From: Owenia fusiformis
Taxonomy: Eukaryota > Annelida > Polychaeta > Sabellida > Oweniidae
DNA: 64,000 bases
Direction: 5' to 3'
NCBI GenBank assembly: GCA_903813345.2
Contig: CAIIXF020000007.1
Span: 4,531,730-4,595,729 of the forward strand
Both the position numbers and the translations under genes were made by a program. The notes below the pieces were generated by a model, which saw only the letters and a list, made by a program, of their open reading frames with translations, did no database searches and was not told the DNA's origin. Below, piece after piece: positions 1 to 64,000 of this stretch (position 1 is the first letter of the stretch; each line of letters begins with the position of its first letter).

Positions 1-2
1 AC

Positions 3-1340
3 AGAGAAAAATCCGAACTGATCCCAACACAGATTTTCAAGTACATAGGCACCCAATACAACCTAATACTAGGCCTAACATATCCTCCGCAAGACAGGAT
101 CCAGAAAATCTTAGAAATCGCACAATTATTCACCAATACCCTTTCTCAACCAACAAGGCAGTGGATGAAACTACTAGGCCTACTAGCCTCAGCAGAGAAA
201 AATATACCCTGGGGCAGACTATACATGAGACCAATTCAACAGTGCCTAGCCAGCCAGATGTCTCCTACAAAATCACTAGAGACAACAATCTACATCAACC
301 AAGAAGTAATAAACACACTGAAATGGTGGATGGACGAGCAGAATCTACTCATGGGTCAACCTCTGGGAATGTTTGTCCCAGATCACACAATCTTCACGGA
401 TGCATCGGAGACTATGTGAGGTGCACATATGGACTCTGTGGAAATCAATGGATTCTGGTCCCCATCAGAAATGAGAAACCACATCAACTGGCTAGAACTA
501 GCGGCAGTATTGAAAGTTCTACACAAACTGAATCATCTACTGGTACCTCAAGCAAACATCCTAGTTTGCCTGGACAACACAACAGCCCTAAGCTACATAA
601 ACAAACAAGGCGGGACAAAATCGAAAAGTCTTCTGACCCTAAGCCAGGAAATCCTAATCTGGTGCAAAAACCACCAAATAAACATAAGAGCTCAACATAT
701 AGCAGGATCCCTAAACCGACGGGCAGACGCACTATCTCGGGACAGGATAGTGAACACAGAATGGTCTCTACTCCCACAAATAGTGAAACGACTGTGGCAA
801 ATATGGGAGACTCCTCAGTTAGATTTGATGGCGACATGTCACAACAACAAACTACCACTATATGTATCCCCAGTACCAGACCAAAACAGCTGGGGAACAG
901 ACGCAATGTCAATCCCGTGGGACAATCTCAACTTCTACATATTCCCACCAACAAGCATGATCGACAAAGTTCTAACAAAAATGAGAACACACAATTGCGA
1001 AGCCATAATGATAGCTCCAAAATGGCCAAATCAACCTTGGTTCACGCAAATTCTGGAACTTCTAACGGACTACCCAAGAACGCTTCCAGTGTCTCAAAAA
1101 CTACTAAAAAAGCCAAAGACAAGCATGTTTCACCAGACTCCGGAAATATTTGCCCTTCACGCCTGCAAATTGTCAACGACACCCTCAAAAAACAAGGCTT
1201 TTCTACAGAAGTGTCTCTTCGAATCTCAGAATCATCAAGGAGGAAATCCACAAATAAACTCTATGATTCCAGGTGGAACACCTTCACTGTTTGGTGTTAT
1301 GAACGGAATTCAGATCCATGCCAAGCAGATATTCCTCTAG
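3..1340 (+). pseudogene. DIRS reverse transcriptase/RNase H ORF, interrupted by one stop
   Basis: Read in one frame from base 3, this encodes the end of a DIRS reverse transcriptase (motifs KSELIP and YPPQDRIQKI), then an RNase H domain, then the conserved DIRS region after RNase H. RNase H residues are visible in order: the Asp of FTDAS (about 399-413), the Glu of NWLELAAV, the Asp of CLDNTTALSYIN, and the last Asp in HIAGSLNRRADALSR. A TGA at 417-419 falls just after the first catalytic Asp, where relatives have TGG in a TDAS..GWGAHL-like string, so a single TGG-to-TGA change is the simplest explanation. The rest of the frame is open for more than 300 codons, so the copy is young. The frame overlaps the recombinase gene in a different phase. 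Confidence 0.85.
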
Positions 1341-2239
1341 TGGCAGAGTTTCTACTATATCTTCACCAGACTAAGAAACTTTCAATTCCTACCATTGAAG
1401 GATACAGAACTGCCATTAATACAGTACTGAAAAAATCATCTGATATCGACTTGACTGATAATTCCCTCATAGGCGATCTTATCAGATCTTTTAAACTGGA
1501 AAACCTGACACCAAGGAACATGGTACCTAAATGGAATCTTGTATTTGTTCTTAATGCTTTATCCAAAGCACCCTTCGAACCTATGGCCACAGCGGAACTT
1601 AAATTCACATCATGGAAAACACTCTTTCTTTTACTCATGGCTTCAGGGAAGAGAAGAAGTGATGTACATGCACTCGACTTCAGACGTTTAAAATGGTCAG
1701 AATCCAGGGACCAAGTAACTATGTATCCCTTCATAGGATTTCTACCAAAGTCACTATCAGCTGCAGAAGGAGAATCTCGCTTTCAACCAATCCTCATTAA
1801 AGCTCTCACCACACTGGTGAATAGAGACTCTCCAGACAGGACACTTTGCCCCCTCAGAGCTCTACGTTACTACCTTCAAGCCACAGTCTCAACAAGGGGC
1901 AACCGAAATAGACTGTTTATACCATACAAAGCCGGATATACTGGAGATATACACGTAAACACTATATCTTCTTGGGTGAAAAATCTGATCTTGTATACTT
2001 ACAAAAATTCACAAGAAACAGATTACCAAATCAACTCTATTAAAACCCACGAAACCAGGGCCTTATCTGCAAGCCTTGCTGTTCAAGCAAATCTGTCAGT
2101 TACTGCAGTTCTCAAAGCCTGCTCATGGGCAAATCACAACACATTCACCAGCTTCTACCTACGAGATACATCAGTGATCGAGGGAGAACTGCGGAAATTA
2201 GGCCCTATGATGGTTGCAGGCTCACTATACAACATATAG
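1022..2239 (+). CDS. DIRS tyrosine recombinase
   Basis: This is a phage-integrase-type tyrosine recombinase that would insert the circular DNA form of the element. The open frame extends back to 161, but upstream of about 1000 it only shadows the RNase H frame; the ATG at 1022 gives about 405 residues and a plausible overlap with the upstream gene. An N-terminal SAM-like core-binding domain (YDSRWNTFTVWCYER, then PTIEGYRTAINTVL) precedes the catalytic domain. Catalytic residues visible are the first Arg in SGKRRSDVHAL (about 1640-1675), the His-x-x-Arg pair in KTHETRALSAS (2048-2059), and the HNTFTSFYLRD segment with the nucleophilic Tyr near 2156. The frame has no internal stop, so the protein may be intact. 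Confidence 0.85.
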   Translation: MAKSTLVHANSGTSNGLPKNASSVSKTTKKAKDKHVSPDSGNICPSRLQIVNDTLKKQGFSTEVSLRISESSRRKSTNKLYDSRWNTFTVWCYERNSDPCQADIPLVAEFLLYLHQTKKLSIPTIEGYRTAINTVLKKSSDIDLTDNSLIGDLIRSFKLENLTPRNMVPKWNLVFVLNALSKAPFEPMATAELKFTSWKTLFLLLMASGKRRSDVHALDFRRLKWSESRDQVTMYPFIGFLPKSLSAAEGESRFQPILIKALTTLVNRDSPDRTLCPLRALRYYLQATVSTRGNRNRLFIPYKAGYTGDIHVNTISSWVKNLILYTYKNSQETDYQINSIKTHETRALSASLAVQANLSVTAVLKACSWANHNTFTSFYLRDTSVIEGELRKLGPMMVAGSLYNI

Positions 2240-2383
2240 CATCTTCAACAGCCTTGTGGTGAGTCATCATGATTAAACATTCTTATGATTTTATAATGTA
2301 AATTATTTAGAATGTTCTACTTGTTGGTTTGTGGGTCCCTCTGGTTTAACTGAATTCACCCACCTCCTTTTCGGCTACATTCA

Positions 2384-2712
2384 GGCATATAATTGAGAGG
2401 TGGGATGTGTAATAATACTGGGAAAATCCTTTTTTAATTGATTTTCCTGTTTATAAACATACCCACCTCTCAATTACCAAAGTCCCACCCGACCTCCCCA
2501 CTATTCATTAGGGGGAATAGGGAAATTGAGGACGTTGGCACGTGTACAAACTACTTTATTCAATAGTGGACGCGTCCAAGTTAATGTCATCAGTAAAACC
2601 AGAGGGGTGTTAGGACTCCATACAGAGATTGCTAAAGGAATCTAAGGCATATAATTGAGAGGTGGGTATGTTTATAAACAGGAAAATCAATTAAAAAAGG
2701 ATTTTCCCAATT
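2384..2712. repeat. DIRS internal complementary region and right terminal repeat
   Basis: The segment 2384-2476 joins a copy of the first bases of the terminal repeat (2384-2404) to the reverse complement of the right terminal repeat (2421-2476). The right terminal repeat is 2646 to about 2712. The two inverted blocks of 56 bp match perfectly by eye. Between them, 2477-2645 is unique sequence. Confidence 0.85.
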
Positions 2713-2916
2713 TTAACATAAGCATGTTAATCCAGTTAATTTCTCTTGGGGTGCCATGCTTGGCCTTTTGCTTCAGATTGACTTCTTAATTCATTGTTTT
2801 TTTGCATTATATTTTTGTCAACATAGTAATATATTTATGTGGTATTTGTATGTATGGAATTAACTTTTTAACCCTTTGCTGATATTTTATGTTTTATTAA
2901 CATGTTAACCCTGCAG

Positions 2917-5900
2917 GTCCTGGTGTATCGCTCAGTTCAATAGAGGGAGCCACAGGTATAATACTTGAACCAGGGTCCAGTTGTTTGAAAAAATGAAATT
3001 TTAGACAACCAGACCCTAGAAAGTGCCCATTGCTGCATGATTCTTCCTTATATATCCTTTATTCAAGCTGTTTTTCTTGTTGCATATTTGAAACGATAAC
3101 GCAGGAATCTAGTGATATTCACCTTTTAAGGAATATTCTCACCGCATGTATTTTATTATACGGAAGTGTTATCACTAATTACGTCCTTGCCCTATATGTG
3201 TCGCATCATGCTAATTAATTATGTCATCATATTGTTAATAATATTGAATAAATGATTTAGTATTTGAAATTTCAAAAATATAATATTGAAACCTCAATCA
3301 TTGATTATTGGTCAATATTCCATGACATTTAGGAAGCGAATGTGAGCATTAGAATTTATACTTTTGAAGGCTTTAATTGTATAACAGGATATATGGAGCC
3401 TGATACTTCAAAATAATCGTTATAATGTATTAAGTAAAAAGCTTGATAAGTGTAGAATAAACATTCTGCTATCAGGTTTCAACTTCAATTACATGCCGCT
3501 GATTGGAAATATCATCAATAATGGATATATTCCTTGGGATAAAATCTCAAGATGGTCATCATTTCAAATGTAAAATATGATGGGAAAGAGATAAATTACC
3601 AAGGAATAAAGTGAACAAGCATGAAGTTACTACTCTAAATTGTGTAGAAATGTGAGAACATCAGTCACTTCATTCAAATATTCTAGAGATATTTATGAAA
3701 TAAACATGGCTTGAAAGGAATTTTGAGTATGGAATGATCCTTTACACTTATTAGATACTGCTAAAGATTGATTGCTTGTAAATTCAAGAGGGAGAAAATT
3801 AAGAAAGCAGAGATTGAAAGCAGAAATAAGCTGACAACATTATATCATATTATTTTAGTAATCATCTTCAATGCTTGCACATTATTTCACTTCTGAATCT
3901 CACATTTATTTGTCCTCTACTACCTTTTCTATTGGGATATGTAGTATGGTGTCTGTCTGTCTGTCTCTCTGTGTGTCTCACTTGTTATGTTGCTCGGTTG
4001 CATGTGCTTAAAATACCAAGTTTCAATATTAATATACTCCTGAAGGAGAAGTATGCTGATTGGCTACTACTTCTGTGACATCATTAAACAAACACACAGC
4101 TACCGATATAATTGAGGAATAAACATGACTATTTGGAGATTTTATTCACAAGTCATGCTTTTGATCACATGGGGCTTGTGGCAATGCAAGAAACAGAATT
4201 ATTAGTTGTATATAGCATATTCAAAATTATTGGTTGAGGTACCCTTCTGCCATCATTTCTTACTATCTCTGAGGCCTGGGGATCTCACAAACTGAAAATC
4301 TTTTTTCAAGCTTTCATCTCCTGCGTTTCAACCAAAATATATATCAAATAATCGTGCAGATTTACCTTTAAAACAAGGCACCCTTCAATGGGCATCAAGG
4401 GGAAAGTGTGTATGATGGTTGTGATTAAAATCCAACTTATATTTAGCTTTCATGTTGTATTGCACAAACTTGCACATGTGTGTTGCACTAGATTATTGCA
4501 CATTATATATGAGTAGATGTACATAGATCAGGCCCGTAGCCAGGATTTGTCAAGGGGGGGATCACTTTTTGAAAAATTCCAGGGGGTAACTTTTGACAAC
4601 TTTGGTCAAAAAATGGCCTAAATCACTTTAAAAATGCTCAGTAAAACTGCATGATTTTGACAGATTTTTTTGTCGAGGGGGGGGGGGTTCAATGGGTTGG
4701 CTACGGGCCTGTATATTTTCAACTTCTTGAATCTAATAAATAAGTCATTTAGTGAAGTGAGTTTCTAAAAACATTTATTTTTATGTTTATTGGAACACAT
4801 TGAGAAAACTTATTTAAAAAGGCTAAAAATTTCTTATACTAAATCACCCAAAATATTTTAATTATACTTGGAGGAGTGCAGGTTGTCACTCGTTATTTCT
4901 TGTGACTGAAATTCCCTACAAAATTTCCCTGCTTATCACTCTCATTTCCTGATTTTGAGAGAATATGTTTGAGAAACAGTAAAAGGTCAGTGAGGCAAAT
5001 TAGTGGTGTCAAATTACTTCAGAAGTTGATTTTGAACTGTGAAGTGCAGACATGACTTCAAAATCACCAAATAGTTGAGTGACATTCTACATTTCCTCCA
5101 GCTTTAGTTGGGTAGTTTGGTAATAAATAATTCTTCTTTTCTTTCTCATAGGGCCTACCCCCCTACACTTAGCTTCAAGATGTGGGGCTCTGGATGCTGT
5201 AAGCTGCCTCATAGGTAAGAAACCAAAAAGTATCTGGTAATGAGTCAATTGAGTAAACAAAGAGAAGTAAAATCAAAGATATACAATATATATTGGTTTG
5301 TCTTCGTCCTTGAAAGGTTTATAACTAGACTCTATACTCAGGGTATCAAAGAAAGATGGTATGTTTCAATTCTGACTCAATCTTCCTGAAATATGGTACA
5401 GATGTTTCATAAACATTACAATGCTGAAATATAAAAAATCAAGGTTCAGCTCTTGGAATGGTCTAAGTACTCTCTAGTATTATGTGAAATTTATCATTTG
5501 AAATATATCCAGTGATTATCTGGGAAATTCCACCTGGCTTAAATATACTTGTTGCTAAGAGAAACTATTTCAAACCAACTATTAATTCATAAAGCTAATT
5601 ACAACCTTTCATCAATGACATCCCATTTTCTTTTCAATAAGATAAGAAATATGGATGTCAAGTTTGCCAATGTATACCAATTACCTATGTATTTATTTAA
5701 AGGTAATTTTGCCAATGTTCTGGTAACAGACACAGATGGCTGGGCACCAATACATTACGCTGCATACTATGATCAGGAACTTGTCATCAAAATGCTTATT
5801 AGAAAACATGAAACCCTACTTGAACTACAGACCAAAAATGAGTAAGTCTCAAAACCTGAAACATGATAATACATTATGACTTAAATATATGATGAAACAT

Positions 5901-8900
5901 TGTAACTTAAAAGTGTTATAGATTAGTATTATGAAGAAATTCATTATGACGTTCCAATAGGTATAGAAATGTCATGAAATTTGATATTTCATTCAAATAT
6001 CATCAAAAATGAGAAAACTTAAAATTGCAATACACTAACGAATGCAACTTCTGTCTTACATTGCTTTTCACACATTGGTCTACTGTTCTCTCCATAGCCC
6101 TCTGTAAAAGTCAGGAGAAGTTTATTATCACAGGCTGGTATCGAAAGATTTGTCCGCTGTGACGGAGCATGCTGTTTTTCATAAAAACACTAACAATGCT
6201 TCACGATTTATCGTTTAACTCATACGTTTCGTTATATCAAAGATAATTACTTACTCCATGCAATGGATATATAATTTGCGTGTAACCTTCACTTCTGTTT
6301 GAAGTCCAATAACGCTAGGAGTAAAATCTATTGAAAACGGCGCCAGAGTATCAAACTCTAAAATGTACCTTTTCTTTTTTAACTTTTTAATGCCATGATA
6401 TAGTGACACGATAATATTATCATATGTTTTCAGCATAACTCTGAATGTATTAATGATATATTAATGCATTGGTTTTTTTTTTTTTTTTTTTATAAAAAAT
6501 AATATCAATATTTTTTGTCCGCTGTGACGGAGCATTTTCACAGTTCACATTTGCAACTGCTCCGTCACAGCGGACAAAAAAATTAAACATTATTTTTTAT
6601 AAAATAATTTAAAAGACCAAATACATCAACATCTCATTTATACCTTCATAGATATGCTGAAACCATGTGTAGATATTATCGTGTCACTATATCGTGCCAC
6701 TAGAAAGTTAAACAAGAAATGGTACATTTTGAAGTATGATACTCCGGCGCCATTTTCAATAGCTTTTCTTCCCAGCGTAATTGGACTTCAAACAGAAGTG
6801 AAAGTTACCCGCAAATGATATATCCATTGCATGGAGTAAGTAATTTTGTATGGTATAACGAAAGATATGAGTTAAAAAATAAATTGTGAAGTATTCTTAG
6901 TGTTTTTATGAAAAATAGCATGCTCCGTCACAGCGGACAAATATTTCGATACCAGCCTGTGATTATATGATAATTTTCATTTGCTATTAAAGTTGTTGAA
7001 TATATTTTCAGTCTCAAATCTACCCCGATATTACTGGCAGCAAGCTCTGGAGCTTTAGCCTCATTGCGATGTCTTATTAACCTCGGAGCTAATGTCACCC
7101 GTCAAGATGATGCTGGGAGTAGCGTCATTCAACTTGCGGCATTGAGGTTTCATACAAACATACTAGAGTTCTTTATCAAGTGGAACAGAGAGGAGGTGAA
7201 AGTCTGGGACTCACTTGTAGGTCAGTGGATTGAGCCTTATTTAAACCAAGTTTATAACTGTATAACATAAAGATACATGCTGACTTTTTGTCCTAACTTC
7301 CCATGCAAGTAGTTAATAAGAGGGGGTTTTGTATATCAGAATGGGCTTATTGGCTCTCAGTAAATCCACTTACTCTATTTGAAATGGTGTAAAAAATTGA
7401 ATTCAGTGAGAGATACACATAGGGTAACATTCTTGGCAGGGGTGAGATGTCAACTCGAAGACTGCGGGTTGACCTGAATCAGATTTTTCAACCTGTTTCA
7501 CCCCTAATTCTCAATATTGGCAAATGTGAACTCTGACCCGTGTGGGGCAAAGCATTGACTATCATGTATTTGATAGTCCTATTATTTTACTCTCTGCATG
7601 AATATACCTTTTATAAAATACTCAAAATGAAAAAATATCATTAATATGGATTATAAACAGATAATGGCTTAAGGATAAAATGTTTTTTTGTCATTTAGGA
7701 ATGCTAAGGGATACCAGTTATCGTAAGAAAGACAGTGCAGTGAAATGTTTAGAGGTTATGTCGACATCAGATCCCGATCATTGGTCATCCATTCTCAAAG
7801 CAGGTGTGTAGCAAAATGAATGTCATGACTGGTTCCAGATGTGATCTATAGCACTTTTTATAAAAATCTTGTAAACAAATGATATTTTTTCTTTTAGATT
7901 GTGTAATAATTTTTTAAAGATACACTTTCAAATGGTATATGATAATATATTTTATACTATAATTTATTTCTTCATTGCCTATAAGCTTTTAGATGGTATA
8001 TTAAAAGTTGATTCAATACTCTTGCTTTCCAATGATATATTAGTGGTAATGTTATTTGTATGCTTTCAGATGGTATTCCAGCTCTTGTAGACCTCTTGCG
8101 TCTTGACAGTGAGGAAATCCAGTCAGTTGCAGCATCAGTACTATGTAATATTTCCGAACACGACCCTGTCAGGCGAGCTCTTGGAAAAGCTAATGCTGCT
8201 TCAATTCTCATACAACTTCTTGGATCTCCAGTTGATGATATCCAGTCACGAGCTGCAATTGTCCTGTCTGACCTAGCATGTGTGGATGATAACCAATCAG
8301 CTATTGCAGATCAAGGGGGTATCCCACCATTGGTGAATCTGCTAGATTCAGAACTTGAAGACGTTCTTGTGAATACAGTTAATGCGATACGTGTCATGTG
8401 TACGAATAATCATGCCAATCAAATTGCTGTAGCTGACAATAGTGGAATTGAGCCTCTTGTGGAGTTTCTAACGGTGAATTCAGGTAAGTTGTCAGAATTT
8501 TTAGTTCAGTTCTTATTTAATCCCACTTCTAGATAAGATAAGAGCATATATGGCGCGAAAGACACCCCTTGGAATGTACAGTGTATGGCATGAATTGAAT
8601 TCCGTCCTCATTAATTAGTATAACCTGAAATAATTTTCAATTTGCTGTAATTTCACAATCACTGAATGAACACTGAGTTGTATGGACTCTAAAATAAAAA
8701 CTAGTGTAATTTATTACATTCTGATACACTTATTGTAGATATACTGCAGGCAGCATCTGCAGCGGCTATTGCAGCAGTGGCTGAGGGCAATCGAGAAAAC
8801 CAGGATGTCATAATAGATGAAGGTGCAGCAAAGTAAGAAATTAGTGACATAGTGTTATAACCACTTTTTTGTTGGTGTTTGGCATTGGTAGTCAGCATTT

Positions 8901-11615
8901 GTGACAAGTTGTTACACTTTAGTAACCATTTGCTATAGCTTACTATTAGTTTTGAAGTTGAAGAGGTCATAAGGTTAAGGGCATAATGAAAAAATTTCAT
9001 CCAAATAAATACTTGAGCGTTGGTGAGTTAATATAATTTTGGATGATCTTTCCAATGGTATATCACATTACAGGTATCATAAAGTTTCAGGTGTAGCAGG
9101 GGGACAGAACTAATTTAACACCCTGTATACATTTAGTCTATATATTTCAGGCCTCTTGTTGACCTAATAAAAGGGAGAAATGTTACAGTGCAGGTGAAGG
9201 CTGCTAGTGCACTACTGAGTCTAGCTGAGAACAATCCAAGGAGTCAGAGAGCTTTTCTTGACCTGGATGGCCCAAAGGCTCTCAATAAACTTTTAAAGGT
9301 AGGGTGTCATTTCAGATGTTTCTGACTAAAGGAGGGGGAGTTGTTTGTCGAATGAATTGGGGGAGTTTTTTCATGCATTTCGCTTATGTGTTTCTTCCAA
9401 AAACATCAATACACTTTATACATTTTATTGACTATAAGATTGCACCATATTATCCCAAAAAATATTTCTCATTTTCAAGGAGAAACAACCCAATAAGGTG
9501 TGTATACATTAAAGATTTACTTTCCTGTTATCTCAAAATCTGCTTTGAACTGTACAAAAAAGTTTCAAATATGTTTATAAAAAATGATTTGCCCCCTCCT
9601 TGTCAATGTCAAGATCCACAATGGGGTGATTGGAGAAAGCTATATTACTTGTGAGACAACTCCTTAGAAAAGCATAATGTTTACATGTTGTCTATTCATG
9701 TGCCTCAATCATACACATACATGTAGTGTGAAATACATAATTTGATTATTTTGACATTAGGTAAAATTGCATAACACTGTTTCATGTTTTTTCCAGATTT
9801 GGTCTATGGAAGTGAAGGAGCAGGGTGCGTGTGCTCTGTGGGCCTTGGCAGGAGATACCCACCCTCAACAGAAAGATATAGCAGAGAGGATAGGCATCAC
9901 AACTCTTATTGAGATACTAATGCTCAAGTCAGAAAAGCTGCAGTATGTAGGTATGTATTTGACGTATATATACCCTTTTCTACAGTATGATTTGATGTCA
10001 GAAGGTTGTAACTAGCCTCTGGTCTGCAGGGTAAAAATGATGGTCATCAGCGTTGGTGTTTGTAACTTAGTGTTACAGTTTTTCAGTTTGTCATATTTCT
10101 GGGAAACTGAAAATTATATATGACATCAGAGTATATTCAAGCCATTGCCAAAGACCTCAGTCATTACATGTTCATATATTGTTCATTCATTATTAGGCCT
10201 ATACCATACAGGCCCATAGTTCAGTTTTGTTCAAAATTCTTACAATGCCCAATATTTCTATATATGCAGGTTGCCAAGCCATTGTTGCATTAGGGAAAGA
10301 GAACTTGGAGAACCAGACTAAGATTTGTGACTCTGGGGGTATACAACCTCTAGTGAGACTGCTCAGGGCTCAGAAAACATCAGAAACTGTACTGATGACG
10401 GTGGTGCGGACCCTTGGCATCATGTGTGTAGGTGAGTGATCGCAATGATAAAGCCTACCCGGCACTGCTGAGTCTATTTTCTATGGTTTGTAGAAATTTC
10501 TATTTGGGTTTGTTTGAGGTTAACAGAACCTTCAAACATTATCTTTCATAGCAGCTAAAAGGGTGTAAAAGTACATTTATAGTGAAATGAAGGAAACTAA
10601 TGCAATTAAAGGAGATTTGGCTTCAAGAGACAAAAGTCGAGAATGATCTTTTGGAAATGTATACTAGATACTCTAAACAGCAAAGAATGGCATATTTATT
10701 GTTTAGTCAACGTTTAATTTAATTGGGATGCTAGAAAATCAATTACTCCATTCCACTTTAGAGCAAAATGACATAGAATAGGCATGACAGATTAAAAAGT
10801 ACATATGCAGGGACTTGAATTAGACAACTTTTGCAATGTTCCAGGATTGGCCCATGGTAGTAACAAGCACACCCAGAACAAGATAGCGGAGGAAAAGGCA
10901 ATAAGTACATTTGTTCACCTACTTAACGAACCTCCTTCCCAGGAGATTCAGGTAGAGGTCGCTTGCACTCTTGCCTCTGTTGTGCTCAATAATGCTTCAA
11001 ACCAATCACGGTTAAGAGAAGAAACTGGGTTTACATACAAAAAGATGCTTCACTTGTTAACCTCAAAGAATGAGGTAAGTTTGAGTCCATTATTCCATTT
11101 AATTTAGCTCAAAGGATGAGTTATTTTTTTTCATTATTTCAGTTACCTCAAAAATGAGGTCATTGTTCTAGAGAACCTTAAAGAAACTTGTAAACATATT
11201 GATTAATGCTTATTAAGGAAATAAAAGCCCATGATGATGTCTGTCTGTCTTATGGGTTTCCGGACAACTCGGACCCAGGACAACTCGGATCCTGGACAAC
11301 TTGGACCCAAGACATCTCGGACCCAAGACAACTCGGACCACTTTTTGAAATGATGACTTTTATCATTACATTTGGTTTTAATTATTTTTTATGTTTATTT
11401 TGACATATATTATATATTGTGAATTCATATATTATGTTAATTTGATGATATTGTTTTATTTTATTTTAAATTAATGTTTTGATGAGAGTTAAGAAGTAAG
11501 AAATTATTGAAGCAAAAGACCCAAGACAACTTGGACCACTTTTTGAAGTGATGGTTTTTATGTCCCCACCACATAGTGTGGGGCCATATTGTTGGCCTAG
11601 GCACGTCTGTCTGTC

Positions 11616-11646
<31 letters not shown>

Positions 11647-14600
11647 CTGTCTGTCCGTCCGTACGTCCGGGAGTTTTCTCCAAAACCGCTGCAGATATCA
11701 CCTTCAAATTTTCAGGGATAATTTATGAGTGCATACAGATGTGGATGAAAAAAAATTAACTCGATACCTACTTCCTGTCGGCCATTTTGAAGTCAAATGC
11801 TAAAATCCTTGTCTGCAAACTTTAAGAAAAACGGCTTCACAGTTGCTTTTAAAACTTTAACATCTTGTTCAGCTCACTTCATTCTAGATCTGATTAGGTT
11901 TTGGACCTGTTAGCTCAGTCATGTCAGCCATTTTGAATGTTTTAAGAAAAGTTAGCGCACGATAATACTTTGTATCATATTGAATGGTGTTTTTCAGTTT
12001 TCATGCTTTAACTTTTTAGTAGCTTTATAAATAATTTCAGGTGTACTTTGTTGTAAAAGCTTATGTTATTGTTAACAGTAGGTATATGTGATAATTTTGT
12101 AAAAAGATTTCAGCAAAAACTCATAATCACTTTTTTATTGTCGGCCATTTTGGATTTTTCCGTCCTAAAATCTTGTCTGTAAAGTCTTGTCTACGCGTTT
12201 TCAGGTGAACCGTTTGGTAGATCAATTTCAAATTTTCAGGGATGATTCTTAGTATGAGAATCTAGATCTGATTAGTTTTTGGGCATTCTGGGTAAATGTC
12301 AAGGCAGCCATTTTGGATTTTCCGTCCTAAAATCTTGTCTGTAAAGTCTTGTCTACACATTTCCAGGTGAACTGTTTGGTACATCAATTTTAAATTTTCA
12401 GGGATGATTCTTAGTATGAAAATCTAGAACAGATTAGTTTTTGGCATTCTGGATAAATGTCAAGGTAGCCATTTTGGATTTTCTGTCCTCAAATCTTGTC
12501 TGTAAAGTCTTGTCTACGCATTTTCAGGTGAACCTTTTGTTAGATCAATTTCAAATTTTCAGGGATGATTCTCAATATGAAAATCTAGATCTGATAATTT
12601 TTACGGCATTCTGGATAAATGTCAAGGCAGCCATTTTGGATTTTCCGTCTTAAAATCTTGCCCGTAAAGTCTTGTCTACGCGTTTTTAGGTGAACCGTTT
12701 GGTAGATCAATTTCAAATTTTCAGGGATGATTCTTAGTATGAAAATCTAGAACTGATTAGTTTTTGGGCATTCTGGGTAAATGTCAAGGCAGCCATTTTG
12801 GATTTTCTGTCCTAAAATCTTGTCTGTAAAGTCTTGTCTACACATTTCCAGGTGAACTGTTTGGTACATCAATTTTAAATTTTCAGGGATGATTCTTAGT
12901 ATGAAAATCTAGAACAGATTAGTTTTTGGCATTCTGGATAAATGTCAAGGCAGCCATTTTGGATTTTCTGTCCTCAAATCTTGTCTGTAACGTCTTGTTT
13001 ACATGTTTTCTGGTTAACTGTGTGAGGGATCAATTTCAAATTTTCAGGGGTGGTTCTTAGTATGAAAATCTAGAACTGACTAATTTTTTGTCATTCTTGG
13101 TAAATTTTAAGGTGGCCATTTTGGATTCTCCGTCCTCAAATTGTGTCGGTAAAGTCTTGTCTACTCATTTTTAGGATAATCATTTGACAGGATTACCCAT
13201 AGGTGGGGACATATTGTACACATTTGTGTTCTTGTTATCATTGTATGGGATTCTAATTTTTTTGTTTTATGTTTTTATGACATATATTATATATTGTGAA
13301 TTCATATATTGTGTTACTTTGATGAAATTGTTTTAAATTAAACTAACTATAATCTCAAAAAGTTGCCCGAGTTGTCTTGGGTCTTCAGCTTCAATATTCT
13401 TCTACTTAATTTTCATCAAATAAGTCAAATTAAAACATTTTCATCAAATTAATACAAATTATGAAGTAATATAATATATGTATTAATTTTCATGAATGAA
13501 AAAAATATAACCACACATAATGATAAAAAATCATAATTCTAAAAAGTGGTCCGAGTTGTCTTGGGTCCGAGATGTCTTGGGTCCGAGTTGTCCAGGGTCC
13601 GAGTTGTCCTGGGTCCGAGTTGTCCAGTTACCGTCTTATGTTAGCATGTTTGCCTATTTGGTTGTTTTGTTGGCTAATATGGATTACAATAAAATATGTA
13701 TCCATTGATGTGTATTTTAGGAGATACGGTTGAAGGCAGGAATGGCTTTAGCTGTATTTGCATTCAACAATACCTCCCAGCAGTATGCTATCAGAGAGGC
13801 AGGAGGGGTGGAGTATAGGTGCTTTCAACACTTCCTAGAGTCTGAAAATGAGTACTACCAATGCCAGGCTGCTTTTCAGGTTTGTCCTTTCTTGCTGTCA
13901 TATTGTTAACCTTCAAGTTGTACTAAATATGGGCTTTCACACCCCCTCTGAAAATGAGTGGCTCTAAAATTTCCAAAGTAAAATTATCAAAATTATGTTG
14001 AATTATTGTCTTTTTGTCCTCCTTTTGTGGTGTTTCATTCAGTGACATTTATAATTATGAAGGAATGAGAAGGAATTTTTATCTTAATTCAGATACATGT
14101 ATCTCTATTTCCTTTTCAGTAAATGAAATTATGATTGCTAGGAAAACATTGGCATGGTTTTTGAAAAGACTTCTTCAAATATTTTACACTCTCTTTCCCA
14201 TTCAACCAGTTGAAGAAAGTAATCATGAATGATTAATTATTATTGAAGTACAATTTTGGGTGGCTAAGCATCTTGCTTCATCAAGCTTCGGACCTATCCT
14301 CACCTTGATTCATGACAAACTATTGGTTATACACTAAATAAACAAACCCCAGCTGATGCGCTGTCTTGAATATCATTATTAGAACGTAGTGATTGAGTGT
14401 GGGAACCGACGATGGTGGCTAAGTGCATACACCACAATTTGATATTGTTTTATTCCAGATTGTTGTCCTTGCCCGTGTGATTATTGACATGGACCAGGTT
14501 AACCTTTCTGCTAAAGGAGTCACTGTCATCGTGAACAACTTATCATCTGAGAAAGAGAAGGTGGTCCTTCTTGCAGGTGAGATTAACTCAGTTCAATGTA

Positions 14601-16255
14601 TTGAGAATCAAATAAAAAAGCTAAAATAAAGAATATTTCCATCAGATTTTGATCTAGATTAAAATGTATTGTTCAACTTCCTTGATAAAAATAATGTAAT
14701 TAAATGCACTGTTCTTCAAATAGTAAGATTTAAATGTAAATTGTATGTATTTCCAGCATCCTTGATCTCAAGTCTGGCCCATACACGTGCAGGCATTCCA
14801 GATGCCATGATAACATGCGGTGCCATAGATGCCCTGGTGGAAAAACTCAAGTCTGAAAACAGCCAAGTTCGGGCTGGTTGTGCCATAGCTTTAGGGTACC
14901 TCTCCTACAATAAAACAGCTGCTAGAATGTTGATGGTGTACTGTAGAAATACCCCTGGCATGTATGAAAGACTCATGGACAATGTAACTAAAGACGCTAA
15001 AATTGCCCCAGAGTTCATTGATGATTTCAAACGACAGCAAATCATTGGATTGCCATGTTTAAGGTGAGTTTATGCCCATATCTGTCCAAATAATGCATAT
15101 TAACTTATTACTGTAGTGATTAAATCATTATATGATACTTTACTTTGCTTTATTGTTTCTTTAGTTACATTTTTGTAAATTTTAATTCCAGTCTGGAAAA
15201 ACATGGAGGTCCTCCTGCAGTTCCCCCAAAGAAAGGTATGATAACATTTAGAGGATAAAATATGTTTTTCAGCTATTAATGGAATTAAGTTATTGGAGGA
15301 AATATAATTACTTTGAAATTGGCCCATTGGTAAAATCTTAAAAGTGGGAGAGGTATCGCAGAGATTTTTTCTTTGAGGGGAAGGTGGGACGCATTTTGAT
15401 GTACTCAACAGGGCCTTGAAGGTCACATATAAAATATATAATTTTTAAAAAAGCATAATAAAGTAAATAAATGATTATTAATTGATTACTTGTTAATTTT
15501 AACATGGTTTTAGAGAAAAATTAGAAAAAGGAGGTAAAAGATTATTGAAAAATTACCACCAGCACAAGTTCAATAAATCACATGTTTTACTTTATGGAAT
15601 TGATCATATATTACCAAATGTCACAAAATGAGCATTTAGCATTGCATGAAATACATATGAGCTTTTGATATAAAGTAGCACAATTTATTTCTGTTTTAAT
15701 GAATTTGAACATTCATGTTATGATCGCAAAAACACATCATGCATGGTCACAAAAAATGAAGGTAAACATACTAAAGGAATTTTCACTATTTTTGCTTCGC
15801 TTCAATCACAAATCTGTATTACAATTAAGTAATATATTGAACAAATGCTATAAAAAACAGAAAAATAAAACAATTGAAAATGTCTTATTTTGTAAATGTA
15901 TCAAAGACAATTTCTTATTGTACTCCTTTCAATTTCAGATGTTGGTAAGAGGCCGTATACCTCAGTCAGTCTACATAGTCGTAAAAGTCCACATCCCAAC
16001 TATAAAGCCACTAGTTTAGCTGATCGCGCTAAATCTGCCCCTGCCTTGGCACATCGGGGGAAATCTGCTGCTTCCACCAATTCTGGGCCCAAAATGTTAG
16101 AAGTCACAGACTTGATGGGCTTTGGCAAGAAGGAGAAAGGACTTGAGGTTAAGGCATTAGACAATGGGAAAATGCAAGTGAAAAGGAGGAATCAAGTTCA
16201 AATGGAGAAAGCGACAGCCTTTAAATCACAGTTGTCTGCTTGGAGCAAGAAATGA
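2917..16255 (+). CDS. ANKAR: Ankyrin and armadillo repeat-containing protein, 3' exons (5' end outside window)
   Basis: Exons: 2917-2955 (tentative), 5152-5214, 5703-5841, 7012-7220, 7699-7803, 8070-8483, 8739-8832, 9151-9298, 9797-9950, 10270-10431, 10845-11074, 13721-13879, 14459-14576, 14757-15063, 15192-15235, 15939-16255. All have AG/GT borders and every join keeps phase, giving 899 residues and a TGA at 16253. Ankyrin repeats come first (TPLHLASRCGALDAVSCLI; DTDGWAPIHYAAYYDQELVIKML; TPILLAASSGALASLRCLI). A run of armadillo repeats follows (for example GIPALVDLLRLDSEEIQSVAA, GIPPLVNLLDSELEDV, GIQPLVRLLRA). The tail is basic and Ser/Lys-rich. This ANK-then-ARM order is diagnostic for ANKAR, which is about 1,430 aa in humans, so roughly the first third lies upstream. 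Its function is poorly known; repeat proteins of this type are scaffolds. No frameshift or lost splice site was seen. Confidence 0.88.
4529..4711. mobile_element. Short hAT-like MITE with CAGGCCCGTAGCCA ends
   Basis: A 183-bp element has exact 14-bp terminal inverted repeats: CAGGCCCGTAGCCA at 4529-4542 and its complement at 4698-4711. Its interior has G-runs (4554-4560, 4677-4687). CAGG termini suggest a hAT-derived non-autonomous element. An 8-bp target duplication is not clear by eye. It lies in an ANKAR intron. Confidence 0.7.
6128..6962. mobile_element. 835-bp foldback element, PIF/Harbinger-like (TTA target duplication)
   Basis: The terminal inverted repeat TCACAGGCTGGTATCGAA begins at 6128 and its complement ends at 6962. 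Both ends are flanked by TTA (6125-6127 and 6963-6965), the target duplication of PIF/Harbinger elements. The arms are about 330 bp long and similar throughout. The motif TTGTCCGCTGTGACGGAGCA occurs near each end and again as an inverted pair in the centre (about 6515-6590), so the element has a second, inner hairpin. Each arm contains a matching ~60-codon stretch reading outward. No transposase is present. It lies in the ANKAR intron 5842-7011. Confidence 0.8.
11604..11668. repeat. CTGT/CCGT microsatellite
   Basis: An irregular run of the tetramers CTGT and CCGT occupies about 65 bases near the start of the inner element. Confidence 0.85.
12130..13180. repeat. 162-bp tandem repeat array, about 6.5 copies
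   Basis: The anchor word CCATTTTGGAT recurs near 12145, 12308, 12468, 12631, 12793, 12954 and 13115, a spacing of 160-163 bp. Each unit also carries AAATCTTGTCTGTAAAGTC and AAATTTTCAGGGATGATTC. The copies diverge by several percent, most at the two ends of the array. Confidence 0.85.
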
Positions 16256-16647
16256 TGCTCTTTAGTGGATGGATTAGTTCTCCAATTCATTCAATATATT
16301 CCTCCCAATATAGGAGAAGGGGCAACAATAAAGAGAGATGTTTGTACAGGGTATGCCAAGATTACAGACTAACTGGTCAAAATTTAAGACTGGTGTACAG
16401 GGTGTGTTATTTAGGATATCTTGTTTTCCCATAAGTGGTCCAGATCTACACTTACAACCATGGCTCCAAGCCTGTTGGTTGGTGCTTAGACTGCACTGTC
16501 TGTTGGTACATATAGATGACACTGATATTAAAATTTGACTTACCTTGGCCCCATGAAAAAAATCACCATGACAAGGAAATGAAAAGCAAATGGGCATAAT
16601 GAAAAGAATATGTACAGGTTGCGATTTGTAGGATTCACCCTGTTGTT

Positions 16648-16653
16648 AATAAA
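16648..16653 (+). promoter_or_regulatory. Candidate poly(A) signal for ANKAR
   Basis: AATAAA lies about 390 bases after the ANKAR stop codon and is followed by a GT-rich stretch (TGTGAGTGTATAC). Confidence 0.45.
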
Positions 16654-16659
16654 TGTGAG

Positions 16660-18690
16660 TGTATACTTTTGTCTGGCTGTGACGAATGTTCAATTGCATA
16701 TCCTGCCATACCCAGCCATATGCATAAGGTAATAGTTAAAGGGGCAACAAGGACTGTAGAGAGAAAATTTGAAAAATTCTATTTTTTCAGAGCTATCAGG
16801 TCAATATTTAGCTTAACATCTTCTTTGACATATCTATTTTCTTAAAATGTATGGATAAACTATCAATTTCAGCACTAAGAAGTGTAAATTCCGTTCAAAG
16901 CTTCTATCATTCTATAAAGGGAGTCCCACTTATTGATTTTTCAGATCCACCGCGTTCCAAGAGGAATATCAGTTGAAATGATGTTCCTCCAGGGGGTTTC
17001 TTTGGAGACAATAAAAATACATGTTAGGCTTGATGAAATATCCAAACTTACCGGGTAAATATATTTTGACACTGGTCAATGATCGTCGAATGGCCCCCCT
17101 GCACTAATTGTTGCACCTTTAATGATTCTTTATTTTGTATTCAGATATATTAGGCAGGTCCTATTTCATGAGATGTCAGCCGATATTGGCATTTTCTGAG
17201 ACAAGTTCTCATTATTAAGAGAGCATTAAATGTATTTTTTTTCAAAGTTACACAAATATGTGAGCTACATAACCTATCAAAGATTATTTTTAAAATGTCA
17301 TGAAATAAAATTTTTTCAATTTTGTTTGATTTATTACAGACAGAGTAAATACATGTATGAATGTAATTTGTACTGTATTGTTATAAATGTAAAAGAGTAC
17401 TCATTTTAGACAATGGCAGATGTTGAAGCATATTCCCCCCATTAAGATTTATTATACAGTATTATATGTATTTGTCAAGATTATTCAGTATCTGATTTCA
17501 GATTAAGATAATTCAGTTCATATTTTAAAGAGTTTATATTATATACACTATTGTGATGGTATATTCAACTATTTTAAAAGGCTTTAAGAATGCATGCATG
17601 TAATGTATTAATGATATTTTGAATATGAATTACATGTATTATAATAATATTTATGATTGATAATATCTGTGAATGTTAAATCTTGCCTGTGAATTATCAA
17701 TCATTTCTGCAGTTCATTAATCATGTCTGGAGTTCATTAATCATGTCTGTGATTTGTTATATATTCCGTCCATTTACAATATTAAATGTAAACCTCTCCA
17801 AATAAAAAAAGTGTAAACGTAAAATAAGGGTCTTAATGAAGTCTCAGTGCATGGGTTTATACTGTTGGTTTATGACAGAAAATCAAATGTTTTTGCAAAA
17901 TATTTTATGGCATAATGTTTAGATAGCATACAAAGCAAAATATGAGGACATTCAATTGTAGTCACATTTTTGTTCTGGTTTCATTATTTTCAGAAATTGT
18001 GATGAAACAAAATCTTTTTTACACATGTACATGAGCAAAAAATGTCATCAAAATTGACTTACTGTTTGTGTTTGGGAGTCCCATGAATCTGAAAATGTTG
18101 AAGATATTGTGTAGTCTATACTGAAGAAATGTTGTTTATATTTAATTAAATATACAAATCAGTCACATAATAAATTATTTTTGTCACTTACAATTATATT
18201 TTTATGTTCATAATCTGGATGATGGAGACCTAAAGTAATCCTTGGTTTTCCTCAAGGAACCTCAGAACTTTTTATTCCAAAGTGGTTGAGTTGGCAAACT
18301 GCCTCACAATCTTTCTACTGATTATCATGAAATTTTGATTGAATTATGCCATGGTTTCTTAATCCTATAGTGAACACCTACCTATTGTAAACAGTGAACA
18401 CTACATTTTGGCAAAATCAATTGAATTATCCTGTCTATAGTAAACATTGAGTAAAAAATGAGCAATGTCACTCTAATAATATAATTTCTATTTTTATTTT
18501 TGACTGGAGGATTTTATCACATACCAAAAGTTCACAGATACGGGAACAAGAGTTCATCCCCTTCCCACTCCCATGGTAGAAACATAGAGAGAGTGGGGGA
18601 TTTAAATCTTCTTCCTGGGCCTGTGGGAGAGTTTAACATACAGTATATATTCTTATTTAATTAATAATACTTGATCATAAATAGTCACTG
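16660..18690. other. Intergenic DNA, no gene seen
   Basis: No open frame with splice signals or recognisable protein similarity was found. Small direct repeats occur at about 17711-17755 (GTTCATTAATCATGTCTG repeated). Confidence 0.5.
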
Positions 18691-18699
18691 CGTCTGTGA

Positions 18700-18914
18700 G
18701 GTCACCGGGCTGAGGCCACTACAAGATCTTAGAATGGACTAAGTTATTGTTGACATTGGCCATGTGCATTTGTTTACTTCCGTCCGCGCATGCGCAGTAG
18801 TGTTCAGCGCCATTTTCAACTTTCAAATATTTGAAGTGCATATATTCCCAAATGTTTCTCTATTTTCTACACATGATCAAAGATTAATCCGTACAAGGAA
18901 TAGCAGACAGCTGG
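18700..18914 (+). promoter_or_regulatory. Promoter-like block with NRF1-type site and possible untranslated first exon
   Basis: The palindromic core GCGCATGCGCAG at about 18786-18797 matches the NRF1 consensus and sits in a locally CpG-containing patch. A good splice donor (CAGCTGG|GTAAGT) follows at 18915. No ATG-led conserved peptide precedes the donor, so this reads as promoter plus 5' untranslated exon. The nearest plus-strand coding start with an acceptor just upstream is SPDL1 (acceptor ending at 23922, ATG at 23969). It could therefore be SPDL1's first exon, or an unrelated non-coding transcript. Confidence 0.4.
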
Positions 18915-19189
18915 GTAAGTACACGATAATTGTACATGTGTGTCTTTTTTGTGTGATTGCTCTAGTTGAAGACAAAATTTGATTATTTGATTTTTGATAA
19001 TTTTTTTACTGAAATTTTTCTTTTTCAGTTTATTTTTTCTATTTTTCATTTTGTACATACCCAAAAATCAATATTGTTTCTACAGAGTGTAAGAACAATG
19101 TTAAGAAAAGACAATCTGCATGAATACGATGTGTAAAATTGTAAGGGGCTAGATTTACCTTCTTCTAAGGCCACTAAGGTGGTAACACA

Positions 19190-19780
19190 CATCCCATACC
19201 TAGGTATTGACATCACAAAATAACTTACGCTGGACTACACATATTCAAACTATTGTATCCAAAGCCCATAAGGTGCTTGGATTTCTCAGGCGCAACCTCC
19301 ATCAATACCCTGAAAAAGTGAAGGCTCGGGCCTAATTTAGAGTATGCCAGTTCGGCATGGGATCCATACCGACAAAAATATATTGATATGTTAGAACAGG
19401 TACAGAGAAGAGCAGCCAGATTTGTAACCAAATGTCACTCAAGGGAACCAGGCTGCGTCACCAAAGCTCCTCAAGACCTACAGTGGGAGCCACTGAAGGA
19501 GCGTCGAGAGGCTGCTAGAGTTTTCTTTTTCTACAAAGGAAAGCAGAACCTAGCAGCTATCGACGTGCCTCCATACTTCCGCCAACAGATCAATACCAAC
19601 ACTAGGTTGTATCATCCTTCTAAGTTCATACAACCATCAACTAGAACGGATGCATACATATTTAGCTATTTCCCTAGGACAATAGCTAAATGGAACACTC
19701 TACCTGGTGACATCTTAGACTGTGACAGTCTAAGTAGTTTTAAATCAACATACTATGCCTATGTCAATAACTGCAATTAA
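19190..19780 (+). pseudogene. Non-LTR retrotransposon ORF2 C-terminal relic
   Basis: The last part (19388-19780) is open and encodes the typical end of jockey/CR1-like reverse transcriptase proteins: LEQVQRRAARFVT, then FPRTIAKWNTLPGDILDCDS, then SLSSFKSTY. Upstream, matching pieces appear in different frames (YLGIDI; HKVLGFLRRNLHQYPEKVKARA; LEYASSAWDPYRQKYIDML), so several frameshifts and stops have accumulated. It is a 5'-truncated, inactive copy. Its sequence differs from the LINE at 27905-30260. Confidence 0.8.
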
Positions 19781-21500
19781 ATACATAGGTGTGTTTTTAA
19801 TATAGATCTACCGTATGTTTTAATGTAAAAGGTCCCCAGTGCACAGCAACAAGCCTGCACTACTGGACTACTGGTAAAGAGGGGAGATGTCAACGCGGTA
19901 GCCTGGCAGTTGCCCCAGGGTATTTCAACATAAAGGGACTTCCTAGGGGGGTACAGGGGCCAACCAGGAAGGTTCCTTTCAATTTTAAAATGAGTTGTAA
20001 ACCATAGATCTATTTTTAAATGTTAAGGTTTTAAATTATATTCTATTCAAATTCTATCACTGTTAAATTATATATCTGCTTTAAGTTTGGAATCAAATGT
20101 TCGCCATTTTTCCACATCACAATTTGAATTGCGAGTTTTGGATGTTATTACCTCACCAAAAATTCCAAAACACACATGAAGTGATCAATGTATTAGTTCA
20201 CATCTTTTGGATCCCCATGGGCTTTCAAGAGATCTCTTGAAAACCCATGGGATCGCTAACTTAGAATTTACAGCCAGTTACTAATGTCAGACAAGAACGA
20301 CATTTCGTCCAGTTTTCAAATATCACCATTTTTCTTGGAGCTGTTTATTTTAATTTTAGACCAAATCCTCATGCAATATCTCATCAAGGAGCCAAGCCAG
20401 TTCCATTTTAATTCTTGATTTATTAAGGATAGATACTTTAACTGTACCATGGCATGTGTAGAGACCCTGTCTATTGCAACCGCACAGCCATGAGAATGTT
20501 ATTAACTTGCGCAAGGATCCTAGCATGACCTTGACAGTGCTATCATGAAAGCCTGGCACAACCACAGCCTTTGTTTGACCTGGTACAATGTACATACTGT
20601 AGTAATTAACTTAATTTGACGCTACTTAATTTGGCGGATTTGCTCAATTTCAAATATTGGCGGCTATTAAATTTGGCAGAGTCAGGACTGAGCTCAAGTT
20701 CTATCATAGATCTGGAAATTAACATTTCAGATTCATGTGATCTACTTCCAGTAAGTCTTGGTATAGCACTGACATCCAAATAGGAATACTTACACAAGTG
20801 AAACAATTGCAAATTACAAATTCTCTAGGGATTTTCCAAAATATATCTGAAAATTGGTAGATTTTTAAATTGGCAGATTTTTTCAATCCACCAATCCTTC
20901 AAATTAAAACGGTAGCCAAATCATCGGCCATGGCCAAATTAAGTGTACCTAAAGTATTTAATCCTGGTAGAACCCCATTACCTGACATTTGGCATTTCAA
21001 TGTGTCATATGCAATTCAAACAGAAAAAGGAAAAGAAAAAGTTTGATAGATTGCTTGTTTATATTTGACTTATTAATGTTATTCGTCAAATTATTTATTG
21101 CAAGGTCCATCCAAATCGTGTCGATTTTAATTTAAATGCATGATGCCTTGAAGATGAACAGTGCTAAATTACAATCGTTATCTAGTTTATTAGAAACCAA
21201 TTAAATAAAAATGTAAATTGCAGGGGTTGCAAGATTTCATGTCTTTAGGTCAATTAATAAATTGTAAACATGTTATTGTCTCAAGACTGTTTTGTGTTAA
21301 AGAGGCACAATCCAAATGCTAACAGGGTTGGGGAATAGCAAAGTTAATTTCATTATCATAGAAAGCAGATTTTTTCAAAATTCCAAGTGAAAGGCAAATC
21401 AACATTTTGAAATTTCATGGGAAAACAAAAATGAAGGGTAAATCATAATAAGATTAAGCTTCTTTTTCCACAACTGACAAAATTTGTTCATCCCTAAAAA
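19781..21500. other. Intergenic DNA with a dispersed-repeat fragment
   Basis: No gene is visible. Around 20600-20690 is a copy of a dispersed family recognised by CTACTTAATTTGGCGGATTT, also seen near 23440-23610 and 33050-33140. TTTATT at 21094-21099 is a possible poly(A) signal for the minus-strand RCC1 gene. Confidence 0.45.
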
Positions 21501-21520
21501 CAGAATTCTCAAATCATGAT

Positions 21521-23016
21521 TCACTCGATTACACATGCGGTGTGATAATATGAGCATGTTACACCCAGTGCCTTTCCCTTATCTTGTATAATATCCACAA
21601 CTCTTGGTATGTCAGATCTAAACAGATATCTATGCCCCTCAGCCTCAGGATGGCCGAGTCTCCCATCACTCCCACACCCCCATGTGAATACTCTCCCCTC
21701 TTTGCTCACTGCTGCACTGTGTATCCCACCAGCAGACACATGCATTATCTCATCCCCAGAAAAATTGTCACGTGGAATTTTCTGTGGTGTGTTATACGAG
21801 TCCTGGTTTCCTGTACCAAGCTTCCCTTTGTAACCATCACCCCATGTGTACACATCCCCTTGTAGAGATATGGCAAGTGTATGACCATGGTTCTCGCCCA
21901 CATTGCAGCTTAACTCCTTTATTCCACCTAAAGATGGCACTTTGGTTGGTACTGCAACATCTTTTAAAAAATTTGACCCTAGACCTAATTCTCCATCAAA
22001 GCCTTTTCCAAACATGTATACATCACCACAATCTGTTACAACTCCGCAATGCGCAAATCCAGCATTGCCGGAAACAACCTTAATATCTTTGAGTTCTTCA
22101 ACTTTTGTAGGGGTTATTTTATCACGAAAATCCCCATGACCTAGTACACCATGACGTCCTGAGCCCCAACTATAGAGTGATCCATTTTCAGTCCACACTA
22201 ATGTGAAATTGTTTCCGCATGATACACCAATCACTTTACCAGGGATATCTATTGGTATTGGTCCTGAGGTCAAGGTGGAATACTGAGTGGGTGCTCCTAG
22301 TATTTGTTTTTTGTTGTTTCCCCATCCCCATAGTTTCCCTTTATCAGTCACAGCACAACCATGCCATATCCCACAGGAAAACTGCAATGATTGAAGTGTA
22401 TAACATGTACATTTAATAGTATACATTAATCATATATGGACTACTACAATAATTACAACTTGACGTAACATATAGCTGTAGGGGAGGGGCCATTAGTCGT
22501 AATATTAAAAGATTCAAGCCAAATCTTCAAACATTTTTATTTTTGTGCCATATACCCTCTCTATGGTCATCTCATACGTGTGACTCTAATAGCTATAAGA
22601 AGGATGGCATATTGTCTTGCTTTTAAAATATCAATTGGATATACACATGTAGGTATAAATATTAGATCATACTGTCTGTTATAATACATGTACCAGTATA
22701 TTTGCCTTCAGTCATGAAATACATTTCTGGATAACATACATACCTTTACAACTATTCCATCTACAGGAACACGAGTCAGAGTTGCAACATCATTCTCTTG
22801 CCCTGTGCCCAGCCTCCCATATTTGCCACACCCTGTGCTATAAAGCTCCCCCTTTGATGTCAACACACAGGTGTACAAAGCCCCACATTCTACTTCAACA
22901 ATTTTGTGTTTTTTATTTCCACATTTCCAAATCATTTCTTGAGGAAGGATGCACTTTTCTTGTTTTCCATTTCCAAGTTGTCCTGATTTGCCTAATCCCC
23001 ATGCAAATGCTGTCAT
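21521..23016 (-). CDS. RCC1-repeat (seven-bladed beta-propeller) protein
   Basis: Two exons read right to left: 23016-22744 (91 codons) and 22381-21521 (286 codons plus stop). They join in phase across a GT/AG intron to give 377 residues. Seven RCC1 repeats are visible by their blade signatures: FAWGLGKSGQLGNG, LYSTGCGKYGRLGTG, LWGWGNNKKQILG, LYSWGSGRHGVLGHG, VYMFGKGFDGELGLG, VYTWGDGYKGKLGTG and VFTWGCGSDGRLG. Seven repeats make a complete propeller, so the protein is essentially all propeller with no added domain. RCC1 itself is a Ran exchange factor, but most family members have other roles, and nothing here identifies the partner. The ATG at 23016 is the first Met in frame; the frame stays open upstream to at least 23070, so a further 5' exon is possible. 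Confidence 0.85.
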
Positions 23017-23960
23017 CTTGTAGAAATCGCTTGATAAAATTACTTCTTTTCTAATGTATAAGAACAGTACATTTTATTTTATTTATAAAGTCTACTAGGT
23101 TACACTGTACTGATTGATATGATTGGTTGTACAATGAGTCATTGGTAAATACATGTACTTCACAATTACTGATTATTCATGTTTAAATATAGCAGTGATA
23201 TCAACCAATCAATAATAAGATTTGAATACTTAAGTTATAGCGCTGTATACTTAACCAAAATAAGATAAATAGCACCCTGGCCAAACAAATAAAACCAACC
23301 TAAAATGTTTGGCTCTACTATTCTTTTGAAACATGCTCAATAAATAATGTTTAAACAATGAATTTAAAACTACATTCATCCAACAAACAACCAACCATAA
23401 ACATTCAACCAAAAGGAATGCTGTATTTCTTCTTAATTTGGCACTACTTATTTTGGCAGATTTGATGTTTTGAAGAGTTTGCAGCTAACTACAGTAAAAG
23501 TATAATACATGGTAGTAAAATTACCGAGGAAATTGGCAGCTACATAATTTGGCAGATTTTAACAACTTGTCGAATTTGCCAAATTAAAACAGCCACCAGA
23601 ATTAAGTAGAAGTACAGTAATTTATTTTTTCTGGAGTTAGCATGCAGAAATGCAAATCTTTTAAATAAAGAATGAATGCTTTGGTTGTTGTTAAAAGTTC
23701 ATTCTAACTTCTCATGTAATGACAAGGTTGTTACTAATTCAGCAGCCTTGTCATTTATTTTCCTTTAGTGCTTTTTGAAACTTGATGTTTTTCCTTTCGA
23801 AAAATTCTGGGAAGAGCATTGGCCAAACCAGGTTATATCTTGAAAAAATGTTGAAATTTAGTTTACATTTAAATTTAAATACAAATGGTAACATTTTATT
23901 TCATATTTATTTTCTGCTTTAGTGTGTAGGCTTATGAGAGGGAATTGAAGTGAAGTGAGA
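23017..23960. other. Intergenic or intronic DNA with dispersed-repeat copy
   Basis: About 23435-23610 carries two AATTTGGCAGATTT words and an inverted AAATTTGCCAAATTAAAA, a member of the same family as 20600-20690. No coding exon is seen. A pyrimidine-rich acceptor ends at 23922, just upstream of the SPDL1 start. Confidence 0.45.
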
Positions 23961-23968
23961 TTGCTACC

Positions 23969-26900
23969 ATGGCAACAGAGGATGAAAATATCACCATGGC
24001 AACAGACTCTGAGATTTGTCAGCTGAAGAAAGACCTTGCTGCAGAAAAGGAAAATGTTAGACTTGCAGCTGAAATAGGTAAATAAAGTATATGCCTCCAA
24101 CAGTGAACTTTCAAAATCAATATTTTGTTGATTCAGATCAAAGGAGCCTGCAAAAGACAAATATAGTATGAATAAGATCTGCATTTGAAGCTATTTGGGG
24201 AATGAGCATTGCATGAACTACCCTGAGCACAGAAGCTGAATCAATCAAATGCAAAATATGCTTGAAATGGCTAAGAGCATCACAATACACAACCATTTAA
24301 CTACCCACATACGAAGTGAGAGATAAGAATGAGTTCAGAATGGTGTAAGAGTGTTTTCATGAATTCATTCAGATATGTTGTATGTTATGCATGGTCAGCA
24401 TTTTGCATTTAGGGTTGACTTCTTGTAATGTATAAGGCCTGTACCAAACATATTGACATGGGATAATGGATACATTGGATAGAAATAGGGAGATTTATTG
24501 TTAATATTATTTTTGTACATTTAAGGAAACACATTGCTGGCACAGAATGCTGAATTGACCAAACAACTTGAGGAGACACAAGAAAAATACACAGCACAGA
24601 TTGAGGTAAGGTTAACATAAACAGAGGACCAGAGTTAAAGAGTTGCTCAGGTGAACTTGGCAATAAAGATGTGGCAAAGGCAAGAACAGATTGCACACAC
24701 TACATGTACGATTTTTCATTTTTGAATAAAATCCTACTTTATTCTATATTTTTGTTTAGTTCTATATTTTACTATTGATTATCAATTGCATATATGCTTG
24801 TATGTGTATTTACTATTGATATTCAGGAAATAAATCTCCTGTTATCAATGATGTGGGTTCTAACATATCGTGTAGTTTTAGAAGATATGAGACATTTGAC
24901 ATGAAAAAGTATAGGGCATTCATCTTCATTCATTCATTGGTGAATATGGTATTGGTAACCCAATTTTTTGCGGGCGGAATTTATGAGAAAGGGTTTATTA
25001 GATTCTGAAGGCTATTATTTTCACTTGTAGGAGTTAGAACAGCAAAAGTTCTCCCGAGAGAGACAACATGAAGTTCAGGTACAGATGCAAGCATCTATGG
25101 TAGAAGAGATTGAACAACTGAGGTCATCATATAAGAAACAGAAGGAAGAGAAAGCTAATATGGAAAATGACCATAGAGCAAATACAGCACAATTGGAGTC
25201 AAAGGTGAATTGGGTTTACAGCTTTTGATTACTTTTTTTAAGTTGTAAAAACTATACAATACTGTCCAATGCCCAACTTAAAGTCTTCTCAAGGCTCCTC
25301 TCTAATGCTGCCCAAATGTATTGTTTATTGCTTTTTAAGATTTTAGAGTTAGGCAAAGTTTCTTAGCTATTGAAATGAGGGAAAAAGTGGGTGTGAATGA
25401 GTGTGGGGTGTTGAGCCTCAGCTAAAAGATGTTGAGCCTCAGCTAAAAGGTGTTGTGAACACCATGCCTTCACAGGGAGCTATTTACATGGGCTCTACAG
25501 ACTTGCCAACCTAAAATGAAAAAATGGGAGGTTGGCAGGTCTGGTTCTATGTGAGAAAAAAGCACCTAAAACCACATTGAAACTGTACATAGCTCCCTAT
25601 GTACACATTGAAGTCATATTCTTACAGCTGAACATGCTACAAGGAGAGATAGACAAGCTGCAATACAATGAGAAACAACTAAAGCAAAAGATCCGCCAGC
25701 TAGAAGACAACATCAAGGAGCTACTGGAACAGAAGGAACACACTGTCATAGAGGCTCTCAATGAAACATGCTCGGATGAACTCGCTGCCCTCTATTGTGA
25801 ACTCAGTCAACTTAAATCTGAAAAGGTAGGGTAGAAGAATAGATGTGTCTGATACAAACTTTTATTTTAATTTTTAATCCCAACTATTTTTAGGGGCTGA
25901 TATAACATTTAACTTGATGGATAAAATATATATTCCAAATTAGATAATCATATATCAAAAGTATCTCTCATGAACTGTAGTTACATGTGTTGCTTATGTA
26001 CCCCTTAGATGAGTCTAAGTAGTGAAACGAAAGAGCTGATGGGGATGGTGGAACAAATAAAGGCAAGGCTAATGGAGAAGGAGGCAGAGGTGGAAGAACA
26101 CAAGTGTCAGGTCACATCGTATTATAATAGTCTAGAGGTATGTAGAACGCAAGTGGCTCATAAGTCACAATTTATTAATTTTCTCAGTAACTACTTTTGT
26201 TTTCATGGTATTTTTATGTCAAATTATACTAGCCACAATTTTTTTGTGACTAGTGTTGGTGTTCAGCATTAGTAACAATTTGTTATACTTTTGTTATTGC
26301 AGCCAGATTGTTACATTTTATCATGTTAATTTTTAATGCCTTTTGCATTTTAAAACATGACCATTTGTGTTCTATTGTAGAAATGTCGTGAAGAGAAGCA
26401 AGAACTACAAGTTGAGTTACAACAAGCTCAGATGGATGCAGCCAACCATAAAAGTAAAGGCAATTCACTGTTCTCAGAGGTATGTACAAATATAATGATA
26501 TTGGTACTGTTGTTGTAATTTTGTAACTTTTCAGAACTTTAATACAGAAAACCCAACTTCAGTTGAAGTCAGATCATGGATTTGTATTATGATAAAAACT
26601 CCTATTGTAATATGTCAGTGCCAAGCTTGCCATTGTACCATTGTATGATTGGTCAAGACATGGTCACAAGTCATGAAAGATCAGGTGATATTTACTGGCT
26701 ATCAAATTCAACAATCTACAGGCTTCCAGGAATATCAATTCTGAAAGATGCACATGTGTCTGTCCACCTTAACAGAATAAAATGTCTTGTATAATAATCC
26801 AGATTAAGCCTCATCAGCTTTTAATAATGGATTCCTATTTTTACGTTCAGGTTGAAGACAGGAGAGTTGTTGCAGAGAAGCAGCTGATCTCTATGAGGGT

Positions 26901-29900
26901 GAAATATGATGCCTTGAAAAATGAACAGAGAATGACTAAGCAACATCTACACCAGGTAACATGACAGTGTAGTCTTGTATTAATCCCTTGTTAGCATGCC
27001 TCATATACCTCACCTCATCTAGAGAAGACAAAAAAACTAATGTATTGATAGAGTATATTTTTGTCTCTTGAAAGCCTCGACTTCACATTCCACAGCTACA
27101 ATGCAGGTGGTATGACCCTGTCAAATGAGCCCTTACTGATACAACTAGGCATTGTGCAATATACTTTTGTTTTGAATATTTTGTATTATTTTTTATTAGA
27201 AATTAGGCTTTAAATCTGACATTCGGCCAATGACCCATGAAACTTTTGTTTGTTAATCTATTTATTGACCTGAGCAATATGTGACTTCATAGTGCTGGCT
27301 GTAGAAGCGGGCCAAAATTGACATTTCAGCCCGCCAATGTTCCCCGGGAACTGAGATATCATTCAGTGCGTATACTTTTCCTTCAGTGGCAGTCCGTTCT
27401 TGCTATTTCCGCCCTGGGCATAAGGTGGTAATAATAGTAACCTCATTTCAGGGGCCACATAGGGAAATATTAATAGGTTATGATATAGGTTATTGGTATA
27501 TTATTTCACAAAACCTCACGTTTACTTTTCTATTTAACATATTATTTTTCCAAAATGTATCTCCTTCTGAATTCCTTGTTTACATATTGTAATTCATAAT
27601 TCCTTCTCTGTAATCCTAATATCTTCATTTTTCCTCATATTTCCTTCTGTGTCTAGGTGAAGCTGCAAATGGCAGTATTGTTACGTATGTCCAGCGGGAC
27701 TGATGCAGACCGTTCTAACAGTGAAAGATTACGCCAGCAGCTATCGCAAGCTAGGGCTGAGGTGGAGGCCTTAACTCACAAGGTCAACTGTCTCGAGAAG
27801 AGAGAGGTTAGGGATCATAGTACTTTTATCAGCTTGACTAAACTTTCATTAAATCAGACTGAAAAGTTTTGTATGCTCAATGTCAATATATTGTCTTGAA
27901 GAGAAACCAATTCAATTCAATTTTTATTTATTTCATAATTCTTATATAATATACACTATAAAAACAAGCCGCTAGACACCCTAGTGGGTATATGTTGCGG
28001 TTTAACAGAAATTATTAAAATGACATCTAGACTACATATAAAAGAAAACACTTATATTATTTTACATGTAGGTATATAAAAATGGTATTACAATTTATCT
28101 AAGGATGTACAATGTAAAAATGTTACAAAAAATCAGGTACCAGTATAAAATCAACAATACAGTATGATATTGGTATTATACATTATCGATAGATGAGTAG
28201 TTTTTTATATGAAGATTTGAAAATATTTAGAGTGGAGCATTTTTTAATATCATGTGGTAGAGCATTCCAAAGATTAGGACCTAGATAGCGAAGGGAAAGT
28301 TTAGAGCATTTAGGGATATGAAAATAATGCAATTGTCTTGTGTAATGATGATGAATATTAATGTTGATATCAAACAAGTCTTGAAATAGATTTTTTGGAA
28401 GACTGGGGTGCTTATTAAAGATTTTGCACATGAACTGACCAGTACAATATCTGTTGACATCAAAAATATTTAATATTTTAAGATCTTTAAATAGGGGAGT
28501 GGAGTGAGAAAGTCTATCCTTATTTAAAGCTAGCCTTAAGAATTGTTTCTGCAGTTTATGTAGACGATCATAAAATGATATGAATGTGTTACCCCAGATT
28601 ATGTTGCAATAATTTAATTGAGAGTGTATCAATGAGTAGTAAATTGTTTTGAAACTGTCTATTTGAAGTAGATGTTTAATGCGATAAAGAGAACCAATGA
28701 CGCGAGAAATCTTTGTTTCAACAGATTTTATGTGCTCTTTAAATTTCAGGTTTTTATCAATAATAATTCCAAGAAAGTCAATTTTTTCCCGAAAATTTAT
28801 GTTCTCATTGCATATTTTAAGATTCAAATTTGTTTGATTTTTTTGGGGTCCAAATAGAATAGCATTAGTTTTGCCAATATTAAGTGAAAGTTTGTTTGCT
28901 TTTATCCAGTCATCTATTGAATTCAAGTTTGCATTTGTTCTAGTCGTAAGTTCATTTAAATCATAATCACTATCAAGAAGATTGGTGTCATCAGCAAACA
29001 TAATAAATTTTAGATTAGGGGCAACGAAAGGCAGATCATTTATGTAAAGAATAAATAATAGTGGTCCAAGTACCGAGCCCTGCGGAACACCACAATTTAG
29101 AGATGATTGTTTAGATTCATAATTGTGAATGGTGACATATTGTTTGCGGTCTTTTAAATAACTTTGAAACCAGGACTTAGCTATTCCTCTGATGCCATAA
29201 TATTCAAGTTTTTGTACCAAAATGTCATGATTAATTGTGTCAAAGGCCTTGGAAAAATCTAATGTTATGCCAATGCTCGTTTCCCCCAAATCAGTTGATT
29301 TTCGAATTTGTTCAATGAAATATAAAATGGCCATGTAGGTAGAATTGAATTTCTGAAATCCAAATTGATAAGTAAAAATAATTTCAAAACGTTCTAAAAA
29401 ACCAGTGAGTTTGGCGTGCATGAGCTTTTCTAACAATTTAGAAAATACCGATAAAATTAAAATTGTAAGGATTTGTAGTGACACCTTTTTTAAATACAGG
29501 TGTTACTTTGGCCAATTTGAGGGCGTCTGGGAAAATACCAGATTTAAAAGATAAGTTAAATATATACAAGAGCGGATCAATTAAAAACTGTCTTGCAGAC
29601 TTAATAAGTGATGGTAGAATCCCATCAGGTCCAGGCGAGGAAGATTTTAGAAGACACATTTCTAATTCAAGCTCAGTTTTTGAGGTCTTTTTGAGATAAA
29701 TAGATGATTGAACTTTTTGAGCTCTTGCTAGGTATTCATTAAAGCATTTTTTGGATTTTGGAATCTCCTTGGCTAGATTTTTACCAATATTGGTAAAAAA
29801 ATTATTAAATCCATTAGAAATGATTTCATGATCTGTTGTTTCCTTTCCATTTATAGTGAATTTAGATGGCAATGCAGCTCTTTTGTTTTTTCCAAGTAGT

Positions 29901-32007
29901 TCATTAATGATAGACCAAGACTTAATGTTGCCACTTACTTCGGCAAACTTATTTTGATAATATGTACGTTTTGAGTATTTAATTATGTGCTTAAGTTTAT
30001 GGTTGAAGGACTTGTAAGCTTTACCTGTTTTGCAACAGGGATTTTTCAAATATTTGGTATATAGCTTATTTTTAGTTTTGGCAGAAGTTAAGATGCCAGA
30101 GGTCAACCAGGGTCTATTAGGGTCATGATTAACCTTGATAAATTTGGATTTGACTGGAAATGAAGAATCATATTGTTCCATTAACAAGTTAATGAAGATA
30201 TTAAATGCTATGTTTACATCTTGACTTTTATAGCAAGGGGTCCAGTCGACACCATTAAGTTAAAGTGGTAATAAATTGATATCAAAGTAAAAACAATGAA
30301 ATACTTTCAAAATCCTCTGGGTTCCAATCAGGCTTTATACATAGAAATCCCCCCTTAAAATTTTTTTAGTCACCCTTTACATGAATTAAAAATTGGTTAT
30401 TTTATTTCAGAGAACGGAAGCAGATTACATGGCTGATTTTCACAATGCATTTGGTGGCAATAATGAGAAAGACAAGAACCATGTGCAGTATCTCAGGGCT
30501 TTGCTGAAGCGAAAAGAGTAAGATGATTTGCTGGTTTGATCAGTTTTTGTGTCACCACCAGAAGTGGTGAAATATTGTTATAGTATTTAACTTTTTTGTG
30601 GGGGTTGGTGTTTGATAGTGGGCATTCGGCGGCTGTCACAAATTGCATGTGGTGACATTGTTAATGCCTTCCTTGTGTTTTATTGAGGCTTAAATGTGTT
30701 GAGCTAAATGGGATTGGATGTTTCCCCCTAGAGGAGATCAAAATTACCATTCAGTTGGTCTCAGCTATTGGTGCCTCTTATGTCTTCAGGTATGTGTCAT
30801 CTTTTGGATTTACACATGTGAAACAATTTGTTATTTTCAGTGAAGAAATAGAGAAGATAGAATGCGAGTTGAGAACCAAGCGTATGGTGTGCCTTGCTGA
30901 AAGTGACAATGTTTTGATGCTGCAGAGAAAGTTATTTGATGCTGAGAAAAGTGTTGAGAAACTATCAGGTCATAATATGAAACTAGGGTTGAAGTTAGAG
31001 GAGTATAAGCTCAAGTATGAGCCAGGTAAGGATCTGCATTAACACATAGGTATTTTTCATTATGCAAAGTTACTTTTTTCAAGGTAGAGAGGGAAGGGAA
31101 GGGGTAAATGTAAATTTCAACATTGATATCAATTTGTCATGTTAATGCCTTTTTTCTCCATTTTTCCTTGTCCATTCCCTTTTGTTTTAACAAATTGACT
31201 GTTTTTACACTGAACAAAAACATTTTCCCTGGAATACTGGAGCATGAGAATGAGATACACAGCGGGAGATATATGTATGTCCCGCTCCTTCAAGATATTA
31301 ATTCTATATCCCTCTGTTATGTACCTGAAACCTCACTCGTCATAGGATAATTCAATAAATTAGATGATTTCATTGTGTTCTGGTTCTCAAAATGTGTTTG
31401 GATACAGATATTGAATACTTAGCTCAATGTCTAAAAACTATTGTTGTTTGTTGTTCTTTCAGAATCTGTGAAAGAAAGAGAACTGCATGAGAAGGGTAAT
31501 TTAACAGATAGATGGATTGAGAAGATTCCAGTCTCAAAGAAAATGAATGATGAGAATAATGAAGGAGAAACTATTAACAAAAACAATGATGATAACATCA
31601 AAGACCCTAACCAAGTTGATGATAATACTGATAAAAATACTGATGAAAGTGGTGTTGAACAAATTAATACAGAAAATGATCCTAACGGTGGAAGCAGTAA
31701 TACGAAAACCAGCTCAAAGAGACATATGGGACCAGTGGACCAACCTATGACATTTAAATCAATCAAAACGAAAAAGGTTACAATGAGTGACAATGTCAGC
31801 ATAATGCCAGGTGATGACACAGGTGCTGACGACTCTTTGGAAATTAGTAAAGACTTACTTGAAAAGGCAGCAAAGTTAGGGGAGAGGAATCGTGAAACTG
31901 ACGAAGGAAAGAGTACGAGACGAGTGAGGGGTAAACAACAACATCGGAAAGTCATCCGAGAAAAAGACATGGAGACAGACATTGGTGATGGGTGCAAAAC
32001 ACAATAG
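23969..32007 (+). CDS. SPDL1: Spindly: dynein/dynactin adaptor and kinetochore coiled-coil protein
   Basis: Eleven coding exons: 23969-24077, 24526-24605, 25031-25204, 25628-25825, 26009-26137, 26381-26479, 26851-26955, 27657-27806, 30411-30517, 30841-31025, 31463-32007. They join in phase to 626 residues (human Spindly is about 605). The start ATG is in a good context (CTACCATGG). The protein is a long coiled coil. Known functional motifs are present: the CC1 box AAEIG (residues 33-37), which contacts dynein light intermediate chain; the Spindly motif GNSLFSE (257-263), which contacts dynactin pointed-end proteins, followed by the conserved VEDRRVVAEKQLISMRVKY; and LKLKYEP-type sequence before a polar, disordered tail. 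The protein ends CKTQ, a CaaX box; human Spindly is farnesylated at its C-terminal CaaX to reach kinetochores. Intron 8 holds an antisense LINE. Confidence 0.93.
27905..30260 (-). mobile_element. 5'-truncated LINE (jockey/CR1-like) with one frameshift, antisense in SPDL1 intron 8
   Basis: Reading right to left, 30258-29438 encodes the start of the reverse transcriptase region (RAALPSKFTINGKETTDHEI; LKSSSPGPDGILPSLIK; PLLYIFNLSFKSGIFPDALK; VTPVFKKG). 29484-28183 continues with the palm and thumb (LDFSKAFDTINHDIL; GVPQGSVLGPLLFILYINDL; the catalytic FADDTNLL) and C-terminal sequence ending FKSSYKKLLIYR. The two parts are in different frames, overlapping near 29438-29484, so one indel separates them. 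The endonuclease domain is missing, as expected of 5' truncation. The 3' tail, read on the minus strand near 27910-27935, is AT-rich with AATTG repeats. Confidence 0.9.
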
Positions 32008-32705
32008 ATTAGTTATAAGAATCAACTGGAAACTGCATCTATGGAACAATTTGAAAGCTCTGTGCATCCATTTCAAGACTTGGAATATGTACTTACTTTC
32101 AATATCATGATATAATCTATATAAATATGAATGAATTGGTAAGGTAAAAACTAACATTACAAACAGGCCTATAAGTTTATAACATATATCTTTATATATA
32201 CTATCGTATTTATATTGTATAAAACATCATTTGAGGTGCTTGTTTTAATGTTACCCCTCCAAAGGTGAACAGGTAAAGTTGTATACTGTACCTCCTTCAT
32301 GTCCTTTGTCAATATTTAAATCAAGTTGTTTCTACAAAAGTAGGCAGTGTATATTGTCTACCTCAGAATGAGATACAAAATACAATATAATATGTCAGTA
32401 TTTACATGTACTGCAGCTACAGTAGATTTACTTTACAGTACTTGCCAAAACTGCTGAGTTATAAAATCTATACATTTTCTGCCAAACTGCTCAATGGATT
32501 GAATGGAAATTTTCAGGTTTGTTTCTTGGTATGGAAATCTAGAACTGATTATTTTGCCATATAATGCCGAATAAGAATGTTCATTGCTGATCTTTTTTAA
32601 TGTAGGGAGACATCTATTGAATATAAACCAACATTGGAATACTACATGCTTAAATGTATATTCTCACTCTGTACTATGAAAATGAATAATATAAACATAA
32701 CTATG

Positions 32706-32711
32706 AATAAA
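32706..32711 (+). promoter_or_regulatory. Candidate poly(A) signal for SPDL1
   Basis: AATAAA about 700 bases after the SPDL1 stop codon. Other AT-rich variants exist nearby, so this is one candidate. Confidence 0.35.
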
Positions 32712-33007
32712 CATTATTAATCTATTTGTTGAATATAATTTGTAGTCTTGTAAGTATGTGAGCATTAGCATGAGTCTGTGACAGATTTTTTCATGTTGGA
32801 TCTCTTGTAAATACAATAGCAATATTTACATCTACATGTCTACCAAGAGAAAAATCTGGCTACTGATCTGCAAGCTCAATTGCTGAAAGGAAAACATCAA
32901 AATACATTAATAAACAAAGCCACCAAAAAAATATCAAAGAGTATTGTAAAACATAGCAAGATCCATCAGTACAACCAGTCATAAGGAAAACAAATCCACA
33001 ATATCCC

Positions 33008-33525
33008 AAACTATGATCTAATGAACAAAAGTAGAACATGTAGGTGGCCATTTTAATTAGGGGGATCCGCCAAATTGTTAAAGTAGCCGCTAAACGTTCA
33101 GAACAGCAAATCTGCCAAAATAAGAAGCGCCTAATTAATTAGAATACAGAATTTACAAGTACAATGCTCAGTATGCTATCATGATTATTTGTGGGGGTAT
33201 ATTGACATGGGGTATAAAAGACCTGGAATACACGACATATGTACATTCATTTGACATTTGATTTGCAAACTATGATCTAATGAACAAAAGTAGAACATGT
33301 AGGTGGCCATTTTAATTAGGGGGATCCGCCAAATTGTTAAAGTAGCCGCTAAACGTTCAGAACAGCAAATCTGCCAAAATAAGAAGCGCCTAATTAATTA
33401 GAATACAGAATTTACAAGTACAATGCTCAGTATGCTATCATGATTATTTGTGGGGGTATATTGACATGGGGTATAAAAGACCTGGAATACACGACATATG
33501 TACATTCATTTGACATTTGATTTGC
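33008..33525. repeat. Perfect 259-bp tandem duplication
   Basis: The block 33008-33266 is followed directly by an apparently identical copy, 33267-33525. The unit includes a member of the dispersed family with GGATCCGCCAAATTGTTAAA and AGCAAATCTGCCAAAATAAG. No mismatch was found by eye, so it is a very recent duplication or an assembly artefact. Confidence 0.9.
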
Positions 33526-33779
33526 AACCTAAACAAAATATCCACCCAAAAAATCCTAAATGATACAGGAATCATAGAGAAGAATACCTTCAGAACTGGT
33601 ATGGTGTTGTTATGGTGTAGTCAAATATGAGATTATTCCCTCACCAAAAGTTTTTGGAATTCTTTTTTCGGACTCTAATTTGAAAGCATGAAAATGAAGT
33701 TTGTAAAAGATCATGTTTGCCAAGATTTAAAATAGCCGGGGAATAACAAATTACAATGAACGATATGAATATTTACCTA

Positions 33780-33907
33780 GACGAGATCACGCGAGAGTAC
33801 ACATCAACGTGGCAGCCATATTTGTTTTTCGGAATCCGGACCTTTCCAGTTTTCTGGTTCGTACGCAGTAAATAACCAATAAAAGCGCATCAGAGTTTAG
33901 CGGATAA
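33780..33907 (+). promoter_or_regulatory. Putative ERP44 promoter
   Basis: The 130 bases before the ERP44 start are richer in CpG than their surroundings. They contain ACGTGGCA at 33807-33814, which resembles the core of XBP1/ATF6 unfolded-protein-response sites, and ACCAAT near 33873. Vertebrate ERP44 is induced by ER stress, so the match is suggestive, but the site is short. Confidence 0.3.
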
Positions 33908-36900
33908 ATGGTTACGATGAATTACAGCATATCTGTGATTTTGGTGGTAAGTGCTTAAATTGATCATAAGTTATTTGTAAAGACGTGTTTGATTTGTGAT
34001 TTTTGAAAAATAAAATAAAAAAACATGATGATGATCTATTTAGACTAGATCTACTCTAGCCTATTTTAATTAAGCTTGCTATGCATTGCATTTCAATTGT
34101 ATTGCAAGGCCAATACTAGTGAATTTGTGATAAGAACTATGTTAATACTTCATAGATTACTACTCCAGCTCCATTCTTTCATTCTCCATTCAACTTCAAG
34201 ACTTCCCCTCATAAATTTGGGTTACCCTTCCAATCCATTTATTGCATCAGTAGAACCCCAAAAAATAAGAAATTGGGAGACCATTGTGCAATAATATATG
34301 GAAAAGACAGTATATTCATATTGTACATGAATGACATTTGTATATTTCAGGTAATTGATCGGTAAACTAAACAGGCAAAACTAAAATCTTATAAGCCTAT
34401 GCCCTCTTCTAATTTAAAGAAGTTCAGCCATGTAAATCTTTTTGAAAATACTATGGCAGAGAAGCATCAAAATATAAAAGGCCACACCCTTTATTAGTAC
34501 TGGAAGCAATCCAAGATAAACAAATGTCATTTATCTACAATAGGAATATATTTTTCCATATATTATTGCATAATGATCTTTTGATTTCTTATTTTTTTAG
34601 GTTTTACTTACACAATAAAACTGTGAAATGGGCTGTACATTACTCCATTACTAGATCCTGCTTTTCAGTGCTATTATCTTATGTCACCTAGATTTCTAGA
34701 TGTATCTACAGTCAAAAAACAAAATACTTAACTTTGATCTTAAATAAAACAGTTAACGAATGAGACTACAATTACCTTGCAGAAGCTAGTAAACCTTCAT
34801 AAATATCAGCACATACTTCATAAACGTTGTTGCGTCAACCATTGAGCATAAGCACAATATCCAAGAAATATAAAATGAAATGTTAAGACTGACTTGCAGG
34901 CCAATAAACACATTGCAATCTGAACAAAATGCGTTTTTTCCGATTTTTGCTTTTCGCGCATTTAAAAAAGGCTTCATTCCCATCATTCTGATGGTTTTTT
35001 GTAACAGATTCGGTTGTGGAACCATTCTAAACAATGTTTCTGAACGATTATATAATGAATTTAGTATTGCTAATCTCTTTTTACTTAGGGGCGGGGTCAA
35101 AATATCGATGTTCATATGGAGACGAAAGTACTTTCGCAAGGGGGGAGGGGGTTTTTAGGCACTTTCGTTGACCAAAAAAACATCGATAATTCGGATCTGA
35201 TATACAAAAAATAATTGGACTTACCCACTTTTTCTGGCGCTATGTTCTGATAAAAAGGCTTGTTTTCAATAGTTCGTGAGCTTTTTTGTGTGATAGGTCC
35301 AAAATATCGGTAGATAAAGACGATAATTCGATCATTTTTCAAATAAATTCCGTACTTTTCCCTCCTCCTTTTGAAGAGTTCAATGCAGTTAAATTGCGAA
35401 CGTGTGTTAATTCACCGTAATAATAACCCGGCAAATAGGATACGATTATGCCTCTCATAAATCAATGTTTTTTTGAAGTGACCTAAGCTTTCGTCTAGAG
35501 GGGGGTGGGGTGGTTGTTGTCCAAACGAAATTACTTTCGTCTCCATATGAACATCGATATTTTGACCCCGCCCCTTACTGTGCATTATTCATACACAAAC
35601 ATTGACAATTCATATCTGAATGCCCAAATGAATGATAGGTATGATTTTACTCTGGCATAATCAAAGACTACACTGTCATCTAAGTGATTACTGTATATTC
35701 AAACATGACCGTGCTCTATTCGAATTTCTCAACCAATCAGAATGCAGCATAGCCAATATAGAACGTTCTCTAATTCTCCATAGATGCACGACCATGCTCT
35801 ATTCAATCTGCAATTTGCATTGTTTTGAGTGACGTCACATCTCAGCTGCACATCTGGGGCTCTGTCCGGGGATAGCTGTTCCTTCATGCCCGTTCCACAG
35901 ACACGGCTTTTACTAATTTTTATGTTTGAATCGGAATAAATAATGATAGGCCATTCAATATGGTGAAATTCAGCACTCGTTAGACAGAATGTTAGTACAA
36001 ATGCACTCACCTTCGGTTCGTGCTTTGTACAACATTCTGTCCAACTCGTGCTGAATTTCACCATATTGAATGGCCTATCATTATTTATTCCTTAACTCTT
36101 GTATGCTCAAAATTAAGCATTTTTTCAAAAATAGGAAAAATAACCATAAGATTTATATGGCAGAGTACACACATGTATATTTAGATTTTGTTCTGTTATT
36201 TTCAGTGTCAGTGTGTGTGTGTGCATTATTGAAAGTCAAGCAAACATTTAACAAGCAAGATAAAAAAAGTTTTGTTCTATGCCACATCTCTCAATATTCT
36301 GGAGGAAGGATTTAGATAATGCATATAGTCACTGTCCGTTGCCATTTCCTGTGTTGTCTTGATTTTCGGGGAGGGGGATTGGACATTTTATTGTTAAAAG
36401 GTCACATTTTTTATGTCAATATACATTGCCCTAGAGAGAAAAGGCTATAGTTTTTACTGTGTGACACATGGACAGGGGCCGACTCATTTATTTCAGAAAT
36501 CAGATGAGTTATGAATACATACATGTGTCCATTCTTATCTTGCAGGCCCTGATGGTGTGTCAGGTATATGGTGGTGCAACAGAACTCACTAGAGACAATA
36601 TTGATGGGATATTAGGTAAGTTGAAGAAACAGGATTAACATTTCATTGTTTTTTATCTGCAAATCACATTTTACAAAGGCTAGGACCACTCCCACTCATT
36701 ATTATATTTAAATATAATACATGTACTGGATTATTACCGACTTTATGTTGATGTAATAGGAGACTAGATTTCCAGGCTGGATCTGTAAAGTGACAAGGAA
36801 AGGCCCAAAAACACTGCATTGAAAATCCTTTAAAATTTTGGTAATTTTTGGGAATATTAATTCAAATGAAGCCTATACAAAAATAAGTTTTTAGGACACA

Positions 36901-39900
36901 AATAAAATAATCCTTCAACTGAGCACACCCTGGATATGCCAGATAGTCACTTTGATTTGTTTGTTAACCTATTGTAGGATAAAACAGTTATTTCAATTTA
37001 ATGCACCGTTTGCTCCTACTCCATACAACAGTGATTGCAACATAGCAAAGTCTCTTGGGGTGGAATAAAGTAAATATAATACAGTAGTAGTTAAAACTTT
37101 TCACGCTTCATTGGGGTACATAGTTGTGTGATTCTGATATATTATTGGGTCGTGCAGGTTTACAAAATTATAAGTGGACTCATTTTCAAAAAACTGAGAT
37201 CCATTTCTTCAAAACTGAAGGTTGGTTTTGAGGCTAAAATGGGGAAATTCCCTGCTATTTTGGGCATGCAAAGGGCATTGAAAAACCAGAAATGTTAAAT
37301 GGCTATTAATCGCAACACTTTGGCAGGTTCGAGTTGGGTTGGAAAACATCATACTGACTTTAATGTACCATGTGTAAAGTCACAATTCCATTAAAGAGAA
37401 AATTTATTGTGTATTTTCAGAACATAATGAAGTTGTGTTTTTGAACTTCTATGCTGATTGGTAAGTATTCACTTCAGAAATGGAGTAGCAATTGTAGGGT
37501 TTTGTCGTTTAGATACCCCCATATTCTCAAAGTTCATAACAGACCACAATAGGCTAGATGCGAGAAGTAATAATCTTGATTTACATCATTAAATATTCAA
37601 AATTTTGTCAAAGTGGTGTCATATTTGAAATCTACATCTAAAAGTACATCTAGATATATGGTTCTCGAAAATTGTTTATCAACTTTGAATTTTTTTTTGG
37701 AAATGTGACTTCAAGTTCGGGTTGATTCCCCATAGACCCCATGTTACTAAATCACAAAAAGTGAAATATCTTTTATTGTATTGGACAGATAACATTTTCT
37801 TTTACTGGACATACTTTAATTTGCGTAACTATTGGATGCATTAGGGTTACAGTATATGAAAACTGAACCACTAAAAATGATGTAATTTAAGTTAAAGGGA
37901 ACTTTCTACTATCCCGGTCATGCTATCTGACCCAAATGAGTCACCTGGTGGTAAATCTGGTAACTACCTACTTGCATCTGGGTTATTGGCACCATGAGTA
38001 GACTATAATACTTTGACCTAATTCCCTAAGAAATAATGAGGCTTGAAAAAATTCTCATGTTCATCTAATCACTTATATTTGCTAGATATAACTTGCTCGT
38101 CTAATCACTTATACTTTTGCACTGTACTTTCAATTTTCTCATCATTTTTTGATATCATTTTTGATGATGGATGAAAATTACCCTTTGCATTCGTTCGACT
38201 TCACTTCTTAAAAGAGAGCTTCGTCTTCACTCTTTCAGTTTACAATAAATCTCTGATCCCATCGAGCCAATCAGAGTTTGTCGTCGAAAAACGGACGACT
38301 TTCTGTATGGGGATTTCCTCTAACATCCCTGCATTGTTAATGAGCATGAATTTAGCACATGTTCCTTCCACTTGGCTGATTGGTTGAAAAACGTTCAGTG
38401 TGATAGATTTGAAATGATTTATTACACGGGCTGTCACAGGCACCAATCTTTGAGGCGGAGCTGCTAAACTTTAATATTGTCTATACTAGGCAGAGGGTAG
38501 TTTATAACTAAACTCTGCGCGCAGGTTAGATGGAAATCATATGCGGTCTACAATATATACACACTCGTGCATTAAGACAATGTCATTTCTTTTAAAATCC
38601 AGATATATTATGTATGTATGTTCTCGAAATAATGTTGCTGATACCTTGTGAAACCTTGAATATAATATTGTCTGTTTCATGATCAGACATATTATTAGAA
38701 CACTGGAATTGCTTTTACGATATTGCCAATATACAATATGTATGCAGTACTGTACCATAAAATGTGATTAGTTGCATACTTAACATGCGATGTATGGATT
38801 AGATGTTTTTGTTAACTCAATTAAATAGGCTTCCTGTGTAATTAATTTCATCTGTCATTCAATTATGTTAAAGTAATAAGGTTATTCTACTGGGAAGTTT
38901 TAATTCCCAAGTTGAATGCTGCAAAAATGCATAATGTTTGATTAGAATTATTTAGTATTTGGAAGAATATTTTATTTACAAGTACTTATATTCAATGTCC
39001 CACAGTCAAGGTTCTGATTCAAGCATATTTTCATTCATTTTTTCCCCAAACAATTTTTTTATTAGATGTACATTGTACATTGTTTGATAATTTCACAAGT
39101 ATTTAGAGAATAGAAGTGGAAATGTAATGAAATTGTATTTCCATTTATAAACACATGTATCAGTAAGTTATCCTTTTCTTGTGTCAGGATGGGATATCAC
39201 ATGTCATTCCTAATATTTCAGGTGCCGATTCAGTCAGATGTTGAAGCCCACATTTGAAGAAGCTGCAAATAAAATAGGTGAAGAATTCCCTCCAGTAAGT
39301 ATAATTGCAGAATTTAATGCAAATATAGCTATGTAATATTAACTATAGCTGCAAGAAACTATAACAGTAACTATTATTAGAAGGCAAACCCGCATTTTTA
39401 CTATGACTAAAAGTGAGTTAATTACATATGTCATTTTATTCCTGTTTGTTTGATATACAGTAGTATTTATATGTAGTTATTAATAGTAGAATGCAGTTTA
39501 ATGGCTATTGTTTTGATTGTCATATGTCATTCATTTAATAAAACAGCTGTAGTACTAATTTCCAAATTAAATTGAAAGAACAGTACTACATCTTCCAATC
39601 ATAAATATTATTAATGTTTTTATTGTTTTAAGTTTTATTGTTAATTAAAGTACTGCTGATAATTATGTTGTTCTGATTGTAATAACATTAATTGAAGATC
39701 AAACCAAAGGACATTACATAAATTGGCAATTCCAGAATTTTTTGAATAAATCTCTATAGATGTCAGTTCAGTTATTTCGCCATCATTTAATTATGATGAG
39801 GTATGAGAAAGTTGCCCCCAACCATCTTAAATTCAGCACCTTCGAGTTATAATCTTATGATTTGTTTTACTGTACATGCATCATGTGTGCCCCTTATGGT

Positions 39901-42900
39901 TTCAGTTAACCTTTTACTTTCAAAAGGCACCATATTGTAGGTTATAAGGTATAGATTATTATAACGAAACAAGTCTCCCGAACCCCTTTAGCATTCACTT
40001 TGATCATCTCTGGATTGCTCATGTCTGCCGTGCTAACCCCTTTTTGAAAATTCAGTCAGGTCTGTACAGAATGAACATATCAATGCTCACTTATTGATAT
40101 CAGAAATCTTTGTACATGCACTAATATCTCTTAATGGGACTTTATAGTCTGTATTTTCATGTGTTTCAGGAACAAGGAAAGGTTCTGTTTGTCAAGGTGA
40201 ACTGTGATGTGCAACGTGAGTAGAAAAATTTGAAATTAATATACAGCTATAGATTTTAAAAATAATGAAAAATTTGAAATTAATTTACAGCTGTAGATTT
40301 AGAAACTCATCAAGTCCCATGATGTGCGACGTGAGAAGAAAAATTTGAATTTAATTTACAGCTATAGATTTATAAATTATAAATTTCCCAAAAGTCCCAA
40401 ACTAAGACACTTACAAGAGTCCATAACATATTTCACAGATGAAAAAATGCATAATTTTAATGTTTAAGTGTTATTCAAAAAATTTATAAGATACGTTTTA
40501 TTTTCAGCTGAGATAGCTCAAAAATATTTTGTGAATAAGTACCCCACATTGAAGCTAGTCCGTAATGGTGAACTTGTAAAGAAAGAATACAGAGGTCAAA
40601 GGTCAGTGGAGGCTCTAGTTCAGTTCATCAAAGACCAGATCAAGTCAACCGTAGCTGAAGTAGCATCATCAGATGATCTTGACAATTTGGACGTAAGTGT
40701 CTTTTAGATATCTGGTTTCAGCAGTTTGTATATACATGTAATATGAAGAGGGTGACAACATCTGCCAAATGTGAAATCATCACAAAAGTGTATAGAAAGA
40801 TGTCTAAAATGTATTTTTATTTGGAAACTAAGCAAAAGTAATTGCAGTCTAAACAATAAAACCTTTGTAAAGAGGCCACCCTTTGGACATTCGAAAAATT
40901 GTTAAAATTGGTCATTTTGAAACCAAGCAAAAATATTTATTGTGCAAATATAGATGTAGGTGTTGCATGTTATTATAATTATCTGCATTTTGTATTTATG
41001 CACAAATTCATTTAAATATTTTGTTAGGAAAATAAACGTCACATTATTGGCTACTTCAATGAGGCAAGTGGACCTGCATATGAGAATTTCAAGAAAATCT
41101 CAAGTCTTTTGAAAGATGACTGTCAGTTTACTGGATTGTTTGGGTGAGTAAATCTTAAGTGAGTCCAGTTTGGTAAAATAGATTCAAATAAAAAAATCAT
41201 TTGTTTTGGTCTGTTTAATAGATGTACATTTGGAAATATAGTCATCGATCCTTTTATGACTTGGAATAAAATTCATAGATTATGTTTCAAAAAGGACGGG
41301 TGTCATTAAGGGCCCTTTTCACACTTTTGAAAAAATGACTAAGTCAGAGAATGGCCTCTTAATGGCATGTCCCCTTTCATTTTGGAGCTTCCAAGAGGTT
41401 TTAAGTAATAAAAATGGTATTTCTAAATGAAATAAGGCCCTATGCCATTGTGTTATTCCAGTGAGGCAAGCATCAAGGAGAGAGCAAATGGTGACAATAT
41501 TGTATACAGAGCTCCAAGAGTAAGTTACATTGTATTTTAGTTTGTCCATTCATCCATCCGTTCGTGTGTCCAATTGATAACTCAATTATGGTTCAAATGT
41601 TAAAGACATATACTGTGTTCTGCTGTAGGACCTCTGCCCAAGAAGGAATTTTTAATATGGCTGCTCAATTGACCATCACATTAAAATTTCATCAAGGGTA
41701 TAATTATCAATTCAAAAATATGATCCTGATGTCAATTGTCATAAATCAATGCTCAATGCTCATAATGAAAAGATTCTCAATAAAAATCCATTGAATAAGT
41801 AATTTATAACCTGGGTGACTGGTGACAATGACATGCTATTGTCAAAGAAACTACATTCTTTCTTGTAACTCCACCATTCATTCCCCTAACCCAGGAATGC
41901 ATCCGAATTGCTCATGATAATACCCTATCTGTATTTCAGACCCACAATGAGGATTTACAATACTTGGCCAACCTGGGTGATTATGATATGCTGTTGAGAT
42001 GGACTACAGACAAGTGTGTTCCTGTTGTGAGAGAAATCACTTTTGAAAATGCAGAGGTAACAAGAAAATTATGTTAATTCACTCCTTTAACTCTATGGTA
42101 TATCGTTTTGCAAATCTGTACAGTATAAAGTAACAAAATTCCAAAATATGAACAATTTAAAAATTAATATGCATAAGCATTTTGATATAAGTATTACACA
42201 TAGAGACAATAGTCTTAGTCATCAGATATATACCAAATATTCCATTCTATTTTCGGTGAATACACGTTCATCTTTCCCTCAGTATATTTCCTGCAGCCAG
42301 AAGGAAACTATAGGGTCCATTCATAATTATTAATCTTCTTGTTCACTCAAATTATGTCCCTCAGAACTACAGAGAATGTCTCATTTATATTTTTAGGAGC
42401 TAACAGAAGAAGGGCTACCATTCCTGATTCTATTCCATAAACCCGATGACACAGAGATTGTTGATTTATTCTCTAAAACAGTTGCCTCTCATCTTATGGC
42501 ACATAAATGTAAGTGTACTTGTACCAAAAGAAGTGTTATATATGTATGTAGTCTGAGTTTAATGTAAATCTCCACTTAATGATGTGATAGATTATTTCAT
42601 TCTGTCGATAAATAACACCATTCAAAGATTTGAGTGAGACCCCACACAAGGGAAGGTATGGGGATTTTGACAATAAAAATTGGCTGTCATCATATTCACT
42701 ACCCTGTAAGCAATAATATCTATGAAGTACATATAATTAACATTCAGATTGTGTCAACCTTTGAATGGTACATTAGTTGCTTTAGCCAAACACAATAAGA
42801 AGTTTCAGAATGGAAAACTCGATTGTTTACAAGCATTACAGTTGTTCTGTTATAAATCTGAAAATCTAAAATTCTGTCTATTTTTTTTTCTATTTGCAGC

Positions 42901-45900
42901 CAGTATAAACTTTTTAACAGCTGATGGGCTGAAATTCTCACATCCTCTCCATCACCTGGGTAAATCAACAAATGACCTACCAGTCATAGCTATTGACAGT
43001 TTTAGACATATGTATGTCTTTCCAAAAGATATAAAAGAAAGTTTAGCGTAAGTATTGATGCTACATTTAACCTGTGTATGTCAAAACTCATCGGGAATTG
43101 TTCTTAAACAAAAGGGGAACACAAACGTTATTAATCGTTATCTCTGGCTGAACATGTCTTAGCCTCAACAAAAAAACTTTAGTGGTACTCACTCTGATTT
43201 GTGTAACAGTTTTATATATATAATTTTTAACCTTTAGCATGCTGACTTATTTACAGCAAATATATCCCACACGACTGACTTATTTTTCAAAGAGTGCAAA
43301 AAATGATATGCCTGGACTAAATAATAATTAATATCTCAATAACTACTGAATGAATCTGGATAAAATTTTCACAAAGGGAAGATACACTGGCTCATGAAAA
43401 ATGTTCTCATGAATTTTTTTCGTACATAAACACGACTGGGCATAAATATACCATGAATTCTCCTCCGGAATCCACCGCTTCGCCCCTGGGGAGATTTAAC
43501 GTCTGGTCAGAATCCAAAACTGAATTTGCAGCGATCGAATTTTCATCTTTTCAGTTGAGAAAATATTCTAGATTCTATTTTCGATGACCATTATTGGCTT
43601 CCAAGAGCCTAAAGAGCTCGAAAAAATCGCAATCCATTTCCTCCACATTTTCGTTGTGATCGTATTTGGCCGCCATTTTGTACGATTTGTTTACTAAAAA
43701 CGGCTTTAACACTGTTTAAATTGTTGAATTGAGAAATATTTTTCGAAAGATCGCCATTTCTAGGTCAACAGGAAGTCATGTAAGGACTAAATAAATCGGG
43801 CAATCTAATTGGATCATAAGAACGGCGGGAAAAAGTAAAGTTTTTGAGAGTTTAAAATGAGTTTAAACTCAGTCGACCGGAGTCGCTGGCAGTTGCTGGG
43901 GATTGTTAAGCACAGGCGACTCCGCACGCTGCTAGCATGCTAAAGGTTAATGGAATACATTTTTTTATAGATTTTTGTGACATGAATTTGTATTCTTGTG
44001 ACATGTACCTCTTATCTTGCACATTTTTATTTATTTTTGAAACCAATTTATAATTTATGAAATATTTTTCACCTCTTGGATATCAGAAAAATAAAAACTC
44101 ATGAAACATCTTTTGATTATCTTCTTTAACATTTTCAAATCTAGGAATATTATTTTGAAATTTTATTTTAGATTTTCTCATAGAACTCCATTATAAATTC
44201 AAAGTTGAAAAGTTACAGATAAGTTGGAGATATAGAAGAACTAAAACTTGCATCTTTTTAAAAGCAATTACTATTTCACACATTTCCATCCTCGCTTTCA
44301 CACTTAATGCAACATTTCTGTCCACAAGAGAAATCAAAAACTCAACACAGATTTTTTAAAAATCAAATTTGTTTTATTTCTTTTAGGAATCCAGCTGTTA
44401 TATCTCAATTCATAGCAGATCTCCACTCAGGAAAGTTACATAGGGAGTTCCATCATGGTCCAGACCCAACAACCTCTCCTGCTCAACAGGTATGTAGGCT
44501 TCATCTCCCTTTGTGTTATCTCTGTTCCAGAATTGATGATTTAAGGTGAAAGCATGATTGCCACAATTAAGCATATTGGCATTCAATTGCCCAATAGGCA
44601 ACCAGGCAATGTTTTCCAATTTTATTGCCAAGATTGAAAGGCAGTTGGTATTGAAATTCAGGCAGCTGTGAATTTTATGCATTCTCCATGCAGTTTTTTA
44701 TTTATGTTTTGACATATTGTTACGGTTTCCTGGTTGTGACGATTTGTCATGTATATGTCTTGTTTCTCTAAATATGAATCAACTGCGTGCACTCATTTCA
44801 AATTTTGGCATTTTTGTATGATTTATTGGCAGATCCAGACTAGAAGAACACATGTAATTTCTAAAATACTAATAAGGAATTTGTTCAAACTGTATTTAAA
44901 TGGAAATGGTGTTGACTGTTGTATGTCATGGCCAGAAAGAAATCTGATCTATTTTTAGTATCAAGTAAACGATATGATTGTATCAAGTACAGATTAATGC
45001 GACAAAATGCATCTCGCTCAGTGCAATATTTCACTCTTTGTGTTCTTGGTATTCCCAATCATTGTATATAAAGTTTGTTAAACTAATGTGATAATTGACA
45101 CGAATAGGTCAAAGCTGATGAGAAAAATGATGATGAAGATGATTATGATGATAACAGTGATGATCAGGTATTTTGTTAGTAAAGCACAGGGTACTGTAAT
45201 GCATGAGGTTGAGAAGAAAATGTGAAACTTAGTTCTTTATTGGGAAGGTGAGGTGAAATAGAGGGACTGGCTAGAACTCTACTACATGGATTTATTATGT
45301 CACCACCAAAAAGTGGTGACATTTTGTTATGGTCTCCGTTTTTTGTGACGGCTGTTGGCGATCGGCGATTGGTGTCTATAACAAATGGTGGTGACATTTT
45401 GCATGTTAATGCCTTGTACTATGATTGTATTGTTGTATTAACAGAGTGACATTGAAAAATACAAGTACATGTACTTCAAAGTCTTAATTTTTCCATTGTG
45501 TGATTGTGGGACTGGATATGTAGAGCGGGGGAGTCTATTAGGATATTAAATAAGTTATGTTGTGTCCCATAACCAAAATAGGTTCTAATTAATAAGTAAG
45601 CTTGATGTGTTTCTGCCTTGGTACTCAGATTCCATAATGTTGTAAGACATAAGTGGCACAGGTTATATCATACAGATAAGTTGTTACCAATAAAATGGCT
45701 GTTGTCCAATAAATGTTGTGTGCATCAAACACTCAGGTTTAGATGTACTTTCTATCAATCTGTACTTGTACAAATGTTCAAGTAAGATCCTTTATAGCGG
45801 TTTTGAGAGACATCTATATATTCTCTACAGTTCTTGTATATCATTTAATCATATTTCTTGCTCTGTTTAATCATTTCTATGGCAAATTGTATTTACAGTG

Positions 45901-46678
45901 CATATTTAAATTTTTACCTTCAGTTTTATTCTGATAAAGCATTGTCTGTTATTTTGTGTGGTGATTACGCATAACTGTAGGTGTTTTGAATTGAATAAGT
46001 GGATATATGCAAAGGCAATATTAAGATTATTTAAGTATGTGTTTTAATTCTTATCTCATAAAAATTGATTTTAAGTAACTCATAATTAAGAGCCTTATTT
46101 CTAATTTATTGTAGATCAGCATGATTTACTTTATTTATGTTTTATGCACGTCCAGTTGTTATATATATAATTATATGTTATAGCAGTAGAGTAGTTACCA
46201 CATTTTTGAAGGGGCTGTATTTCATTATTATTATTTGGCACATGTTTCAGCTTTGTCACGTTGAAAAGTTCCTAGGGCAATTTCGGATTGACCTCATCTG
46301 TCCTCCAAAAATTAATTCAAATTTTTTAAAATTCCAAATCAAAAGCTGTCTCCTAATAAAAATCAATGAACCTTTAATTGTTTGGCTTTTCCTTCAAAAG
46401 TGATGCATGCTGTTGGTAGACATACATTTATATACTGTCTTTGTCCTTTAGGCATTTAAAAATTGTTGAGTGTTTAAAAAGTTGACTTAGTTAAGTTTCT
46501 TGTTTTACAGATTGGAGAGGAGAAAAAGGAGGGAGACTCAACACCTCATGTACCTAATGATCAAGACAAAACCGAGGAAGAAGAAGAAGTTAAAAAACCA
46601 ACCTCACCCCCTGAATCACTATTTAAAAAGCTACAACCATCAAATAGTCGTTATACAATCCTCAAGGATGAGTTATGA
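33908..46678 (+). CDS. ERP44: Endoplasmic reticulum resident protein 44 (thioredoxin-family ER retention chaperone)
   Basis: Fourteen exons: 33908-33946, 36546-36615, 37421-37460, 39222-39294, 40170-40215, 40508-40692, 41028-41143, 41462-41519, 41940-42056, 42397-42508, 42900-43047, 44387-44489, 45108-45167, 46511-46678. All close in phase, giving 444 residues (human 406). A signal peptide (about residues 1-22) is split between exons 1 and 2. The active-site motif CRFS (residues 51-54) has the single reactive Cys that forms mixed disulfides with Ero1 and unassembled client proteins. Cys86 (VNCD) and the Cys183/Cys235 pair are kept. The b' and tail signatures LTEEGLPFLILFHKPDD, VIAIDSFRHMYVF and LHSGKLHREFHHGPDPT are nearly as in vertebrates. 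The protein ends KDEL where human has RDEL. The extra length comes mainly from an acidic exon (45108-45167). Positions of a second vertebrate disulfide are both non-Cys. Confidence 0.95.
34257..34603. mobile_element. Foldback MITE in ERP44 intron 1
   Basis: An imperfect inverted repeat has arms of about 90 bp at 34257-34345 and 34513-34603. Matching words are AAAAATAAGAAAT, GCAATAATATATGGAAAA and ATGACATTTGT, with their complements in the right arm. No coding content was seen. Confidence 0.65.
35088..35574. mobile_element. 487-bp MITE with 43-bp perfect terminal inverted repeats, PIF/Harbinger-like
   Basis: The block beginning GGGGCGGGGTCAAAATATCG at 35088 is repeated as an exact reverse complement ending at 35574, over about 43 bp. 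TTA flanks both sides (35085-35087, 35575-35577), a PIF/Harbinger-type target duplication. The arms continue with weaker G-rich inverted similarity. Confidence 0.8.
35933..36091. mobile_element. 159-bp hairpin MITE
   Basis: The left arm from 35933 (GGAATAAATAATGATAGGCC, then ATTCAATATGGTGAAATTCAGCAC) pairs with the right arm ending at 36091. The loop contains a weaker inner match (GACAGAATGTT with AACATTCTGTC). It is the third foldback element in ERP44 intron 1. Confidence 0.75.
38165..38515. repeat. Dispersed repeat, first of two copies
   Basis: This segment matches 59735-59925 in the same direction. Shared words include AGCTTCGTCTTCACT, CAGTTTACAATAAATCTCTGA (one change in the other copy), GGACGACTTTCT and GTCTATACTAGGCAGAGGGTA. 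It lies in ERP44 intron 3. Confidence 0.65.
40206..40375. repeat. Partial duplication of an ERP44 splice donor region
   Basis: The end of exon 5 with its donor (GATGTGCAACGTGAG, near 40206) is repeated 115 bases downstream as GATGTGCGACGTGAG (40321), followed by the same AAAAATTTGAA and TTACAGCTATAGATTT words. A third partial copy lies between them near 40268-40300. Confidence 0.65.
43231..43946. mobile_element. 716-bp piggyBac-like non-autonomous element
   Basis: TTAA precedes CCTTTAGCATGCT at 43231-43243, and AGCATGCTAAAGG at 43934-43946 is followed by TTAA. A TTAA target duplication with CC-starting inverted repeats is the piggyBac signature. The interior is non-coding. It lies in ERP44 intron 11. 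Confidence 0.7.
45296..45415 (+). repeat. Dispersed TGTCACCACC repeat
   Basis: The copy opens with a small hairpin (GTCACCACCAAAAAGTGGTGAC), continues ATTTTGTTATGGTCTCCG and TTTTTTGTGACGG, and ends TTTTGCATGTTAATGCCTTG (≤20-base words). Related copies are at 30551-30680, 59088-59212, about 53680-53805 on the minus strand, and weaker ones near 8865 and 26240. Confidence 0.7.
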
Positions 46679-49600
46679 AACTGGCAAGAAGTTAGATCTG
46701 GGGTTTTAGTCGCTATTCTATATTTGACAGTAATTCAGAGTCGGATGACTTTACATGTGAAAACTACCGTGGCTTTAATGTTGGTCCTTTATAAATACTT
46801 TTAGCATTGTCAATATGAGAATGCCTTTATCACCTAATACCATTCTCTGAGAAACTCACAAGGAACAAAAGACCAGAAGCTGCACAGTGCATCTTAATTG
46901 ATGATCTATCAGAAGATATCCAGATATAACTATGACATACAAAACCCTTGCATTCCTCAAATAATATGACTCTCAGCATATTTGATAAAAATGTGAAACT
47001 TTTAACTTCTACCATCTTCGGTGTCATTTACTAACTCCAATTTGTGTTATAAATGTCATATGATATGATATTGTGACCTACTTGAACTAACAAATGGATA
47101 CATTTCAATAGCTACAGGTTGTAGCTACATATTTCTTGTATTGAATATTGATTTTTGGGCCAGCCTGCATCTTTCAATAGTCTGAAGTTCAATTCTTGAA
47201 TAAAGTAAGTGTATCAATGTGTCAGGATATTTACATCCAATAGAAATACATATATAAAGTTCCATTCAGTACTGTTTTGAAAGATTGTATTTAAAAAAAG
47301 ACAAATGGAAAAGCAATATAAAACAATTGCATTTTTTATTTTCCCCAGATTTTGGAGACAGATTGATGACTCATTTCGAGGAAAAAGGTGGGAGTTCACT
47401 TATATTGTAATACGTTTTTGATGTAATTATGTTTTAGACCGAGATTGATGTGTTAAACATAACCCTAATCAATCATTTATCTGTGATAATCAAAATGAAA
47501 AATATCAACATCACCCCAAGTAGTATATGAGCTGTTGCAATGATATTGACAATTATAGTACAAGGAAGACCTGATTGTTCAAAATAATCTTTACTGAGGA
47601 TGAATATCTCTTTATTATTTTTGAAGTGATCTTCAGAATTGAATTTCAGTATTTTCCAATATAGAAAAAACACAAATGAACAGAAAGTTTACTTTATGTG
47701 AGTGTACATTTATTTGTGTACTTAAAGCATAAAGTTCATCAACTGACATGAAAAAGCTTTATGAATAATTAACAGCATAATTTAAAGTTGAAATTTTTCA
47801 ATTATTAATGAATGTATTTTTTAATTAATTCGCTGATATATTTGAGTGTGTTAAGTTGTAATGTGTTCGTCTCACATAATTTTGAAGGCAGGTTAGAATC
47901 AGATGAATTATATTTTTGAACATTGTCATTTGACATGTTTGGGAACCTCATTGTAACTTCATTAGAATAAGTTATTATATAGAAATTTATAACCATTGGT
48001 TTTTGCTATTAGCTACTCCAAATTGTATTATTATTAAAGTAGCATCATTGTTGGCTAGTTACAAAAAAACTAGCACTGTTATTTGCTACATTAGAGTAGC
48101 ATCATTGAAAGCTACATGCAGTAAAAGTATTGAAATCAACAATATGGCTATGATACAATGGCTGCATTGATGATATTCACATGTTTTTGTTTGTTTAAAA
48201 CGAGGTGTGAAATCTCTTGACCATTGTTGACTTGTTATGTTTTGCATTAAATCAATGCACAGTTTAGTTGACTTTTCATCTTTTTTCATGTTTTACCTCA
48301 TGCATTTTAGCCTTGCATCCATTGACTCACAGCCATCTTGTAAATAAAAGTATAATGTATATAAATTATTTTGTATATAAATATTGTACAAAATTCCAAA
48401 TATTTGTAAAGCTATGGGCTTTTAGAAATAGGTTTCTTGAGTAAATTGGGTCAGTTTGCAATATACAGTAACTGCTAGACAATGTTTCTCACTGTGTCAT
48501 CTTAGAAATCTCTAGAAATATTATTAAAATCAGCACTTTTGGAGAAGGTTACACTTGATTATAAAACAGTTTCAAATCAGTGGAGTTGTCACTTTTGGCC
48601 TAGTTTTCATTTTCAAAGTGAGTGGGACAAATTGAATATTTACTCAGATTCATTTACATATGGACATATGGATTGATTGTATTTTTGTTCAGCTTAAATT
48701 TTTAGCGGACTCACTATTTTTTCTTCTATTTAGTTTGAGCTTCCGTTATTTCCAGTTTACATATCAATGCCTTGCCACCATATGATTATGCACAATAGGA
48801 ATTTGAAGCAGGAATTGCATTGATACGTGGTATGGAGAGACAATCAAAAAGATCATATGTCCGATTCCACTTTGCAATAATATCTTACAATAAGTATTCT
48901 ATGATGGCACGTATGAAGAATTTGAAAAATTTGTATGAACAAAATTAATTTCATTTTATGGCATATGATCAATCTGTGATCTTATACTACTTATTCAAAT
49001 TATCATTTTAAGAAATAGAGGTCTGGACTAAAGTTACCTGATACCCAGGAATATTGAAAATGGTGTAACAACCCAAGCTTGACCTATATGGCCTTATCTC
49101 TCTTTATTTTAAGACACTTTTGGGGTGGTGGGGTGTTGTGTTACTATCAAGCTGTTAATATGGATTGCCAATCCAGAAATTATTTAGTTAAGCATCCAAT
49201 CCCTGTGCTTTTGGCCACCATAGATATAGTGCAAGGCGGATTCACCTTTTGTATATCTGCTGCAATTATATATATGTAAATGTGTACATTATTCTATTTA
49301 GGGATGTAAAGATAAGGGTATTTCGACTATGATTATACAAGAAAAGATAATCTTTTAAAGACTCATTTTTTGTATTTTACATGTTCATTGGTAATTAAGA
49401 TCGATCATGAAATGTTTACTAATGGGGTACTCAAGAGTCTGTTCAGAATCATACTGAAAGCTAAATGTTCAAACAATATTAAACCAAGAAAAGGTTAATA
49501 TTGCAGTTAATTTCTAGTGGGTGGGTCATAAGAACTTGGAGCAGCCGAAAAGTTTTCTCCAAGTGTTGAATAACAGAACAGTAATTTACTTCCCCATCCA

Positions 49601-50200
49601 CAGTCCAATGTTCCATCCCATTTCTTGTCCTGACACCTCTAATATTAAGATGAAAGCTTGTATAATTTGAGTCTCACATTTTACATTGTAAACATTTCAG
49701 TATCTTCAGTTCAGATTACATGTATATGTTTTCATTCCAAAAATTGTCCATTTTTAAGAGACTAATACGTTATAGGCTGAATCATTCTGACTAAACCTAC
49801 TTTCCATTATTGCAGGGTTTGAGACTGATAATGTAAAGCGTAACTCCTTGGCTTAAATTGTATTTTCAAACTTTGCGTGGGGCCTTTAAGTGATTAAAGG
49901 TTTCCATTGAAATTAAGATATTGATGGTACTTCAATGTACTAGGGAAAGATGTATTATTTTACCAAAAATAAAAAAAGATGAAAAATAAGATTATCTGAG
50001 TTTTGTCCAGTGTTTGTATGTGGATGTCAATTCAAGAAATCCAAGTAATTTTTTCAAAAATTCCAATAGATGTGAACAACCTTAGATTTGACACTTTATA
50101 TTCCCTTATACTACAGAGTCAACATTATGCATATCATGCTCTATATTCTCAATATTTTTTTCACTGATGTCCTATTAAGTCATTGATGGCACTATGGAAG
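46679..50200. other. ERP44 3' flank and intergenic DNA
   Basis: AATAAA at 47199-47204, about 520 bases after the ERP44 stop, is a candidate poly(A) signal. Beyond it I see no exon with splice sites and recognisable protein, only AT-rich sequence and short chance frames. Confidence 0.5.
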
Positions 50201-50204
50201 TAAA

Positions 50205-50330
50205 GCAAGAAAGAAGAAAGAGAGTGTGCTAAATTCAATGCCCCGTATGGGAATCGAACCCAGGACCTTCCGCTCTCAAGTCAGACGGGAAAGTAGCTAT
50301 TTTTCTACTGGCTGATATATTATGCCATGA
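50205..50330 (-). mobile_element. tRNA-derived SINE head, minus strand
   Basis: Read on the minus strand, GGTCCTGGGTTCGATTC (complement of 50251-50267) is a good pol III B box, followed by CATTGAATTTAGCACACTC. The SINE at 58160-58320 has a nearly identical B box and the same CATTGAATTAAGCACATTC follow-on, so the two are one family. No intact tRNA cloverleaf can be drawn. Confidence 0.55.
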
Positions 50331-50994
50331 CATCTGAAGATTCAATAAAAGACAAGTGTATAGTCTGTTTATAAAGTATTCCCTTTGTCCAGATAAACTC
50401 ATATCCAAGTTTAGTAATGCTTATAATGTGATATCATAATATGATGTCATTATTTAATGCACAATGCATTGTTTTGAAAATGAATAGTGCATTTTTACTG
50501 GTGAGTCACATCTACTGTCATCAGTCCTTATGTCTGATACAAAGTTTTGTTGTATGGTCATTGTCATGTAACCATTTAAATGTCAAAAGTTTTCCATGAA
50601 GATATGCAGGAAATTGAAGGTGGTTTGATTTACATTCATGGCACATATCATTAAACGATTTTCCGATTACCAAAGTTTCAGATTTACTTTCCGTATCTTC
50701 ACTTGTGTAATAGAGATCCTGGAAAAGCATATTGTAAGGAAAATTCTCATCCAGCAGCTGGCACCACCACTGAGTATCTATTGTATACTTAACATGCTGT
50801 AAGAGCCAGACAAACAAAACAATACTAAAAGGGCTCATTCCTGGGTGATATATCTCCCTACCAGGGTAGTTCTCATCAAATACACTATCACAATTCGACA
50901 TTGTAATGTTGAATGTATCATGATCGTACCCTGGTTGATCTTCCTTCTGTCCACACATATCCCTGATAACAGCCTCAAAACATTCACCCACATT

Positions 50995-51180
50995 GGAGCT
51001 CTTACACCTCACTTGGTGTTTAAGTATTAATGTCTTCAGTGAGTATGGTGATACATATACTCTTATTCTGACATTTCCAATATGATTGGAGCTCTTACAC
51101 CTCACTTGATGTTTAAGTACTAATGTCTTCAGTGAGTAAGGTGATACACATATTCTTATCCTGACTTTACCAGTATGATT
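50995..51180 (-). repeat. In-frame 93-bp tandem duplication inside the cGLR C-terminal region
   Basis: GGAGCTCTTACACCTCACTT occurs at 50995 and again 93 bases later at 51088. The encoded repeat reads VRIRICVSPYSLKTLVLKHQ then VRIRVYVSPYSLKTLILKHQ. The 31-codon unit covers the helix that in other Mab-21 proteins contains the SYHLKTLFL-type motif, which normally occurs once. Confidence 0.9.
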
Positions 51181-52004
51181 GATTAATTTCATACAAATAT
51201 ACAATAGTTTGTGTTCCCTTGTTAGTATATTGTCAGTTGGTGGTTTCACAATGGATTCCATCCAGTGACAAAATTCAACAGAACATCTGCATCCATCCTG
51301 GTACCTATCCTCTACATCCCCACCTGCTGCTACCATAACAGTTCTTGGTGAGCTATCAGATCTCTCTATGCAGAAACACATGTCAATATCAGTTGTTGTG
51401 ATTGGTGTTCCCAAACGTAGCCATATACTTGGCCCATGACAGTCTTCACTCATACTACACTCACCTACTAGGTATTCTTCTGGCGGCAAGGAGCTTATAA
51501 AGTCAGCATATCCTTTAAATTTAGATCCAAGCCTAGATTCCAGTGAGTGTTTGATTGCGTGTTGTATTTTCTTGATAAGTTTACATGATAATATATGTCT
51601 ACCTTTGGTATATTTCTTCACCATATCATCAGCAAGTCCCTGTTTTAAGGGGCCAGATCTGACCGTTATTATACCATAGCCCTTATCTTTAGCCCCATAC
51701 TTCTCACAATCTTCCCTCATATTCTCCACCTGAACATCTTCATCATCTGATAGAGCTAAGGGGATCAAGAAATCACTCTCATCTGCTGCTACAACTTTGG
51801 TTTTCTCATAGTAGTCCCCGATCTGATTTCCAAAAGGGCTCTAGAAAAGGGGTTTTGTTGTCCGGTACTTTCCCACATAAAATGATTGTACCGTTTGAAA
51901 GAACAGACTTCCCTCTTAAAGAAAACACCTCTTCTATTGATGTAAACAGGGGCAAAAGGCACCAAAACGGGGTTAGACAAGGTGGCATTCTGAAGTCTCA
52001 CTTT

Positions 52005-52500
52005 CTTGTCATCACGATTCCAGGTAAACCATTAGATGGATTTACTTCAAATTTTCACACATGTTACATGGTAAGAAGTTCTAGAGCTGATTAACTTTGC
52101 GGTGGCCATCTTGCATTCTGGCGGCCATCTTGGAATTTTTTTCAGATAAATATTGTCATCGCGATTCCACAAAAACCACTTAACAGATGTACTTCAAATG
52201 TTCACACATGTAACATGGTAAAAAGTCCTAGACCTCATTATTTTTTCGGTGGCCATCTTGCATTCTGGCAGCCATCTTGGAAGTTTAAAGATAAATCTTG
52301 TCATCACGATTTCAGGAAAACCAAACGGATTTACTTCAAATTTTCACACATATTACAAGAACTTCTAGAGCTAATTAACCTTTCGGTGGCCATCTTGCAT
52401 TCTGGCGGCCATCTTGGAAGTTTTTTGATAAATCTTGTCATTGTGATTCCAGGAAAACCACTTTACTGATTTTCTTGAAACTTTTACACATGTTACAAGG
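52005..52500 (+). repeat. Left-arm tandem array, about 4 copies of a ~145-bp unit
   Basis: Each unit carries GGTGGCCATCTTGCATTCTG, GGCCATCTTGGAA, and TTCACACATGTTACATGGTA or close variants. It is the inverted counterpart of the array at 55320-56190. Confidence 0.85.
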
Positions 52501-53439
52501 AAGGTTACATGCTACCTTTTATATTGATATAAACAGGGGCAAAAGGCAGTAAAGTGGGGTTACACAAGGTGGTATTCTAAGGAGAATGTTATCTATTTTT
52601 CTGTATTTTAAACCACATAGTTTGACATAAATGCATATTTGGTGTATGATATCATGTTTTATATTGATAGAAACATGGGCAAGAGGCGCTACAATGAGGT
52701 AACACATGGTGATATTCCAAAATACATATCTTTACTCTGCTTCTGTACTTTATACCACTTAAATGCATTTTGTGTATGACATCGATTGATTTTTAGAATA
52801 AATAACTACATTTCATCAAAAAGAAAAAAGATTATTGAAAACGTCAAACATTTCTTTGAAATCCATTATTGCACAGTGATTTTTGAGAGCGAAATGTATG
52901 CTAAATTGGCCTTGATCTGAATATAGAACGGAATTAAAGCTCTTTTAAACGAAAATGTAAATGTGTGGAAAACCTTTCACTGTGCATCATGTCAACGAAA
53001 TGTTCTTCGTGCAGTTGAATTATCTTCTGGACAGGTGATCACACAGAAGGAGAGACCTGCGTATCATATCCTCACTAAACATAAACAAAAATGACAAATG
53101 AGAAAGGAAAAAAGTGTAAAGCAACCTAGTGGGAAAAGCAAACTGTAAAGTGTAGAACTGGCAAACAAAAAAATCAAACCTGAATATCCCAAGACAATAA
53201 TCTAATATGGGAATAAACAGCATCCACACCGTTCAATGACCAATTCCTCATCAACGACCACAACTCCGAGGGACATTCCATTCATACTGAAGTCATTAAA
53301 ATACATGTTGAAGAAAAATTGAAAATAATGATATCCAATACTCAGAAGATCAAAAATAGTTGTAGATACTATAGTACTCATAAAAGCTGCAGATCACGTT
53401 TCTTCATCGGGAAAGCAAGCTGTCTCTTAGTCAGATATT

Positions 53440-53520
53440 AACTAACGAGCTGGTTCAGAGCACCAGCTTGTCAAACTATGGGCTCTGTATCCACAATGTT
53501 GCGAGTTCGAGACACATGTG
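53440..53520 (+). repeat. tRNA-like sequence, probable SINE head
   Basis: GAGCTGGTTCAGAGCACC resembles a pol III A box and TTGCGAGTTCGAGACAC (about 53499-53515) a B box, at roughly the spacing expected. No acceptor stem pairs, so it is not a functional tRNA. Confidence 0.4.
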
Positions 53521-53992
53521 CTCTTTGCGTTTAATAATCAACAAAAATCACTTAAACCTGCACTAAAACTGTGTGTCAGATCGATATAAGTATAGGGTTT
53601 GGAAACTAATTGTACCAACAAAAAGAACTTAAAAAACACTGCTACAATATCAACATAAGCTTTCAATAGTAGTGACGATGCAGAAACATGCAAAATGTCA
53701 CCACACCTTGTTAAGTATACAGTACACATTAACTACTGAACAGTGTCAAGATAAACGTTCGAAGCTATTACAATATGTCACCCGATCACTAGTGGTGGTG
53801 ACATAAAAATAATGTATAGAAAAATCTACTGAACCAAAATAAACTTTGTGATAGAAGAACTGATTGTTTACTCTAAGTTTTCAACTAAATATATTTCTAA
53901 TAAGCAATGTTTTATCGAAAAGAAAAAATAATTTCATGTTATATAAAATCAAATAAATTAATTATATTTTTTTTCGTTGTGTTAGTTACACC

Positions 53993-54116
53993 AGTAATAA
54001 TAAACCTGTTTATAAAGTGGTGTTAACTAGACTATATAATTTAACAGTCATAAAAGTAATAATAAACCTGTTTATAAAGTGGTCTTAACAAGACTATAGA
54101 ATTTAACAGTCATAAA
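53993..54116. repeat. 62-bp direct tandem duplication
   Basis: AGTAATAATAAACCTGTTTA opens both copies (53993 and 54055). They differ at only a few positions. Confidence 0.85.
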
Positions 54117-54399
54117 ACCTAAAAAAATATACCAGGAAGGGACCATTGTGAATGTAAATGTATAAAGCACGGATGCCATAGGAAACGGAACAAAAGTTAT
54201 AACAGAACCTAGCATGGAGAAAGTGTAACTGGTAAATTGTAATAGAAATAATATAGATCATGATCTAACATGACATAGTATGCCTTACAACTCATCCTCC
54301 CTAACATTATTAAAGACTACTAAAGTATATTATAGTGATCCACTCGATTATGCTGGTTACCTAAACGGTTTGTTTCAGTAACAAAATGTGGGAACATCG

Positions 54400-54760
54400 A
54401 AGGTATGATTTTTCCTTTCACACTTTGTAGGCAGAATTCCAACAACATTTTTCCTCACAAACGTGTATCAGTATCATATGTTTAAGAAAATGTGCATATT
54501 TGCAAACAAATAGTTCAGAAGACAACATAATCGTACATTTAATTCCTCACTTAAGTTACTTAAACGGTATTTCGAAAAAACAGTTCAGATCTGCACTTTT
54601 AACCCAAAACCTTTATGTCACTTAAGTAAGGAATTAAATCGACAATTCTGTCGTCTTCTGAGCTATTTTTCGCAAACATGTACATTTTCTAAGACATATG
54701 ATACTGATTCACATTTGTGAGAAAAAACGTCGAGAGGATTCTGCCTACAACGCATGAAAT
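54400..54760. repeat. Imperfect palindrome inside the transposon
   Basis: The left arm (54400-54560) and right arm (54615-54760) are inverted relatives. Examples are AGGAATTAAAT with ATTTAATTCCT, and CAAACATGTACATTTTCT with the complement of AGAAAATGTGCATATTTG. Confidence 0.7.
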
Positions 54761-54826
54761 AAGGAATAAGGACAAATCGTACCTGTAATCGAGCGGATCA
54801 CCAGTGTATATACAGGGTGAGATAAT

Positions 54827-55310
54827 TCATATTATGGCATCAACTTTGACAAGTTGGTTCATCCAGTTGTCAGGTAAGAGATTTTCAGGTAATTCATTTT
54901 CTTCCTGATCTTCAACGTTTGGTGTAATGGTGTCATCAACTGGTTCAAATTCATTATCGCTCTCATCAACATCATCATGCTGATGGGTTGGACAGTTCTC
55001 ACACACACCTTTGCGGCACTTACATGAACTTCCACAAATGAGATCCTGTTTCTTACAACTACATCTCATTGAGTCACACGCTCCTTTACACTACAAGCAA
55101 CAAGCTCCATTATTTCTTGTGGGGCAGGACCGTTTTCCATCCACTTAATTTGTAGTTTATTCCCTTTGAATGTCCAACCATGTAATGTGGGGGATTGATA
55201 ATCAATCATTGATTTGCCTGCGTTTCGCCAAATATAGGCCTGATAGTTGGCTCTATTTATATGGAGAATGAGAGCATCCTTTGTTGGTGGTAAATGCTTT
55301 GACTGTATTT
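54827..55310 (-). pseudogene. Cys-rich (CXC-like) C-terminal gene fragment, frameshifted
   Basis: Minus-strand translation gives LPPTKDALILHINRANYQAY, a Trp-rich stretch (GKSMIDYQSPTLHGWTFKG) and MENGPAPQEIMELVACS. A one-base shift follows, then CKGACDSMRCSCKKQDLICG and SSCKCRKGVCENCPTH. Large families of uncharacterised invertebrate proteins end with this same order (LPPT.DAL..H..RANYQ, then a CXC-type cysteine cluster), often in repeated or transposon-associated genes. The shift lies in the string GCTTGTAGTGTAAAGG (about 55085-55100), where one base is missing. The N-terminal part of the gene is absent, so this is a captured or decayed remnant. Confidence 0.65.
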
Positions 55311-55319
55311 TATATTTAT

Positions 55320-56190
55320 CTACAAACTTCCAAGATGGCCGCCAGAATGCAAGATGGCTATCGGAAAGTTAATCAGCTCTATAACTTATTACCATGTAAC
55401 ATGTGTGAAAATTTGAAGTAAAACTGTTACATGGTTTTCATGGAATCGTGATGACAAGATTTATCTAAAAACTTCCAAGATGGCCGACGGAATGCAACAT
55501 GGCCACTGAAAAGTTAGTCAGCTCTAGAACTTCATACCATGTAACATGTGTGAAAATTCGAAGTAAAACTGTGAAGTGTTTTTTCTGGAATCGTGATTAC
55601 AAGATTTATCTATAAACCTTCCAAAATGGCCGCCAGAATGCAAGATGGCCACTGAAAAGTTAATCAGCTCTAGAACTTCATACCATGTAACATGTGTGAA
55701 AATTTGAAGTTAATCTGTTAGGTTGTTTTCCTGGAATCACGATGACAAGATTTATCCCAAAATTTCCAAGATGGCCGCCAGAATCCAAGATGGCTGCCGA
55801 AAAGTTATTCTACTCTATATTTTCTTACCATGTAACATGTGTGGAAATTTGAAGTAAATCCGTTTGGATTTACTGAAATCGTGATGACAAGATTTATCTT
55901 AAAACTTCCAAGATGGCTGCCAGAATGCAAGATGGCCACCGAAAAAATAATGAGGTCTAGGACTTTTTACCATGTAACATGTGTGAACATTTGAAGTACA
56001 TCTGTTTTGTGGTTTTTGTGGAATCGTGATGACAATATTTATCTGAAAAAAATTCCAAGATGGCCGCCAGAATGCAAGATGGCCGCCGCAAAGTTAATCA
56101 GCTCTAGAACTTCTGACCATGTAACATGTGTGAAAACTTGAAGTAAATCCGTCTGATGGTTTACCTGGAATCATGATGACAAGAAAGTGA
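55320..56190 (-). repeat. Right-arm tandem array, about 6 copies of a ~145-bp unit
   Basis: AAGATGGCCGCC-type words recur near 55331, 55475, 55621, 55766, 55907 and 56055 (spacing 141-148). Each unit also has CCATGTAACATGTGTGAAAA and TGGAATCGTGATGACAAGAT. Confidence 0.88.
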
Positions 56191-56734
56191 AACTTCAGAA
56201 TGCCACCTTGTCTAACCCCGTTTTGGTGCCTTTTGCCCCTGTTTACATCAATAGAAGAGGTGTTTTCTTTAAGAGGGAAGTCTGTTCTTTCAAACGGTAC
56301 AATCATTTTATGTGGGAAAGTACCGGACAACAAAACTTTTTTTCAGAGGGTCCAGATCAGGGACTATAGTGACTTCCACGTCTGAAAAGTTTTTTAGATT
56401 TGAATGCAGGTTCTTTTGCCCCTACATCAGCACAGAGGTCCTGTACAAATCCCTCTACATAATCAGTGTGTTCTTCCAACTGTTCCTCTGTGTATTTCCC
56501 AGAAGTATGCACTTCAGTCTTAACAGATATAAATTCAACAAAGTCTTTGAGGTTATCATCCATCCTGCTAAATTTAAATGTTGAATCCAGATATGCTGGG
56601 CCTAGTCCTAATATCATTTCCTTTAAGCCATATAGATATTCAGATATTCTGAATATAATGTTACCCATGTTGATTAAGCCTCATGTATCACACATGTCAC
56701 ATATGTATCGTTAAGTTCATGTATTTTTGTGAGT

Positions 56735-56880
56735 TGTATTTCCCAGAACTTTGCCCTTCAGTCTTAGCAATGCAATAATTTCAACAATGCCTGTCAGGTT
56801 ATCACCAGTTTTGTTTGTAGATGTTGAATCGGACACTGGAAGTAGTCCTGTAATTGTCTTAGTAAATTCTAGATACAGAT
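56735..56880 (-). pseudogene. Decayed duplicate of the cGLR N-terminal coding region
   Basis: This stretch aligns with 56510-56625 in the same direction. Shared words on the plus strand are TATTTCCCAGAA, TTCAGTCTTA, TTCAACA, AGGTTATCA and TGTTGAATC, with indels between them. The frame is destroyed. It indicates that a second copy of the gene once stood directly upstream of the first. Confidence 0.6.
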
Positions 56881-56999
56881 ATTTACATTGTACTTTTCTT
56901 GATTTTGCGCTTCGCCATGTTTGCTCAAGAAAAAATGAATTTCTGTCTGTTGTATTGTCCTGTTATGTATTTCTTAAAGCAGTTTAATCCAGTCTAAAC

Positions 57000-58150
57000 A
57001 GCCCTTGCAAGTAATTGAAGTTTACCTAGATCTCTAGAAACTTATAAATAGATGACCATAATTCTCATTACTAAATCTTCTGCTTAATGTTCTTTTGATT
57101 ACCATGGCTTAATTACTTGTCCATAAAATAGTGAAATAATATTGTAAAGATAAGCTTCGGTAATGTTTTGTATGGATATTAACATTCTGCTATTGATTCG
57201 GTATTCAGTATCATGATGAAGAAAAATTGCATCACCAAAGTATTTTTCCATTCTTCATAATACGTATACCTCACCTAGCTTGAGTAATCGATTACAGCCT
57301 GAAAGCCACATTCGTTTTATTGACTGATTTGTTACGAAACATTGCTAATATTTATGTTACCTGGTTTGCTTTGCATTTACACCTTATTTTAACAAAGTTA
57401 AGAGTAATTTTTTTACTGTTGCTATGGCAACATTTTACATCATTTCTGAACATTTTTATTTAACTTCCATGCATGGTATGATGATTTTATCCAAGACTTT
57501 TAGCTAAATCGATCCTTCCTCTGAAAAGGGACCCCTCCAAAAGTCGACAAAACAGACTCAATATGTCACAGTGATAATCGTAGGTTCTTTAAGGTTCCTT
57601 TCACAGAAATTTTCCAAGGACATTTCAGCCATTTAGCTTGTTGAGTAGGTTTTGAGACAACAATAAATATCACATAGCGCCATTGACCCTCTGAAGCTCC
57701 CAGTGCTGCTGAACAAATTGCAAATGGCAAGGGTGTGGTGTGGTGGAAACATCTCCAGCATAACTGTTCTAACATGATAAATCATATTTATCTTTACATG
57801 CTAATATTTTGCATTCAGTCAAGTTTAGACTATGAGAACAATCAATATTTGCCAATAAATTGTGGTAGGAGCAAAACAGACTTTCGTGCTGTGCCACTAG
57901 AGCTCTGTTTTGATTTCTCTAAGGTCCCTTTACATAACTATGAACCTTAAAATTACACCTATTGATGGTTACCTCTGATCTTGATGTTCAAATTGGTCTT
58001 ATCACATCTACTTCTGCTGAATGAACTTTAAAGTGTTAATACAGTAGCAGACCAAGTTCACAAACACTTGGTCATATATGGCTGATGGTTTCAGGGTATG
58101 GTCATCACCTCCCCCTTGTGCCACTTTCACATGTATTTTTGTAACAACCC
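57000..58150. other. Intergenic DNA, no gene seen
   Basis: No open frame with splice signals or known motifs. The sequence is AT-rich with no clear repeat structure. Confidence 0.4.
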
Positions 58151-58159
58151 TGGATAGCA

Positions 58160-58325
58160 AGTTGCTACTGCAGCTCAGCTGTGGTAGCTTTATACAGAGA
58201 GGTCCTGGGTTTGATTCAGCCATGGTCATTGAATTAAGCACATTCCCTTTCATGTCTGCATTTGGCTTGTTACACTACAGTTCCCCAGGGGCACCATCGG
58301 CCGTTTCATGTTTAATGTAATATTT
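58160..58325 (+). mobile_element. tRNA-derived SINE
   Basis: A pol III A box (CAGCTCAGCTGTGGTAG, 58171-58187) and B box (GGTCCTGGGTTTGATTC, 58201-58217) are correctly spaced. They are followed by CATTGAATTAAGCACATTC and a tail region with CAGTTCCCCAGGGGCACC. The same head occurs on the minus strand at 50205-50330. Confidence 0.7.
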
Positions 58326-59087
58326 GTGATTTGGAGACTCTTTTTGAAGTTGTCAAAGGGATCCCCTGAAATTTATTTCAGTTATGCTTTCGTTTGCTCA
58401 TGTAAATATCTAAATTACAATTCCCCCAAAATAAGGCCCTTAGAAGATTTGCGGAGCTACAAGACAGAATAAATATAACAAAAGAAGAATCCATTGACTC
58501 ATTTTGACATTCATTTAGTGGAATCATTTCACAAACATTGGTACATACAGTAAACTATGGTACACCCATACAAGTATTGTGGTTTTTAAGTGATTATGCC
58601 CGTTTGATGTTTGTGAAGAGGGTCATATGAAGGGGGGGGGGGGGGATTTGGATTGTGATAGTGGTTTCTTAATGATGGGGGTGCATGGGAGGAGTTGTGA
58701 GGTTGTACTCCTTAATGGTCCCTTTCAAACAATAATTTTAGTAACACATTTTTGTCTGTCCCACTTTGAAACTTATTTCCAACATATTTCCTATTTTCTG
58801 AACTAATAGTTGTCAAGAAACAAGATTATTTATGAATTTCTAAAAGTAATTTAAGTATAATAGGATAAATAATTATTTCAAGTAAACATGTAGTATATGT
58901 TAATGTGAAATGATTTCTGGTGACCATTTACACAAATAGTTGCTCTCTGGTATGTGAGTGCCTTTTAGATCTGTCAAAGAGTGAAACTGAGAGAGACCAA
59001 AATGAGATGAGAATGATGAACAAAAATTATAGATCAAGTAGGTCTGGAAAAATCACATTTGAAGGTACTAGTATGCATTTTGATTAT

Positions 59088-59212
59088 TATGTCACGACTA
59101 AAATGTGGTGACATATTGTTATGGTTTCCGTTTTTTGTGACGGTGGTTGGGGATCGGCGGTTGGCATCTGTAACAAATGGTTGTGGCATTTTGCATGTTA
59201 ATGCCTTGTTTG
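59088..59212 (+). repeat. Dispersed TGTCACCACC repeat, second copy
   Basis: It matches 45296-45415 in the same order: GTCAC hairpin, TTGTTATGGTTTCCG, TTTTTTGTGACGG, GGGATCGGCGGTTGG, TTTTGCATGTTAATGCCTTG. Confidence 0.7.
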
Positions 59213-59734
59213 CATTATTTTATGAAACAATATTTAGATGTAAACATTATACTTTGCTGTCTTTATATTTGGAACGCTCATTAAAGGAATTGTGATCAAT
59301 ATTGCTTTTAATAACTGAGTAAGGTATTTAATTGATTTAAATGAATCATAATTATGAATCCATATATGTATTTGTTCAAAATTTTAAACTACTGATAAAA
59401 GTTTTCTTAAAAAATTACTACATATGAACTATTATAAATGTGTACAAAATTAACCAAAGGAAAAACAATAGAAATAAAGAATATTTTTGCACTAGTACTT
59501 TTATGTGCTTTTATTTTATAGGAATGGAACTACAATATTGACCAAGTGATTAGTATAGAAATATAAAAAATTGGCACATGATACAATTTCATGGATGTTC
59601 TTTCTAAAGGATCAAGCTAACTAGTTACCATGTCTTGGAAAAGAATTGAGGTAAGCATGGCAACTATTTCTCTTTGGATCACCATGACAACCATTTTTGT
59701 ACAGATTGTGACATTTCCCCTACCCTTTGCATTC

Positions 59735-59925
59735 ATTCTCAAAAGAAAGCTTCGTCTTCACTTTTTCAGTTTTCAATAAATCTCTGAACTCACAGCGCTA
59801 ATCAGATTTTGTCATCAAAATAAGGACGACTTTCTATATAGTCATTTTCTCTGCTGCTAAACTGCAATATAGTCTATACTAGGCAGAGGGTATAGCTTGT
59901 AACTAGACTCTGTGTGCAGGGTACA
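59735..59925. repeat. Dispersed repeat, second copy of 38165-38515
   Basis: It shares AGCTTCGTCTTCACT, AATAAATCTCTGA, GGACGACTTTCT and GTCTATACTAGGCAGAGGGTA with the copy in ERP44 intron 3, but is shorter in the middle. Confidence 0.65.
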
Positions 59926-59929
59926 TTTC

Positions 59930-61380
59930 CCCTTAATTATTTCGGGAATCAGAGAAATTGTAATTCTACATTCCATATAGTCAACAAGGGAATTATTGAC
60001 TAATCAAAGTAACAGTTCCTTCAGATTTAACTTTTATTTTACAAATAGCTTTCCATTCAATCTCTATTTGATCTGTGAATATAATTTCAGGATCAGTTTA
60101 CTGTATCAATGAATAAAATGAGAAATCAATTTTCAATGCATATATTTGGTTTATTATAATGCTTTCATCTGACTGGTCTTGTAGGCCTTTCTTTCTTAAG
60201 TGGATTATGGTTTCTTAAGCCACTGTTACCATAGAGCTTTCCATGATCCTTGCTCTCCCAAAAATATAATTTTCATGGTTTATTTTGCTCCTTCATTTAT
60301 GGTAAGAACTCTTTTTAATTTTGATGATTTTAAAATTAAAAATGTGATCTTTGTCTTCTTCATCTTAATATTCACCCCTCTGATTTTCTCCTTTTCTCAA
60401 AAAGAGAACAGTTGTAATTATTAAGACTTGGATGATAATATGAAAATATTATCCAACAAAGCCCGATATAAATCTGTTCGAATGATCAAAAAGTGTCCCT
60501 TTAGAAAATTGTTAATTATGATTTTATCACGAAATAGCAAGAAAATTATAGATGCAAGTTATCAATATCCTCAATTTAATATCTGTATTTTCTCTTAACT
60601 GCTAAGAATTATCTTTGTCAATCAAATTTTTCATGAAATATTTAATTTTGAGTATTTTGCGCCTTGCATTTTTTGAAAGGTACACACAATATTGTATTCC
60701 ATTGGGTTCTACAATTGTTGCAACTTAAGCCAGATCAATAACAAATTTTTATGTATGACAGATAAAGTTCAAACTAAGATTGATAAAAAGGGAATAATAG
60801 GTAAGTAGACAAATTAAAAAAGTGTTTATATATTTTCTAAATATTTAAATGAGACAACTTATGATTTATTAGTACACATGTTTCCAGGATCAAATCATGA
60901 ATGATATCTTCCAACTTTGATTAAAAATATACAATCGAAACAATAAAAAAACAAAATGGAAACTACAAATCAAAAACTACAATATAAGTCATAACCCCAT
61001 AAAGCTTGTAAGAAATGTTTCATTGTCACCTCTTAAAACAAGGAATTATTAGAAAAGAGTGGAATCAGCAAGGAATAAAGTAAACACTCTGAATTATTTA
61101 GAAATGCAAAAGTATTAAACACTTTATTCAAAATTTAGTGAGAAAAAATGCAAATTTTTCTCTTGGTATACAGCTCTGACATATGCAAATATTTCCATGT
61201 AAACCACTTGAGGTGTCAATATAACTAATGAAACTAATACCATTTAAACAAAACAAGTGATTACTTTGGTCATTTTCTTTTGTTGAGGCCATGAATTGTA
61301 TTTAACTTTTGCTTCCTGATCCCTCATTTCCAAGCTGTGGTCAAATTCTTAGGTCAAGAACTAAACGATTGTAGGCGTAT
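59930..61380. other. Intergenic DNA, no gene seen
   Basis: AT-rich sequence without a supportable exon. Short frames such as the one at 60200-60424 lack splice context or recognisable motifs. Confidence 0.4.
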
Positions 61381-61391
61381 CATTACCAATC

Positions 61392-62449
61392 ATGAATCGC
61401 AATTATTGGACTAAAAAAGAAATTGCGGAAGCTGCTGATAGCAAAAAGAAATTATTGAACGGTATAAGTACAGTTGGTGTCAAATCAATGGTAGCTATGC
61501 CTGTTCTTACACACTCTGCTAATGTGAAGCCTGAAGGCAAAAAGACGCCTGGCAAGAGACATTTTTTCAGGCACTATGGAAGAGCAGTCATGGTAAGATG
61601 AGATAAATACCTGAGAATATCTATGATCGTATACAATTACAATAAACAATGCACAGTATGGGAGTAAAGGATGAGCCAGGAAGCAAATTTATTAATATCG
61701 TATTACATATCTGCTTAATGAATAATCAAAAAATGAATAAATATTTTTAATTTTATCAGTCAAGGTGTGATTTTGGAAGCGGCATAATAGATGTTTAGTC
61801 ACATATCATATTTCTTGATGTTCACAACTATAATGGTAGTTTAATATGTTTTCTTCAAGGGAAATGTTCATATTAGGCATATGAGTTGATTATATCAGAA
61901 ATGCTTTTTACACAAAATCCCTTTATATACAAGATCCATTTATTTGAGATGTTTTGAAGTTTTGCATGTAAGTTATTAGATCCTTACAAATAAATGTCTA
62001 CATAGCAGTGCCTAAATGTATGCAAAAACATATTTGCTAAATCCTTTCTTGCCTTGCAGGTTTTGAGGATTCTATATTTATTTATTCTAAGTGGCTTCTC
62101 CTTTAGGAGACTATGGGATATACTTGAAGTTGATTTAGCTCCTTAACTGTGACAACACATTACATCACCTAAACCAGTCAATATGAGTGATGCTATTATG
62201 AAACCACATGTTAACCAGTGTATTGTAGATAACATCATAATTATTTTATTTATTTATTTATTTATTTTCGTCTCACAGCAGATTTATTTTACAGATACTA
62301 GTAGTACTAAAATGTCATAAAAACTGCCCCAGCCAGTGCAGCTTATGCACCTATAATCCTTATATATAATGTCTTTGTTTCAGGCGACAGTAAAAATGAC
62401 GACTCTTGGGAAGAAGAAATCTGTACAACAACTCCCTGAGCAAACAATG
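61392..62449 (+). CDS. Two exons of an unrecognised gene
   Basis: Exon 61392-61592 starts with ATG and encodes 67 residues (MNRNYWTKKEIAEAADSKKK, later KKTPGKRHFFRHYGRAVM). It ends at a GT donor in phase 0. Exon 62384-62449 follows a TTTGTTTCAG acceptor, encodes 22 residues (ATVKMTTLGKKKSVQQLPEQ and TM) and ends at a GTGAGT donor in phase 0. The peptide is basic and has no signal or membrane segment. I do not recognise the family. Later exons must lie beyond 62450; none was found before the window end, so the gene probably continues to the right. The clean acceptor and donor pair and the phase match are the only support. Confidence 0.45.
62245..62267. repeat. ATTT microsatellite
   Basis: About five uninterrupted units of TTTA. 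Confidence 0.85.
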
Positions 62450-62459
62450 GTGAGTCAAA

Positions 62460-64000
62460 CACTGTCTGCTAAGCTTAAAGTGCCTGATAAACTATAAAAT
62501 GCGCATGCGTCCAGGTGTTGATAAACTATAAATAGCGAAAACCCAGGGTTTGTCATCACAAGGTAAGCCAGGACGTGTTGAGCGAACATCTAGTGTTGAT
62601 ATTGAATTTACATGTAGCCAGATAAGTTTCCTTATTGAAATTACATATAGTTATTAGCAATACTTTGTAGGTGATAATTAATAAAATATGAGTATATATG
62701 AGAGAAATCGGCCATTTCGAACCTGTTGAAAGTTTGTGGCTCTCGGCTACACCGGGGAATTTACTTCCATGAGTACAGACACAAATGTGGTGCTCCCCAA
62801 GAGGTACGCGAGAAGGTGACCTGGCATCAAATGTACGACTAAATGCTTCTATCGAGTAGATAAAAGAACGAAAACGACAATAAGTTATTGCAAACGACAA
62901 TTCCGAGCATTCATCTCACTGAAGTATTTTGAAGTGAAGAAAATATGATTTTTGTTTTGAAACATGGATTCAGATGAACGTAACTTCATTCTGACAACTA
63001 ATCAAAACTGAACAAAATTGATTATACGTAACAGACGATTTATTGTTTTACAATGTTTTGATCGGCTAAACGAATGAAACCAAGAAATTATGACATGTAA
63101 AATGGCAATTTTGAAATGTAAAATTTAAAAGTGACAAACACAACCTCCCTATCCACTCTTTATGAGCCCTAATATGTACATGCAGCAGTGGAAGTGTACA
63201 GCTTATTATCACACTGCTGGGTTTTGTATTCTAAAGCTTGTTGTTTTTAATAACACTGTTCACTCGACGTAAATGTTTTGTGTGTGCGCAGTCAACGATA
63301 ATCATTGTTTTATCCTGGTTATATGACCTCGGCAATTATAACAAAACCGTACTAAACGAAAAAAACGCAAATAAGAGAAAGCTTTCACACACATATAAAA
63401 AATGAACTAGTCTAATCCGCCAGTATAAACTCTGTTATATACGTAGCCAGGTCGGGCGCACACTTTAAGACTCACTTGTAATCTGGGCCAAAAATATTAA
63501 TGTAATCAGGCCAAAAATAATAATGTATATACCTTATATTATTTTGAGGAGAAAATGTTAAATTTTTATTAAATCTCTGTATTTTCTTGAAAAAGGTATG
63601 ACGTTTTTTAGAAACTAGGCTTGAGAAGGAATGATATATACAACAAACAGATAAGGCAGTTTATAATGTTCTTCTCCATGTCAGATAGTACTCCAATGTG
63701 CAGATATAATCTCTTTACTGTATATAATTTTCGTTTTGGAAAAGGTGGCGCCAATGATCAAATGATCAAATCTACAAACCTGTTAAATATAGCTCAAACA
63801 TAAATTCATAAAGTTGTAATTCACAAATAACAAAATCACTATTGACAAAACGTTTTCAAAAATGATTGTAACGTTTTGTCAAAATAGCAGCTTAAGAAAC
63901 AGCATAAATGGTTAATTGTTATCCTTTCATTTGTATTGGTAACTGCACTGAGAAAACAACCTCTGTATAAAATGTCATTTGGGTCATGTTTTAAAACGCA
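62460..64000. other. Intron or intergenic DNA at the window end
   Basis: A GCGCATGCG word near 62500 resembles an NRF1 half-site. Otherwise I see no exon or clear repeat. Confidence 0.35.

Follow-up and report, generated by a model that had tools for sequence, protein, structure and literature searches.

Introduction

Expanded immune gene families follow birth-and-death evolution, and transposon-inactivated members are a part of it. Among such families, the cGAS-like receptors (cGLRs) form a superfamily defined by the Mab-21 domain, PF03281 (PMC10732462). According to Li et al. 2023 (PMC9980059, a preprint), cGLRs are recognized by an h[QT]GS motif, followed by [DE]h[DE]h 8–20 residues after the GS and by a third acid 50–90 residues beyond the second; predicted structural homology and the ligand-dependent synthesis of cyclic dinucleotides are further criteria. 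The same paper describes radiations of these proteins that exceed 200 members in some bivalves.

Here, we describe a gene of this general kind from the annelid Owenia fusiformis, found in two pieces in a 64,000-nucleotide stretch of contig CAIIXF020000007.1 (‘the window’, whose coordinates are used throughout). In the best explanation, to which we assign a probability of about 0.87, a non-autonomous cut-and-paste transposon disrupted a Mab-21/cGAS-like gene, duplicating 3 bp, and the function of the gene would have been lost.

The split gene

Both halves of the gene lie on the minus strand, with the ATG at 56668. The features of the gene are as follows:

50521..51808, minus strand: 3′ half, from Glu102 to the stop, including E111/D113, D243 and the C-terminal part
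50992..51177, minus strand: in-frame tandem duplication, 2 × 93 nt (31 aa), 90% identical
56367..56668, minus strand: 5′ half of the cGAS-like gene, from the ATG through Tyr101, with the Gly-Ser motif
56735..56849, minus strand: degenerate relic, upstream of the ATG, of the sequence that encodes the gene’s own N-terminus

The first-pass annotation had read the two flanks as one gene, undamaged apart from the insert and cut between GSHY and EKTKV, and the reconstruction agrees on each count. Taking out the insert and one duplicate leaves 529 sense codons and then a stop, with zero internal stops, and the insertion point falls between Y101 and E102, early in the nucleotidyltransferase domain. 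The joined protein aligns continuously with a family member, since L002, a paralogue on the same contig, spans the junction ungapped; the two genes are identical over 27 nt from the Ser codon onward. The Gly-Ser motif (codons 98–99) lies at 56372–56377, the E111/D113 codons at 51772–51780, and the D243 codon at 51382–51384.

The inserted element

The insert and its borders comprise the following features:

51809..51811: target-site duplication TAG, left copy (3-bp duplication in 16/16 copies)
51812..56366, no strand assigned: non-autonomous DNA transposon with terminal inverted repeats (TIR), 4555 bp, termini TAGTCCC/GGGACTA
51839..52500, plus strand: left long inverted-repeat arm, with ~145-bp subrepeats
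54830..55368, minus strand: frameshifted remnant of a cysteine-rich ORF
55683..56348, minus strand: right long inverted-repeat arm
56367..56369: target-site duplication TAG, right copy (3-bp duplication in 16/16 copies)

That the gene is cut by one DNA transposon, as first proposed, is confirmed by the ends of the element, its multicopy nature and the 3-bp duplication in every copy of the set (n = 16, i.e., 15 fetched copies and the window copy). Its limits required revision. The inverted repeat starts with TAGTCCC, and the element therefore runs from 51812 to 56366, 4555 bp rather than the 4,553 bp given at first. Similarly, the 5-bp duplication ATAGT proposed with that length is rejected, as it fits only one copy of the 16, whereas the 3-bp TAG fits all of them; the joined sequence is identical under either reading. 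Three full-length copies elsewhere, at 96% identity, match the element as first delimited from its first to its last base, which excludes chance. Within the element, positions 27–688 match positions 3871–4536 in inverted orientation at 93%, the outermost ~27 bp being less similar.

No transposase is recognized in the window copy, which has no frame longer than 124 aa between stops. The cysteine-rich ORF is open in four of the 15 other fetched copies, with a length of 180 aa, and the ORF of one such copy has a weak Pfam match (CXC, E 2.5). This internal ORF is similar to the C-terminal end of two long ORFs (1573 and 1602 aa); significant Pfam matches were found neither for it nor for these two relatives. 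The literature consulted, including passages of a Repbase paper (PMC4455052), yielded no usable superfamily description.

Family assignment and catalytic motifs

Sequence comparison supports placing the gene in the Mab-21/cGAS-like nucleotidyltransferase family, through its relatives only. The first-pass annotation had proposed comparing the joined protein with Mab-21/cGLR families and searching the genome for intact paralogues. In the comparison, the family profile and the relatives produce matches, whereas the joined protein has no Pfam match of its own at E 10; neither half matches PF03281, nor does L002, and the best hit to PDB sequences is weak (E 0.067). The paralogues are abundant: relatives of the joined protein fall into about 74 clusters, and an open frame of at least 400 aa is listed for 64 clusters besides the window gene.

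Among the 18 aligned family members, 11 match PF03281 at E up to 1, the best at 4.7e-11, and 18 of the 32 genome matches to this model over the cut-off overlap a place also hit by the joined protein (hand count). By hand comparison, none of the 12 genome matches to PF20266 (Mab-21 C-terminal) falls at such a place, and none of the 18 aligned rows, of which only eight extend into the C-terminal part, matches this model. The family profile matches cGAS (E 3e-4) and cGAS-like receptor 1 (E 2.7e-3), with the cGAS matches located around the GS and E-x-D motifs; toward the C-terminus, its matches to solved chains have scores close to zero. Profile–profile alignment (hhalign) with seven loci from this genome, each matched by both Mab-21 models, gives a probability of 94% and E 1.1e-7 over 145 columns, stopping near Gly235. 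A structure model of the 3′ half alone, built with no alignment, has a pLDDT of 35. The genome also holds 14 matches to STING ligand-binding stretches.

The catalytic motifs resemble those of cGLRs with several departures. G98-S99 is present, and Gly-Ser is invariant in 18/18 aligned members; the preceding residue is Arg97, in contrast to the Gln or Thr of the cGLR motif. E111-S-D113-F is located 11 residues past S99, and the position between the two acids, Cys, Tyr, Met or Leu in relatives, is here Ser, which is not hydrophobic. Conservation points to D243 as the probable third acid. The D113–D243 spacing is 129, above the 50–90 of cGLRs, and in all 18 aligned members the corresponding spacing (121–147) exceeds that range. 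Thus, of the cGAS-like receptor first proposed, the Mab-21/cGAS-like nucleotidyltransferase stands by way of its relatives, whereas a role as an active innate-immune sensor is putative, the D113–D243 spacing lying outside the cGLR range.

Age of the insertion and earlier constraint

The terminal branch of the window copy of the element is 0.0112, and the insertion is younger than about 1.7% neutral divergence, in keeping with the recent loss suggested at first. The probability of zero stops or frameshifts at that age is 0.09–0.14, with five of the 16 element copies (L026, L029, L032, L033, L034), badly aligned and gappier, left out of the indel rate. The youth of the insertion and the otherwise undamaged frame are what one would expect if the insertion were polymorphic, with an intact gene on other chromosomes and no loss at the level of the population. 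No second, empty copy is among the genome matches listed, and the assembly may hold one haplotype. We consider polymorphism a serious prospect, at somewhat less than even odds; it refines the best explanation rather than opposing it.

The gene looked constrained before the insertion, judging from its codons: all 32 paralogue-invariant positions are kept in the joined protein, dN/dS against L002 is 0.48 over 473 codons, and no rate shift on the gene was detected with five outgroups. In codons 466–529, dN/dS is higher, at 0.83. The 31-aa tandem duplication, found in this gene only and missing from the 17 other aligned members, may have impaired the protein earlier. Together with the elevated dN/dS, it is the basis for supposing that the transposon landed in a pseudogene or an otherwise unusual gene. 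Such a history is improbable. The duplicated units differ by dS 0.205, i.e., ~0.10 per unit, with the frame still open, where a neutrally decaying sequence would be expected to gather 36 disabling changes at K 0.205 and hence ~18 at 0.10; the retention of 32/32 invariant positions likewise speaks against it.

Predicted consequences for the protein

The element has entered the nucleotidyltransferase domain near its beginning and duplicated TAG. The reading frame of the 5′ half meets a stop after two further codons inside the element, and translation of this allele would thus end as a 103-aa fragment that keeps the Gly-Ser motif and lacks the catalytic acids; nucleotide-second-messenger synthesis by this gene would therefore be lost.

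Two other fates of the transcript can be weighed against this. On the 3′ side, the open frame extends a few codons into the element, and the 3′ half might be expressed alone as a shorter protein. This product would lack the first 101 residues, including the Gly-Ser loop, and we regard its expression as very unlikely. Removal of the element as an intron, leaving the gene functional, is less probable still and is rejected as unlikely. A pyrimidine-rich in-frame acceptor does lie 29 nt before the element’s end, and the paralogue L044 has an apparent spliceosomal intron; however, no open-frame donor in the 5′ half agrees with more than three of seven consensus positions, the three donors closest to the junction have phase 1 and the acceptor phase 0, and the phase-0 donors farther upstream would delete the Gly-Ser motif. 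Least probable of all is an assembly error, for which no supporting evidence was found and which is rejected as unlikely because the 15 other fetched copies likewise have these element ends and a 3-bp duplication.

Turnover of the family

Two more paralogues are cut likewise by unrelated elements, with duplications of 6 bp and 4 bp, and both join in frame; these counts cover this gene family alone. They fit ordinary birth-and-death turnover, and the window insertion would be one of several transposon hits in a family turning over by duplication and loss. The interruption of L044 was rejected as a further hit: its borders are GT-AG, in frame, and its 273 nt match only themselves in the genome search, so that it resembles a spliceosomal intron. 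Four partial paralogues (L051, L052, L053, L006) are not counted as cut because their second half is absent from the DNA fetched.

The case is a clean but ordinary example of member loss in such gene families, with one cGAS-like gene lost, at a roughly dated point, from a large, expanded repertoire. Given the 64 other clusters with an open frame of at least 400 aa, the loss of one member need not remove the function. If the insertion segregates, empty and filled alleles would directly test if one gene makes a difference within a redundant family. Judging from the extended acid spacing, surveys that demand a fixed spacing may undercount these enzymes. A wider reading is tentative and, in our view, rather unlikely: the ~74 clusters may be an uncounted radiation of cGAS-like enzymes, each mostly in a single open frame, with 30–60 extra residues in the nucleotidyltransferase core before the third acid, such that a 50–90 census filter would miss them. 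The radiation may also be losing members to recurrent, independent transposon insertions, so that individuals would carry different sets of receptors.

An intact sister gene, at C7:3978506–3979810 in contig coordinates, lies 0.6 Mb away and offers a natural comparison.

Comparison with known systems

Like cGLRs (as portrayed in PMC9980059), the family combines a nucleotidyltransferase G-S loop and three acids, the third a probable one, with a mostly single-domain architecture and a large species-specific radiation; unlike them, it has an acid spacing of 121–147 rather than 50–90 and its activity is putative. It shares with the Mab-21 family the PF03281 matches in 11 of 18 aligned members and the profile–profile match to the seven two-model loci, whereas the joined protein matches neither PF03281 nor PF20266. 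The element has the inverted repeats, fixed 3-bp duplication, multicopy distribution and non-autonomous character of TIR DNA transposons with 3-bp duplications, and differs in having no recognized transposase domain by which to place it in a superfamily. Finally, a young insertion that hits a single gene among many paralogues and leaves its frame otherwise intact is what transposon-inactivated members of immune gene families display, and the gene described here shows no essential difference from them.

The Split Gene and Its Junction

The locus is an ordinary case of young transposable-element (TE) inactivation within a large gene family. The features of the window are as follows:

56735-56849: decayed second copy of the stretch that encodes the gene's N-terminus, a short way upstream of the ATG
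56367-56668, minus strand: 5' half of the gene
51812-56366: transposon with inverted repeats TAGTCCC/GGGACTA, its ends set by a 3-bp target-site duplication
50521-51808, minus strand: 3' half of the gene
50992-51177: 31-aa in-frame tandem duplication in the 3' half, present in the window gene alone among 18 aligned members
161-2239: ORF resembling a tyrosine-recombinase element (by eye)
8060-15067: exons resembling an armadillo-repeat protein (by eye)
21521-22426: exons resembling an RCC1-repeat protein (by eye)
28183-30187: ORF resembling a reverse-transcriptase element (by eye)

Rejoined by script from 56668 to 50521 (minus strand) without the insert, the gene reads through 529 sense codons and then a stop. 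The junction falls between Y101 and E102, two residues past Gly98-Ser99, where the first-pass annotation had placed it (GSHY/EKTKV). The same annotation described a transposon-cut gene with continuous flanks, and this is borne out by both the rejoined frame and the nearest paralogue, L002, which carries no insert and is identical to the window gene over the 27 nt from the Ser codon across the junction. As the sequence stands, translation would enter the element for Ser and Pro before reaching a stop, and 103 residues would remain.

The Inserted Element

A DNA search with the element found at least 260 matching stretches in the genome (the best 35 of 5453 first-look candidates were scored), and at least three copies besides that of the window span all 4553 positions, with 96% identity. 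The 4553-bp length and 5-bp duplication originally proposed need correcting: once the ends are shifted outward by one base, a 3-bp duplication flanks 16/16 copies (15 others plus the window copy), and the element occupies 51812-56366. The 5-bp alternative was rejected, as it fits the window copy alone (1/16). The long arms consist of ~145-bp subrepeats, and no recognisable transposase was found within the element. A cysteine-rich ORF of 180 aa is open in four of the 15 other copies and survives in the window copy as a frameshifted remnant; it resembles the ends of two ORFs elsewhere in the genome (L049 and L050; 1573 and 1602 aa), whose related cysteine-rich stretch is C-terminal and which have no significant Pfam match.

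Age of the Insertion

Element copies form a star-like tree in which the terminal branch of the window copy measures 0.0112 substitutions per site. Given that 3.5% of substitutions placed at random in the coding sequence create stops, and with an assumed frameshifting share of indels of 0.8 and an indel-to-substitution ratio from the 11 well-aligned copies among the 16, the frame would escape both stops and frameshifts with a probability of 0.14 at 0.0112 and of 0.05 at 0.017; the window copy's own indels give 0.09 at 0.0112. Because this probability is 0.09-0.14 at 0.0112, the undamaged frame fits a young insertion without the need for post-insertion selection, and the insertion is recent, as first suggested.

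Paralogues and Constraint before Insertion

The suggested search for intact paralogues was carried out with the joined protein, which matches at least 140 stretches of the genome, both window halves included (82 of 160 candidates scored). Grouping matches within 5 kb gives at least 74 clusters, at least two of which fuse two adjacent genes. Open frames of 400 aa or longer are listed in 65, the 3' half of the window gene among them, and three of these 65 also list in-frame stops (C5:17839808, C9:28782798, and C212:20342, by contig). L002, the nearest relative among the matches listed, has an uninterrupted frame of 482 aa and sits on the contig of the window at a distance of 0.6 Mb. It shares 78% identity with the window gene over residues 1-312 and 63% over 353-466, and the tree groups the two at 100/100.

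Over 473 codons, the pair has a dS of 0.43 and a dN/dS of 0.48. At each of the 32 columns where at least 15 paralogues have a letter and all of them agree, the window gene carries the shared residue, and relative-rate tests with five outgroups found no acceleration (P 0.33 to 1.0). The units of the 31-aa duplication differ by a dS of 0.205, a divergence that makes the duplication older than the transposon insertion.

Two further members are cut by elements, each repeated elsewhere in the genome and unrelated to the window element, and in both the gene flanks join in frame once the element is removed. A third interruption is of another kind:

L043, C10:28373900-28379000, nearest L009: 3179-bp inverted-repeat element, 6-bp duplication TGAAAT
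L045, C10:30613100-30615000, insert at ~627-853: 227-bp element, 4-bp duplication GGCT
L044, C12:7192000-7194000, ~579-851: GT-AG, phase-0 interruption, for which the genome search gave no match but itself

The L044 interruption is likely a normal intron in a family otherwise mostly built as one open frame. TE-cut members, the window gene included, number three of at least 74 clusters, as counted among clusters with matches in different frames, a figure that stands for this family by itself and makes no case for an excess of TE hits. Several further partial copies, for which the retrieved DNA contained no second half, are outside this count.

Family Assignment

At an E-value of 10, Pfam gave no match to the joined protein or to either half, nor did it match L002. 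Of the 18 aligned members, 11 carry a match to the Mab-21 model PF03281. Across the genome this model has 32 over-cut-off matches, 18 of which overlap loci hit by the joined protein (hand count); the Mab-21 C-terminal model PF20266 has 12 genome matches, none at such loci. The family profile, in which 10 of the 18 rows hold the N-terminal matched stretch only, has as its top match the unnamed chain 4jlx (E 1.2e-4) and also finds cGAS (E 3e-4) and cGAS-like receptor (cGLR) 1 (E 2.7e-3). Compared with seven same-genome loci matching both Mab-21 models, it aligns along 145 columns, up to the vicinity of Gly235, with a probability of 94% (E 1.1e-7). By homology, the family is placed in the same superfamily as cGLRs. 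With STING ligand-binding matches in 14 stretches of the genome, a receiver for cyclic dinucleotides is therefore plausible.

The Mab-21/cGLR affinity first proposed thus holds through the relatives and the profile, but not through a direct Pfam match or catalytic spacing. The likely third acid, D243, lies 129 residues past D113, and the second-third acid spacing is 121-147 in 18/18 members. The proposed loss of an innate-immune sensor stands as a real, young TE inactivation of a family member, but the immune-sensor label exceeds the evidence.

Comparison with Known Systems

Immune gene families are shaped by duplication, TE insertion, and loss. Among the titles and abstract openings listed on cGLR radiations, annelid expansions, TE-cut immune genes with cGAS, and cGLRs with pseudogenes and TEs (those on the last topic all lacking the term cGLR), we found no report of a cGLR gene lost to a TE. 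Presence-absence variation of genes is reported in a mussel (PMC7653742). For cGLRs, Li et al. (preprint PMC9980059) give a third-acid spacing of 50-90, and the family, at 121-147, falls outside this one of their criteria. Locust cGLRs are reported to recognise derivatives of a Gypsy element (PMC13299631), a link between cGLRs and TEs of another sort than the loss of a gene to a TE.
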